DNA of 64,000 bases, from assembly GCA_030522415.1 (NCBI GenBank), contig CM060121.1:24638142-24702141 (forward strand), written 5' to 3'. A program made the translations under genes and the position numbers. Origin of the DNA: Channallabes apus (lineage: Eukaryota > Chordata > Actinopteri > Siluriformes > Clariidae). Below the pieces are notes generated by a model, which searched no databases, had not been told where the DNA came from, and saw nothing but the letters and a program-made list of their open reading frames with translations. This document shows, one piece after another, positions 1 through 64,000 of the stretch. Position 1 is the first letter of the stretch. Each line of letters starts with the position of its first letter.

Positions 1-971
1 AACTCTTTAAGAGCTTCAAAAGTGGTAGCTTTAGTTGCAGCACACCACTTTTCAAACAGTGTTTTCTTTTCACGGGCAAACTCCACAAAGGTTTGTCTGT
101 CTGTCTTTTTATGGGACCTAAATTTTTGTCTATAAGCCTCTGGCACTAATTCATACGCACGCAGAACAGTTTGCTTAACCGTGTCGTAATCCAGGCTTTG
201 TTCAACAGGCAACGCAGAGCACACATCCTGCGCTTTACCAGTCAACTTACATTGTAACAAGAGAGCCCACATTGCTCTTGGCCACTGTAACGTAGCTGCC
301 ACACGTTCAAAAGCTATGAAATAGCTATCCACCTCGGTCTCTCTAAAAGGAGGTACTAAAACAATATGCTTGCTTACGTCAAAATGGGGTGGGGAGGTAG
401 TCACTGGGGCAGAAACTGGAGAGGAGAAGACGGGCGCAGCCGTTGCAGGTAACTGTGCGAATGATGGAGAAGCAGGTGAACTCTCCGGCGCGATCTCAGC
501 CCGGTGCAGCCGGCCGAAATCTCGCCGAAAATGCTCCCTCTCCATCTCAAGCTCCAGCTCTCGCAACCGTAACCTTTGAGCTTCTGTTTCCTCTCGTTTA
601 ATTTCCAGCTCCACCTCCCTCATTTTTAGAACTAAAAGTTGTTCTGATTCCCCAATTGGTGTTATTGCTGGTGGTGTGGTTACCTTATGCTTGGGGGGCG
701 TGGAAGGTGACTGCGGCGCAGGTACTGGCCTACCGTCGACCTCCGTCGGCGTTGAAGCATCCTCGCTCTTAGCACACTCTCCAGGCTCTCCAGGCAAAAT
801 CTGCTGTTCAATTAATTTAACAAGCAATATTTTTTTAACTTCTCTTTTAAGACCTTTTCGTGGCACGTCAACTTCAAAAAAGTCGGCGATGTTGAACAAA
901 TCGTCCTTACGACACTGGTCAAACTGTTCCATGGTAGGAGCCAGTGTAAAGGCAATTAGGTCAAACGCCAT
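1..971 (-). CDS. Partial Gag of a Ty3/Gypsy (Gmr1-like, SCAN-related) retrotransposon
   Basis: The frame is open from an ATG at 971 through the left edge (323 full codons), so the C-terminus and pol lie outside the window. Gag forms the particle that packages element RNA. Roughly residues 1-50 are a small N-terminal domain containing CRKDDLFNIADFF. About 55-105 is a Pro/Ser-rich linker, about 108-150 a Glu/Arg-rich likely coiled coil (REVELEIKREETEAQRLR), and from about 195 comes a capsid domain with LQCKLTGKAQDVCSALP and LRAYELVPEAYRQKFR. That last block is typical of fish Gypsy Gags whose capsid is related to the vertebrate SCAN domain. I chose this ATG because it is the first good start after the primer site and because the conserved N-terminal block follows it. 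No stop or frameshift is visible. Whether the whole element is intact cannot be judged. Confidence 0.85.
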   Translation of the reverse strand, partial: MAFDLIAFTLAPTMEQFDQCRKDDLFNIADFFEVDVPRKGLKREVKKILLVKLIEQQILPGEPGECAKSEDASTPTEVDGRPVPAPQSPSTPPKHKVTTPPAITPIGESEQLLVLKMREVELEIKREETEAQRLRLRELELEMEREHFRRDFGRLHRAEIAPESSPASPSFAQLPATAAPVFSSPVSAPVTTSPPHFDVSKHIVLVPPFRETEVDSYFIAFERVAATLQWPRAMWALLLQCKLTGKAQDVCSALPVEQSLDYDTVKQTVLRAYELVPEAYRQKFRSHKKTDRQTFVEFAREKKTLFEKWCAATKATTFEALKE

Positions 972-1051
972 TATTATATCACCACTGTCCAACCTAAGAA
1001 GACAGCCAAACAAACAAAAAGGGCGAATATCTTCCACAATAGACAAGCCAC

Positions 1052-1159
1052 CACTTGTTAGCCAGTAACTGGCAAAGGACGAGTTCACACTTGTTAACCA
1101 GTTAATGGCAACGGACGTGTCCCCACTTTTTAGCCAGTGATTGGCAACGGACGAGCCCC
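1052..1159 (-). repeat. Three 36-bp tandem repeats in the Gag leader, containing primer-site-like units
   Basis: Units start at 1052, 1088 and 1124, and a fourth begins at 1160 and runs into the LTR. Each unit contains, on the minus strand, a variant of the GTGG..GCTCGTCC primer-site core followed by a TTGCCA-like block. The unit next to the LTR is the best match to a tRNA-Pro primer site; the distal ones are degenerate. Confidence 0.8.
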
Positions 1160-1161
1160 CA
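1148..1161 (-). other. Primer binding site, tRNA-Pro type
   Basis: On the minus strand TGGGGGCTCGTCCG begins two bases after the LTR end. This is the first 14 bases of the tRNA-Pro primer site well known from gammaretroviruses. The match ends there: TTGCC follows instead of GGAT. Assignment to tRNA-Pro is an inference from this 14-base identity. Confidence 0.7.
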
Positions 1162-1163
1162 CT

Positions 1164-2097
1164 TGTTACGACCCCCGGTCTAGGGTCAAGGGACGCAACA
1201 AAGAAAATAATAAATTTATGATAAATAAATGAATCTTGCAACCAAGAATTTAGTGTGTGAATTTTTATTTTTACTGTATACACACGCACATACAGGAAGC
1301 TCTGGGCTTCAGGATTGAGCCAGGCCAAAACAATAAACAAACCCCCCCCCCTCTATCTCCACCCTCAAGCTAACTAAACTACCAAAAGAAACGAATATAA
1401 ATCAAAATACATCAACTAAACTAACTACCTAACTATCCACAAAAACAGGAGAAAACAGGGGACAACAAAAATGGCACTCATCCCCTACTGCTTCCTTGCA
1501 ACTATGTACAAACACAAAAAAGAACAAAATAATATATATACAATATTTACAATGAAAGAAAACTATATACAATAGCGGGAGGAACACTTCCATCCACGCT
1601 AACACAAACAAACAAAAAGAAAACCCAAAAACAACAAACAGGAAGGAGAGAGGCAAGGCGCGACACACAGGCTCTCTCTCCAACCAAACAAACAAAAACA
1701 CACACACACAGTCACTCAAAACAAATACAAAATAACAAACAAATACTCAGTCACACAGTCACACTCCAACACTTCAACATACAGTCAGTCACTCAATCAA
1801 CCAACCACACAATCCAACAACCCACAGTTCACCAATCAACAACAGAGCACGGAAGTCACACACAAGGTATAAGTCGCGCATTGTCTGCTTCCACTCGTGA
1901 GGTTAAGAAGCCGCGCAGATCCACAGCCAGCCAATCGCGGCGCACGTCACGGCACGTTCCATCGGGGCGGGGCTTCCTGCGAAAAGGAGAGCGGGAGAGA
2001 GAGAAAGGGGGATAGATCGCGCACGCGCCGCCGTCGCGCATGCGCACATACCCGCGCTACACACACACCTACGTGCACTACACCTCTGCACGTAACA
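1164..2097 (-). repeat. 5' LTR of the Gmr1-like Gypsy element
   Basis: Read on the minus strand it starts TGTTACG and ends CGTAACA, a perfect 7-bp terminal inverted repeat, and the primer site follows. Length is 934 bp. A minus-strand AATAAA at 1264-1269, about 100 bp before the LTR end, is a candidate polyadenylation signal. The partner LTR is outside the window, so the target duplication cannot be checked. The outer flank (from 2098) is a LINE 3' tail, suggesting insertion into or beside that LINE. Confidence 0.85.
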
Positions 2098-2305
2098 AGC
2101 ATATTTCTATTTTTATTTCTATTTTTATCCTAGTTAAATTGAATTTTTCTATCATATTTCTTTTATTCATATTTATTTCTTATTATAAGCTTTAATTCTC
2201 TTTTTAAGGTCACTGGCGGTCGTATAAGCATTTCACTGCATATCGTACTGTGTATGACTGTGTATGTGACAAATAAAATTTGAATTTGAAATTTGAATTT
2301 GATTG
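2098..2305 (+). mobile_element. 3' tail of a jockey-group LINE
   Basis: The segment at about 2208-2290 is nearly the same as the 3' end of the LINE at 25790-25870 and the reverse complement of 9440-9530. It has the block GCATTTCACTGCATATCG and ends in (A)TTTGAATTTGAA repeats. Only the 3' untranslated tail is present, cut on the left by the LTR at 2097. Confidence 0.8.
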
Positions 2306-2449
2306 AAAAGGTCTTTAGCAGTAATGTGTTATGACTTCCTGCCACACAAATCATCAAAAGAAAAGTGGATGCTGCCTACAAAGTCAGATTGGGAATACAG
2401 ATTTTCCCTTTTGACAACTTAGAGATGACTCAGTGATACATCAGTCAAG

Positions 2450-2933
2450 TACACTCTAATATTTCATTGGAACACCTTTTTCTTTGAGTTTGTCACACAA
2501 TATGATGGCCAATTCATGTGTGAGAATGATTTTTCATGCCTCCAGAGCTACAGTGTACTCTTTCGAAATGTAAGTCCTGGAATATGGCCTTGCCGTCAAG
2601 GAAGAAAAAATCCATAGATGTGATGGATGGATGGATGGTGATAACCTGGTTACATTCAGGTCGTCGACTGATTTCATTTTATTGCCACATACTTTAATGT
2701 TGCTGAGCCTAGACCTGACCAACTGAAGCAACATAACACCACCTCCAAAGACTTGTACTGTACAGTAAGCACGGTGCATGATGGGTGCACCGCTTCATGC
2801 GCTTCCCATCACTCTGGAATAGAGTCAAGTTGAACTCAGCAGACAACATGACCTTTGCTCCAAAGTCCATTTTAAAAATTAAAGCCTTTCATTCTGATTA
2901 GTCTCACTAACAAGTGATTTTCTTATGGCCACA
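2450..2933 (-). pseudogene. Decayed Tc1-like transposase fragment, family A
   Basis: In broken minus-strand frames one can read remnants of a Tc1 catalytic domain, such as a Phe-Gly-Gly-Gly-Val-Met stretch, a Ser-Arg-Leu-Ser-Asn motif where SGLGSAT is usual, and a block ending at PSMDFFFPDG-like sequence. It shares blocks with 13866-14110 and 26500-26760 (for example GATAACCTGGT and CAGCTGACTT-like motifs), so these are copies of one old family. The relic is cut at the TA at 2934-2935 by the younger Tc1 element and appears to resume after 4555. Confidence 0.6.
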
Positions 2934-2935
2934 TA

Positions 2936-4553
2936 CAGTGGTGTGAAAAACTATTTGCCCCTTCCTGATTTCTTATTCTTTTGCATGTTTGTCACACTTA
3001 AATGTTTCTGCTCATCAAAAACCGTTAACTATTAGTCAAAGATAACATAATTGAACACAAAATGCAGTTTTTAAATGAAGCTTTACGTTATTAAGGGAGA
3101 AAAAAAACTCCAAATCTACATGGCCCTGTGTGAAAAAGTGATTGCACCCTTGTTAAAAAATAACTTAACTGTGGTTTATCACACCTGAGTTCAATTTCTG
3201 TAGTCACCCCCAGGCCTGATTACTGCCACACCTGTTTCAATCAAGAAATCACTTAAATTGGAGCTACCTGACACAGAGAAGTAGACCAAAAGCACCTCAA
3301 AAGCTAGACATCATGCCAAGATCCAAAGAAATTCAGGAACAAATGAGAACAAAAGTAATTGAGATCTATCAGTCTGGTAAAGGTTATAAAGCCATTTCTA
3401 AAGCTTTGGGACTCCAGCGAACCACAGTGAGAGCCATTATCCACAAATGGCAAAAACATGGAACAGTGGTGCACCTTCCCAGGAGTGGCCGGCCGACCAA
3501 AATTACCCCAAGAGCGCAGAGACGACTCATCCGAGAGGCCACAAAAGACCCCAGGACAACATCTAAAGAACTGCAAGCCTCATTTGCCTCAATTAAGGTC
3601 AGTGTTCACGACTCCACCATAAGAAAGAGACTGGGCAAAAACGGCCTGCATGGCAGATTTCCAAGGCGCAAACCACTTTTAAGCAAAAAGAACATTAAGG
3701 CTCGTCTAAATTTTGCTAAAAAACATCTCAATGATTGCCAAAACTTTTGGGAAAATACCTTGTGGACCGACGAGACAAAAGTTTAACTTTTTGGAAGGTG
3801 CGTGTCCCGTTACATCTGGCGTAAAAGTAACACAGCATTTCAGAAAAAGAACATCATAGCAACAGTAAAATATGGTGGTGGTAGTGTGATGGTCTGGGGT
3901 TGTTTTGCTGCTTCAGGACCTGGAAGGCTTGCTGTGATAGATGGAACCATGAATTCTACTGTCTACTAAAAAATCCTGAAGGAGAATGTCCGGCCATCTG
4001 TTCGTCAACTCAAGCTGAAGTGATCTTGGGTGCTGCAGCAGGACAATGACCCAAAACACACCAGCAAATCCACCTCTGAATGGCTGAAGAAAAACAAAAT
4101 GAAGACTTTGGAGTGGCCTAGTCACAGTCCTGACCTGAATCCTATTGAGATGTTGTGGCATGACTTTAAAAAGGCGGTTCATGCTAGAAAACCCTCAAAT
4201 AAAGCTGAATTACAACAATTCTGCAAAGATGAGTGGGCCAAAATTCCTCTAGAGCGCTGTAAAAGACTCGTTGCAAGTTATCGCAAACGCTTGATTGCAG
4301 TTATTGCTGCTAAGGGTGGCCCAACCAGTTATTAGGTTCAGGGGGCAATTACTTTTTCACACAGGGCCATGTAGGTTTGGATTTTTTTTCTCCCTAAATA
4401 ATAAAACCTCTCATTTAAAAACTGCATTTTGTGTTTACTTGTGTTATCTTTGACTAATAGTTAAATGTGTTTGATGATCAGAAACATTTTGTGTGACAAA
4501 CATGCAAAAGAATAAGAAATCAGGAGGGGGGCAAATAGTTTTTCACACCACTG
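2936..4553 (+). mobile_element. Tc1-like DNA transposon with long inverted repeats, copy 1
   Basis: It is bounded by TA duplications at 2934-2935 and 4554-4555. The termini CAGTGGTGTGAAAAACTATT and its reverse complement open inverted repeats of roughly 200 bp or more; the left arm runs to about 3150 and the right arm starts near 4345. Length is 1,618 bp. A second copy at 34684-36304 is almost identical. It contains one transposase frame with three internal stops, so it cannot encode its own transposase. Confidence 0.95.
3313..4335 (+). pseudogene. Tc1-like transposase, full length with three in-frame stops
   Basis: This is a DD34E cut-and-paste transposase frame of 341 codons without a frameshift but with stops at 3784 (TAA), 3967 (TAA) and 4021 (TGA). 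Residues about 15-60 form the first helix-turn-helix (GKGYKAISKALGL). The GRPTK hook comes near residue 60, and a second DNA-binding helix region follows. Catalytic residues are visible at WTDET, QQDND and NPIE, with 34 residues between the second Asp and the Glu. The protein ends ...AAKGGPTSY. The second copy at 35062 has Gln and Arg codons where this copy has the stops at 3967 and 4021. The stop at 3784 is shared by both copies. Confidence 0.95.
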
Positions 4554-4555
4554 TA

Positions 4556-4724
4556 TCTGTTTAATACCAGTGTTGTGAGTTCTTGGCATATTGTCCATGT
4601 TTCAAAGCACTTATTGTCAATTTTTTTATGATGCAACTTCAGTAAGTGTTTGTGTTTATACTTATGTGTTTTTTTTAGAGCACAATTCTTTCACAAATTT
4701 GATGGTTCAGCACCATCCTTGCAG
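4556..4724. other. Continuation of old Tc1 family A flank
   Basis: The TGTGAGTTCT.. block after 4565 resembles 26755-26775, which in that locus follows directly the sequence found here at 2920-2933. It is therefore probably the other side of the relic split by the Tc1 insertion. The rest is AT-rich, and the old sequence resumes again at 5346-5530 beyond the hAT insertion. Confidence 0.45.
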
Positions 4725-4732
4725 GTTTTAAT

Positions 4733-5337
4733 TAGTGATGGCTCGTTCATGAACAATTTGTTCTTTTTGAACGTGACTCGGAAGAACGAGTAGTCACAGA
4801 GAGTGATTTGTTAATTTTCTACTGGGTAGCTATGTACAGGAATCAGAATTGAGCGATTCTTACTTAATGACTCTTTGACTCCGAGTCATTCATTCTTTAG
4901 TCACATGCCTCCCATAGGCGCTATGCAGTGGAAACACAGGAAACACAGGAAACAGAATTGAGTGATTCTTTTTCAATCACCCTTCTACTCCGAGTAGTTC
5001 GTTCCTTTGTCACGTGACTCCCATAGACGCTATGCAGTGCAATAGACTCAAAAGAACGAACGACTCAGACTGGAAGATACTGTATGAGAGGTGAGCTACT
5101 CATTCTGTTTATCATAATATGTCCTTAGCTGCATTTTAATATTTTCATTACTGAAACTATAGAACAATTTCTGTATGTAGATGTATTGGGGTGTTTTTTA
5201 TTGCAAATGCAACATTTTAGTGTATTTCTGATCAAAAGAATGAAATGAACTAAATTACTCAAAAACAGATTCGTTTATTTTGATGAATGAGATTCAAAGA
5301 ACTGAGTCACTAAAATGATTCAAACTTCTCATCACTA
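4733..5337. mobile_element. hAT-type MITE with perfect 8-bp target duplication
   Basis: The 605-bp element starts TAGTGATG and ends CATCACTA. It is flanked by GTTTTAAT at 4725-4732 and again at 5338-5345. Terminal motif and duplication length are diagnostic of hAT. The interior has repeated GAACGA/GAGTCA-type motifs and two diverged copies of a block around CCCATAG(A/G)CGCTATGCAGTG. No transposase frame is seen, so it would depend on a helper. Confidence 0.92.
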
Positions 5338-5532
5338 GTTTTAATATTGTGTTGGACAGTTCAGTGCTGCAATTGTATTCCCAACAAGACCAATTAGCAT
5401 TGCAGATAATAACTGCCAATTCAACATCAAATGCTTAACAATTTCAAATGCTTTCAGCTTTCAATTAAGAACATCTCTGAGCTCTGTGAAAGGTTTGTCA
5501 GGGAGAAGGATGCAAACAAGTTTTTAGCTTAT

Positions 5533-6510
5533 TGGTAGTGACGAAATAAGAACCACAAAGGTCTAGTTTGGGCCGTAACAGGAATGAAAAAAAGAGGAAA
5601 ACATCAGGGGTGAGACCAAAAGTGTTTATTTTGTAAAAGTGCATAAGCAAATCCCGAAAAGGTGGCTGTGAGCTTCAGAAGCCGACAAGGCCAAAGCAAT
5701 AAACAAAATTTCCTCTGCCTAGTCCCGATGTGAAACAATTAACCTGCACCAAAAGTAATGAAATGGAAATCAAAATACTATTCTTACTTCCTTACTAAAC
5801 ACAAACCAGGAGAAAACGGATGCAAACAAAATGGCGCCGACTCCCTACTAATCCACTAAGTACAGAACTACAGTATATACAAATATATACAAAATGTTTT
5901 TATAGCCAAACAACCAAAACCAAACAAGGGCATACACAAAAACCTAGTCAGAAATATAGCATGAGGTCATACACAGTATAATTTTACAAATGGATTTGTC
6001 ATCCGATAAACAGTAAGCAAAACATGGTCTGTAGTATTGTGGTCTGAAGGGCCTAAATAGGCCTCTGGGTCTCTTGGTTACCCAATCATCAGGCAGGAGG
6101 CGGGATCAACAAAGCTCAAAAAAGGCATGGCAGCAACCAATAGATTGCAGGCAAGGGTACACTGAAGAGGGCGGGATCTAGAACAACAAGGGAAGACACG
6201 CCTCCATCCCACCAACAGCAGAGACAAACAATGCATAACCAGAGACAAAATACCAAATAAATCCAATATAATGGATGTAACATAAGAAACAAAATGAGGA
6301 CAATGAAGAAAGGCAACAATGGAAATACGGCATGAATTAGAGTATAGAGATCCAGAAAACAGAAGACAAAAGCTAGACAGCAAGTGGTGTACAAGGTGGG
6401 ACATAAATAGTAGTGCTCATGAAAAACAAATGATGAGCAGGTGCAGTCATGAGTGTCGTGATAAGGTGAGGTGCAGTGGCAGACTGGAGCTATCCACAGC
6501 ATACTAAGTA
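5533..6510 (-). repeat. Diverged solo LTR related to the LTR at 1164-2097
   Basis: The order of shared blocks follows the first LTR: GGTCTAG, CGTAACA/CGCAACA, a GCTTCAG block, CAATAAACAAA, then GGAGAAAAC, AAATGGC and a run of TATATACAA. No gag or primer site adjoins it. Edges are approximate because termini and duplication are not clear. It is older or from a sister subfamily, because identity to the first LTR is patchy. Confidence 0.6.
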
Positions 6511-6537
6511 AAATTACAAAGTAAATTTTTACATTTG

Positions 6538-6571
6538 TAAAAAAAAAAAAATTATAAAAAAAAAAAAAAGA
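6538..6571. repeat. Interrupted A-tract
   Basis: Two runs of A separated by ATTAT; possibly the tail of an unrecognised retroelement. Nothing else is visible in 6511-6664. Confidence 0.6.
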
Positions 6572-6664
6572 ATTATAGTCTCAAACGGAGCATTTGAGTT
6601 AAAATTGTAAATGTAACTGTGTGATGTAACATATGCTCCTGTGAAAACTATGATATTAAACAAA

Positions 6665-6885
6665 TATAATTCATTCATTCATTCATTCATTTTCTATACC
6701 GCTTAATCCTGTGTTCAGGGTCGCGGGGGACCTGGAGCCTATCCCAGGAGACTTCGGGCACTAGGCGGGGTACACCCTGGACAGGGTGCCAATCCATCGC
6801 AGGGCACACACACATACACACACTCACACACCCAATCACACACTACGGGCAATTTGGGAACGCCAATTAGCTAAACAAATATAAG
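6665..6885 (-). repeat. tRNA-derived SINE (family S1), 5'-truncated
   Basis: On the plus strand it begins with an (ATTC)n run and TTTTCTATACCGCTT, which is the reversed 3' tail of the S1 SINE seen complete at 40295-40646. It continues through GGAGCCTATCCCAGG and GGCAATTTGGGAACGCCAAT and then stops before the tRNA-like head. Confidence 0.85.
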
Positions 6886-7264
6886 GTACTGCAAATTAAT
6901 ACAAAATGTTTCATTTTGTAGTGTTGCATTTTATTGCAACTGTTTTTTTTTTATCTGTAGTAGTGAGTTTTACTTAAATCTAAAGTTAACAATATGTTTC
7001 AAATGACTAAAACCTATGATCATATTATACTGTGTTGTCCATCTGCATTAGCATGCTCTGCTTTTACTGTTTATCTCTGGAGTCTAACATTTGACAGACA
7101 GTTCAATTAATCAAATCAATCAATCAATGCCAGCAGTCACAAGGAAGGTCACCTCCATGTCACTGCTTCCTTGAGCAGGGTCAGCTAAGTAAAATCTGCA
7201 AACAAGGCATTCATCATTACACTTTGTAGACATTCTGCATGTTGAATGCTACCATATCTTAATG
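6886..7264. other. Anonymous AT-rich sequence
   Basis: No coding frame, repeat family or regulatory signal recognised; a short (AATC)n stretch occurs near 7110. Confidence 0.5.
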
Positions 7265-8771
7265 CAGTGGTTCTCAAAGTGTGTGGCGCACCCCACAAGT
7301 GGAGAATACAGACATGACAGGTGGGGCGCAATGAACAGGAGAGAATTAGTGGAAAATAATAGGAAAGTACCTATTCTAATTCATGCTTTTCTATATAGAT
7401 AATGAAGAGCATACGCTCAAAATCAATCACAGCTAAACAATAAATGGATCATTAATACAAGTAAATTGAATTGAAACCTGCGCGACCCACTGGGCAGGGC
7501 TGCGCGACTCTGACAGAAATGGACCGCACCGACCATCAAAGTACATTTTACCCGGCTGGGATGCGCACGTACAAACCAGGCATGGCAAGGCGGAAAACAA
7601 TATTAAACAGTCCTGAAATTTTAAATAAATTGCGTCGCTCAGGTTCGTGATTCGAGCGACGCTGCGCGATCCACCGGGGTGCGCAAATAAACCAGATCAT
7701 CACTGCGCTATCCAGATAGTCGCGCTGCGCTGTATTTACACAGATATTTGGTTCGTCCCACTTTTGATGTGTTTGGCTTCATATACACTTCGACAATGGA
7801 AGAAGCCATTGGAGGAAGAAACTCACAGCAGCAATGAGTTTGCTTACATGTGATGAAACCAACAACGAGGAGATTATAAAGGAAAACGGTGCATCGTCTG
7901 TGGTGTGGAATTGGTTTGGGTATAAGAAAAGTGATACGAATGAGATGAATGTGATTTGCAAGGTACGCAAGTGGTGGAAACACGTCAAACCTTTTCTATC
8001 ATCTGAAATCCAAATGAATATGGCCAAAGTAAAAAAATGCGGCAAACCTCAGCAATTGACAGTTTAAATAAAATTACATTATGTAAAACAGTTTCTTTGT
8101 GTTTGAATTTTTATTTATGCATTTTCAGATACAAATTGCTACAGTATATTGTGATATATATCGTTATCGAGGTAGAAAATAGCTTCTACCGTGATAGAAG
8201 ATTTTGGTTATTTCGCCCACCCCTAATGAAGCCTATCTTGAGCTTGGATTCATGGTGGGGATGGTGGGGGCAGAAGAGAGACGAGTGTGTGTTTTGTGTC
8301 TTAAACCGCTGGCAGCAGACCGCATGACCCAACACATTAGGAAGACACTTAGAGACAACACACTCCAGTCCGTTAATAAGCCACTTATTAAAAAAGAAAG
8401 CTGGCAGAATACAGACAGCAGGATAATCGCATGGTAAAATCTGAATCAGTGGACAGCAAAGCACAAATGGCTTCATTCAAAGTTGCATACAGAATTGGCC
8501 AGTGCAAAAAAACTACAAACAATTGCTGAGCAGCTAATAAACATGGGGTTAATTATGCAAAGATATGTGACATCGTAAGCCTTTTATAACAATTGCACGT
8601 GTATTTTATCTATTTTGAACTTGGTGTTGTTTGATCTTATTGGTTTAGAAATTGATATTTCAATAAACAGTAAACTTGGCCAATTTTGTTATTATTTTGT
8701 TGACAAGTGGGGCTTGAAAATTCACTCACCCCCTTAAGTGGGGAATGACAGAAAAAGTTTGAGAACCACTG
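7265..8771 (+). mobile_element. hAT element with BED-finger transposase remnants
   Basis: Termini are CAGTGGTTCTCAAAG and its complement ending GAGAACCACTG. The 8-bp duplication TCTTAATG lies at 7257-7264 and 8772-8779. Two different BED-type N-terminal fragments remain. Around 7870-7980 is SVVWNWFGYKKSD, whose second zinc Cys pair has been lost. Around 8215-8440 is AYLELGF..EERRVCVLC, a start typical of other hAT/ZBED transposases. Between them, at about 8205-8222, is TTATTTCGCCCACCCCTA, which looks like the right end of another hAT. The 1.5-kb unit is therefore probably one hAT carrying the remains of a second. No catalytic domain is present. Confidence 0.8.
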
Positions 8772-8902
8772 TCTTAATGTAAGATATTCATATTGTTATA
8801 TAGTGGAGGATCTGGGATGTTGATCATAAAAGTTGGGGGTTTAAGCCTCATCACCACAAGGTTCACCTGTTGGACATGCATCTTAACTGAGGCACGGGCA
8901 CA

Positions 8903-8903
<1 letters not shown>

Positions 8904-8964
<61 letters not shown>
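8904..8964. repeat. (CA)n microsatellite
   Basis: About 30 uninterrupted CA units. The flanks 8780-8903 and 8965-9199 hold no gene that I can recognise. Confidence 0.98.
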
Positions 8965-8966
<2 letters not shown>

Positions 8967-9435
8967 ATTATCTTTAGTAAAAAAAAAAAGTTAAATATAT
9001 CTGCATGATTATGGACAAAATCATTTACTTTTTTAACTTAAAAAATTATAAATAAATAACATTACAGATATATATTTGCATTCCTGTAAAGAAAGCAACA
9101 TACTGTATTATATGACACCAGTTTTCAGATGTAAACAAAATACCTAATCAAGGCTCTTGGTTTGCTTGGAAATATACAGGAGCAAGTGTGACAAAGTTAC
9201 GAGGAGGACCCCGAAACTCTTGACTGCTCTCCCTTGTCAAGAATAAATTTGTGACATCTCTTGCCTTCTTAATATGCTGTAGACCATCAGTTTTCCTGTG
9301 CAGAGGAAGGGTGGGTCCTAACCCTAACCCAGGGTCATTAGTCCTATTAGTGTCCTGCAACTCCTGTACAAATTCATATTATGGAGAAATAATCAGTTAA
9401 GTAAAGATAAAAAATAACCCATTATTACTTCCCAA

Positions 9436-9540
9436 ATTCAAATCAAATTTAAATTTTATTTGTCACATACACAGTCATACACAGTATAATATGCAGTGAA
9501 ATGCTTACACGACCGCCAGTGACCTTAAAAAGAAAATAAA
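9436..9540 (-). repeat. LINE 3' tail
   Basis: Reverse complement of the tails at 2208-2290 and 25790-25870; it includes the GCATTTCACTGCATAT block and ends in TTTGAATTTGATTTGAA-type repeats. Confidence 0.9.
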
Positions 9541-9850
9541 AGCTTGTACGTAAAATAAATATAAATATCAATAAAAGGAAATACTAAAGAAATAAATTTA
9601 ACTAGTAAAATAAACTGTACAAATAAGGCATAAAATATTGCAAAATATAGAAATATAGGGGGGGGGAGTATATATGTACATAGAATTTAAAGTGACAATG
9701 GTTGTGCAAATATTCATGAAAGGTGACTAATGAAAGTGACATGTGCAATTGTCCAGATGTATAAATATTTAGTGCAAGTGTGTATGAATGTGTCCATGTG
9801 TCCATGATTGTCCAGTCACTGTTGTGAGCTTAAAAAGATGTTATTAGTCA

Positions 9851-10321
9851 GTAACACTTGGATTTATAAAACCGCTTAGTTACAAGAAAACGGATTCGGG
9901 AATCTAAATAGGGGCTTGTAAACCATACTTCCGGTATTGCGCAACCGCGGCAGGACAATATACGACGCGACACAAAACAATGGTAATAAATTAAACCAAG
10001 TGTATTATACAAGACAAACCAAGAAATAAACAAACATGGTGCACCACAAACCAATATATACAAATATAATACAAATATAAAGAGTGTGTGTGTGATGTAT
10101 GCGGGTGTGTGAGTGTGTGTATGGTAGTCCAGTGTCTGATATACGGCAATGGGGATGAAAATGGTGAGTTGGAGAGATGGTTCGATCTCACCGGTAAATG
10201 ATGTTAAGTCCGGGAGGTCTTATATCAACCGCTAAGGTACATCTTTGGCAACAGGTGAGCAGCATTAGCTTTTCCATCCTTTCCCTGTTATAAAATGTCC
10301 CTTTTGTGTGGCTGCGCTACA
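9851..10321. repeat. Solo-LTR-like insert with AGTCA target duplication
   Basis: A 471-bp segment absent from the related LINE sequence, flanked by AGTCA at 9846-9850 and 10322-10326. Ends read GTAACACTTGG and GCGCTACA on the plus strand, i.e. TGTAGCGC..GTGTTAC on the minus strand, resembling fish Gypsy LTR ends though without a perfect TG..CA. Orientation is uncertain. No coding frame is visible. Confidence 0.5.
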
Positions 10322-10333
10322 AGTCAATGTCAA

Positions 10334-11679
10334 TGTTGTGAGCTTAAAGAGATGTTATTAGTCCTGTGTGGTGTAGTGATGATTGAGAGACCTTATCGCC
10401 TGCGGGAAGAAGCTCCTCTTCAGTCTCTCTGTGTTGGCCTTCAGGGAGCGGAATCGCTTCCCAGACCGCAACAAAGAGAACAGTCCATTACTGGGGTGAC
10501 AGGGAGCTCGGTGCGGATGATGCGCTCAGCTGATCGCACCACCCTCTGTAGAGCTCGTCTGTCCTGCATGGTGCTGTTCCCGAATCAGGTCGTGTTGTTT
10601 CCCGTCAGGATGCTCTCTATGGTGCAGGAGTAGAAGTTCCTGAGCACCTTGGAGGGCAGTCTAAAGTCTCTCAAGCGTCTGAGGTGGTACAGACGCTGCC
10701 TGGCCTTTTTCACCACGGTGTTGATGTGACAGGACCATGACAGGTCCTGAGTGATGTGAACACCGAGGTATCTGAAGCTGTCCACTCTCTCCACTGGGCT
10801 CCCGTTGATGACGGTGATCTGGTAGTTCCTCTCCTGCTTTGTACAAATGTCCACTATCAGCTCCTTTGTCTTGCTGACGTTCAGGAGGAGATTGTTCCTC
10901 TGGCACCAGTTCTCCAGATTTCCAATCTCCTCTAGGTAGTCCGACTCATCATTGTTGGTGATCAGTCCGACCACGATGGTGTCGTCAGCAAACTTGATGA
11001 TGGTGGTGGAGTTGGTAGTGGCCACGCAGTCGTGGGTGTACAAAGAGTACAGCAGGGGGTTCAGAACACAACCCTGGGGGGCTCCAGTGCTGAGAGTGAG
11101 TGTAGCTGAGACATGTCCGCCCATCCTTACTGCCTGTGGTCTGCCAGTCAGAAGATTGGAGATCCACTGACACATTGATGAGCTGAGTCCCAGGTGCTCC
11201 ATCTTGGTGGTGAGTGTGGAGGGAATTATGGTATTAAATGCAGAGCTGTAGTCGATGAAGAGCATTTTAACATAATTCCCTTTCCTAGTGTCCAGGTGAG
11301 TAAGTGATGTGTGGAGGAGATGAGAGATTGCATCGTCTGTGGAACGGTTCTGACGGTATGCAAACTGTAGTGGGTCCAGTGTGTCGGGTAGTGAAGAAAT
11401 GATGAAGTCTCTGACCAGGCGTTCAAAGCACTTCATCACTACTGAGGTAAGGGCTACAGGGCGATAGTCGTTGACGGAAGCTGGATGGGGTTTCTTTGGG
11501 ACAGGAACAATGATGGACTCCTTGAAGCAAGTGGGGATCACCGACTGAGATAAAGAGATGTTGAATATCTCAGTGAACACAGGTGCTAGCTGGTCTGCGC
11601 AGGATCTGAGAATACGACCTGAGATGCCGTTTGGTCCTGCTGCTTTCCTGGTGTTCACTCTCCTGAAGGCTCTCCTCAC
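10334..11679 (-). pseudogene. Reverse transcriptase of the jockey-group LINE (copy at 9430)
   Basis: The RT copies LINE RNA at the nicked target. Minus-strand motifs in order are [66 protein letters not shown], and the catalytic box FADDTIVV (F-A-D-D instead of the usual Y-A-D-D, as in the copy at 24720). After these come [16 protein letters not shown] and the thumb region. The open frame 10585-11679 holds 364 residues and ends where the C-terminal part is out of frame. The last segment, at 10334-10580, still encodes RRALQRVVRSAERIIR-like sequence but has lost a block compared with the copy at 25150-25400. Confidence 0.9.
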
Positions 11680-11869
11680 GTCGTGCTCGGTGATGATGAG
11701 CGCGTTCCCGGGCTGGCAGTGTCTTCCTGTCTGCAGCCGTTAGCGCCGCTAGCATTAGCGCCATTAACATTAGTGCCGCTAGCATTAGCATCGCTAGCGT
11801 CTTTAGCTGCAGCCTCGAAGCGAGCATAGAAAATGTTGAGCTCGTCTGCCAGAGTCGCGTCCGCGTTCG

Positions 11870-13035
11870 TCATACCGGTTGTTGGTGTTTTATAGCCAAC
11901 ATAATTATCCTTAATCCCTGCCACAGGCTCCTAGAGTCACTCTGTTGAAGCTGTGACTCTAGTTTCCTTCCATATCGCTGCTTCGCCTCTTTCACCGCTT
12001 TCCGGACGTTGTATGATGCAGCCTTGTATGGTTCCATGTCCCCCGACGCAAGTCCCGTGTTGTAGGCAGTGGTGCGAGATCTCAGAGCGTCGCGGATGGT
12101 TTTATCCACCCACGGCTTCTGGTTGGGAAACGTTCTGATAGTCTTTTTCTCCACCATATCATCCGCTAGCTTCCTAATAAATCCCACAACCGCTTCCGTA
12201 AACACGCTGACGTCATCATCGGAGCTGTTTCTGAACATGTCCCAGTCTGCGTCATCGAGTGCGTCCTGTAATGCGGCCACCGATTGGTCCGTCCAGTGCG
12301 CGACCACCCTCTGAACCGGAACTTCCTGTTTCAGCCTTTGTTTGTATTTTGGCATGAGGAAGATGGCGGCGTGGTCGGATTTACCAAACGCTGGACGAGA
12401 TTGTGCCTTGTAGCCGTCCTTGACCGTTGTATAACAATGATCTAGTGTCCTATCACCCCTGGTGGGGCAGGTGATATGCTGATGAAAGTTCGGCGATGCG
12501 CGTTTGAGGTTGGCACTGTTAAAGTCCTCCGCCACAATAAGCGCAGAGTCCCGGTGCTGTGTCTGGTGCTGTGTGAGCAACTCGTGCAGCTCGCATAAGG
12601 CAATGTCTGTGTCTGCTTGTGGTGGAATGTAAACGGCACTTATTATGACCGATGTGAACTCCCGTGGAAGATAAAAAGGACGACACATGATGGACAGTAG
12701 TTCCAGGTTTGGTGTGCAGGAGCGTGTAAGAGGAACAACGCTCGCGCTGTTGCACCAGCTGTTGTTCATGATTAAGCACATGCCGACTTCCCCGAGTCCC
12801 GCGTCCTGTCCATGCGGTGAACCGAGAAGAACTCGGCTGGTTGTATGGCGTGGTCTGGCACCGCCGGGTTCAGCCATGTCTCGGTGAAGCAGAGGAGATT
12901 GCAGTCCCGAATGTCTCTCTGGAACTTTATCCTGGCCCTGAGGTCATCGAGTTTGTTCTCCAGTGACTGGACGTTGGCGAGCAGGATGCTAGGCAGAGGT
13001 GTGCGGTGTGCACGGGCCCTCAGCCTGTTCCTCAC
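11870..13035 (-). pseudogene. AP-type endonuclease of the jockey-group LINE (copy at 9430)
   Basis: This domain nicks target DNA to prime reverse transcription. Visible motifs are LLANVQSLENKLDDLRARI, LCFTETWLNP (catalytic Glu), AVYIPPQADTD, a DFN motif in which the usual preceding Gly is Glu (VAEDFNSAN), and GKSDHAAIF (catalytic Asp-His). A roughly 10-bp deletion near 12785 shifts the frame between the two open segments 12772-13035 and 11870-12877. A second frameshift near 11900 separates it from a low-complexity Asn/Ala linker at 11676-11890, which leads into the RT. Confidence 0.88.
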
Positions 13036-13331
13036 GCCGGCTCGTTTCCCTCAGGGCCGCCGCTTATACTTTAAGAAATGAAGGTCAGTCGGTCTGAAAA
13101 ATCTCAAGAACTTTGAAGGTGTGCGGATAAAGTGCCCTCACCAAAATCATCAAATGCTATAAGGTAACTGGCTTTCATGTTGACCATTCCAGTAAAGGAA
13201 GACCAAGAGCTACCGCTGCTGCAAAGGATAAGTTTATTAGAATAACCAGCTGCAGAACGCGATGATTTACAGTACCTCAGATTAGAAATCACATAAATGC
13301 TTCTTGGAGTTCAAGTAGACATATTTCAACA

Positions 13332-13596
13332 CTGTGAGAGTCCTTATAGCAAATCGCGTGAATCGCGTTCATGTGAGTACTCACTTCCTTGGCTTTACTT
13401 TCAGACAGAGTGTGTGTTTATAGGACTAGGGTTAGATTGTGTCTTTCCTTTGCTCATTTACTGTGAGAGTCCTTATAGCAAATCGCGTGATTATCCTGCC
13501 CGCTCGTGTCCATCCGCGTTTGGGTTTACCATTCACGCTACAGGGCTAACTGCTAAAGCTATCGTCTTTCTGGTCACCCCGGGTTAGTTCCTGACA
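13332..13596 (+). repeat. Chromovirus LTR fragment with a rearranged 5' part
   Basis: From about 13371 to 13596 it matches the minus strand of the chromovirus LTRs at 56016-56240 and 60532-60760, ending GGTTAGTTCCTGACA. The first 40 bp instead repeat an internal LTR block (GAGAGTCCTTATAGCAAATC) that occurs again in its normal place at 13464-13490. It interrupts the Tc1 relic. Confidence 0.85.
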
Positions 13597-13865
13597 GAAG
13601 GAGAGTGATGTAGTGCTGCATCAGATGATCTGGTTCCCTCAATCACTTCATCTACTGTAAATGCATTTGAGATTTTTTGGGAACTCAACAAGTACTCAAC
13701 ATCTCTGGGAACTCAGGCAATTTAGGATTTAATTTGAGGGCCATTAACTTTTAAAGCACATACTGTATGTGTGAAAAATAGTCTTCATATTCCCATAATA
13801 ACTCTGTAACAATTTGCAATTTTACTCATGTCATCGGGAAAGCAAAAAGAAAATATATTTAAGGG

Positions 13866-14110
13866 ATAACCTGGTCATTCAGTATATTCATGTTGTCAGC
13901 TGACTTCAAGTTATTGCTACGTAACATTGCTGAGCCTAGATCTGACCAACTGAAGCAGTCTAAAGTCATTACACTGCCTCCAAACTATTGTATATTGGAC
14001 AGTATGCATAACAGGTTTATTGCTACAGTATATGCAATCTTCTTCTTACTCTAATGCACCAATCATTTGTAAATTTGGACTCATCAGACCACAAGACCTT
14101 TTTTATTTTA
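13866..14110 (-). pseudogene. Tc1-like transposase relic, family A
   Basis: The minus strand reads VLWSDESKFTN.., a degenerate R-I-R-V-R block, then a Gly-Gly-Ser-Val region and NILNDQV, the core of a Tc1 catalytic domain with several frame breaks. It shares blocks with the relics at 2450-2933 and 26500-26760. Confidence 0.6.
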
Positions 14111-15955
14111 AGCTTCACTAATATCTAAAACCCTGATCTAACTAAGAATCAGTAGATGGTTGAGGCATGGACCAAATGTCACCTTCACTCTATGATTTTG
14201 GCTACAACATTTACTTATAATTGGCACCAGCAGGTGCTTGTGAATATCTCCATGCACACACCTTATTATGCCCTATTCTGATGTCCATTTCCATGCAGCT
14301 GCTGGACACTTAAAAACTCCAGGAAGGCCTTTGTATTGTCTGTGGTGGCCATTCTAGTGAGTGCCATGGGTGGCATAGCGGCAGGGGACACAGCTGGGGA
14401 TATGCTGGGCTGCAGCAGCTTCAGGTCTCAAGTCTCAGTCTGCTCTTGCATAAGGGCTTCAAAGCACAAGTGCTGCTTATTTTCAAGGAGTGCTTGATTT
14501 TGGGTTCAGTGGAAGAGAACAAGGGTTTTGAAGATCTCGTCACGTGGTGAGGCTTATATGATAGTTTCAAAGTGCTCCTCAATCCCCAGGTTTTGGCACC
14601 ATGGGAGAACCTTGATGGGTAAAGTTTAGAGGAGGAGTTCTTTGTGGACATGTGGAATTTCCGCCAAGCTTAGAGCATTTGTTTAGTCCATGCTTTTTAG
14701 CACACCTTCAAAAACTCAACAAAACAAAAATAACTTAACCAAAACTATGTCCATGGATTTTCTTAGTCAAGACCAAGTGCACCAAGTGTGTAGGTTTGAC
14801 TGTGTGTTTATGTGTCTCATACTGTAAATTCTGCCAGTTGTAGCACACTACTGTACTGTCTCTCTATAGTTACCAAATACCACAAAAAAGCTACAAATAT
14901 GTAAACTCACCTGCTGCCACATATCTCTAGTCTCAATATGCTTCAGCTTTTCATTGCAGAGTTGCATAAAAGTGACTGGTTGTTTTAAAATTTTGCTACA
15001 GTGTTATAAAAGTATGAACCGATTGCCTTATTAGAGTAAATTACCACATGAGTGTCAGTACAATTGTTATAGTGCTCAGGCTTGGAGAGGTCACTAACAT
15101 TCTATTTGTTAGACCAGGATTATAATCAAGCACTAATGCACCGTTGATGTGTTTGTACTGTAGAAAAGCACAACACAAATAAAATAAAAATAAACACATG
15201 TCCTTCATTCGTGACCTTGTGCTGTCACTTGATCAAATGTTAATTATGTAAATAAACGCAGTGCATCCCCAAAGAGGAGGAAGGGATGAAAGACATAAAA
15301 ATTAAATAAATGTACAGGCCATGAACCATTTCATCAGGTAAGCAATCGGTTGCAAATGACCTTCTCGTTTCTACAAAAAAATAAATAAAATGCTTCTTCT
15401 GAATGTATAATGAATTATAATAGACAACAAATGTTAGCACAGAAGTAGCATCTTGGAAAATAAAAGGTCCTTCATGAACGAGGCTCTCATGGCATAATTA
15501 TATCTAAATATAACAGCTTGTAATGGATATGACCTACATGAAAGGATGCGGAAGTGGGAATGGTGTTACATTTCATTTTATTTTGATTACTTTCAAATGT
15601 TACATCTACATAAAACAAAACAAAAAAAAAAAAACAGCGTTTTTCAAAAAAGGCATTTTTCATAAAATATTTAAAAGTTGTTTATACAGTATTATACATA
15701 AAATAAAAAATAAATAAGCTTTGTTAAATGGAACTTCTATATTCTATACAGAAGTTATTTCCCTCACAATGCATATATTTATTTGGATTTTGAAAGCTTT
15801 CTATTTACCAACTCATAATTTCATAAGCATCAAATGCCTGTTGCATTAATTAGTGTTACACCATAGGACTGTTGATTAGTTTAATTAGTTTTTCTCTACC
15901 AGGCTCTTTAAATGCTTACTGTACTGTATATAAACACACTCATTCTAATATTCTA
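14111..15955. other. Anonymous DNA, no gene recognised
   Basis: AT-rich sequence with only short, unconvincing open frames. The block 14300-14660 is somewhat more GC-rich, but I cannot assign it. Confidence 0.5.
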
Positions 15956-16101
15956 ATAAGCTCTGTGGGTGCTCAATTGGATTGTGATCTATGGAGTGTG
16001 AAGGCCTGTTTGGCAGCTTTGGTAACTTTGCCTGCTGGGTCCACTGCACGATGGGCTGTGGTGCACTGGGTGGTTTGGTGCCTTGTCCTGCATTGACTTT
16101 T
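15956..16101 (-). pseudogene. Tc1-like relic (CAGCCATAAC-end family), split by the LTR element
   Basis: On the minus strand the block around 15965-16010 corresponds to the PDLNPIEHLW region of a common fish Tc1 family, and the 16040-16095 block to its DNA-binding part. It continues at 20441-20520 (GACGGGCTGGCC, GAGCCTTGGG). The same family is seen in the other orientation at 43902-44330. The relic is the target into which the 16102 element inserted. Confidence 0.6.
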
Positions 16102-16266
16102 TGTGACGGTTGACCCCTAGAGGGCGCCTAACGCCCGTTTTGACTTTTGTAGTTCGTTTTAAGTTTCGTTTTTTGGACTTCATTTCCCAGTTTGCACCTC
16201 GGTCAGGTGACGTAGAAGCTCACCTGAACCGAGGGAAGTTAATTTGATAATTATGTTTAGGTTTGC

Positions 16267-16274
16267 TATAAATA
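16267..16274 (+). promoter_or_regulatory. TATA box of the LTR promoter
   Basis: TATAAATA lies 31 bases upstream of 16298, the base from which the LTR becomes complementary to the primer site. The spacing is that of a standard RNA polymerase II core promoter. The same box is repeated in the 3' LTR. Confidence 0.8.
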
Positions 16275-16297
16275 GCCTGGCTGAACTCCAGCCAGGC

Positions 16298-16307
16298 GTC
16301 TAGCATT
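16298..16307 (+). promoter_or_regulatory. Inferred RNA 5' end / self-primer
   Basis: GTCTAGCATT is the exact reverse complement of AATGCTAGAC at 16447-16456. In Tf1/sushi-type elements the 5' end of the RNA folds back onto the primer site and primes minus-strand synthesis instead of a tRNA. Position relative to the TATA box supports this as the transcript start. Confidence 0.75.
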
Positions 16308-16358
16308 AGTCTTAAGTTTAGTTTGTGTTGGAGTGGGTTTGTTTATGTTCAAAGCAAA

Positions 16359-16364
16359 AATAAA
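16359..16364 (+). promoter_or_regulatory. Polyadenylation signal in the LTR
   Basis: AATAAA about 60 bases after the inferred start site. The copy in the 3' LTR would end the transcript; the one here must be bypassed. Confidence 0.6.
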
Positions 16365-16399
16365 GAACTTTGTTAAACCGTCAGCTCGCCTCCGCAATC

Positions 16400-19300
16400 A
16401 TGCCTCGCACACACCTCCGACGCAGACACCGTAAGAAACATGACAGAATGCTAGACCTACCCAGAGGCATGGCGGAGGATCTCCTCCTAGGGAATTACTC
16501 GGGAGGAGAAATTATCATCTCCAACGAGCTGGCGAAACTGCTGGAGGCCGGCGAGGAGCACGGCGAAATGGAAGTGGAGCAGGTATGGAGAAACGGCGAA
16601 CACATCGAGCCGGTGAGCTCAGGGAAGGACAGCATGACAGCCAGAGAGAGACAGGCGAGGCGAAGCTGGGAAGGCTGCGGACCCGTCATCCGGCGCACAC
16701 CGCCGAGAGGTGTAGCGGCCGAGGGAGAGACGGGAGGATTCTGCAGGCAGTGGGCGGAACGCAACGAGGAGTGCATTCATGACCTGCGCGAGCAGGTGCT
16801 GCAGCTCCAACTGCAGTTCGTCCAGGTTCGGGAGAACCAAGCTGTAGTCCCGGAAGCGATCCCTCTCTCGGATCTGGACGATGCACTCCTCCCACGGCCA
16901 CTGCCTGAAGGTGGCGCGGACAGCACACCGGAGCTGAGCACGGAGGACTGGACGCCGCTTCAGCACGGCGACGAGGTAGGCTTCTACAGGCAGTGGGCGG
17001 AGTCCAACCAGGAGCGCATTCGTGACCTGCGCGAGCAGGTGCTGCAGCTCCAACTGCAGTTCGTCCAGGTTCGGGAGAACCAGTCTATAGCCCCGGAAGT
17101 GATCCCTCTCCCGGGTCTGGACGATGCGCTCATCCCCCGACCACTGCCTGAGCCTGTCGCGGAGGAAGACTGCGCGCCGTGTCTGCGCGAAGAACAAAAC
17201 GGCGCGTCCATCATCCAGTCTCCGTGCAAGCTAGCGAGCGCCGTGCACGCGCCAACGCTGCAATCGAGCGCCGTGCACGCTCCAACGCTGCAGGAGAGCG
17301 CCGTGCACGCTCCAACGCTGCAGGAGAGCGCCGTGCACGCTCCAACGCTGCAGGAGAGCGCCGTGCACGCTCCAACGCTGCAGGAGAGCGCCGTGCACGC
17401 TCCAACGCTGCAGGAGAGCGCCGTGCACGCTCCAACGCTGCAGGAGAGCGCCGTGCACGCTCCAACGCTGCAGGAGAGCGCCGTGCACGCTCCAACGCTG
17501 CAGGAGAGCGCCGTGCACGCTCCAACGCTGCAGGAGAGCGCCGTGCACGCTCCAACGCTGCAGGAGAGCGCCGTGCACGCTCCAACGCTGCAGGAGAGCG
17601 CCGTGCACGCTCCAACGCTGCAGTTGAGCGCCGTGCACGCTCCACCGTTGCAGTTGAGCGCCGTGCACGCTCCACCGTTGCAGTTGAGCGCCGTGCACGC
17701 TCCACCGTTGCAGTCGAGCGCCGTGCACGCTCCACCGTTGCAGTCGAGCGCCGTGCACGCTCCAACGCTGTCGAGCCCTGCACAAGCTCCAACGACCAAG
17801 ACACCTGTTCTGCCGCCGCCTCCCGGCTTCGAGGATAGCGAGCTAGCACGCCAGCAGCCGCTGTCCCATGCACCTGTTCTGCCGCCGCCTCCCGGCTTTG
17901 AGGATAGCGAGCTAGCACGCCAGCAGCCGCTGTCCCATGCACCTGTTCTGCCGCCGCCTCCCGGCTTCGAGGATAGCGAGCTAGCACGCCAGCAGCCGCT
18001 GTCCCATGCACCTGTTCTGCCGCCGCCTCCCGGCTTCGAGGACAGCGAACCAGCGTGTCAGCAGCAGCTGACCGATGCTCCTGTTCTGCCGCCGCCTCCC
18101 GGCTTTGAGGACGACGTTACGCTGCTGTCGAGCGCCGAGTACGCTCCAACGCCGCTGTCGAGCGCCGAGTACGCTCCAACGCCGCTGTCGAGCGCCGAGT
18201 ACGCTCCAACGCCGCTGTCGAGCGCCGAGTACGCTCCAACGCCGCTGTCGAGCGCCGAGTACGCTCCAACGCCGCTGTCGAGCGCCGAGTACGCTCCAAC
18301 GCCGCTGTCGAGCGCCGAGTACGCTCCAACGCCGCTGTCGAGCGCCGAGTACGCTCCAACGCCGCTGTCGAGCGCCGAGTACGCTCCAACGCCGCTGTCG
18401 AGCGCCGAGTACGCTCCAACGCCGCTGTCGAGCGCACTGCACGCTCCCTCGCCGCTGTCGAGCGCACTGCACGCTCCCTCGCCGCTGTCGAGCGCACTGC
18501 ACGCTCCCTCGCCGCTGTCGAGCGCACTGCACGCTCCCTCGCCGCTGTCGAGCGCACTGCACGCTCCCTCGCCGCTGTCGAGCGCACTGCACGCTCCCTC
18601 GCCGCTGTCGAGCGCACTGCACGCTCCCTCGCCGCTGTCGAGCGCACTGCACGCTCCCTCGCCGCTGTCGAGCGCACTGCACGCTCCCTCGCCGCTGTCG
18701 AGCGCACTGCACGCTCCCACGCCGCTGTCGAGCGCACTGCACGCTCCCACGCCGCTGTCGAGCGCACTGCACGCTCCCACGCCGCTGTCGAGCGCACTGC
18801 ACGCTCCCACGCCGCTGTCGAGCGCACTGCACGCTCCCACGCCGCAGTCGAGCGCAGTGACCGCTCCACCGCCGCAGTCGAGCGCAGTGACCGCTCCACC
18901 GCCGTCGTCGAGCGCAGTGACCGCTCCACCGCCGTCGTCGAGCGCAGTGACCGCTTCAACGCCGCTGTCGAGCTCTGCAAAAGCTCCAACGCAGTCGTCG
19001 AGCTCGGCACAAGCTCCAACGCAGTCGTCGGGCTCTGCACAAGCTCCAATGCAGTCGTCGAGCTCTGCACAGGCTCCAACGCAATCGTCGAGCTCTGCAC
19101 AGGCTCCAACGCAATCGTCGAGCTCTGCACAGGCTCCAACGCAATCATCGAGTTCTGCACAGGCTCCAACGCAATCGCCGAGCTCTGCACAGGCTCCAAC
19201 GCAATCGTCGAGCTCTGCACAGGCTCCAACGCAATCGTCGAGCTCTGCACAGGCTCCAACGTCGTCGTCGAGCTCTGCACAGGCTCCAACGTCGTCGTCG

Positions 19301-20110
19301 AGCTCTGCACAGGCTCCAACGCCGTCGTCGAGCGCCGTGCACGCTCCAACGCCGTCGTCGAGCGCCGTGCACGCTCCAACGCCGTCGTCGAGCGCAGTGA
19401 CCGCTCCAACGCCGTCGTCGAGCGCAGTGACCGCTCCAACGCCGTCGTCGAGCGCAGTGACCGCTCCAACGCCGTCGTCGAGCGCCGTGCACGCTCCAAC
19501 GCCGTCGTCGAGCGCAGTGACCGCTCCAACGCCGTCATCGAGCGGAGTGACCGCTCCGGCGCCGTCGTCGAGCACAGTGACCGCTCCAACGCCGTCGTCG
19601 AGTGCAGTGACCGCTCCAACGCCGTCGTCGAGCGCAGTGACCGCTCCAACGCCGTCGTCGAGCGGAGTGACCGCTCCGGCGCCGTCGTCGAGCGCAGTGA
19701 CCGCTCCAACGCCGTCGTCGAGCGCAGTGACCGCTCCAACGCCGTCGTCGAGCGCAGTGACCGCTCCAACGCCGTCGTCGAGCGCAGTGACCGCTCCAAC
19801 GCCGTCGTCAAGCACGTCACCAGCCCTGCCACGGCCGAGCACGTCACCAGCCCTGCCACGGCCGAGCACGTCACCAGCCCTGCCACGGCCGAGCACGTCA
19901 CCAGCCCTGCCACGGCCGAGCACGTCTCCAGCCCTGCCACGGCCGAGCACGTCTCCAGCTCTGCCACCGCCGAGCACGTCTCCAGCCCCGTCACCCAGCC
20001 TCCTGGTCAGGAGGTGGAAGGTAGAACATTGGGGTGGGTGTCCGGGGCCTCCGATGATGCTCCAGAGGAGCATTTTTTTTTGGGGGGGTACTGTGACGGT
20101 TGACCCCTAG
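16400..20110 (+). CDS. Giant Ser/Ala/Pro-rich repeat protein of the LTR element (function unknown)
   Basis: One uninterrupted frame runs from inside the 5' LTR to a TAG in the 3' LTR. The ATG at 16400 gives 1,236 residues with a basic start (HLRRRHRKKH). The ATG at 16448, inside the primer site, gives 1,220 and is where the chromovirus at 56016 starts its gag. Residues 1-113 are mixed and charged. About 114-254 are two copies of an 81-residue module with a Leu/Gln coiled coil (LREQVLQLQLQFVQVRENQ) and LPRPLPE. 280-459 are 18 copies of SAVHAPTLQE-like decamers. 469-573 are VLPPPPGFEDSE units. 578-1137 are 56 in-phase decamers of the form SSAxxAPxPx. About 1138-1200 are STSPALPRP units. The tail crosses the polypurine tract (WGGTV). 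There is no enzyme motif. A Gag-like or structural role in cis is possible but unproven; it could also be a filler ORF kept open only by repeat expansion. Confidence 0.75.
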   Translation: MPRTHLRRRHRKKHDRMLDLPRGMAEDLLLGNYSGGEIIISNELAKLLEAGEEHGEMEVEQVWRNGEHIEPVSSGKDSMTARERQARRSWEGCGPVIRRTPPRGVAAEGETGGFCRQWAERNEECIHDLREQVLQLQLQFVQVRENQAVVPEAIPLSDLDDALLPRPLPEGGADSTPELSTEDWTPLQHGDEVGFYRQWAESNQERIRDLREQVLQLQLQFVQVRENQSIAPEVIPLPGLDDALIPRPLPEPVAEEDCAPCLREEQNGASIIQSPCKLASAVHAPTLQSSAVHAPTLQESAVHAPTLQESAVHAPTLQESAVHAPTLQESAVHAPTLQESAVHAPTLQESAVHAPTLQESAVHAPTLQESAVHAPTLQESAVHAPTLQESAVHAPTLQESAVHAPTLQLSAVHAPPLQLSAVHAPPLQLSAVHAPPLQSSAVHAPPLQSSAVHAPTLSSPAQAPTTKTPVLPPPPGFEDSELARQQPLSHAPVLPPPPGFEDSELARQQPLSHAPVLPPPPGFEDSELARQQPLSHAPVLPPPPGFEDSEPACQQQLTDAPVLPPPPGFEDDVTLLSSAEYAPTPLSSAEYAPTPLSSAEYAPTPLSSAEYAPTPLSSAEYAPTPLSSAEYAPTPLSSAEYAPTPLSSAEYAPTPLSSAEYAPTPLSSAEYAPTPLSSALHAPSPLSSALHAPSPLSSALHAPSPLSSALHAPSPLSSALHAPSPLSSALHAPSPLSSALHAPSPLSSALHAPSPLSSALHAPSPLSSALHAPTPLSSALHAPTPLSSALHAPTPLSSALHAPTPLSSALHAPTPQSSAVTAPPPQSSAVTAPPPSSSAVTAPPPSSSAVTASTPLSSSAKAPTQSSSSAQAPTQSSGSAQAPMQSSSSAQAPTQSSSSAQAPTQSSSSAQAPTQSSSSAQAPTQSPSSAQAPTQSSSSAQAPTQSSSSAQAPTSSSSSAQAPTSSSSSAQAPTPSSSAVHAPTPSSSAVHAPTPSSSAVTAPTPSSSAVTAPTPSSSAVTAPTPSSSAVHAPTPSSSAVTAPTPSSSGVTAPAPSSSTVTAPTPSSSAVTAPTPSSSAVTAPTPSSSGVTAPAPSSSAVTAPTPSSSAVTAPTPSSSAVTAPTPSSSAVTAPTPSSSTSPALPRPSTSPALPRPSTSPALPRPSTSPALPRPSTSPALPRPSTSPALPPPSTSPAPSPSLLVRRWKVEHWGGCPGPPMMLQRSIFFWGGTVTVDP
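16447..16456 (+). other. Self-priming primer binding site overlapping a start codon
   Basis: AATGCTAGAC starts one base after the 5' LTR and is complementary to 16298-16307. It contains an ATG (16448) in frame with the long ORF. The chromovirus primer site at 60520-60530 has the same one-base spacer and also contains its gag ATG. Confidence 0.75.
16739..17160 (+). repeat. Duplicated 243-bp coiled-coil module
   Basis: The copy at 16739-16981 and the copy starting at 16982 both encode GF(C/Y)RQWAE.N.E.I.DLREQVLQLQLQFVQVRENQ and end in ALxPRPLPE. Differences are mostly single substitutions, so the duplication is not old. The heptad-like Leu/Val spacing suggests a coiled coil and hence multimerisation of the protein. 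Confidence 0.85.
17237..17776 (+). repeat. 30-bp tandem array A (18 units, SAVHAPTLQE)
   Basis: Eighteen units in coding phase. Units 3-12 are almost all identical, with TLQE; units 13-17 change to PLQL/PLQS. Block-wise homogeneity points to recent local expansion. Confidence 0.95.
17804..18118 (+). repeat. 69-bp tandem array B (4.5 units, VLPPPPGFEDSE)
   Basis: Units begin at 17804, 17873, 17942, 18011 and 18080 (partial). Each encodes PVLPPPPGFEDSELARQQPL or a variant. A proline run followed by an acidic aromatic patch resembles short protein-binding motifs, but no partner can be named. Confidence 0.93.
18131..18430 (+). repeat. 30-bp tandem array C (10 units, SAEYAPTPLS)
   Basis: Ten units with no differences that I can see; the most homogeneous block of the ORF. 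Confidence 0.95.
18431..18850 (+). repeat. 30-bp tandem array D (14 units, SALHAPSPLS / SALHAPTPLS)
   Basis: Nine Ser-type units followed by five Thr-type units, differing by one base (TCG versus ACG). In phase with arrays C and E. Confidence 0.95.
18851..18970 (+). repeat. 30-bp tandem array E (4 units, SAVTAPPP)
   Basis: Four units, the last with SerThrPro. It is a transition block; the SAVTAP core recurs in array G. Confidence 0.93.
18971..19330 (+). repeat. 30-bp tandem array F (12 units, SSAQAPTQSS)
   Basis: Twelve units with scattered substitutions (for example Met for Thr in unit 4, Pro in unit 8), so it looks somewhat older or less homogenised than C and D. Confidence 0.93.
19331..19810 (+). 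repeat. 30-bp tandem array G (16 units, SAVTAPTPSS / SAVHAPTPSS)
   Basis: Sixteen units mixing VTAP and VHAP types. A two-variant pattern with APAP at 19555 and 19675 recurs 120 bp apart, suggesting a higher-order duplication of four units. Confidence 0.93.
19811..19999 (+). repeat. 27-bp tandem array H (7 units, STSPALPRP)
   Basis: Seven units, the last two diverged (LPPP, APSPS). Here the period drops from 30 to 27 bp, still keeping frame. Confidence 0.92.
20082..20091 (+). other. Polypurine-type tract before the 3' LTR
   Basis: GGGGGGGTAC directly precedes TGTGACGG. The same GGGGGGGTAC precedes the 3' LTR of the chromovirus (56385-56394, minus strand). The adjacent T-run (20073-20081) is unusual for such a tract. 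Confidence 0.75.
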
Positions 20111-20440
20111 AGGGCGCCTAACGCCCGTTTTGACTTTTGTTTTGTAGTTCGTTTTAAGTTTCGTTTTTTGGACTTCATTTCCCAGTTTGCACCTCGGTCA
20201 GGTGACGTAGAAGCTCACCTGAACCGAGGGAAGTTAATTTGATAATTATGTTTAGGTTTGCTATAAATAGCCTGGCTGAACTCCAGCCAGGCGTCTAGCA
20301 TTAGTCTTAAGTTTAGTTTGTGTTGGAGTGGGTTTGTTTATGTTCAAAGCAAAAATAAAGAACTTTGTTAAACCGTCAGCTCGCCTCCGCAATCATGCCT
20401 CGCACACACCTCCGACGCAGACACCGTAAGAAACATGACA
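20092..20440 (+). repeat. 3' LTR of the non-autonomous element
   Basis: 349 bp. It appears identical to the 5' LTR except for five extra bases after GACTTTTG. It contains the stop codon of the long ORF (20108-20110). Confidence 0.95.
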
Positions 20441-20520
20441 CTTTTCTGTTAGATTGGACGGGCTGGCCTTTTACATGTGTGAGCCTTGGGTTCACATGAT
20501 CTTGTTACCAGTTTACTAGT
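20441..20520 (-). pseudogene. Right part of the Tc1 relic interrupted by the LTR element
   Basis: Begins with the CTTTT duplication. GACGGGCTGGCC and GAGCCTTGGGTTCACATGAT correspond, reversed, to the second DNA-binding segment of the Tc1 family also present at 43902-44330. Confidence 0.6.
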
Positions 20521-20639
20521 ACAGTATGTAATTAATAACCAGGGTTAATGTGCTAATAGTATGTTGCCTTAATGTTTTGGCTGATCTGTGTAAAATGTGA
20601 AATTATGTGAAGATGTGGTGCATTTTATGCAAGGAGGCA

Positions 20640-20870
20640 TTTATCTGTCATGGTCTACCCACAGGACTCCTTAGAGGAGATGGCTCAGAGGAGGAGGATT
20701 GCTAAGCTGACATCAATCATGAACAATACCTCAAATTCCTCACATGGGACTGTGGAGGCCCTTAGGAGCTGCTTCAGCAGCAGATTGTTACTCCCACAGT
20801 GTAGGAAGAAGCATTTCTGCAGGACTTTCATTCTGATGGCAGTCAGTCTATACAACACTGACATTCAGTA
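20640..20870 (+). pseudogene. Possible C-terminal LINE remnant
   Basis: A 73-codon frame reads SSHGTVEALRSCFSSRLLLP followed by CRKKHFCRTFILMAVSLYN. This resembles the arginine-rich ends of LINE reverse transcriptases, where the ancestral reading is usually R..SFLP.A.RLYN. No upstream RT motifs remain. Weak call. Confidence 0.35.
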
Positions 20871-20881
20871 AAACTGTTTCT

Positions 20882-20933
20882 GGACCATCATACCCTGTCA
20901 TTACTTCGGACCATCATACCCTGTCATTACTTC
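20882..20933 (+). repeat. Perfect 26-bp tandem duplication
   Basis: Two identical copies back to back (20882-20907 and 20908-20933), each containing ACCATCATACCCTGTC. Confidence 0.95.
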
Positions 20934-21724
20934 GGTATCACACATGACATCACATATACATGTGTATTGTGTTTTCTTGCTGAAAGTGCTTCCATGTCTG
21001 GTTTTGAATGTGGATTTATTATTTTTTTTGCCAGGCTGCTGCTCTCTTCTCAGTACTGCAAACTATACCAACCTACTTTCACCCATGCTGCGACCAACAA
21101 TTAGTGTAATTAATGGTTATTAGGCCACCTGGGATGTGGAGTGATATATGTACAGTAGTTAACCATCCCAGTGCTGTTACTATCTATCGTCACCAGTCGT
21201 GGAAGGATCTTATTTTAAAAGGTGCCTCCAATGTCAGGACTTTCAGAAATATATATAACATTCAGAAATATTCATAACATTAGGTTTTGCACAGTGGGAA
21301 AGTTATCATGTGGTTATCATGTTTTTTCAAGGTTTTTTAGAATTTATTGATTTCAGGAGAGAGTGAGATTGTAGTAAGGGTGGTCACTGTTTATACAGTA
21401 GATGCCATAATATAAGTGATAACAGTATCTAAATTATTATATGAATGCTTGACAACATTAACATTGTGATATGCTGCTGTAGATGGTTTATTATTTGCCT
21501 ATAACAGCACCATATTGTGTTTTCTATGACAGATGCAAAGTAAAGAGCCAAGCAAAGTCTTGTATACAATGTACAGTATATGTATATGTACTGTATTTGT
21601 ATATGTATAGCAATATATGTAGTTAAACCATAGTTTGATAGTTATTATTTCATATAGATATATTATTTTATTTTATATTTTTACTCTAACATTCATATTG
21701 TCAGGAAGTGTAGAAACACATCCT

Positions 21725-21845
21725 GTGATGGATTGGTACCCCATCCAGGTGTACCCAGCCTCGTGCCCTATGTTTCCTGGGACAGGCTCCAGACCCCCCT
21801 GTCACCCTGTATACTGGATAAAGCGGTATAAACAACGATGAGTGA
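21725..21845 (+). repeat. SINE S1, 3' half
   Basis: Matches the 3' half of the copy at 40295-40646 (GATGGATTGG.ACCCCATCCAG, GGGACAGGCTCCAG, AAGCGGTATA). The head is missing. 20934-21724 otherwise holds nothing I can identify. Confidence 0.8.
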
Positions 21846-22069
21846 CAGTGTAAAAAAAACACTGAATTTTTTTTCTGGTTTTATTAAACCTAATATGGCA
21901 CACAAACAAAAATGTTTGGCAACAATTGGAGTCATTAGGCATGCTAAAGTTAATATGATTAAGAAACATAATGTAGAGTTTAATCATTAAATTAAAAGTT
22001 GGTTGAGGTCAATAACTAATCACATACTTTAAAATGCTAAAGCAGACTTTGTATATTAAACCTGTATTG

Positions 22070-22685
22070 AGGCTGTATTTACACCTGGTCTTAACGTTTG
22101 TCACAAGTAATCTGATCACAAGTAGACAGCCGAGCTGCATAGTTATTCACACCTGGCATTATGAATGCCACTCACATTTGCCATATGCACATTTAATATG
22201 CATTTGTAAATGCTTGGAAAATTCCATTGTATCTACACTTATAGACTGTTTCAAATGTTTTGTAATAAAACGTACTGTATAAATGAACAGCAGATGAAAT
22301 GGCGAATGACGCTTAGAAAACAGCTGCTTTCATTTATGCTGTTTTAACCACAACTTGAAATATTATTCTATATAGTGTAGTGAGTATTGTCACTGGACTT
22401 CATCAGTTTGACACAATTTTGGAAACAATCTGACAAGTATTACATCCACAGATGAACAACTGGTCTTTTGTTGCTTTCCAGGATCTATTGAAATTCATTC
22501 GGGTTTACGCTACAAAGCCGATTTTGCAATGTGTGTCCTCGACGACCTGTGAATGTTGTTCGAGTTATTGAATCAAAGTGCGTCTTTGAGACGTGTTTGA
22601 TTCTATTCTTAGCTGTTCTTTGTGACGTCCACTTCAAATCTGATCACCTAGGACACATTTTAATATTAGGTGTAAATGGGAATTG
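22070..22685. mobile_element. Candidate MITE with TTTACACCT ends
   Basis: TTTACACCTGGTCTTAA at the left and its imperfect complement TTAATATTAGGTGTAAAT at the right, with further matching subterminal CTGATCAC blocks. No coding frame. I could not define a target duplication. Confidence 0.5.
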
Positions 22686-23095
22686 ATACAGCAATCTGTT
22701 AGGGAACTTTGAGAATCATGAGAGTTGAAGTCTATTTTAGTCTAATTTTTAAAATAATTTTTAAATAATAAGTTTTATTCACAGATATGACATTCCATAC
22801 ATTTCTTTTGTATAATGCATTATTTGATCAGTACATTTATTAAGTGGTAAACTATGTTTGAACAAAATCAACAGAGAAAAGCATCTCTCCTTCTATTATG
22901 CAAATTTTTTTCTTGTAAATGTATTACAGTATGTGTGCTGCAATGAGTATACATCATTTGATACATATTACTACAACCATGTTTCAAGATGGCGCCGGTG
23001 AGGTCGGCTGCCGTCACGACTGCTCCGACCACCTTTTCTTTGTTTTTGTTTTTTAAGTTAGTTTTCAGTGTTTTCAAATCGGCAAAATCATCACC

Positions 23096-24240
23096 ATGGA
23101 GAACATTAGGTATGATAGAGACACTCTTGCTTCTATTGGTATACAATGTACTCACAATTCAACGTTTTTAACTCCGGATCCGAGCTGGCCGAGTGAGATC
23201 CTGAGGGAGAACAGAGGACGCGACGCGAAGCGGCGGCCCCGAGGGAAACGAGCCGGCATCAGGAACAGGCTGAGAGCCCGTGCACACCGCACACCTCTGC
23301 CTAGCATCCTGCTCGCCAACGTCCAGTCACTGAAAAAAAACAAGCTTGACCTCAGGGCCAGGATAAAGTTCCAGAGAGACATTCGGGACTGCAATCTCCT
23401 CTGCTTCACCGAGACATGGCTGAACCCAACGGTGCCGGACTACACCATACAACCAGGCAAGTTCTTCATGGTTCACCGCATGGACAGGATGCGGGACTCG
23501 GGAAAGTCAAGGGGAGGCGGCGTGTGTTTAATGGTGAACAACAGCTGGTGCAACAGCTCGAGCGTTGTTCCTCTTACAGTACATGCTCCTGCACACCAAA
23601 CCTGGAACTACTGTCCATCATGTGTCGTCCTTTTTATCTTACACGGGAGTTTACATCGGTCATAATCAGCGCCGTTTATATTCCACTACAAGCGGTCACG
23701 GACACTGCCTTATGCGAGCTGCACGAGGCGCTCACACAGCACCAGACACAGCACCGGGACGCTGCACTCATTGTAGCGGGGGACTTTAACAGTGCCAACC
23801 TCAAACGCGCATCGCCGAACTTTCATCAGCATATCACCTGCCCCACCAGGGGTGATAGGACACTAAATCATTGTTATACAACGGTCAAGGACGGCTACAA
23901 GGCACAATCTCGTCCATCGTTTGGTAAATCCGACCACGCCGCCATCTTCCTCATGCCAAAATACAAACAAAGGCTGAAACAGGAAGTTCGGGTTCAGAGG
24001 GACTTCGCGCGCTGGACGGACCAATCGGTGGCCGCGTTACAGGACGCACTTGATGACGCAGACTGGGACATGTTCAGGAACAGCTCCGATGATGACGTCA
24101 GCGTGTTTACGGAAGCGGTTGTGGGATTCATTGGGAAGCTAGCGGATGATACGGTGGAGAAAAAGACTATCAGAACGTTTCCCAACCAGAAGCCGTGTGT
24201 GGATAAAACCATTCGCGACGCTCTGAGATCTCATCCTGCT
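23096..24240 (+). pseudogene. LINE AP-endonuclease, frameshifted
   Basis: A start at 23096 gives MENIRYDRDTLASIG and a basic stretch before LPSILLANVQSL. Catalytic motifs are CFTETWL, VAGDFNSAN (intact GDFN, unlike the copy at 12520) and GKSDHAAIF. The frame changes near 23330 (an A-run) and near 23575. It ends in TIRDALRS, where the deletion begins. Confidence 0.88.
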
Positions 24241-25410
24241 TCATCGCCCTGTAGCCCTCACCTCAGTAGTGATGAAGTGTTTTGAACGCCTGGTCAAGGA
24301 CTTCATCATTTCATCTCTACCAGACACACTGGACCCTCTACAGTTCGCTTACCGTCCAAATCGTTCTACTGACGATGCCATCTCTCAACTCCTCCACACA
24401 TCACTTACTCACTTGGACACTAGAAGGGGGAATTATGTTAAAATGCTCTTCATCAACTACAGCTTTGCATTCAATACCACAATTCCCTCCACACTCACCA
24501 CCAAGCTGGAGCACCTGGGACTCAGCTCATCTCTGTGTCAGTGGATCTCCAAGTTCCTAACTGGCAGACCACAGGCAGTAAGGATGGGCGGACATGTCTC
24601 AGCCTCCACAACTCTCAACACTGGAGCCCCCCAGGGGTGTGTTCTGAGCCCCCTGCTGTACGCTTTGTACACATACAGTATGACTGTATGGCCACTACCA
24701 GCTCCACCACCATCATTAAGTTTGCTGATGACACCGTCGTGGTGGACCTGATCTCTGATAACAACGAGACGGCCTACCTGAAGGAGATTAGGAAAGTGGA
24801 GAACTGGTGCCAGAGGAACAACCTCCTTCTAAACATCAGTATGACAAAGGAGTTGATAGTGGACTTCAGCACTAAGCAGGAGAGGAACTACCAGACCCCC
24901 ATCATCAATGACAGCCCAGTGGAGAGAGTGGACAGCTTCAAATACCTCGGTGTTCACATCACACAGGACCTATCATGGTCCTGTCACATCAACACCGTGG
25001 TGAAAAAGGCCTGACAGCGTCTCTACCACCTCAGGCGTTTGAGAGACTTCCGACTGCCCTCCGAGGTGCTCAGGAACTCCTGCACCATAGAGAGCATCCT
25101 GACGGGAAACATCTCAACCTGGTTCGGGAACAGCACCATCCAGGACAGACAAGCTCTACAGAGGGTGGTGCGATCAGCTGAGCGCATCATCCGCACCGAG
25201 CTCTATGACCTGCACTCGATCTACAGCAGGCGGTGCTGGACCAAGGCCAGGAAGATCGTGAAGGACCTCAGCCATCCCAACAATGGACTGTTCTCTCTGT
25301 TGAGGTCAGGAAAGCGATTCGGCTCCCTGAAGGCCAACACAGAGAGACTGAGGAGGAGCTTCTTCCCGCAGGTGATACGGTCTCTCAATCACACCACCAC
25401 ACAGTACTGA
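24241..25410 (+). pseudogene. LINE reverse transcriptase, frameshifted
   Basis: RT from MMKCFERLV onward: [28 protein letters not shown] (the first catalytic Asp of the F-I-D-Y motif is Asn here), [41 protein letters not shown], a TGA after VVKKA at about 25012, then the thumb and C-terminal part ending RSFFPQVIRSLNHTTTQY. A frameshift separates GAPQG from FADD at about 24680. The first RT motifs are lost in the internal deletion. Confidence 0.9.
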
Positions 25411-25872
25411 CCCACACATATGGTTTTTACACACACTCTGGACATTCGTTTACACTAGTGATCACTGCACAACTACACTTCGTGGTCATCAAATCACTCA
25501 AATCACTATCACAAGTCACTTTAAACAAATAACTTTAAGCATATTCGCACTGCACAAGACACTTTAAATATGTGGATTGCACAACTCTGGACATTACCAT
25601 TCTTTTCCTACTCGTACAGCTGCTCGTATTGTTCACATATTCTTCATATATTTTCTATATTGTGTATTGTTGTACAGTTATTTTATTTTAACTTTAATTT
25701 TTATATTTTATTTTATTCTTTGCTAGTTAAATTTACCCCCCTATTTTATTTTTCATATTTATTTCCTATTCATAGTCTTTTATTTTAAGGTCATGAGCAG
25801 TTGTCTAAGCATTTCACTGCATATCGTACTGTGTATGACTGTGTATGTGACAAATAGAATTTGAATTTGAAC

Positions 25873-26499
25873 CCCTACTATTGGAACGCTGCTGCACACT
25901 GCAACATCTTGCTCGGTGGACACGTCTGGCTTCACAGTTGGAACCCAGATTCCTTTACATTTGGGATATAACTCAAGACCCAGACACTGTGTATAGCACA
26001 ACCTTACCTAATCGTCCCACCTGTCCCTCATGCAGGTGTACAGGTCAAAGGTCTTCATAGATCATACAGAACAGATTTTGATTTGGATATTTGAATTTCC
26101 AGTCTTACTTGGCATAAATAGAATTTTAGGTTGTCTGTTCTAAAGGTGGAAAACAGTCTCGAAAATGTCTACAATTATGTGATTCAACAAGAAAACTATT
26201 CAAGTCAAAACAAATTGTCTCCAATGATCAACTGCAGGAATGAACAACCCAGCTAAAAAATTCTAAATATTAATCAGAATATTGTGTAAGGCATTGTGAC
26301 ACAAATTACAAACAGCAGGAGGTTTTAGAAAATTGCCAGAGTATTGCTTTTTTTTTTTTTTTTTTACATTTAGTAATAAATGTCTTAGCTATTTCTTATT
26401 TCTTTCTTTCTAAAATGTCCTGAAATAAGATTTTACAATCTAATATTTTCTATTATATTTCCTATTGTACTTCATATTTCATACACTGACTGGGAAAAA
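25873..26499. other. Anonymous DNA
   Basis: No gene recognised. A T-run of about 20 at 26347-26366 is the only notable feature. Confidence 0.5.
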
Positions 26500-26760
26500 A
26501 AAATGTGCACACTTACAGTACAATCACACACAAGCTTCACACAATGTGCTGGTCGGTTCATGTGTGAAAATAATTCCTCATGCTTCCAGAACCACTCTTT
26601 TACAATTTAGGTCCTTTAAGGAATATATCTGTGCCATCAGTGGGGAAAAAGAAAACATACATAGATGTGATAACCTGGTCGTTTTGTACATTCAGGTCAT
26701 CAGCTGACTTTATTGCCACATGATGTTTTCTTATGGCCACACAGCTGTTTAGACCCAATC
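26500..26760 (-). repeat. Tc1-like relic, family A (third copy)
   Basis: Shares AGATGTGATAACCTGGT, TTCAGGTC and TTTATTGCCACAT blocks with 2450-2933, and continues into TCTTATGGCCACA as that locus does at 2920. Too decayed to show catalytic motifs. Confidence 0.5.
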
Positions 26761-26776
26761 CTGTGAGTTCTCATCA

Positions 26777-26778
<2 letters not shown>

Positions 26779-26834
<56 letters not shown>
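26779..26834. repeat. (TG)n microsatellite
   Basis: About 28 uninterrupted units. Confidence 0.98.
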
Positions 26835-26835
<1 letters not shown>

Positions 26836-26837
<2 letters not shown>

Positions 26838-28250
26838 AATTTCTTACTATTACTATTAAACGTATCTATTTCCTGTTTCTCCTTTTATCATGCAAATTCA
26901 CCAAGTGTATAAATGATGATTTTTTTTCCCAACCACATTTCTTTCACAAAGGTAGGCATCATACAAGGTTTTGAAAATGTGTTGAAGCATTCTTAACCCA
27001 AATCTCCTTAGTTATTTTCCTTGCTTGATGCACCTTTTTTATTTTGTGTTTTGATATTTATCATCATGGATTAATGCAATTAAACTTTACAATTTGCAAT
27101 GAACCATAATTCAACAAAACAATAACAATTTACCTTAAATGTTCCCTTATGCTGCATTAGTTTACGCACTAGAACAATCTATACTCTCAGCATGAATTTA
27201 ATAACTAATACAGTACTTGTATTAATAGTTTAAAGAAAACTAAAGGAAATTCTGATATTTACAGCTGAAAACAAAAGTCTTAAAAATTAAGGCACATGCT
27301 GTAATTTCATTTTGGCTTTTTTTGTCTTATGATTTATTTTAACGCATGAGCTATGATAAGGATTCATGAACTGAAGCATGCATGAATTTGTCCCTCATCA
27401 TCGTTGTATGTGCCACATGGGCAATGCCAACCCTTCAGCTTTAATATACAGATTCTACTCTTTATGTGACATCAAAACATCCTACATGTCAGACAAAACA
27501 CCACACTGAAGTAAGAAATCCATCACTTTTTAGGGTAACAAGCTACTGTAAGTTGTTGGAAAAGAACATTAAAGCTTCCGCTTGCCTAGTCGGCAATCAA
27601 ATGAAATTTATCCAACCCTTTAGATGATTACTACTAAATAAAAATTAATCAGAAGCAGGCAATGATAATGATGGTCCACACTTCATTCAAGAGCATAGTC
27701 CATCACACTATTCAGAGTATGGGTTTATATCATCGAGGTGATGTTTTTTTTTTTATCACAAGGACGCAGCATAATTAATGCACATGAATACTCTAGTGGA
27801 TTTTCAGGAGACACAAAAGTGCAGTAAGGGTTATACTGACGCAAGAACTGGTCCAGATACATCACACCACGCGTTAGTAGCATTTCCAAAAAAAATGTAA
27901 TGTACATTTGTAACGTACATCAAATTCTAGATTACACAACTTCCGATTTTGCGGCTATGCATACAGTATATGTGTGAGGGTTAGGTGTTCACTTTACTTT
28001 TGTTTGTATAGTGTACAGTAGGTGCATTTGTCACATCCTAATTTCAAAAATAATGGAAAACATCAGCATATTGTACTGTATGTATGTGAATTTGTGAATT
28101 ACAAGCCCTTGAGGTGCATCACATCTACTGTAACAAAAAAAGGGAATGCTTAATTCAAGAATAATGCTATCTAATGAACTATACCTCCTCTAAAATCTTT
28201 TCTGAATAGTGGAAATTTAAACGGCATACTGAAACTTAAGTCCTTAAATT
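26836..28250. other. Anonymous AT-rich DNA
   Basis: No coding frame over 60 codons that looks real and no repeat family recognised. Confidence 0.5.
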
Positions 28251-28256
28251 CTACTT

Positions 28257-28535
28257 ATAATCCATCCATTGATTATCTATACCGCTTATCCCATGTAGTG
28301 TCAGGGGCCTGAAGCCTATTCCAGGGAGCTTAGGGTGGAAGGTTAAGTACACCCTGGATGTGGTATCATATGGCATATGTCTTTGGACTTTGAGAGGAAA
28401 CCAGAGTTTCTGGAGGAAACACACCAAGCACAGAGTCAAAATGCAAAATCCACCAACACAAATGAGATTCAATAGATTCAAACCCAGAATGCTGGAAAGG
28501 CTGAACACTAAGCCTCCATTCTGCCACTAAGAATC
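28257..28535 (-). repeat. Degraded SINE S1
   Basis: TCTATACCGCTTATCC at the left (reversed 3' tail), then GCCTATTCCAGG, TACACCCTGGA, TTTGGACTTTGAGAGGAAACC and CACCAAGCACAG. Several internal losses. Confidence 0.75.
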
Positions 28536-28756
28536 CATGAATATTAATTTATGCATGTTAAGTAATCATCAGTCATCAGGTGAAATGCTACAGATATCTA
28601 GACAGGCTGATCTACAGGTTACTACAATTCCGGTTGCTAGGCGATGCCACCCTAGGGGCAATCTGGCAAAACATGCAGCACCTGGTCATGCCTCTATATA
28701 AGCCTGCCAAATGCCTCTTAGTGTGCAGACATTGGGTCTGCACCAGGTAGGAAAGT

Positions 28757-28760
<4 letters not shown>

Positions 28761-28792
<32 letters not shown>
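28761..28792. repeat. (GA)n microsatellite
   Basis: Sixteen GA units followed by an A-run. Confidence 0.97.
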
Positions 28793-28793
<1 letters not shown>

Positions 28794-29026
28794 AAAAAAA
28801 GAGAAACATTATGTTTGATTAGAGAAGATACACTTTATGTTCATAAAAAGAGAAGCTTTGTGTTTGAAAAAAGAAAAGGGAAACAACAAACCATTCCTTC
28901 AAAATCTGAATTGAACTCCTCATTGAAATTCCTTCTGCCCTCTTCCACATCTTGTGCTGCTCCCTAACAGTCAAGGTTGTGGTGAGTTCACGTATTCAAA
29001 CCTTCTGTATAGTATGTAACACCATG

Positions 29027-29475
29027 TATATCGCCAAAAGTATTCACATTCATATGAACTTGAGATTATCTAATTCTTAATCTATGTATAGGGTTTAATA
29101 TGATCACCCTTTACATCTACAGTATAACAGCTTCAACTCTTCTGGGAAGGCTTTCCACAAGGTTTAGGAATGTGTTTATGGGAACTTTTTGACCATTCTT
29201 CCAAAAGCGCATTTGTGAGGTCAGACACTGATGTTGGACGAGAAGGCCTGGCCTCCACTCTTATTCATCCCAAAGGTGTTCTATCGGGTTGAGGTCAGGA
29301 CTCTGTGCAGTCCAGTCAAGTCCTTCCACACCAAACTCGCTCATCCATGTCTTTATGGACTTTTCTTTGTGCACTGGTGTGCAGTCACATTGGAACTGGG
29401 GTGGGGTTGTTTTCAGGAGTTGGGCCTTCAAGTGAAAGGAACTCTTAATGCTTCAGCACACGATGACATTTTGGA
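29027..29475 (-). pseudogene. Tc1-like transposon relic (CGCCAAAAGTATTC-end family)
   Basis: The left end TATCGCCAAAAGTATTC is a Tc1-type terminus. On the minus strand one reads [27 protein letters not shown], then NTFLNLVESLPRRVEAV, the C-terminal catalytic part including the Glu of DD34E. Upstream domains are scrambled or gone. The right side is cut by the LINE tail at about 29478. Confidence 0.8.
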
Positions 29476-30321
29476 CAGTTTCAATTTAATTCAATTCAAT
29501 TCCATTTTATTTATACAGTATAGCGCTTTTAACAATGGTCATTGTCTCAAAGCAGCTTCACAAAAATGAAAGAAATTTAAAAAAAGAAAAATTTGGGAAG
29601 TGTGTAGATGTGAGAAAAATGTGTCTAGATAATAATGAGATGAATGAATGAATGATGCATGAAATGCCTCTGGTGAGCAAGCCAAGGGTGACGGCGACAG
29701 TGGCAAGGAAAAACTCCCTGAGATGGCAATAGGAAGAAACCTTGAGAGGAAACAGACTCAATCAGGTAACCCATCCTCATTTGGGTGATAACAGATAGAA
29801 ATGATATAACATCATGTGTGTTATACGGCTGAAAGTTCAAAATAACAGAAGTTCTTTAAATTAACATGAAGTCCAGTTCAGCATAGGAATGAGTCAGTAG
29901 GTGCAAAGGGCAGATGAGGTCTTGATCACTGGAAGCACAGGAGCAGCATGTGTAGCTCCAACCGTCATAAAGCAGAATCCAGCTGGAGCTGGTCCTTCTC
30001 TGGATGCCCCCGGAACCTTGCAGGGTTGGCCTTTGTCTACTGAAGCTGGCACAATCTCCAGTTGCCTCTGGATGGGTAGAGAAATACAGAACAGATGGAG
30101 AGAATTAGCGTAGTTGCCATTCAGGATAGATGTACTGGAGTATGAGGTTATGGGATGAGTTACATGTATGCCAGATTAAAGAGATGCGTCTTGAGTCTAC
30201 TTTTAAACTGGGAAACTGTGTCTGAGCCCCGAATACTGTCTAGAAGGCTGTTCCAAAGCTTTGGAGCTAAATATGAAATACTATACTATTGTAAGACTAT
30301 TTTGTAAGTAATTCTATTTTG

Positions 30322-30645
30322 TAGGGATGTAACGGTACCTTCGTACCGCAATAACACTTTATTTCGATAATACCGTGGTCGCATGATAGTAAAATGATAG
30401 GTCTTCTGAGAAAAGTTTGCTCAAGCGAATGGAGCGAATGGGAGGTAGCGGGAACTACAATTCCCATCAGCCCAGGCGTGACCATCATCCTTTGCGGTCT
30501 GTTGTCGCTACAGATCCAGTAATGCGCACATCCGATTTAAAACCCGCTTATTCCGTAATGATTAATTACTCTTTCCATCTCTTTTCCTTCACCGCTAATA
30601 GCAGCACCCGCCATTTCCGCATTACTGGATCTGTAGCGACAACAG
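30322..30645. mobile_element. hAT-like MITE remnant with a 28-bp perfect inverted repeat
   Basis: TAGGGATGTAACGGTACC at the left is the terminus of a widespread fish hAT group. Inside, 30499-30526 and 30618-30645 are exact reverse complements with a 91-bp loop. The right terminus and target duplication are not visible, probably because the SINE piece at 30646 joined here. Confidence 0.5.
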
Positions 30646-30893
30646 ACACACACATACACACACTCACACACCCAATCACACACTACGGGCAATTTAGGAA
30701 GGCCAATTAGCCTAACCTGCATATCTTTGGACTGTGGGAGGAAACCGGAGTACCTGGAGGAAACCCACCAAGCACGGGGAGAACATGCAAACTCCATGCA
30801 CACAGAGACGGGAATCGAGCCTGGCCGGGGAATCGAACCCAGACCCTGGAGGTGCAAGGTGACAGTGCTAACCACTACACCACCGCGCCGCCA
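30646..30893 (-). repeat. SINE S1, head to middle, 3'-truncated
   Basis: On the minus strand it starts GGCGGCGCGGTGGTGTAGTGGTTAGC (tRNA-like A box) with GGTTCGATTCC (B box). It runs through the TTGCATGTTCTCCCCGTG block to the CACACA stretch, and the 3' tail is missing. An (AATG)n run follows its head at 30893-30913. Confidence 0.88.
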
Positions 30894-31128
30894 ATGAATG
30901 AATGAATGAATGAAGTTTCTGTTTCAAAGTTTACAGATAGATGGCAAATTTGTATGCCATTGATATTTTTTCATTTATTCTAAACTGAACAGGTAGCCAG
31001 TGCAGGGATGATAATATTCGGGTTATATGATCATATTTTCTGGATCTAGTGAGAACCCTGGCGGCTGCATTTTGGATTAACTGAAGCTTGTTTATTGAGG
31101 ATGCAGGACAACCACCTACACTGTAAAA
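30894..31128 (-). pseudogene. RT C-terminal fragment of the L2/CR1-like LINE
   Basis: On the minus strand: INKLQLIQNAAARVLTRSRK, then LHWLPVQFRI, the conserved end of L2/CR1-type RTs. The reading stops at the SINE/hAT cluster on one side and at the CACTA insertion (TA duplication at 31127) on the other. Confidence 0.75.
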
Positions 31129-32681
31129 AAATTCTTGCTACTCCAACTAAAAAATTTCTAGTGACCTGTTGCATCTAAAATTTTTAGTTGGCTCAATTTA
31201 AGTTGTATAAACTATTTTGTTTTTGCTGTGCTGATTACCTCTAAATGTACACACAAATTGAAATAAAACATTCTGTCAACTAAATGTTCTATGCTGAATA
31301 AACATGCCTAGTTAGGCCAACAAGCAGTCTCAAATTGAAATATAATGTTGTGTCAATTAAATGTTCCAAGTTGACTGAAAGGTATATTTTGAATTGGAAA
31401 TTATGCTTGCATAATTATAAAATTAACATCTTAAAGTTTACTTGAGTAGGTTATTCACTGTGGCCACATTTCAAATAACATGACACATTCTTCTAAATTT
31501 GAATATTTTTTTAATGTAAACTTTAAACACCTGTTAAAGACTATCAACATTGATTAAGTGCAATCCAGCTACTCTTTCAACAAATAAACAAATGCTGCAT
31601 TGTTATAACAAAATATGCAAATAACATTCCAAAATGCAAGAATGAAACTGTGCCCTTAACATTCATGTTACAAAGCTTACTAATATCACACTCAGTCAAA
31701 ACAGTATACTGGATAAATAGACTTCTGCCTTGTAGAACAAAACATACTGATATTTCTCAGTAAAAACGTGCAGTGGCTTATTTGAAAATAAAATATTTGC
31801 TTTAACTCAGAAATGGTTTAAGATATAAAAAAAAAAAGTTGTGAAATAATTTTGCCAAGCTCCAAGATTGTTTGCAGATGCAGTAAGCACTGTTTCCCAG
31901 ATATTCCCCCTATAATACCTGAAATACAAAAAGAAAAATATATGAATAACTAATTAAGTAACCGTTTGTAGTTCAAAACCATTAAAAATCCTAGACAAAA
32001 AAATGTCCGTTTAGCCATTATAACCGTTTTCAGACACTATAAGGTTAATGAATGATGAAGGAGTGAGAACATTAAGCTCCCTCAGTGGCGCACTAACCGT
32101 CTTTTTCAAATAGCCTTTGAAATTATCAGTCATTAAAATTAATAAAATGTATGTAACGTAATTAAACTTTAGCGGTTTCATAGATTAACATTAATGTCAA
32201 TGTACATACCATCTGAAAAAAAAATGCGTTAGGAGCTGAAACGAGTGCATTGTCAGATAACTACTGTAACACTCCAAATTATATACATAAACACTCGAAA
32301 ATATAATGTTCTAAAGCTTGCTGCTGGATAATATATATGTTATAAAGCTAAAATTGCTAATTACTTTGCAGGACAGTTAGTTTCCATGAAGTACTCACCA
32401 TTTCGGGAGGAAATAGCGGGAAGTTCGAAAATTCTGGAAGAACGCTTTTGCGCATGCGCAGAGGTCCCTCTTGTTCGTCCAACATAAAATTGTTTGTGTG
32501 CAGTTAAATGTTTCATGGACACAGTTTTATTCGTTGCCTCGATGAAACTTTCGTAGTTGAGTAATGAAATTTATACAATCATTGAGAAAACATATTTTTC
32601 TTTTTTGACACCAGCATTATATTAGCCCAACATATATTTCTTTGTTCCAACAACTATTTTCAGGATTTATTTTTTACAGTG
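31129..32681 (-). mobile_element. CACTA/EnSpm-type non-autonomous element, copy 1
   Basis: Ends CACTGTAAAAAA..TTTTTTACAGTG with 2-bp flank duplication TA (31127-31128, 32682-32683). It interrupts the LINE RT, which gives an independent check of both ends. The copy at 45622 is about the same length (1,577 bp) and closely similar. CACTG termini with short duplications suggest the EnSpm/CACTA superfamily, although 3 bp is the commoner duplication size. No transposase is present. Strand is given for the small exon-like ORF near 32400-32485. Confidence 0.75.
32397..32486 (-). other. Conserved exon-like ORF with splice donor and NRF1-type palindrome
   Basis: A minus-strand ATG opens 30 codons (MLDEQEGPLRMRKSVLPEFS and on to PLFPPEM) and then runs into GGTGAGTACT, a good splice donor. 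TGCGCATGCGCA at 32449-32460 is an NRF1-type palindrome lying within the frame. The second element copy preserves all of this at 46911-47002. It may be the promoter and first exon of a gene from the autonomous parent or of a captured host gene. Confidence 0.45.
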
Positions 32682-32683
32682 TA

Positions 32684-33096
32684 GTAATGCATTACAATAG
32701 TCCAGTCTGGAGGTCATGAATGCATGAACTAGCTTTTCTGCATCAGATACGGATAAGATGTTCCTAAGTTTGGCAATATTTTCAAAGATGGAAAAAGGCT
32801 GTTTTTATGATATTGGAAATATAATTTTCAAAGGACAAGTTACTGTCTAATATTACGCCCTGGTCTTTTACTGCTGAGCTGGTAGTAACAGTACATCCTA
32901 CTAAACGCAGGCTGAATTGTGAGAGCTGTTGTGTGCTGGTTTTTGGGCCAATAAGTAATATCTCTGTCTTATCTGAATTTAGTAAATGAAAGTTATTGGT
33001 CATCCAATCTTTTATGTCCTGGACACACTCAGTTAATCTAGACAACTTAGGTATTTCATCTGATTTAGTCATCAGTTCATCAGCTGCCCCACCCAC
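32684..33096 (-). pseudogene. RT fragment of the L2/CR1-like LINE (downstream of the catalytic box)
   Basis: The minus-strand frame 32782-33096 reads LTECVQDIKDWMTNNFHLLN, SDKTEILLIGPK, then VKDQGVILDSNLSFENYISN, and continues out of frame as NIAKLRNILSVSDAEKLVHA. This is the RT palm-thumb part that follows the Y-A-D-D box. It belongs with 30894-31128. Confidence 0.88.
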
Positions 33097-33110
33097 GAAA
33101 CTTTGACTAA

Positions 33111-34243
33111 TTTCACTATGCTATTGCTTTACAACTTGCCTAAATTATCTTTCTGTAAAGATTTTGTATAAACAGTCATTTTACAAACACAGTGATAAAA
33201 CAGTCTAACTAAATATATCAAACATCTTGCTAGATAAATGTGATTTCCTCACACATGAGAAACAAATCAGACAAAATAGAGTCTAAACTGAAGCAAAAAA
33301 GAAAAGAACAATTTTGTTTCCTTAGTTACAGTATAGAGAAGCAGGTTTAAAATTAAAGTAAAAAATTTCCTCTTGGTAAGTAAGTGGCTCTAAATATGAA
33401 CGAGTGTGAATGTGTGTGTGATGTCTTTCAACAATGTCAAGACTAACTGGAATAAAGCAGTTCATGAAGAAGAATGAATAAATCAATAAAGCAAGAAATT
33501 ACAAAATCAATGAATAATATATTCTGCCCCATTTTAATCCTAGCTATCCATTTGCACTACAATCTTTTTTACGAAGCCTCAACGAAAAAATCTATCACTG
33601 CTGTTTAGTGCTGATGAAATGTTCAAATGAATATAATAAAACTGTTTATAGGCTGAGCTGATGAGTATTCAATGCACAATTTCGGTAAACAATATCTCTT
33701 TACATGAAGCAATAGGTGTGTGAAAGGTTGAAAACACATTAAATAGACATTACTGAAGTGAAAGACATGTGCGTGGCCCTTGAATATTCATACATATTCA
33801 TCTCCATTTACAGAAAGTCATGAGTTCAATGTTTGGCCACATCTTTGTGGGTGTTAGGTAGGTTTGACATTGGCTGTGGGTTGGTAATTGAGTGACGTAT
33901 AGTATGTTGCCTACACTTTGCAAAGGTTGAGAACCTCTTCAGTCGATATTTGCAGTCATTATTTTTTATTCCATTAAAAATGTAGTAAAATTGAAGCAAT
34001 TTATTCAAAAGGGCTTTAATGCGGATGGGCATTCGTGGTAATGCTATCTAGTTTCAATTTTTTTCTTACTGAGAGTTGGAAGATGACAAACTGATCTTAT
34101 TATACTGTGGAAATATTTTGCTGGTATGATTTACAGTAGGTCCTTTTGTTCCCTTTTAGCAGGGGTGTCAAACACATGTTAACTTGCCCATGGCTTCTCT
34201 ACAGAATGTTTAATGGCTGGCCAATCAGCCAACTTGTTGCACT
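33111..34243. other. Anonymous AT-rich DNA
   Basis: No gene, repeat family or signal recognised. Confidence 0.5.
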
Positions 34244-34600
34244 CAGTCACTCACTCATCTTCTATCCCACTTTATTGTGTATACAGAGTCACAAAACAAA
34301 GAACCTGGAGCCTATCCCAGGAGATTTAGGGCACAAGTCAGGGTATATGCTGGACACAGACACACACTCAAACATTCGTTCACACACTACAGGCAATTTG
34401 GGAAGTGCAATTAGTCTAATCTGCATGTCTTTCGACTGTGGGAGGAAACTTGAGTACCCAGAAGGAACCCACCAAGCACAGGGAGAACATACAAACTACA
34501 GTATGTGCACACAGGAGTGCAAATCGAACCTGGCCAGGAATCGAACCCGGACCCTGTAGGTGCAAGGTGACAGTGCTAACCACTTAGCCATTTTTGCAGA
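34244..34600 (-). repeat. SINE S1, nearly full length
   Basis: From the reversed tail (CTCACTCATCTTCTATCCCA) through GGAGCCTATCCCAGG, GGCAATTTGGGAAGTGCAAT and GAGAACATACAAACT to the reversed B box GGAATCGAACCC and A box GCTAACCACTTAGCCA. It has a small duplication of the B-box region (AATCGAACCTGG..AATCGAACCC). Confidence 0.88.
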
Positions 34601-34683
34601 TTAATGTAATAAATTATATTTCTTATAGCTACAGACAAAAGTTCCAAAGTAATAATATAATTTTAAAAGGACTACAGTATATA

Positions 34684-36304
<1,621 letters not shown>

Positions 36305-36306
36305 TA

Positions 36307-38253
36307 CACTTAGTACTAGAAAACATTGAAACAGACTATTGAACAAGAACCAATTCAGGTAACATGAAGTGGTGGTCATTAGAGAGATTTCACTAGCAAA
36401 GCCGTGGGACACGAAACATTTTGGACATACTGTATGTGGTTGTAATTAAATAACAAACAGAGAGACAGAGATTATTGGATGAGCCAAACTGTGTAAACAA
36501 AAAAACTTATTTGAAAGTACTTACAGTACAGAAGGTCGTTAAGTAATGAATAGACAGACAGATTATTGCACTAGCCTTGACATATTGCACTCATCATGTA
36601 GTAATCATGTAGCAGTTATGGAATTTATTATAATGAGACATTCTGAAACAAACCATGAGCAATGAGAGGGAAAAGGAACTATAGCGGCTGGAAGCTATCC
36701 TGGCAGAAGCAACCTTTAGAACAAAGGGAGAATAGAACATTACTAGAGTAGTGAGGCTTCCAAACACTTAGTAACATGGAAATCCTTTCTTGGAATTCTT
36801 CGACGAAGTGGTCAATGTCGTTTGTCCTGAGAAGAAAAAAAGCAGAAAATTCTAAGCATAATTCTTTCTCAACCAAGGCCATCTGAAGAAACCCTGCTGC
36901 AGTTATTCCACTAAAAATTAATTTACTTTATTGAACTATTGTAATATTTTACTGCCCCTTAGGTTCTTGCATGCTGTCTATTCTGGCTCCCTTTGAAAAA
37001 AGGTTGGACATCCCTGCCTCTTTGAGTGTCTACAAACCAGTACAGTTATTCTGAGATTAATCTTTCCATCCTTGATGGGAGTGTTCCATCCTTGACCAGG
37101 ATTCTTTCAGGGCAAGCCCAGCCTCAACCACAGGGCACCAGGATTAAATGGTTTAATGATGATATTTCACATGGCAATCACCAGATCTCAACCCAATCAA
37201 CACCTAAAGTAGTTTTGCTTTAAACATCATTCTTCATCACCACCATCAAACCAACAACTGAGGAAACATTTTGTTGTTCATCTCTACATTGCAGGACAAG
37301 TGGTGTGTAGAATTTATACTAAGAGCACAGTGGATGGTCTGAATGCTTTGTGATGGTCCAACACATCAGTTAGACAAGTTAATTTGCCATCTGCCCATAC
37401 ATAAAGTAAAACAGTAAAATGTGAAATGATATTTTCATAACCTAGTGTACTTGCTGCATAATAAACAGACCAGTGCCTACAAAAGCATACCATAAAAGTT
37501 TCTTGTGAGACCCAATAAGTGGAATGCATAAATGAGAAGGAACGACTGACAGAACCCATGATACTGTACAAGAACTGCTGGAAATTTCTCATGCTTTCTG
37601 TTGCTTCCCTTTTTTAAACAAACCAAAAATGCTTGTTAAAGAATGTTCAGTATATCAAGCCACGTTAAACATCCTTTTGTTGTATGTTGTCAGGTTTACA
37701 ATGTATACCTGTCATTCCGGGAAGACAGCTTCATTGGAGAGTGGTATACATTACATGAGTCACACTGGCCAACAAAAAGATTTTATTCGGAAATAATAGA
37801 AATTGAGGTGACATTTACAGCCACAACCTTGTTAAGCTCTGGCATGTTTGTGTTCATTGGTAGTTCTGATAATTTGCTTCATGTTTCATTTGTCATATGT
37901 AATGACTGCCACTCATGAGGTCATGTGTTTTATACACTGCCTGACCAAAAATAAATAATTATTATTAAAATTAAAATTATTAAAATAAAAAAATTACTGG
38001 GCTGCATTTAGCAAAGATTTTAAATTACTGGAACTGGGTTAAGAACCTTTCAGCATATTCAAGCAGGTTTCAAAACCTGGAATGACAGTGGCGAGCCATC
38101 AACTTTGTGAAAGAAATGTGTTCTGCAAAAATCATAAATTATTTTGGATCACTTAAACATGTGGTAAAGTTGCTAGAGTCAAAGCTATGTCAAAGCTAAG
38201 TCCAAAGACATGCAGATTAGATATATATAAAGGCTGATCAGTTCTAACACTTC

Positions 38254-38324
<71 letters not shown>

Positions 38325-38954
38325 GTAAAGTATTAGCACTGGGTTTCTTTTTTCAAAACTATCTTGAGCTGGCAACTGACAGTTAGTGACTGAATGTTGG
38401 GGTAATTAACAGGGGTGAATAGTCATGAGCACAAGAAGTGATGGCACTGTTTCTAGGACATATCCATTAAAAAATAAGGAAAGATAATAACATGCCTGGT
38501 AAGTTGATTTAAAAACAATATTTCAAAATTAAAATTGGAACCACATTATTCTGTTTACGGATGATCCCCAAGGTCATACTTTAGATGGATGAGGCATTTA
38601 AAGACTTCTATTTATATTGCTCCACAAAATAGCAGAAACATTACTGCAGACTTCTTATTTATTTATTTATTTGTTTTTTAATTAGAGGCCAATATGAATT
38701 AGATCTTCTGTCCAAAAGGCTAAATACTGAACTGTTTAATAAATTTGCCAATCATGGAAGACAACCAATTAGCTAGCTAGCTCAACCAGCCATACATGTA
38801 CAATGTCTGCTTGTAATTTCCCATTATATTAGAAATGGGTATGGTGTATCTCAGCACTTCAACATGACATCAACATCTGGCATCAAAATACAGCTAAGAT
38901 GGCATTTCACATGGAATATACAGTAAAGGTTGGGTAGTTGATTAGTGGATAGTG
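36307..38954. other. Anonymous AT-rich DNA
   Basis: No gene recognised. 37040-37220 has a faint resemblance to the end of a Tc1-type frame (CACCAGATCTCAACCCAATC), too little to call. The TA array at 38255 is listed separately. Confidence 0.45.
38255..38321. repeat. (TA)n microsatellite
   Basis: About 33 units. Confidence 0.97.
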
Positions 38955-38971
38955 CTGTAGTTGGGTAGTTG

Positions 38972-39141
38972 TAGGGCACTGGTGGCTCAGTGGTAGGTGT
39001 TTGCCGGTCCCAAGCCCGGATAAAATGGGAGGGTTGCGTCAGGAAGGGCATCCGGCGTAAAACCTGTGCCAAGTTGTAGTGCGGACTGGATATTCCGCTG
39101 TGGCGACCCCTTGCCGGGAGCAGCCGAAAGACCAACAACAA
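38972..39141 (+). repeat. tRNA-derived SINE (family S2) with 17-bp target duplication
   Basis: CTGTAGTTGGGTAGTTG occurs at 38955-38971 and again at 39142-39158, framing the element. The head has GGTGGCTCAGTGGTAGG (A-box-like). The body has GGTTGCGTCAGGAAGGGCAT and GCTGTGGCGACCCC, and the tail is a CAACAACAA repeat. This 3' end is shared with an RTE-type LINE tail common in fish (from memory of the family). Confidence 0.85.
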
Positions 39142-39318
39142 CTGTAGTTGGGTAGTTGATAGTAGTTGGGTAGTTGATTAGTTGTTGGATCTATTTGCCA
39201 GAAAAGGCCAGATTTTAATAATATGTTTCCTGACATTAGTTGCCCCCCCAAAAAAGAACACTAGCATGTGATGTCACACCAGCCATTCACTTTTGTATTT
39301 TTTTTCAATAGTAGATGC

Positions 39319-39356
39319 TATTCATTCATTCATTCATTCATTTTCTATACCGCTAT
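39319..39356 (-). repeat. Isolated SINE S1 3' tail
   Basis: (ATTC)n followed by ATTTTCTATACCGCT, then unrelated sequence. The rest of 39159-40286 shows no gene. Confidence 0.7.
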
Positions 39357-40294
39357 AACTATTGCTATTTCTCCTCTATACTGTATATAGCCCATAAAAA
39401 CCCTTATATCTTGTGAAAATTTCAGAAAAATTCAGCTTTACTGTATGACACCTACAATAATGAACATCCTGTTGGTGCTATGTGACTAACTGTGAATTTG
39501 TTTACCCATTCCATTCCATTTCCAAAATGGTAGTGTGCCCGGGTAGCACATGTGACAGAACGTTCAATCTCAAAATCTCTTTTTTAAATATATTTTATAA
39601 TGATTTAATAATAACATCTCATATTTTATACTTAACCTGTTCTGGCTGCATTTCATAAACAAATTAATATAAAACAACTTAGGTAAATATCGCTGTGACA
39701 CATGTCATATAAGGCTTCAAACTCTAAAATTGTCAGGGAAAACACCATGTGACATCTTTCAAAATGTGTTTCATGTGGTCTATTTTATCTGTGTTACAGT
39801 ATATCCCCCAGGAGCAATGGGTCTGGGCTCTTTATGGGTTGATATTAATCTCTACTAGTGTGTAGGATGAGCCTGAGAACTGGGCCTGGTATAAATAGAG
39901 AAAGAGAGAGCAAAGTTATAAGAACACAGATAACGCTTGATTGGAATGCTGTGCTGGTGCAGAGGGAGAAACCAACATGGTGGGGGTGTTCAGCTGTGAT
40001 CCAAAGTATAGCAGATGGAACAGGACAGGTTTATATCCTAACAGCCACACTCTAATTTGATTCTATAAGGTTCTATTTGCAAAGCACTTATCATTGGTTG
40101 TAATGTACAGTATACCCAAAGATCGATCATCAGTGTCCACGGTCAATGATTGTGCCATCTGAGATCTGTTAAAGATGCCAGTTACACTAATCTTTAAACT
40201 TAATGAATTTTTTTTAACATTATCATGCTAGTTAAAAAGCAAGTTGTTAACCATAAGATGCAAATGTTAACTGGGATTGCACATTAGAGGGTGC

Positions 40295-40646
40295 TCTTCT
40301 GTGGCGGCATGGTGGTGTAGTGGTTAGCCCGGACCCGGACCCTTGCACCTACACGGTTCGGGTTCAAGTCACAGCCAGGCTTGATTCCTTGAGTCTCTGT
40401 GTGCATGGAGATTGCATGTTCTCCCCGTGTTTCATTGGTTTCCTCCAGGTAGTCCTAAGACATGCAGGTTAGGCTAACTGGCGTTCCAAAATTGCCCGTA
40501 GTGTGTGAATAAGTATGTGTGCCTGCGATGGATTGGCACCCCATCCAGGGTGTACCCTACCTTGTGGTCGCCAAGTCTCCTGGGACAGGCTCCAGGCCCC
40601 CTGCGACCCTGAATAGAGGATAAAGCGGTATAGACAATGAATGAGT
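40295..40646 (+). repeat. SINE S1, full length, with target duplication
   Basis: The head GGCGGCATGGTGGTGTAGTGG starts at 40303, with a tRNA-like A box and GGTTCAAGTC B box at about 40367. The body matches the other copies, and the tail is AAGCGGTATAGACAATGAATG. GAGGGTGC flanks it at 40287-40294 and 40647-40654, and similarity extends a few bases further. Best reference copy in this window. Confidence 0.9.
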
Positions 40647-40654
40647 GAGGGTGC

Positions 40655-42346
40655 ACTTTTTTTTGTTAATACAATGTGAACAGACCTGATGCCAACAAAA
40701 ATCGAACACTGGTCATGAGTTCAAAAACAAGGTGATTTTGACAATCACTGGACTGAATCTTTTACTACATTATGATGGTGTTCTCTTTATTTATTTTAAG
40801 GGGAATTGAAATATATGAATTGAAAAATCTACACAGAGCACTATCACGGCATCGCTACACAACACAGGTTAAAGATGGCAGACAGCAATTATGACAGCTA
40901 AGTTAAAATAAACAACTGAGAATAAATCCTTTTTGTCCTGCTGCTAGAAGCTAAACATTTAGCAACCGTATTCTAAAGCTACCAAGCTAGCATAAAATTC
41001 TGCTAACAACCATGAATCAATTGATAAACGCTTAAATAATTTGCAATCTGATATCTTCAAGTCTATAGACTATTTAAATTGCCATTTTGCTTCAAAGTGG
41101 TTTTTCCTGTTTCCATTTTGTTTTATGGGCTGTTTTGCATGGCACTTGGAAAATTTTAGGCAGTTAGAAAGAAATGTTTTCAAAAAACTAAGAACACTGT
41201 TTTCAATGAGTGAGAAATGGATAATGTATAGAAATTACATTAATTGATTGAACAAGCCCACACGGCATTCCATAAAACACAGAGGATATTTGCTTCAGGC
41301 AAGCAGGCAAGAGTTAATGTTGAGCACTGAGTGAATATAGGTTGCTATGATTGATTTGACCAGAGGGTATGGGGAACACCTGGTGTCATGTCAAGCATAC
41401 TAATGAGACCTTTGGCCATGAGAAGATACTGGCTGAGACAAGCACAATTTGAAAGATACACTTTTGCTACTTAGCTTCAATATACTGAGCTCAAATTATA
41501 AGCATTTTGAAGTGGATGCATATGACAAAAAATTTTGCAATGTAAAAAATCTTATGTCCACCCGTCTTCAGGTCTCGGCTTCTAGTTTAGTAGCACCACA
41601 GTCTGTCATTTCTCTGCGTGCGTGTGTGTGTGTGCGCGCATGCAGCTTGCTCAAACAGCATCAATCATTTAGAATTACTATGAGTCAAGTGAAGGGGTTC
41701 ATGTGATCATATCCAGTGAGAGCACTCTAACTGCACAGTCGCACTGGTGCTAATCTCATGCCACAGTCAAAGCTGATCACAGAAGTTAGGATTTGGGATT
41801 ACAAGGCAATCATTTACCCTTTATGACAATAACAATGCTTCTGGAAAAATAATGAAGAACCTAAATATAGCGCTTCTATTTCTGGCACTTCTGAAAAGGT
41901 TACCGTGTGTTGTCCAATTCAGATTATGAATTCAGACAGCCAGCCTAAGGTGATAGTGAATAATTAATTAGCTGGAAGTTGAAGCAGATCTAATCTATTT
42001 CTAGTGACAAAATACAGAATGAGTGCCATCATGCTGATGCCATCAGACAATAGGCTCGACTCTAAGGCAATGACCGTTTGCTGCTTTGGTTATAAAGGAT
42101 TGAGCATAATGCTGTCATCAGGGGTGTTAAACTCATTTAAGGTAATAGGATACATTGCAATTAGTCTAATGTCAAGTGGGCCAGTTCATTGGTTTTGTGG
42201 TCAATGCCACATCAGCAACTCCCCTTAAATGTATTCTGTTTTCAGCATTTATCTAAAAGGCACATTGTCTAACAGCTGGAACATATAACAAATCTGTTAA
42301 AAGATTGAAATTTACTTCCCCCCACATGTACGTATATTTACTTATA
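40655..42346. other. Anonymous DNA
   Basis: No gene or repeat family recognised; only short chance open frames. Confidence 0.5.
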
Positions 42347-42348
42347 TA

Positions 42349-43889
42349 CAAACCGGATTCCAAAAAAGTTGGAACAGAATGCAATGATGTGGAGATGGCA
42401 AATGTCAATATTTTATTCAGAATAGAACATAGATGACAGATCAAAAGTTTAATCCGAGAAAATGTATCATTTTAAAGGAAAAATATGTTGATTCCAAATT
42501 TCACGGTGTCAACAAATCCCAAAAAAGTTGGGACAAGTAGCAATAAGGCTGGAAAAAGTAAATTTGAGCATAACGAAGAGCTGGAAGACCAATTCACAGT
42601 AATTAGGTTAATTGGCAACATGATTGGGTATAAAAAGAGCTTCTCAGAGTGGCAGTGTCTCTCAGAAGCCAAGATGGGTAGAGGATCACCAATTCCCACA
42701 ATGTTGCGCAGAAAGATAGTGGAGCAATATCAGAAAGGTGTTGCCCAGCGAAAAATTGCAAAGACTTTGCAGTTATCATCATCAACTGTGCATAATATCA
42801 TCCGAAGATTCAGAGAATCTGGAACAATCTCTGTGCGTAAGGGTCAAGGGCGTAAAATCATACTGGATGCCCGTGATCTCCGGGCCCTTAAACGACACTG
42901 CACCACAAACAGGAATGCTACTGTAAAGGAAATCACAGAATGGGCTCAGGAATACTTCCAGAAACCATTGTCAGTGAACACAATCCACCGTGCCATCCGC
43001 CGTTGCCAGCTGAAACTCTACAGTGCAAAGAAGAAGTTATTTCTAAGCAAGATCCACAAGCACAGGCGTTTTCATTGGGCCAGGGATCATTTCAAATGGA
43101 GTGTGGCAAAATGGAAGACGATTCACAATTCGAAGTTCTTGTTGGAAATGTGGGACGCCATGTCATCCGGACCAAAGAGGACAAGGACAACCCAAGTTGT
43201 TATCAACACTCAGTTCAGAAGCCTGTATCTCTGATGGTATGGGGTTTCATGAGTGTGTGTGGCATGGGCAGCTTTCATGTCTGGAAAGGCACCATCAATG
43301 CAGAAAAATATATTCAGGTTCTAGAACAACATCTAGTCCTCTCTTTCAGGGAAGACCCTGCATTTTTCAACAAGATAATGCCAGACCACATTCTGCATCA
43401 ATCAGAACATCATGGCTGCGTAGGAGAAGGATCCGGGTACTGAAATGGCCAATCTGCAGTCCAGATCTTTCCCCTATAGAGAACATTTGGCGCATCATAA
43501 AGAGGAAGGTGCGACAAAGAAGGCCCAAGACGATTGAACAGTTAGAGGCCTGTATTAGACAAGAATGGGCGAGCATTCCTATTTCTAAACTTGAGAAACT
43601 GGTCTCCTCTGTCCCCAGACGTCTGTTGAGTGTTGTAAAGAGAAGGGGAGATGCCACACAGTGGTGAAAATGGCCTTGTTCCAACTTTTTTGGAATTTTT
43701 TGGAACACCATGACATTTTGATTCACCATATTTTTCCCTTAAAATGATACATTTTCTCAGTTTAAACTTTTGTTCCGTGATTTATGTTCTATTCTGAATA
43801 AAATATTGACATTTGCCATCTCCACATCATTGCATTCAGTTTTTATTCACAATTTGTTTAGTGTCCCAACTTTTTTGGAATCCGGTTTG
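42349..43889 (+). mobile_element. Tc1-like DNA transposon (CAAACCGGATTCC ends)
   Basis: TA duplications at 42347-42348 and 43890-43891. The ends CAAACCGGATTCCAAAAAAG and complement open inverted repeats of roughly 100 bp or more, each holding the block ATGATGTGGAGATGGCAAATG. Length is 1,541 bp. A different family from the elements at 2936 and 34684. Confidence 0.95.
42674..43667 (+). pseudogene. Tc1-like transposase with two frameshifts
   Basis: MGRGSPIPTMLRRKIVEQYQ opens the helix-turn-helix (GVAQRKIAKTLQLSSSTV). A second helical domain and the KWSVAKWKT block follow. A deletion near 43115, removing about four residues just before the first catalytic Asp (D-D-S-Q-F where S-D-E-S-K-F is usual), shifts to the second frame. 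That frame carries GRHVIRTKEDKDNPSCYQH and SLMVWGFMSVCGMGS. A second shift near 43340 leads to FQQDNARPHSASIRTSW and SPDLSPIENIW (34 residues between Asp and Glu), ending KRRGDATQW. Confidence 0.93.
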
Positions 43890-43901
43890 TAGGTAAATAT
43901 A

Positions 43902-44330
43902 CACCAATCAGCCATAACATCTACTCCGCTGGAAGGTGACCTGAAAAGCATGGATCAACAACTATACACCAGTAATCTGGGGACAGGATCATGGGCACCC
44001 AAGGCTCTCCCATGACTGCAGGGACCAAAGGCCAGTCCAGTCCGTCTGGTCTGATCCCACAGAAAAGCAAACATCACCAAAATGGTCAATGCTGGACATG
44101 AGAGAAAGGCACCAAAACAGCCAGTGCAATAAATCCCATCATGAACTGGGCTCACCAGGGAAAGATTCTAAGGTCAGTCTTCAAACTCCCTAGATCCTAA
44201 TCTGATTGATCACCCATGTGATGCACCGGACAAACCAATCCGATCCACACAGGCCATACGCTTACCATATCCTGCAACAAACAGCACACCAAAGCTGACT
44301 AGAGTTGATTTAGCTTAACAAAACTGTAAT
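43902..44330 (+). pseudogene. Tc1-like relic (CACCAATCAGCCATAACAT end)
   Basis: The left end TATACACCAATCAGCCATAAC is the terminus of a common fish Tc1 family. TCATGGGCACCCAAGGCTC and CCGTCTGGTCTGATCCCACA encode its DNA-binding region, and ACTCCCTAGATCCTAATCTG its NSPDLN block. Most of the catalytic domain is deleted. Confidence 0.75.
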
Positions 44331-44432
44331 GCTTACCAAAATGCTGTTGTACAGAATGTTATAAAAGGAATAAAACACTTTAGAATGTTCTGATAATAAA
44401 TTAATGTTCTAGTTAATAGTTAATAGTTAAAG

Positions 44433-44516
<84 letters not shown>
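44433..44516. repeat. (TA)n microsatellite
   Basis: About 42 units, the longest simple repeat in the window. Confidence 0.98.
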
Positions 44517-44520
<4 letters not shown>

Positions 44521-44619
44521 AGTAAGCCTTTTATTCTGACCAGAAGAATGTGAACACTGGGACCAATGCAGAAATATACCCTTGCTGGGACACTAGTTTA
44601 TTTCACAACACACACTGAA

Positions 44620-44621
<2 letters not shown>

Positions 44622-44651
<30 letters not shown>
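44622..44651. repeat. (GA)n microsatellite
   Basis: About 15 units. No gene is recognised in the remaining 44652-45619. Confidence 0.97.
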
Positions 44652-44654
<3 letters not shown>

Positions 44655-45621
44655 TGATCATTTAAATTTCTTTACTCGTCCCTCAGCTTGTCTTTTCCTC
44701 GCTTCTTGGCACCTTGCTCTGGGCAGACAAGTAGAGGCTGCAAGACAAGGAAAGCTGGACAGAATGAATCACAGACAGACTATACAATGACTCACTCCTC
44801 GACGCCATGGTGTACACACGCTGAAATGTATTAGCATATACGCATGATGAATAAACATCGATGACATCAAACACGCATTTAGATATTCATGCCTAATCTA
44901 AACCAATCCGTAGACTATTAAGGAATTTAAAGGGTATCATATACAGTATATTATGGAAATGCAGTCGTAGAGGAGTCAGTCATGCAGCTTTGTGAAGAAT
45001 ATTTGAAACTCAGGATGTGCAGTACAGAAATGCAAACTCAGAATCAAACCACAACTCCTGGAACAGTTTAGACCACAACTCTACACACCGCACCATCAAA
45101 TTGTCTTTTTATTGCTTTTGTGTAATATTATACAGGCTACTTACAGCAAGATTACTGTAAAATCTTACAAGAGTTTACTGGCTATGACCAATCCACATGT
45201 TGACTTTCAGCTCCCTGTGTACTGTATCATGTAACTCTAATCCACTAGAAAAATCTAGTCTTAACACTTACTGTATATTACCTTTGGCTCCTTGAACAGT
45301 TTCGGCTTGGATTGGATTTTGTCTCATAAATGCTAAATGTATCTCCCAAGTGAACAATACATACAGTATATTCTGGAGGGAAATACCATACATGGTATTC
45401 TAATACCAGAACATGCAATTACAACTGAGACTTATAAGAATGGTTCTTGTTATGACAATGACAATATGATTGTTGGAATTTTCCTTAAATTAACTCAAAT
45501 CTATGGATTATAAGAATTCCCATGCGTGAATTAATGGTAATTACTATTAATAGTTACAACTTTGAGTCCTTACAAAGAATCATTAATATCTTGATGTCTG
45601 GACGATGAGATGAGTGTCATG

Positions 45622-47198
45622 CACTGTAAAAAAAATTTTGCTACTCCAACTAAAAAATTTCTAGTGACCTGTTGCATCTAAAATTTTTAGTTGGCTCAAT
45701 TTAAGTTGTGTAAACTATTTTGTTTTTGCTGTGCTGATGACCTCTAAATGTACACACAAATTGAAATAAAACATTCTGTCAACTAAATGTTCTATGCTGA
45801 ATAAACACGCCTAGTTAGGCCAACAAGCAGTCTCAAATTGAAATATAATGTTGTGTCAATTAAATGTTCCAAGTTGACTGAAAGGTACATTTTGAATTGG
45901 AAATTATGCTTGCATAATTATAAAATTAACATCTTAAAGTTTACTTGAGTAGGTTATTCACTGTAGCCACATTTCAAATAACAGGACACATTCCTCTAAA
46001 TTTGAATATTTTTTTTATGTAAACTTTAAACACCTGTTAAAGACTATCAACATTGATTAAGTGCAATCCAGCTACTCTATTTCAACAAATAAACAACTGC
46101 TGCATTGTTATAACAAAATATGCAAATAACATTCCAAAATGCAAGAATGAAACTGTGCCCTTAACATTCATGTTACAAAGCTTACTAATATCACACTCAG
46201 TCAAAACAGTATACTGGATAAATAGACTTCTGCCTTGTAGAACAAAACATACTGATATTTCTCAGTAAAAACGTGCAGTGGCTTATTTGAAAATAATAAA
46301 ATATTTGCTTTAACTCAGAAATGGTTTAAGATTAAAAATAATAATAATAAATGTTGTGAAATAATTTTGCCAAGCTCCAAGATTGTTTGCAGATGCAGTA
46401 AGCACTGTTTCCCAGATATTCTCCCTAATACCTGAAATAGAAAAAGATATGAATAACTAATTAAGTTACCGTTTGTAGTTCAAAACCATTAAAAATCCTA
46501 GACAAAAAATGTCCGTTTAGCCATTATAACCGTTTTCAGACACTATAAGGTTAATGAATGATGAAGGAGTGAGAACATTAAGCTCCCTCAGTGGCATACT
46601 AACGTGCTATCTTTTTCAAATAGCCTTTGAAATTATCAGTCATTAAGATGATTAAAATGTATGTAACGTAAGTAAACTTTAGCGGTTTCATAGATTAACA
46701 TTAATGTCAATGTACATACCATCTGAAAAAAAATGCGTTAGGAGCTGAAACGAGTGCATTGCCAGATAACTACTGTAACACTCCAAATTATATAAATAAA
46801 CACTCGAAAATATAATGTTCTAAAGCTTGCTGCTGGATAATATATATGTTATAAAGCATATGTCATAAAATTGCTGATTACTTTGCAGGACAGTTAGTTT
46901 CCATGAAGTACTCACCATTTCGGGAGGAAATAGCGGGAAGTTCGAAAATTCTGGAAGAACGCTTTTGCGCATGCGCAGAGGTCCCTCTTGTTCGTCCAGC
47001 ATAAAATTGTTTGTGTGCAGTTAAATGTTTCATGAACACAGTTTTACTCGTTGCCTTGATGAAACTTTCGTAGTTGAGTAATGAAATTTATACAATCATT
47101 GAGAAAACATATTTTTCTTTTTTGACACCAGCATTATATTAGCCCAACATATATTTCTTTTTTCCAACAACTATTTTCAGGATTTATTTTTTACAGTG
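45622..47198 (-). mobile_element. CACTA/EnSpm-type non-autonomous element, copy 2
   Basis: CACTGTAAAA.. to ..TTTTTTACAGTG with 2-bp duplication TG (45620-45621, 47199-47200). Collinear with copy 1 (31129-32681) throughout and differing by small indels. The exon-like ORF (46911-47002), its GTGAGTACT donor and the TGCGCATGCGCA palindrome (46966-46977) are kept. Confidence 0.75.
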
Positions 47199-47200
47199 TG

Positions 47201-48341
47201 GGCTCAGTTTCCTCATTTGTGTCTCAGGTTGCGGTAAATAACCTGTAAATGTTTCTAGAAACTGGCCACCCATAAATAAATAATCTAGACTCAAGAGAAG
47301 GATTGAATGACCTTTGGGTCAAAGTAATTAAACCACTTTACCAAAGCTGAAAAATAATCAGCTGCATCCTACTTCAGAGTAATCATCAAACATCCAGAGA
47401 ATAATGAAAGAATTCCTGGTGAACACAAAAAAAGATTGGATTTTGCCTTTCTTATGGGTGAAAAGCAGCAGTTAAATGACTAATGATGTCTTCAAAGATA
47501 ATCAGTTGGTTTTAGCACATGATGTGTTTTTTTTTTTCTCTTTACACTGCTGCACTAGAAAATGTTAATTTATGAAAGTGTTAACAAATAATTTTTTTCA
47601 TAGGTGAACTATATTAAGCTTTCTTAAATGATGTACAGTATACATAATAACTCAGTGTACCTACAGTAATCCATTATTGAATATTATACAACAGTTAGTT
47701 CTGACCAAGTAATCTGAATGGATGAGAGGAATTTCACGAGTGCTGATATAGAGTGTAAAAGCACTGGGACATTTATTGACGAATGTGTAACTCTGCCACA
47801 GGTATTCTAACAATTATTAATTACACTCACTGCCAGCCACAGCATGGGTGAAAGGCGGTTGGTACAATCGACAGTAATGGAAAGAAGAGAGAGCTGTTGC
47901 CTGCCAAAACCTACTTTCAAATCCAGTCATGGAAGCTATTCATGGAATATTGAATCATCATAAACAAAACTTTGTCTCCTTATGAAATTGCTTCTACGTT
48001 TTTAAGATTGAACATTTTGTTTTGTTTTGTTTATGGTGATTGAGAGCTACAAAACTAAATAGATTTTACCATCAAGAATAAATCTCAAATACCTGTCTAA
48101 CCCCTGGTTAAGGGCACTACTTGGCTTGTGGGACATAGGATTGTACAGTACACCCTACAGTATGTATACCCTACATACTGCAATAGCTTTCATTTTAACA
48201 CTATTTGGGAAACCATGGAACCTAAAAAATAGATGTTATCATTAAATAAGATTTGGAAAACTTGAAAATTTGTATTGAATAATATTGAATCCACAGTAAA
48301 AACAAATTTATTCGTATTTGCCCATTGTACCTTGAAGGGTT
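47201..48341. other. Anonymous AT-rich DNA
   Basis: No gene or known repeat recognised. Confidence 0.5.
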
Positions 48342-48537
48342 TTACATTTACATTTCAGCATTTGGTAGACATGCTTATCCAGAGCGACTTACATTTTTAT
48401 TGCATTATAAATTTGAGCAGTTGAGGGCCTTGCACAAGGACCCAACAGGGGCAACCTGGAAGTGTTGAGGTTCAAACCTATCACCTTCTGGATCATAGGC
48501 CAATGCCTTAACCACTGAGCTACTCCTGAACCTCCAC
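48342..48537 (-). repeat. tRNA-derived SINE (family S3) sharing the tail of the nearby L2-like LINE
   Basis: On the minus strand the head has GTAGCTCAGTGGTTAAGGC (A box) and GGTTTGAACCTC (B box). The 3' part GTAAGTCGCTCTGGATAAGC and AAATGTAAATGTAAA is the same as the end of the LINE at 51155-51211. This is the classic arrangement in which a SINE borrows a LINE's 3' end to use its reverse transcriptase. Confidence 0.9.
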
Positions 48538-48689
48538 AAAGTGTTTTATACTGTATCTCATTCATCCATACATCTAGGAACCTCTGTATGGCAACAAGGG
48601 ACCATGGAGGCCAATGGTCATTACCATTGTTACTTAATCCCTTTTTTATGACCATGGTGGGCCCTCCGGTCAACAGTTGCATGCTCATT

Positions 48690-48813
48690 CACAAACTGTG
48701 GGCAATATGGGAACATCAATTAGCCTAACCTGCATGTCTTTGGTTCACCAAGAATGGGAAGAACATGCACACAGACCTGAGGCGGGAAATTGAACCCCTG
48801 AAGGTGCAAGGCA
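48690..48813 (-). repeat. SINE S1 relic split by the LINE
   Basis: GGGCAATATGGGAACATCAATTA, AACCTGCATGTCTTTGG and GGTGCAAGGC are the S1 middle and head. The missing end (CAACAGTGTTAATCACTAATG) resumes at 51217-51250 after the LINE. The AAGGCA duplication is at 48808-48813 and 51212-51217. Confidence 0.85.
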
Positions 48814-48819
48814 CTTCCT

Positions 48820-51023
48820 GTTCATTAGACCCAATCCCCTCCACAATGCTCCAGGCAATCTCACAAGACCTCCTTCCCTTCACCACAACAATCATCAACC
48901 ATTCCATATCATCTCGTCATGTTCCTGCTGCTTTTAAGAAGGCAAGGGTTATTCCCATCTTCAAAAAACCCTGCCTGGACCCATCAGAAGTTAACAACTA
49001 TCGCCCAGTATCACTTCTCTCTTTTATTTCCAAAATTCTTGAAAGAACTGTTTATAACCAAATGTCTTTTTATCTCTCACAGAACAACCTTAATGATCCC
49101 AAACAATCTGGATTCAAAGTGGCACATTCCAAAGAGACTGCCCTTCTGTCAGTCACTGAGAAGCTCCATGCTGCAAGATCTGCTAAACTGTCATCTGTTC
49201 TCATCCTCCTGGACCTGTCAGCTGCATTTGACACAGTGAACCACAAGATTCTATTATCTATTCTTACAAGCCTTGGAATTTGTGGAACAGCGTGGCAATG
49301 GTTTGCTTCATGGTTTCCAATCTCGAGATTGGATTATTGTAACTCGCTATATTATGGTGCTCAAAATAAAGTCTTAAATAGATTGCAGATGGTCCAGAAT
49401 GCGGCTGCAAGACTGCTTACAAGCACGTGCAAATTCGAACATATTACTCCGGTGTTAAAAGCTCTGCATTGGTTGCCTGTCACTTTTAGGATAAATTAAA
49501 AAATTTTAGTATTTGTTTTCAAATCTTTACATGGTTTAGCACCAACCTACAGTATATTGCTGATCTAATCCAGGAACAAAAGTCAACGAGATTACTACGA
49601 TCTCAATCACAGAAACTTCTTGTTGTTCCTCGGTCTAAGATGAGGTCTAGAGGGGACCTCGCTTTTGCGGTCGCTGCCCCTAATTTATGGAACAGTTTGC
49701 CTTCATATATTAGGGACTTGCCTACGCTTGGCCAGTTTAAAAGCCATCTGAAGACATATTTTTTTATGATAGCGTTCGATCAAGGATAAGTGTGAAGGGC
49801 GTTAGTGTCATGTATTTCTTTTTTAAACTCTTTCTTTTTTAAACTCTATTTTAGATATATGGCTATATTTTGTCTTTTATCTGTCTCTTGTTGCTTATTG
49901 TTTTATTGTTTGTACAGCACTATGGTCAACATTGTTGTTTTATTCGGTGCTTTAGAAATAAATTTGAATTTGAATTTAAATTTTAATTAGCTTCTTACCT
50001 AGAAGATAGGTCATATGAGGTAACATGGAGGGCATTTACATCTGCCTCACGTAGACTCTCTACTGGTGTCCCACAGGGCTCAGTACTTGGTCCTCTTCTG
50101 TTCTCCCTCTATACCCGGTTGATTGGTAAAGTCATATCATCGCATGGATTTTCATACCATTCTTATGCAGATGACACCCAACTTACTCTCTCCTTTCCTC
50201 CCTCTGACACTCAGGTTTCCACCCGGATCTCAGCATGTCTGGCAGACATCTCATCCTGGATGGCTGTACATCAGCTGAAGCTCAATCTGAGTAAAACTGA
50301 ACTGTTGTTCATCCCTTGTGACTCATCCCCAGGTCAAGACCTTGTGATATCCCTGGATAACAACCAAATCACTCTTTCAGCCACTGCCCGCAATCTTGGG
50401 GGAACCGTGGACAATCATCTGTCATTTTCCCCACACATCGCTAACCTTACCCGCTCTTGTAGATTTCTTCTTTACAATATCAGAAGAATTCGCCCTTTCT
50501 TCACAGAGAAGAAGAATTTCTTTCTTCACAGGCTACTCAGGTGCTTGTTCAGTCCCTTGTTATTTCAAGACTGGACTACTGCAACTCACTCCTGGCAAGT
50601 CTGCCTCTGTCCACGATACGTCCTCTGCAACTGATCCAGAATGCAGCAGCACGTCTCGTTTTTAATCTCCCCAAGTTCTCCCACACCACCCCACTCCTCC
50701 GCTCCCTGCACTGGCTTCCTGTACCTGCCCGCATCAAATTCAAAACGCTGATGCTTGCCTACAAAGCTAAAAATGGCCCAGCACCCACTTACCTCTCTGC
50801 TCTAATCACACCACACACTGCACCACGTTCCCTCCGATCCTCCAGCACTGCTCGCCTCATCCCACCATCTCTCAGGGATCGAGGGCGGCATTCATCCAGG
50901 CTCTTTTCTGTTCTGGCACCTAGGTGGTGGAACGAACTTCCTCTAGATGTCCGTACAGCAGAGACTTTGACTATCTTTAAACGACGACTCAAGACGCATC
51001 TGTTTCTCCAGTACTTGGACTAA
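48820..51023 (+). pseudogene. Reverse transcriptase of the L2-like LINE, interrupted
   Basis: RT motifs in order: AFKKARVIPIFKKPCLDP, NNYRPVSLLSFISKILER, QSGFKVAHSKETALL, VLILLDLSAAFDTVNH (first catalytic Asp). Then the inserted fragment 49317-49987, and RT again: STGVPQGSVLGPLLFSLY, YHSYADDTQLTLSF (catalytic Y-A-D-D), LKLNLSKTELLFIP, and after a frameshift near 50540 SLVISRLDYCNSLLASLP, LHWLPVPARIKFKTLMLAYK, and the end RRLKTHLFLQYLD followed by TAA. The endonuclease is absent, lost by 5' truncation. The first half is in frame with the inserted LINE's RT end, producing a chance fusion frame to 49499. Confidence 0.92.
49317..49987 (+). mobile_element. Short fragment of another L2/CR1-like LINE
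   Basis: Encodes ISRLDYCNSLYYGAQNKVLN, QNAAARLLTSTCKFEHITPV and LHWLPVTFRIN, then, after a frame break, RSRGDLAFAVAAPNLWNSLP and a 3' UTR ending in AATAAATTTGAATTTGAATT. GCTTC occurs before the insertion (49307-49311) and after it (49990-49994), the likely target duplication. The surrounding RT resumes exactly at YLEDR. Confidence 0.88.
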
Positions 51024-51429
51024 CCTCCCCCCCTCCCCCACCCAAAAAATAAAAAATCTCTCTTCCCAGTTGTGTTCGACTAATGGCACTTAGTTATTAA
51101 CCTAGTTAACCCAGTGTAAGTATGTATCCAGTGATGTAAACTTTAAAGCACTTTTTGTAAGTCGCTCTGGATAAGAGCGTCTGCCAAATGCCTAAATGTA
51201 AATGTAAATGTAAGGCAACAGTGTTAATCACTAATGCCACCATGGGTTTAATAGCAACAGTCTGAGAAGATCATCGGAGACTTCTCAAGCTACAGTCTGT
51301 CCTTATGTCCCTCTGTATTTTCCTAAACCAACTGTCAAATTTAGTCTCTTCTGGTTCTTGGGTCTTCGTTGTATGCTCCATCCCATAGGACATGAGTATT
51401 ATATTTCTAGTGGGTGTTTGGATACAGTA

Positions 51430-52540
51430 TACCTTCTTATTTAATTCTTTATTTAATTATTATTATTGTTTTCAATATTGTATATTAATACTGAAGTCTG
51501 AAATTAATGGCGAGAATATGCTTTATATTTTCGACTCTTCAAAGTAGTCACCTTTTGCTTTGATGACAGCTTTGCACTCTCTTGGCATTCTCATGAGGGG
51601 CCTCATGAGGGTGTCATCTGGAATGGTTTTGCAACAAACCTTGAAGGAGTTTCCAGAGGTGCTGAGTACTTGTTGGCTGCATTTCCTTCACTCTCTGGTC
51701 CAACTCATCCCAAACCATCTCTGTTGGATTTACATTCGGTGATTGTGGAGGCCAGGTCATCTGCATCACTTCTTATTCTTGGACAATTAGCTCTTACATA
51801 ACCTAGAGCTGTATTTGTCCTGTTGAGAAGCAAATGATGGTGCCAAATGCAACCCTAATCTAATGGTACGTCATGTAGCTGAAAATTGCTGTGGTAGCTA
51901 TGCTGGTTAAGTTTGGATTCATTAGACCAAAGGATAGTTTTCTACTGATGTAATGTCCATTTCTTGTGTTTCTTCATTTGTCGTTCTTTATCCTCTGCAG
52001 CAGAGGTAGTTCTTGGTCATCCTTTCCTTGGACTGTTCTCATGAGAATGAGTTTTCTCATATTTTGGTGACTACACTTGAGGATACATTCAAAGGTCTTG
52101 AGATTAACTAACATTCATTTGTTAAAGTAATGACAGACGGTCTTTTCTCTTTACTTAACTGAGAGTTTCTTGTCAGAATATGTATTTTTACTGTTGTAGT
52201 AGCACTAAAAGAGCTATTGACCCTGAACCCATCCTTCATTTGCACAAGACAACTGATGGTCTGAAGCATATTAAGAAGGGAAGAAATGTCACAAATGAAC
52301 TCTTGACAAGACACCCCTCTGAACTGAAAACCATTTTAGATGACTACCTCATCAATCTGCAGAGAGAATGCCGTGAGTGTGTCCAGCTGTCATCAAAGCT
52401 AAATGTAGTTGCTTTGGACAATCCAATATATAAAATATTTTCTGGGCTGTTAAAACACATAATTCCATATGAGTTCCTTCATATAATGGACTTCATGTCT
52501 TCAGTATTAATGTACAATGTTCAATACAAAAAAAGTATTT
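51430..52540 (-). pseudogene. SALT-like Tc1 transposon relic
   Basis: Both end regions are present: TTCAAAGTAGTCACCTTTTG near the left and its counterpart near 52440-52530. On the minus strand the transposase begins SQLSKEKRPSVITL at about 52165. It then jumps over a large deletion to GWPRTTSAAEDK, W-S-N-E-S-K and MTWPPQSPNVNP, with STQHLWKLLQ and ENAKRVQSCHQ at the end. Several stops. The 52190-52320 stretch, which looks like a coding frame on the plus strand, is the element's 5' leader; the same leader occurs at 9200-9360. Confidence 0.8.
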
Positions 52541-55500
52541 AAAAAAAATATAGACCAAAAAAAACTCTCAAGGAGAAGGTATGTTCAAATGATTAACTGG
52601 TACTGTACCTTTACATTGATGACTTCATATCAGACATCGTATCAGATATTAAGTCTTACAGATTAGCTTTGCGTTATGGCCAAAAGAGTGCGGTGGGTGA
52701 AATGTATCAAATCTTATATTTCTGCAAAAAAATAGGTTGATAAAGATCTTATCCTTTAGATCCTTCAATCTTTCAATCCTTGAATTGAGAAATTTTCATC
52801 CTATCATGTTTTTAAAGACACTATCCAAGCTGGTTACTCCAGTTGTGCTTTTTTGCAATAAATCCATACCTCTTGGGAAGTTATTTTTAGGCGTACAGTA
52901 GCTTCTCATCCTGGCGTCAAAATGAGCCTAGGGTTCCCTCTTTTTTAGTATGTTGCAGAATCTTCATTTAAATATTCTAAAAATACGATTTTGACTGAGT
53001 TTTCTCTTAAACAATCTCGTACTAGCCAAACAGTATCTCGGCAACCAGACATTATACAGTAATAAACATGGTATCAATATGGAGGTTATTAAACTAGGAA
53101 TCTGAAAATATGCATTACACAAATCAACCAAGCTGTGACTTAATACCTGATTTGTGATTTTTTTTTCCATGGGGATTGTATGTCCATGTCCAAAAAAAAG
53201 TCCTAATTTCACTTGAACAACCCTTGTACAAATCTAACCCCAGTATTATTTGTACACTTTTGTGAATATGCACATACAAAGGCTTCGGGAGGAATCCATA
53301 GAAACTGTCAAACACTGAGCAAACATAGAATTTCATTATGCCATATGACAATATAGTTCTTGGATCATGGATTGTTTTTGTGTGTACAGTATGTTCTTTT
53401 GTTTTCCCTCTAAGGTAATATGTAATCTACCAACATTTTTGCAGGTTGCTTATACGTACATGTCAGAGTTTTTGCATACTTTTTTTTATAATGAAAGTCA
53501 TATTTCCACATGTGGGAACTCAAATCTCTTTATCCCTTACTTAATACTTTTTCCCCCTTGAACATTAGGTGGTATCCATACAGGATTGTAAGAAACTGTG
53601 GCTAGCCACACTGGCCTATTACTAAAAAGAAACTTGAGTAGAAAATAATAGACTCCTAGGCTTATTTCAAGAGTCATGTGACACTGTAAGAGACTATATA
53701 TTCTATATTTATCAGTAATAACAAACTCCCTGACAAACCTGTCACAGAGGCACTCATTATCAGAAAGCATACCTCACACACACTTCACCTCTTAGACCGC
53801 TATGATGGCATCCTCCAGTCGTATGAAATCCATATCATGGACAGATGCTTCTTCATGCATGTCTCAACCTCCATCCAGCAAGGAAATGTCCCTTTTTTTC
53901 TGCACGCTCCTGTGGAAATTATTTTCATTATTATTTCTGTTGCAGTAAAAAGATGCAGCAGCGTGTGTTGATGTTTCATCTCATTACATTCAATGCCATT
54001 ACCACCACAGGCAGGACATTTAGAAGAAATTTAACTGAGGGGAGGCATCCAAGAAATATTGTTCTTTTCCAGCTTACAAATTCCTAGAAGCTCTTACCAG
54101 CAAATAAAATTTTGACTGAAGAACACCAGTAATTAATTAGTAATTATAAGCACTTAGATGGTTTTGATACTTATTAAGCTTTCTTAAAGTAGTGAACATT
54201 CACCACCTTATCTTTCTGCTGTGAAATTAAATGACGTCCATTTTCAGAAACTAAATCACATCAGCCTTGTTAGTTAATAAAAAATTTTTTTTTAATTAAA
54301 TTCTGGACATTTTCAATCAATAAATTCTCATTTTTGGCTGACAAGACATAATGTGGTCATAATTTCGCCTTCTGCTGATGCTGTAATGCTATTTTGTTTG
54401 CCATGGTTGCAATGAGTAAAAATTTAAGTGACCATAGGTTCCCAGGTAAAGTCCGGACAGTCTACTGGTTCTCCGCAGACCTCAAAAAGGCACCATTCTT
54501 TGCAAACCCTACCGTAGTCGTGAGTGAAAGATCCAAAGAGATCAGCAGTTTCTAAACTCCTGAATAATTCATAGTAGATTTCACTATCTATGACTAATTA
54601 AAAATTAAGATGCAATATTGACTGTATTGAGCAGCTAGATGACATTAGTCTCTGTGACATCCCGCTGGGTGCGCATGTTCCCTTTGGATGTTGAGAGAGT
54701 GTGTGGGCTACACTGTCTATGCTGGGATGTCACAAAAAAAATGGTCCCAGCATGGAATGCCATGTGTAAATGGTTCTTGACTATAAATACATCAAGTGAG
54801 ACTCTTTAGTTTGGTTTATGAGTGGTGAAGTGTCTGGGGCCATGCCTTAGGATGAAATGCTCGGAGGTGACATCTGGTCCATTGACAAGGTCAGCAAAGG
54901 TCTTACCCACCCGTTGACCCAAACACAGACACACATACAGTACATTTTGAGGAGTCTTTATTGCTATTATAAGAACTGCATCTAATGACTAGTTATGTCT
55001 ACTTACTCTTAAATAAATAAAATCTGTAATGTAAAAATTTTAGGAAATCATAAAGAAGGACTGGAGAGTTACAGAAATCCTGGGGAACATTAGTCTTCAC
55101 TTTTACTTGCTTAATACTGTATGTTAAAATTTTCAAGCAGGCAACAGCATTATACATCAAGTTATCAAACCAAGCCAGTAAATGGGCCCAGATACTGTCC
55201 TTGTAAGAGATGCTTTCATACCTAAGGGCTTTCAATCCACTGTGGTATTAGATTTTAATGACCTTACTGTGGACATTATTTAAAGTAAAGCACATATGCA
55301 TTTACAGTATATTCACACTAACTGCATAACTGCATAAGTCCCATCTTAAAACTCACTGTTTTCTCTGACGTTTAAACCAACATTAGATGTTGATTTTATA
55401 TATTCTGTTTGATTAGATATGTGTGATGTTATTTTAATTATGTCTTATATTTAAATGATTTTATTATTTGTCTTTTTATATTAGATGATTATTTTATTAT

Positions 55501-55569
55501 TTTATCATCTATCTGAAGCACTTTGGGGCATTCTTGTTGTTGAGTTGAGTTGAGATAAGAAAAACTACC
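52541..55569. other. Anonymous AT-rich DNA
   Basis: Three kilobases without a recognisable gene or repeat family. 54515-54560 (GAGATCAGCAGTTTCTAAAC) resembles a phrase common in fish repeats but is too short to assign. Confidence 0.5.
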
Positions 55570-55810
55570 TTTATTTCTCTGTACAGTCCCATGCTACACT
55601 GATGAACTTATCCAAGGGTTTCCACTTGTGCTTGAATACCATTAAGGTAAAAGTTTTCTCAGTATGCAGTAGCCATGATCAGGCTGCCTACTTTGTCTAA
55701 ACGGCCTGGCCTCTCAGGAACTCCTTTAACGGTCCAAACATGTGGAAATGGCTTGTAGTGAGGTCAGGACTGTATAGGAGATGTGGCAATAAGTCTCAGC
55801 CAAGTTCCTG
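55570..55810 (-). pseudogene. Mariner-like transposase C-terminal relic
   Basis: On the minus strand, across frame breaks, one reads SYTVLTS..., then HMFGPLKEFLRGQAV, then KTFTLMVFKHKWKPLDKFIS. These correspond to the YSPDL.PSD.H.FGPLK, F...GI..L..RW.KCI end of mariner transposases. The N-terminal parts are gone. Confidence 0.65.
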
Positions 55811-56015
55811 TAATGTACAAGTGGGGTACAGTTCCGAATGTTCACATACAGTAATCGACTGCAGTGGGCTCCGAGCCATCTCGGCTGGAATCGACATTAA
55901 CAGACGTGTACAGCTTTACTGCAACTAAGGGTCTCATCATTGTTCTGTGCTTGAGGTTTTTCTGTCAAAGTCAGTCAGTTTTACTCCTTTCCTCTGCTCC
56001 TAAGTCTTGATTTTG

Positions 56016-56384
56016 TCACGAAACTAACCGGGATGACCAGAAAGATGATAGCTTTAGCAGTTAGCCCTGTAGCGTGAATGGTAATCCCAAACGCGGATGG
56101 ACACGAGCGGGCAGGATAATCATAAGGATTTGCTATAAGGACTCTCACAGTAAATAAGCAAAGGAAAGACACAATCTAACCCTAGTCCTATAAACACACA
56201 CTCAGTCTGAAAGTATAGCCAAGAAAGTGAGTACTCACATAGACAGGAACGATTCCGAAAAGGCCTGGGCATAACTCAATGACAGAGCGATGTGCGGCGC
56301 CATCTTGTTTCCTTTTATGCTTTCAGGTTCGCGACCGTCTTACTTCCGGGTCCTAGTGCCGGTCGCGGCTGAGTGTGCATGACA
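56016..56384 (-). repeat. 3' LTR of the chromovirus
   Basis: On the minus strand it starts TGTCATGCACACTCAGCC right after the GGGGGGGTAC tract and ends GTTTCGTGACA. The 369-bp length includes an upstream part (56289-56384) that the 5' copy lacks, an ATAAAAG TATA-like box (56312-56318) and the self-primer (56278-56288). Confidence 0.88.
56278..56288 (-). promoter_or_regulatory. Inferred RNA 5' end / self-primer of the chromovirus
   Basis: Minus-strand GCTCTGTCATT starts about 30 bases after ATAAAAG and is the exact reverse complement of the primer site AATGACAGAGC at 60520-60530. Eleven matching bases is also the length reported for the fission yeast Tf1 self-primer (from memory). Confidence 0.75.
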
Positions 56385-56842
56385 GTACCCCCCCGTCCAG
56401 GACCGACTCCGGACGGTCCAGGGGTGGAGGATACCCGGTGACGGTAGTCCCTAATGAGCCCGGAGTCGAGGATGAAGCGAGCCGGAACCCAGGACCGCTC
56501 CTCGGGGCCGTAGCCCTCCCAGTCGACCAGATACTGGGTGCCCCTGCCCCGAGGGCGCGAGTCGAGGATCCGTCGCACGGTGTAGGCGGGACCGCCGTCA
56601 ATGATTCGGGGAGGAGGAGCAGGGGGGGTGGGTGGAACCATGGGTGAGGTGGTGAATGGTTTTAGCTGTGAGGTGTGGAAGACGGGGTGGATCCGGAGCG
56701 CCGCAGGCAGCTGGAGCCGGTAGGTGACAGGGTTGATCCTGAGGGTGATGCGGTATGGCCCTATGAACCTTGGTGATAATTTTCTGGACTCTGTGTGCAG
56801 GTCCACAGAGGAGGTTTTTGGTTGACAGCCACACTTTGTCAC
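56315..56842 (-). pseudogene. Chromodomain end of chromovirus Pol
   Basis: In a frame shifted from the integrase (near 56800) the C-terminal tail reads [39 protein letters not shown], then the chromodomain [40 protein letters not shown]. The aromatic residues of the chromodomain (Y, W, and the tyrosine of G-Y) are in place. Such domains direct integration to marked chromatin. The frame crosses the polypurine tract (GRGGTV) into the LTR, as the long ORF at 16400 does. Confidence 0.92.
56385..56394 (-). other. Polypurine-type tract
   Basis: Minus-strand GGGGGGGTAC directly before the 3' LTR; identical to 20082-20091 of the non-autonomous element. Confidence 0.8.
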
Positions 56843-58016
56843 CTACGTGGTACAACCATCCCGGAGGGTGCCGGCGGCAGTGTTGGGCCACATAGTTGGC
56901 GTTGGAGCGTCGGATGGCGAGGTTGGCTTGGTGCCATAGCCGCCGGCACCGGCGAACCAACTGTTGGGCCGATGGTACATCAACCTCCGGTTCCTGGTGG
57001 GTGAACATCGGAGGCTGGAAACCATAGCACACCTCAAATGGGCTCAGGTTGGTGGCTGAGGAGACGTGGAGGTTGTGTGATAACTCGGCCCACTTGAGGT
57101 AGCGGGCCCAGGAGCGCTGGCGATCCGACACAAAACATCTTAGGTAGCGCTCCAGTTGTTGATTGGTTCGCTCCATCTGACCGTTTGTCTGGGGGTGGTA
57201 GCCAGAGGACAAACTGCAGGACGAATCGATCAGACGGCAGAAGGCCTTCCAGAACCGGGCGGTGAACTGGGGATCTCTGTCCGAGACGATGTCCTTAGGG
57301 AACCCATGCAATCGGACTACGTGTTCCAATATCAGCTCGGCTGTGGTTTTGGCTGACGGGAGACCGGTGAGGGCCACCAGGTGCACTGCCTTGGAGAAGC
57401 GGTCCACGATGGTGAGGATGACGTCTCTTCCTTCTGAGACCGGCAGGCCCGTGATGAAGTCGACGGCAATGTGCGACCAGGGCCGACAGGGAACTGGGAG
57501 TGGTTGAAGCTCCCCCGGTGTTGGTTGGTTGGAGTCCTTGGCCCTGGCGCACACTGGGCACGCCCGGACGAACTCGGTGGCCTCCCTCCTCATCGAAGGC
57601 CACCAGAAAGCCCGTCCCACGAAGGTGAGGGTTCTTCGGGTTCCCTGGTGTCCCGCGACGGGCGAAGAATGGCCCCACTGGAGGACTTCGGGTCGGAGTT
57701 GAGTGGGAACGTAGAGCCGCCCGGGCGGCACACCTGCCGGTGCGGGTTCGCTGGTCAGTGCCTGGCGGACCCTCGTTTCCATATCCCAGTGCAGGGGTGC
57801 GATGATCCGGGTGGGTGGAAGGACAGGCACGGGCTCCGCCCGGGGCGCCTCTCGTTCGTATTGACGGGAGAGGGTGTCGGCCTTGGTGTTCTTTGACCCC
57901 GGGCGGTACGAAGGATGGAAATCGTACTGTTCGAAGAACAGGGCCCACCGTGCCTGTCGTGGGTTCAGCTGCTTGAGGTTGCGGATTCCTGGTGACGCCA
58001 TTCCTCCAAAGCCCAC
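56598..58016 (-). pseudogene. Chromovirus integrase with the end of RNase H
   Basis: The open frame of 472 codons starts with RNase H remains ([31 protein letters not shown]). It then has the integrase zinc finger (H..GHQGTRRTL, WWPS, CPVCARAK; HHCC). The catalytic core has DFITGLPVSEGRD, IVSDRDPQFTARFWKAFC and TNGQMERTNQQLE, with 35 residues between the second Asp and the Glu (DD35E). The frame is lost after [11 protein letters not shown], where the tail moves to the frame at 56315-56842. The core is otherwise intact. Confidence 0.95.
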
Positions 58017-58498
58017 TTTATGCCCAACAGTTCACGGTCCCCTACTTCGTATCGCTGCTGAGTGGGGTTAAACTTTTTGGAGTAAAAGCCACAGGGGTGT
58101 AGCTTCTGGTCTGGACCTCGTTGTGAGAGAACAGCGCCGGCGCCCACTTCCGACACGTCCACCTCCACAACGAATGGTTGGCTGGCATCCGGATGGAGGA
58201 GAATCGGGGCGGTCTGAACAGGTGACAGAGTCAGTGGAAAGCTGAGATGGCGGTAGGGTTGAGTTGGAAGGAATGGTTGGAGAGCCTGGTAAGTGCAGTG
58301 AGTGGTGCTGCAACTGTACTGTAGCCCCGGATAAAGCGACGATAAAAGTTCGCAAACCCGAGAAAGCGTTGGAGCTGTTTGAGTGTCCTGGGTAGGGGCC
58401 AGTGATGTACAACCTCCAGCTTCTGCGGGTCCATGGCCACACCCGGGGGCGAGATAACAAAACCCAGGAACGTGGTGGAGTGCTCGTGAAAAGCACAC
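57965..58498 (-). pseudogene. Chromovirus RT connection and RNase H, frameshifted
   Basis: From about 58230 down the frame reads [51 protein letters not shown] and [16 protein letters not shown], the RNase H core with its first catalytic Asp and Glu. It breaks after EEWRH, where about 60 bp that should encode the third acidic residue block is deleted. The frame upstream (above 58231) is a different one, so an indel also separates it from the RT. Confidence 0.9.
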
Positions 58499-59103
58499 TT
58501 TTCCAGCTTACAGTACAGCTGGTGGGCGAGCAATCTCTTAAGGACAGCTCGAACGTGTTTTGTGTGTTCATCGGGGGTGCGTGAGTATATTAAAATGTCA
58601 TCTAGGTAAATGAACACCCATCGGCCTAGCATGTCCCTGAGGACGTCGTTGATGAAACACTGGAAGGCCGAGGGTGCGTTGCAGAGACCAAATGGAATGA
58701 CCAGGCTCTCATAGTGTCCGGTGGGGGTGATGAAGGCCGTCTTCCACTCATCACCCTCGCTGATGCGCACCAAATTGTAGGCGCTCCGGAGGTCCAACTT
58801 AGTGAACATAGTGGCACCAGAGAGGGTGTCCAGGGCTGAGTTGGTAAGAGGCAGAGGGTGACGATTTCTGATGGTGATTTTGTTAAGCCCCCGATAGTCG
58901 ACACACGGACGAAGTTCGCCCCCTTTTTTCTTTACAAAGAAGAACCCCGCGGCAGCCGGCGAGGAGGAGGGTCTGATGGTGCCATTTCGGAGGGCGCAGG
59001 CGACATATTCCTCCATAGCCTGGGTCTCGCTGGTAGAGAGGGAGTAGAGATGGCCGCGGGGGGGGCTGGAGCCTGGCTGGAGTTCGATGGCTAGGTCGTA
59101 AGG
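58231..59103 (-). pseudogene. Chromovirus reverse transcriptase
   Basis: [11 protein letters not shown] opens the RT after an in-frame TGA (59104). Motifs are [54 protein letters not shown] (first Asp), [20 protein letters not shown] and [18 protein letters not shown] (catalytic Y-L-D-D). The thumb is [18 protein letters not shown] and [19 protein letters not shown]. It ends by frameshift at 58231. All catalytic residues are present. Confidence 0.95.
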
Positions 59104-59754
59104 TCAATGAGGTGGTAGATGGTTGGCCCGGCGTTTGCAGAACACCTCAGCCAGGTCTCGATACGGTGGAGGGATGGCATGGATGTCGACGTCGAGGGCC
59201 TCGGACTCCCTGGAACATGTCCCAGCCTGGGCCTGTAGGCATAAGTCGGTGCAGGTCGGCCCCCATTGAAGGATCCGGTTCTGAGACCAGGAGATGAGTG
59301 GGTCGTGCTGTAAGAGCCAGGGATAGCCGAGGATGATGGGTGGAGAGGAGATGGGTGTAAGGTGAAACTGTATAGACTCCTGATGTTGGCCGAGGATGAG
59401 AGTGATGGGTGGAGTCTGCTGGGTGATGAGGCTGGACGAGAGGGGCCGCCCGTCGACTGAGGTGATTCTCACTGGCTGGGATAACGCCTCAATCTTTATC
59501 CCCAATCCTCTGGCGTACGTTGAGTCAATGAAGTTACCCGCGGCACCAGAATCGATGAACGCGGAACTTCTGACCCGTTTGTGGCCAAGGTGGAGGGTTA
59601 CCTGGACCGTGAGTCGAGTAGCGGTGTAGTCGGTGGTAGCAGAGAGATGGATGGTACCCGGGGAGTCTCTCCTATCTCTCACCGGGTTTGGGCGTTTCCC
59701 GGACGGGACGGGCAGGTCGCTCGATGGTGCGCTGCTGAGCCACAATAGGCGCAC
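59104..59754 (-). pseudogene. Chromovirus aspartic protease, ending at an in-frame TGA
   Basis: The frame begins in the -1 frame relative to gag and overlaps its end. SSAFIDSGAAGNFIDSTYA has the D-S-G active site. PPIILGYPWLLQHDPLISWS is the typical flap/ILG block of sushi-type proteases. The TGA at 59104-59106, between LPPH and PYDLA, is in the same frame as the RT and looks like a CGA-to-TGA change; PR and RT were one Pol frame. Confidence 0.92.
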
Positions 59755-60529
59755 AGTCCCTCGCGGTAACGTCTCTCGTGTTCCGCCACGGTCAGGGAGG
59801 CGCGCCCTAGTTGCATGGGTTCCCCAGCTCCGGTGTCAACCACGGCAGGGGGTGGAGATCCGACACGTCCAGGGAGATCGGTGGTGACGGTGGGTGGTGG
59901 CCTTGGTGCAGTGTAGGCATAAGTGGATGGTGGCGGCAGGGTTCGAGGTGCTGGCTTCAGACGGGATAGGAGGCGCTGGTCGATCCGGAGGGCTAGCTGG
60001 ATTAGCCCCTCCAGTGTGGCTGGGAGCTCTCGTCCGGCTAGCTCGTCTTTGATGCGATTAGCCAGCCCCTCGAAGTAGGACGTCCGGAGAGCTGCGTCTC
60101 CCCAGGAGGTCTGGATGGTGAGGGTCCGGAACTCGGCAGTGTATTTACTCACGGACAGTCCTCCCTGCCGCAGGTGGTAGAGCTTTGTGTCTGTCTCCAC
60201 CTCGCCCGCGGGATGTTCAAACGTTAGCTTGAGTTGACGGGTGAATTCATTATAGGAGTGCGCGGTGTCTGTGGGGGCGGGGGGGGGTGGTGCAGCGCCA
60301 CGACCGCTGCGGCGGGCGGACCGCTAGCCAGCCCATCAACCGCCACCCGGAGGCTCGCGTTCTCCTGCCTAAGCTCCGCGACCTCGCGGCGCAAGGCCGC
60401 GATGTCTTGGACACTCCGGCGCAGAGAATCGAGCTCTGCGGTTAGCGTATTGATTAGCAAAGCATGCTGGTCAACCACATCGCAGAGGCGGGCGTGATCC
60501 GCTGGGTTTACTGCTTTCAGCTCTGTCAT
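59679..60529 (-). pseudogene. Chromovirus Gag with an internal deletion
   Basis: Starts at the ATG inside the primer site: MTELKAVNPADHARLCDVVD and a coiled coil (LDSLRRSVQDIAALRREVAE). In the middle a C-rich stretch (about 60275-60295) joins directly to the late capsid part (NEFTRQLKLTFEHP in another frame). The central capsid region of sushi-type Gags, on the order of 80-100 residues, appears to be missing and the frame changes. Then comes LYHLRQGGLSVSKYTAEFRT, FEGLANRIKDELAGRELPAT and a zinc knuckle CAYCGSAAHHRATC (C-x2-C-x4-H-x4-C). The stop is at 59679, past the slippery site. Confidence 0.9.
59694..59700 (-). promoter_or_regulatory. -1 ribosomal frameshift site between gag and pol
   Basis: Minus-strand GGGAAAC lies in the correct phase (CCG GGA AAC) for slippage into the Pol frame, which continues GKRPNPVRDRRD. 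The same heptamer is the known frameshift site of PEG10, a domesticated sushi-type gene. About 10 bases downstream ACCCGG and CCGGGT could pair around a short loop, a possible stimulatory structure. Confidence 0.8.
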
Positions 60530-60530
60530 T
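60520..60530 (-). other. Self-priming primer binding site of the chromovirus, overlapping the gag ATG
   Basis: Minus-strand AATGACAGAGC begins one base after the 5' LTR and is fully complementary to 56278-56288. The gag start codon is at 60527-60529, inside it. Confidence 0.78.
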
Positions 60531-60531
60531 C

Positions 60532-60802
60532 TGTCATGAAACTAACCCGGATGACCAGAAAGATGATAGCTTTAGCAGTTAGCCCTGTAGCGTGAATGGT
60601 AAACCCAAACGCGGATGGACACGAGCGGGCAGGATAATCACGTGATTTTCTATAAGGACTCTCACAGTAAATGAGCAAAGGAAAGACACAATCTAACCCT
60701 AGTCCTATAAACACACACTCAGTCTGAAAGTATTGCCAAGAAAGTGAGTACTCACATAGACAGGAACGATTCCGAAAAAGCCTGGGCATAACTCAATGAC
60801 AG
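60532..60802 (-). repeat. 5' LTR of the chromovirus, lacking the upstream part
   Basis: Matches the 3' LTR from CTGTCATTGAG to the TGACA end but lacks the 82-100 bp that would hold the TATA box. Similarity ends within 4 bases of the inferred RNA start. Beyond it lies a LINE coding sequence. Confidence 0.85.
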
Positions 60803-62290
60803 GTGCACAGGAGCTCAGTTGTCACCTATTAGGGCTTTTATGGATGAAATAACAACATTGACAACAATGATACCGTGTACCAGACGCCTGCTAGAGAAGC
60901 TTAACGAAAACATCACCTGGGCTAGAATGAAGATCAAGCCATCAAAATCTAGAAGTATTTCGATCATTAAAGGGAAGATTGTAAATCTGAGGTTTCTCAT
61001 TGACAAGCGAGCCAGTTAAAAGCCTAAGAAGATACTATGATGAAAGTCTCACAGACCGTGATCAAGTTAATCAGTTCAAGCAGGATTTAAAAAGGGACCT
61101 TGAGAAAATAGATCGCTCTATGCTACCTGGCAAATTAAAGTTCTGGTGTCTTCAATTTGGCATACTTCCGTGCCTGTTGTGGCCATTGACAGTAACTGAC
61201 GCTCCTATCACAGCGGTCGAAAAGATGGAAAAAAGTGTACGCTCCTTTGCGAGATAATGGCTAGGTGTCCCAAAATGCCTGAGCAGCATTAGTCTGTACG
61301 GGCACGGCATTCTCGATCTGCCACTCTCAAGCCTTGTGGAAGAGTTCAAATGCTCCAAAGCAAGACTGGAGATTACGCTCTCGGAGTCCCGCGATCCAAC
61401 TATAAGAGGAGTTTCACCAGCATTAACTACGGGCCGTAAATGGACACCCAAAGAAGCTGTACTACAGGCTAAGTCAGCCCTACAGCATGCTGAGATCATG
61501 GGTCAGGTACAGCAAGGAAGAGGAGGACTGGGCTTTGCTCAGAACAGACCCCGATGGAACAAGGCAACAACATCAGAACGACGAAGGTTGGTAGTCCACG
61601 AAGTTCGACAGCAGGAGGAGGCAGCAAGATATACTAAGGCGGTATCACAAGCCAAACAGGGGCAGTGGACGAGCTCGGATGGAATTGAAAAAAGTAAGGG
61701 AATTGACATGTGGGAATTGGAAGCAAGTAGAATCAGCTTCGTACTCAGCAACATATGACGTCCTCCCCTCACCCTGAAAATCTCCATCAGTGGAGGGGTG
61801 AAGATCCTGCATGCCCTCTGTGCTCAACGCCAGCCACCCTCAGACACATCCTCACCGCCTGTAAAGTAAGCCTCTCCCAAAGCAGATACACTTGGAGACA
61901 TAACCAAGTTCTAAAATCACAGCCATCGAATCTAAGAGAATAGCCACGGAACATTTGTCCGTAAAGGGGAACAAGGACAACAAAAACCCCCTTCACTGAC
62001 TAGGGTTGGATCATTGGAAGGGGCACGAGACTGCGTATTGAGGGCAGATTTGGGCCATCAGCTGTCCATTCCATCGGATTCCAAAGATTATAGCTGGGCG
62101 CCAAGGCGTTAGGGATACACACCCATGTCCGATCACCCTGGGTGGGCCTGCCTTAGCAGAGGGTGTATTGTGAGTAAAAGGCCGAAACACCCTATGATGC
62201 TTTGGAACACAACTGACGATGTGCCCTACTGCCTGTTGGTGGCCTGGCAAAAACATCATTATTCTTGTCCGTCAAGGGACTATTTCCATT
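60803..62290 (+). pseudogene. C-terminal part of a restriction-like-endonuclease LINE
   Basis: Broken plus-strand frames encode, in order: SPIRAFMDEITTLTT (where F-x-D-D would be the RT catalytic box; the second Asp is Glu), ENITWARMKIKPSKSRS, LPGKLKFWCLQFGILPCLLW, a TAA after RSFAR at 61255, then VSPALTTGRKWTPKEAVLQA, GQVQQGRGGLGF and LVVHEVRQQEEAARYTKAVS. A frame shift at 61755 follows, then a zinc motif CPLCSTPATLRHILTAC (C-x2-C-x7-H-x4-C) and YTWRHNQVL. After it FVRKGEQGQQK and LRADLGHQLSIPS lead toward where the endonuclease (R-P-D) would be, but this is lost. The clade (R2/NeSL/Hero-like group) cannot be settled by eye. Confidence 0.82.
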
Positions 62291-63168
62291 GTGTCCTATA
62301 TCTGAAAAAAAAAACACTATGTATTTTTTAATAAAGACAGCAAAACAATATTTAAATTTTCAAAATCAAATATTCAAATGTCAGGGTGGACATATTTAAG
62401 CGTTTTTCTAAGCATCTAATTTTATAGAAGGACTTTTATTACACAAAAAATTATTTTATCACACACATGTTAAAATTGTTTATGTCCTCTGTCGTGCATT
62501 GTGGTTTTTAAGTGCACACTGCACTGGGGTGTTAAATATGTTCATGTATTTTGTAATGGGTTTGGCACAAGGGGGGCAACAACAAACACAGACATGTAGC
62601 GAGGTCTTACGGAAAAGGGGTCATTTTAATTAGGGAAGGAAAGGGTTAAAGTAGGGAGGAAGGGAAAAAGGGAAGGAAAGGTGTGCACGTTCAGTTCTGG
62701 TGGGCAGTGCGCTGCTGGCATGCGAGCACAGGCTGGTGTGTGGTGGCGACGGGCAAAGTGGCGCATGCTATTGGCTGTCCTTGCCACAGTGATCAAATTG
62801 CGGAATACCATTCACAAATTTGAAGTCCTCGGTTAATGTAAATTAGACGGCTATAACCTGTAGAAAAAACTATTAAAATCCATAAAATATACAGTATAAT
62901 GAGTACAATCCTGTACAACCAATAACGTTGCTACCTTATTTTTATGGTAAATTTCTTGCAACCACAGCTGCCAGTTTTTTACCGTAAAATTTACAGTTTA
63001 TTTTTTACAGAGCAGATATTTTTCAGATTTTTAAACTCTGTCAACAAAGGTTTAGTAAAATATGAACTGATGCTTCATGATATTAGTAACAAATTACTTC
63101 TCTGAGAGTTACATTTTTATAAATACAGTATATCATAAATTTTCCTGCAATAAACCATATTTTCATAT
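62291..63168. other. Anonymous DNA with a purine-rich stretch
   Basis: 62630-62690 is rich in GGGAAGG repeats. 62935-63015 (GCCAGTTTTTTACCGTAAAA, ATTTACAGTTTATTTTTTAC) looks like the end of a fish DNA transposon of the TACCGTAAA type. No gene recognised. Confidence 0.4.
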
Positions 63169-63422
63169 TGTGGCGTGGGCGGGGCGGCAGCTGAGGACCA
63201 TCATGCCTTGCGGGGGTTCTTAATGTGTTCACCCTGTTTGGGAAAGGTGTTTGGGGTGATGGCTTCGGCCAAGTTGAGTGTGTGAATGTGTGTGTGTCCG
63301 TGTGTGCTTTAGCTGTGTGTGCCATGACAGTGAATGTGTTGTTTATGCTATACAGTGCTGTGTGGTAATAAAATACTCCCAACCATTGCATTGGGCAGCA
63401 ATAAAGCTCACTCGTCTCTACA
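63169..63422 (+). repeat. 5' LTR of a third Ty3/Gypsy-like element
   Basis: Starts TGTGGCGTGGGCGG and ends CTCGTCTCTACA. AATAAA is at about 63399-63404. A candidate primer site (TTGGTGTCAGAAGTGG) follows directly at 63423. Length is 254 bp. Partner LTR outside the window. Confidence 0.85.
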
Positions 63423-63438
63423 TTGGTGTCAGAAGTGG
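63423..63438 (+). other. Primer binding site (tRNA type not assigned)
   Basis: TTGGTGTCAGAAGTGG begins right after the LTR's terminal CA. It is a primer-site phrase I recall from many animal Gypsy-type elements, but I cannot assign the tRNA with confidence. Confidence 0.6.
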
Positions 63439-63439
63439 C

Positions 63440-64000
63440 ATGGAGAAGTACGAGTTGGAGCGCATTGTCGAGGACCTGTGGAGAATCCAGGTGGGCCACC
63501 AAGTAGCGGAGAGACTACGACGGAAGAAAGAGCATCTTTCGCGCGGAACCGGCATGAGCAAAGCAGCACGATCAAAGCAGAGCGGCGAGAAGTGGAACCC
63601 GGCACTGGATCTCGGGGCGGAGCCCAACGTTGACGCTGCGCAAGCGCCGGAGCAAGCTACAGCTCTGTGCACCGTCAGCTGGCGATTCGACTTGCAGCTG
63701 CGCCTTCCTTCCTACAACGGCGCCATCGAACCCTACGCATTCTTCGCTCAAGTGGAGCTAGCCGCCGACTTCGCAGGCTGGTCCCCGGCGGAAACAGCCA
63801 TCAGAGTAGCACTCTCGCTGGAGGGCGACGCTCTCCGGGTGCTGGAAGATCTCCGGGCCGATGAGCAGAAGGACTGGGCAAAGTTACGAGAGTCGCTCCA
63901 CCTCCAGTTTGGCGCGGGTGACCATAAAGAAGCAGCATGCAAGGAGCTGGCGGTCCGCGAGCGGGGATATCCAGAGTGCGAGCCCGATGAGCAGGAAGAG
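63440..64000 (+). CDS. Partial Gag of a third Ty3/Gypsy-like retrotransposon
   Basis: Open from the ATG at 63440 for 187 codons to the right edge with no break. Residues 1-35 are charged and probably helical (MEKYELERIVEDLWRI). A variable linker follows. From about residue 88 the capsid N-terminal domain reads LRLPSYNGAIEPYAFFAQVE, LAADFAGWSPAETAIRVALS, LEGDALRVLEDL and WAKLRESLHLQFG. This is the usual order of retrotransposon Gag capsids (F.G....Y...FE....W......L...L.G.A). Ends in ELAVRERGYPECEPDEQEE at the window edge. The intact frame suggests a young copy. Confidence 0.85.
   Translation, partial: MEKYELERIVEDLWRIQVGHQVAERLRRKKEHLSRGTGMSKAARSKQSGEKWNPALDLGAEPNVDAAQAPEQATALCTVSWRFDLQLRLPSYNGAIEPYAFFAQVELAADFAGWSPAETAIRVALSLEGDALRVLEDLRADEQKDWAKLRESLHLQFGAGDHKEAACKELAVRERGYPECEPDEQEE

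Follow-up and report, generated by a model that had tools for sequence, protein, structure and literature searches.

What occupies positions 16102 to 20440 of the window (the whole 64,000-nucleotide stretch of Channallabes apus DNA analysed here), and why should it carry one long repeat-built reading frame and no enzyme gene? We find this segment to be a young LTR retrotransposon, non-autonomous yet carrying an ORF of its own, which supports that part of the original prediction: its LTRs are near-identical, a target-site duplication (TSD) flanks them, and pol-less copies lie elsewhere in the genome. The LTRs had been described as identical apart from a 5-bp indel and as bounded by a perfect CTTTT duplication, and both descriptions hold. 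At 344 and 349 nt, the LTRs differ solely by one TTTTG unit, have TG...CA ends, and are flanked by CTTTT at both outer ends; 40 genome matches scored for this LTR have identities of 95-100%. The landmarks of the element's ends and of its putative priming site, together with a second retrotransposon in the window, are:

16097..16101, no strand: left copy of the target-site duplication CTTTT (sequence comparison)
16102..16445, plus strand: 5' LTR, 344 nt, with one TTTTG unit fewer than its 3' counterpart (LTR comparison)
16268..16275, plus strand: TATA box TATAAATA in the LTR (sequence)
16298..16307, plus strand: predicted RNA 5' end, with a putative start site, and self-primer GTCTAGCATT (complementarity, copies, fold)
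16359..16364, plus strand: AATAAA polyadenylation signal in the LTR (sequence)
16447..16456, plus strand: primer-binding site (PBS) AATGCTAGAC, the complement of 16298-16307 (complementarity; the minimum-energy fold pairs both)
20073..20091, plus strand: T run and polypurine tract (PPT) GGGGGGGTAC, directly 5' of the 3' LTR (sequence, other copies)
20092..20440, plus strand: 3' LTR, 349 nt (LTR comparison)
20441..20445, no strand: right copy of the target-site duplication CTTTT (sequence comparison)
56011..60830, minus strand: separate Tf1/sushi-type chromovirus, ends approximate, with gag, protease, RT, integrase, SH3_Tf2-1 and chromodomain in open pieces (Pfam)

The element appears to prime its own reverse transcription. 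In most copies the primer starts 31 nt (0-based count; ~30 nt) past the TATA box, and the primer/PBS pair co-varies, reading GTCTAGCATT/AATGCTAGAC in the main family vs GTCTAGCTTT/AAAGCTAGAC in a second subfamily, a compensatory change. The full 10-nt match of the PBS with the primer of at least one LTR is found in 35/36 copies; the primer is absent from the 5' LTR of L017 and L047, and L014 retains 8/10 nt. Folding recovers the primer-PBS pairing in both subfamilies (z of -2.57 for the window element), in a set of 31 copies that leaves out L017, L025, L034 and L047, whose 5' LTRs are without the primer motif, as well as L048. Self-priming is described as a group trait of Tf1/sushi elements in yeast and vertebrates (excerpts of PMC6317226), and the window chromovirus is built likewise, its complement being 11 nt long. 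A scan of the 64-kb window with bacterial settings detected no tRNA genes. The original prediction was silent on the self-priming site and, in the same finding, on the window chromovirus.

The size of the family is not visible from the window alone. Across the genome the element is present in hundreds of copies: at least 139 places carry the main-family N-terminal region and at least 150 that of the second subfamily (both lower bounds), the LTRs of the two subfamilies being 17% apart, and exact GGGGGGTACTGTGACGG PPT-LTR sites number 241, with 0 for the backwards control. A first batch of 20 regions, picked by LTR similarity, yielded 18 further full copies, 17 of which have a perfect 5-bp TSD and all of which have GAATGCTAG after the LTR as well as the PPT; at L027 a single LTR is seen, and the main-family copy on the L028 plus strand is not among the copies read whole. 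In a second batch of 20 regions holding more distant copies, 14/17 of those with both LTRs have perfect TSDs; L036, L045 and L046, each with one LTR missing, were left out of the frame count. Internal lengths among the copies read range from 1,768 to 8,312 nt, with long frames, and the interior of intact copies is filled by one protein of about 600-1,590 codons.

In the window copy, as predicted, a single uninterrupted frame runs from LTR to LTR, open between 16364 and its stop codon, the TAG at 20110, and comprising 1,236 codons from the ATG at 16400. Alternative starts lie at 16448 and 16469, the latter (MAED...) having the better start context as judged by eye; an ATG at 16345, in a different frame upstream of the ORF, counts against the explanation that we favour below. 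The parts of the frame are:

16400..20110, plus strand: ORF of 1,236 codons, from an ATG in the 5' LTR to a TAG in the 3' LTR (ORF list, other copies)
16730..16834, plus strand: module A, first predicted long helix (AlphaFold2, low confidence)
16964..17089, plus strand: module B, second predicted long helix (AlphaFold2, low confidence)
17236..17770, plus strand: array A, 30-nt unit x 17.8, AVHAPTLQES type (tandem repeat scan)
17802..18111, plus strand: array B, 69-nt unit x 4.5, APVLPPPPGFEDSELARQQPLSH type (tandem repeat scan)
18127..19813, plus strand: array C, 30-nt unit x 56.2, SSAxxAPTPL types (tandem repeat scan)
19811..19988, plus strand: array D, 27-nt unit x 6.6, STSPALPRP (tandem repeat scan)
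19997..20078, plus strand: conserved C-terminal tail SLLVRRWKVEHWGGCPGPPMMLQRSIFF (recurrence in other copies)

All array periods (30, 69, 30 and 27 nt) are multiples of three, and the more than 70 short Ser/Ala/Pro repeats first reported agree with the roughly 74 decapeptides that we count from the 30-nt arrays. The proposal of two coiled-coil modules survives in part: modules A and B, which have a near-identical core in common, are predicted as two long helices (residues 88-122 and 166-207, numbered from MAED), and a coiled coil is weakly supported at a block pLDDT of about 45-63 within a poor fold model (whole-model mean pLDDT of 38.7). The C-terminal tail takes an altered form in the second subfamily and occurs whole or in part at 9/10 sampled sites, being lost in L053. 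The reported lack of an enzyme gene is borne out by a Pfam scan of the ORF, which finds no enzyme and no Gag domain, only low-complexity Extensin_1 and Decapeptide matches below cut-offs; nor does the ORF match PF03732 or the Ty3 capsid, whereas the gag piece of the window chromovirus does (Pfam).

Is this frame a gene? Because several further frames on both strands are open in the arrays too, their openness is weak evidence for coding, and codon-position bias within them gives no coding sign, third positions being no more variable than the others. Better evidence comes from the 261-codon non-repeat part, where the other five frames hold 4-10 stops and where a first-order Markov simulation (n=5,000) leaves the given frame open in 0.02% of cases and any plus frame in 0.28%; the same part is spanned by a 203-codon frame on the minus strand.

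Across the family, the frame is open from LTR to LTR in 24/36 main-family copies read whole, comprising 17/19 in the first batch (window copy included) and 7/17 in the second, and the one second-subfamily copy read is likewise intact. Of the 12 broken copies, 11 keep an open N-terminus and meet their first stop within the arrays or beyond them. Furthermore, 133/139 main-family N-terminal matches are stop-free and 100/139 lie within frames of at least 1,000 aa, and 136/150 second-subfamily matches are stop-free; array length varies among copies, and the frame is often retained. Matches nearer the N-terminus of the window copy lie more often in long frames (63/70 vs 37/69, P 1.5e-6), a trend that may reflect subfamily rather than age. 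Grouped by LTR mismatches, intact frames number 17/23 at 0-1, 2/5 at 2-3 and 5/8 at 4 or more (1/5, 1/4 and 5/8 in the second batch only). A scheme in which copies are born intact and then decay with age finds no support in LTR divergence. Some broken copies have identical LTRs (L015, L026, L032 and L044), another has no LTR mismatch and one gap (L048), and another has one mismatch (L033). Broken copies thus came from broken templates, or broke during or soon after copying, which is evidence against a strict cis need for the protein.

The original prediction had set neutral accumulation of stops and frameshifts in the N-terminal part against a maintained gene, and such accumulation is not what we observe. 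Among 35 copies (L031, without the start motif, is out), 1 stop-creating variant is seen vs 7.1 expected (P 0.005), and the N-terminal 258 codons have zero stops and zero indels in the window copy and 18 others. Missense variants within the family stand at the neutral level (119 seen vs 117 expected), shared variants being slightly poorer in them than private ones (52:33 vs 67:30 plus one stop). The N-terminal dN/dS that had been proposed as a check points to constraint between subfamilies and not within the family: in an N-terminal block of 77 codons aligned by amino acid, dN is 0.40 and dS 1.04, giving a dN/dS of about 0.38 (Fisher P 0.0015, on rounded counts). Since within-family missense is neutral and the shared/private difference slight, the signal of protein-level constraint comes from this one 77-codon comparison. 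We also find 47 invariant columns among 13 sequences, one of these from the second subfamily. Some helix bins show few synonymous changes (P 0.0002, for bins picked after the data were seen).

Stop depletion next to neutral missense among 35 copies would fit a frame held open for the sake of the RNA, translation shielding the transcript from nonsense-mediated decay or unfolding it while amino-acid changes are tolerated; so would repeat units in multiples of three and arrays whose changes in length often leave the frame intact. We consider this rather unlikely, however, given the between-subfamily dN/dS of 0.38, the 47 invariant columns and the broken copies with identical LTRs. Those same broken copies, coexisting with intact ones, agree with a protein that acts in trans, supplied by the intact copies and exploited by all, broken ones included, as does the finding that most N-terminal matches are stop-free; yet little selection would be expected on a trans-acting gene that hundreds of copies have in common, whereas stops are depleted, and we judge this reading to be about as doubtful.

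Perhaps, instead, the element is a deletion derivative of a so far unmet autonomous element with the same LTR. The chromovirus-type PPT, LTR ends and self-primer do require that an ancestor of this sort existed at some time. By tblastn, however, pieces of the window chromovirus find no pol inside element copies in L009-L048, where the sole pol similarity is a remnant with 82% identity over 50 aa that lies beyond the element, at the L035 edge. Nor do they find any at ten extra PPT-LTR sites (L049-L058), chosen by eye among 100 listed of the 241; all ten carry array sequence. The pol-bearing copies whose existence the original prediction had raised are thus absent from L009-L048 and from these ten sites, a search whose reach beyond the N-terminal matches is 10 of the 241 sites, a sample small enough to count somewhat in favour of such a derivative. 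Against it, the ORF matches no Gag/pol profile, and a simple deletion leaves a 260-codon N-terminus without known homologues unexplained; overall, we find this origin quite unlikely.

Relatives of the protein were sought more widely. At E <= 10, the protein set holds no homologue of ORF residues 1-290 or of the full length (4,460 candidates), nor of the N-terminal 278 aa (3,485 candidates); the window chromovirus's RT piece, run as a positive control, matches 5,234 proteins at E <= 1e-20. Because most of those with a species name among the 120 control matches listed are fishes, the set includes fish proteins, and frames dropped as repeats might be missing from it. Viral contigs contain no relative by protein or LTR pattern, Rfam places nothing within the element up to E 0.1, and none of the entries listed from open-access PMC text, a scope outside which Repbase and subscription journals fall, describes this architecture.

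It is improbable that the frame has no function and is open through composition chance and repeat expansion in copies too young for decay. The arrays are by nature open in several frames, missense is neutral within the family and intactness is unrelated to LTR age, all as such a reading would have it; the non-repeat N-terminal part, however, has one open plus frame, rare in simulation, and the frame persists in both subfamilies despite a 17% difference between their LTRs, most matches of each being stop-free. Repeat expansion, one of the explanations that the original prediction had offered for the open ORF, is disfavoured as sole cause by the simulation, the stop depletion and the dN/dS of 0.38, while the neutral missense and the breaks unrelated to LTR age remain in its favour. 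Very improbable is an origin by capture, in which a chromovirus picked up a host gene encoding a repeat protein rich in Ser/Ala/Pro, since, although host-gene capture by LTR elements is known and the ORF is without retroviral homology, a protein set holding many fish proteins yields no homologue; the genome searches scored best candidates only, such that a diverged single-copy host gene would go unlisted.

The locus probably belongs, then, to a family of non-autonomous LTR retrotransposons that is present in high copy number, is self-primed in the manner of Tf1/sushi elements (chromoviruses), has a gene of its own and is presumably mobilised in trans. The RNA would start at 16298 and fold back so that the 10 nt at its 5' end could serve at 16447-16456 as the primer for its reverse transcription; a chromovirus resident in the same genome would provide the proteins to package, copy and integrate it, and the window chromovirus illustrates the type of helper envisaged. 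The protein would serve the element and not the host: its U5-encoded basic segment might bind RNA, the helices might oligomerise, and the long Ser/Ala/Pro arrays might form a disordered spacer of changeable unit number. We tentatively suggest that it could be a Gag-like RNP scaffold. More speculatively, and with considerable doubt on our part, the lineage may have shed all canonical genes and replaced Gag with a fast-evolving scaffold of minisatellite units, its length changing in reverse transcription and its arrays swapped between subfamilies, to become a dedicated parasite competing for chromovirus particles. The element may depend on its long repeat protein.

Hundreds of copies, most keeping an unrelated repeat protein open for some thousand codons, would suggest that a retrotransposon parasite can evolve its own gene; among the non-autonomous LTR elements described so far, many are remnants of deletion or have kept Gag. 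The family also supplies a natural length-variant series of one low-complexity protein and a co-varying self-priming site, both testable in cell culture.

How does the element compare with known systems? With Tf1/sushi chromoviruses (Tf1, sushi-ichi; Ty3/Gypsy, Metaviridae) it has in common TG...CA LTR ends, a PPT at the 3' LTR and a self-primer taken from the RNA start and not from a tRNA; self-primer, LTRs, PPT and 5-bp TSD are all present, the start site being predicted. Unlike them it has one repeat-built ORF and no gag, protease, RT, RNase H, integrase or chromodomain. Because a gag-pol with RT, integrase and chromodomain was not found in the ORF or the copies, we would not file the element as a chromovirus; judging from its sequence, it appears to share the replication design only. 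Its copies, with LTRs and TSDs and without pol, are those of a non-autonomous LTR retrotransposon, as are TR-GAG, LARD and TRIM elements. TR-GAG keeps Gag, unlike our element, which has no Gag domain (Pfam). TRIM elements have a short internal domain according to excerpts of PMC6934838, unlike the long coding interior of 1,768-8,312 nt found here. In wheat, as excerpts of PMC9744471 describe, RLG_Sabrina and RLG_WHAM are non- or semi-autonomous Gypsy families that reach high copy number, lack RT/INT and are presumed to be cross-mobilised; in several variants of Sabrina, other coding sequence takes the place of GAG-Pro, and four of these encode short proteins that show no homology to the rest of the wheat proteins. 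On that account the wheat families encode short proteins or GAG-Pro, whereas the present element is self-primed, resides in a vertebrate and encodes one protein of about 600-1,590 codons. Finally, soybean Gmr9/GmOgre carries tandem minisatellites within a Gypsy retrotransposon, placed between coding region and LTR in the excerpted account (PMC3305785), whereas the arrays described here lie within the coding frame.

The original prediction of near-identical LTRs, a CTTTT target duplication and one frame running from LTR to LTR without an enzyme gene is borne out by LTR comparison, frame analysis and a Pfam scan. The elements compared here are the following.

16102-20440 (+): the window element, with LTRs of 344 nt (5') and 349 nt (3') and TG...CA ends
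L028, a fetched genomic region, minus strand: second-subfamily element, LTRs 77% identical to those of the window element (blast)
56011-60830 (-), approximate: Tf1/sushi-type chromovirus, with matches to gag, protease, RT, integrase, SH3_Tf2-1 and chromodomain

The window element is bordered by CTTTT and its LTRs differ solely by one TTTTG unit; since the best 40 of 3,109 LTR candidates scored in the 1.165-Gb genome (95-100% identical to the window LTR) are usually 349-352 nt long, the 5' LTR is the one of odd length. The frame opens within the 5' LTR and ends at a TAG within the 3' LTR, spanning 1,236 codons from the ATG at 16400. Its non-repetitive part (~261 codons) holds 4-10 stops in each of the other five frames, and the frame in question was open over that part in 0.02% of 5,000 simulated sequences of the same dinucleotide make-up. 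The remainder consists of four tandem arrays, A to D (periods 30, 69, 30 and 27 nt), and the Pfam scan of the ORF returned neither enzyme nor Gag but low-complexity matches only, all sub-threshold.

This architecture is shared by a sizeable family. Fetching 20 regions around scored LTR matches yielded 18 further full copies, all with the primer site and polypurine tract, 17 with perfect 5-bp target duplications, and each with 0-2 base differences within its LTR pair. The frame is open from LTR to LTR in 17 of these 19 copies (window included), at lengths of ~780 to 1,590 codons, with L015 and L026 as frame-shifted exceptions. The T run of the polypurine region is variable in length, which puts the stop in differing frames of the 3' LTR; despite this, the protein is retained up to that T run. 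Genome-wide, there are at least 139 matches to the main-family N-terminus (2,550 candidates), 133 of the 139 without a stop, and frames of 1,000 aa or longer surround 100 of those listed. From a second batch of 20 lower-ranked N-terminal matches, 17 copies had both LTRs, 14 of them with perfect target duplications and 7 with the frame kept, bringing both batches together to 24 intact frames in 36 copies. In L048, repeat expansion has enlarged the interior to ~8.3 kb, with ~2,300 codons open before a stop; in L032, the 3' LTR is followed by GAATG, with which the internal region begins, so this copy may belong to a tandem LTR-internal-LTR-internal arrangement.

The minus-strand element of L028 has one mismatch between its own LTRs, a TTATG target duplication and an open frame that spans the element from one LTR to the other; its arrays are of the same kinds as in the main family, but its N-terminus is much changed (36% identity, alignment tool). 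At least 150 genomic matches to this second N-terminus were found, 136 of the 150 without a stop. Although 58 of 334 aligned LTR sites differ between the subfamilies, exact 30-nt array A units (14 in L028, 11 in the window copy) and exact 69-nt array B units (4 and 2) are common to both. Letter-identical units despite diverged LTRs and N-termini suggest that arrays were probably exchanged between subfamilies after the LTRs and N-termini had diverged, likely by template switching between co-packaged RNAs.

N-terminal stops in other copies do not occur at the neutral rate that had been named as the sign of an unmaintained frame. Across 229 codons of 35 main-family copies we count 63 synonymous, 119 missense and 1 nonsense variants, against 117 missense and 7.1 nonsense expected under a model of the observed transition bias and CpG effect (nonsense P 0.005), and a single in-frame 12-nt block accounts for all length variation there. 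An earlier 19-copy run, not significant alone, is in line (22 synonymous, 43 non-synonymous and 0 stops; 43-46 and 2.3-2.7 expected). Between subfamilies, 77 alignable N-terminal codons give dS 1.04, dN 0.40 and dN/dS 0.38 (Fisher P 0.0015, rounded counts), and a short 30-codon tail gives 0.64. The proposed dN/dS comparison thus gives a split answer: recent copies have few stops and no visible missense constraint, and constraint appears between subfamilies. The cores of two predicted helices (16730-16834 and 16964-17089) are the least variable part, synonymous sites included, in bins picked post hoc; this could reflect an RNA signal, or exchange or gene conversion between the two modules. In the arrays, variability is no higher at third codon positions than at the others.

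The protein combines a basic stretch from U5, two helices predicted at low confidence by the structure model, long Ser/Ala/Pro arrays and a conserved tail. The basic stretch would bind RNA, the helices would oligomerise and the arrays would act as a flexible spacer, a combination that would make a possibly Gag-like RNP protein. This protein may act in trans on behalf of all copies, as broken copies with identical LTRs exist (L015, L026, L032 and L044). Broken copies are therefore capable of being inserted, which argues against a strict cis need for the protein and leaves room for trans action. Alternatively, the frame may matter only through being translated. We had expected broken frames to mark older copies, which LTR mismatch counts did not bear out: frames are intact in 17/23 copies with 0-1 mismatches, 2/5 with 2-3 and 5/8 with at least 4 (second batch: 1/5, 1/4 and 5/8). 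Breaks lie mostly in the arrays, given that the first stop falls in or after them in 11 of 12 broken copies, L030 alone having it in the N-terminal part; perhaps they arise during copying of the repeats.

The cis signals of the element point to self-priming. The 10 nt at 16298-16307, beginning ~30 nt after the TATA box start, are the exact complement of 16447-16456, a putative primer-binding site separated from the 5' LTR by one base. The full match with at least one LTR is present in 35 of 36 copies; L014 retains 8 nt, and the primer is missing from the 5' LTR of both L017 and L047. Primer and site pair in the minimum-energy fold of 16298-16470 (z -2.57) and in all 31 copies folded, a set leaving aside four motif-less copies and L048, and in the second subfamily both helix strands have changed together. 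According to a plant survey, self-primers have been described among Tf1/sushi elements of yeast and vertebrates (PMC6317226). The window chromovirus has the same arrangement (11-nt complement) and a similar polypurine end. With Tf1/sushi cis signals and no enzyme genes, the element must get its proteins elsewhere, presumably from a chromovirus. Copies with full pol, which would make it a deletion derivative, appeared neither among L009-L048, where pol similarity was confined to a remnant in the L035 flank, nor at ten further polypurine-LTR junctions (of 241 in the genome) chosen by eye from those lacking an N-terminal match, all ten of which carry array sequence.

The window chromovirus itself has its domains in separate open pieces and a truncated 5' LTR; of 120 listed relatives of its RT, most species-named ones are fish proteins, the best-scoring one being from frog, so a ray-finned fish is the probable host. 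A fragment of the chromovirus LTR lies at 13323-13604; it may be a remnant that begins with a short direct duplication. Two inverted LINE-like copies (10380-13065 and 23228-25391, 86-95% complementary in pieces, one with an RVT_1 match) flank the region containing the window element. Tc1/mariner transposase copies occur at 3220-3786, 34969-35535 and 42476-43667, the first two within a 300-nt direct repeat (99% identical), and within 48729-51197 RT pieces are followed by an Rfam UnaL2 LINE 3' element (51144-51197).

No description of the element's architecture turned up among the records listed in searches of open-access PMC text. The nearest described case found is wheat RLG_Sabrina, whose variants, like the window element, are without RT/INT: they contain short coding sequences of other kinds, some of them showing no homology to wheat proteins, and RLG_Wilma is named as the likely autonomous partner (PMC9744471).
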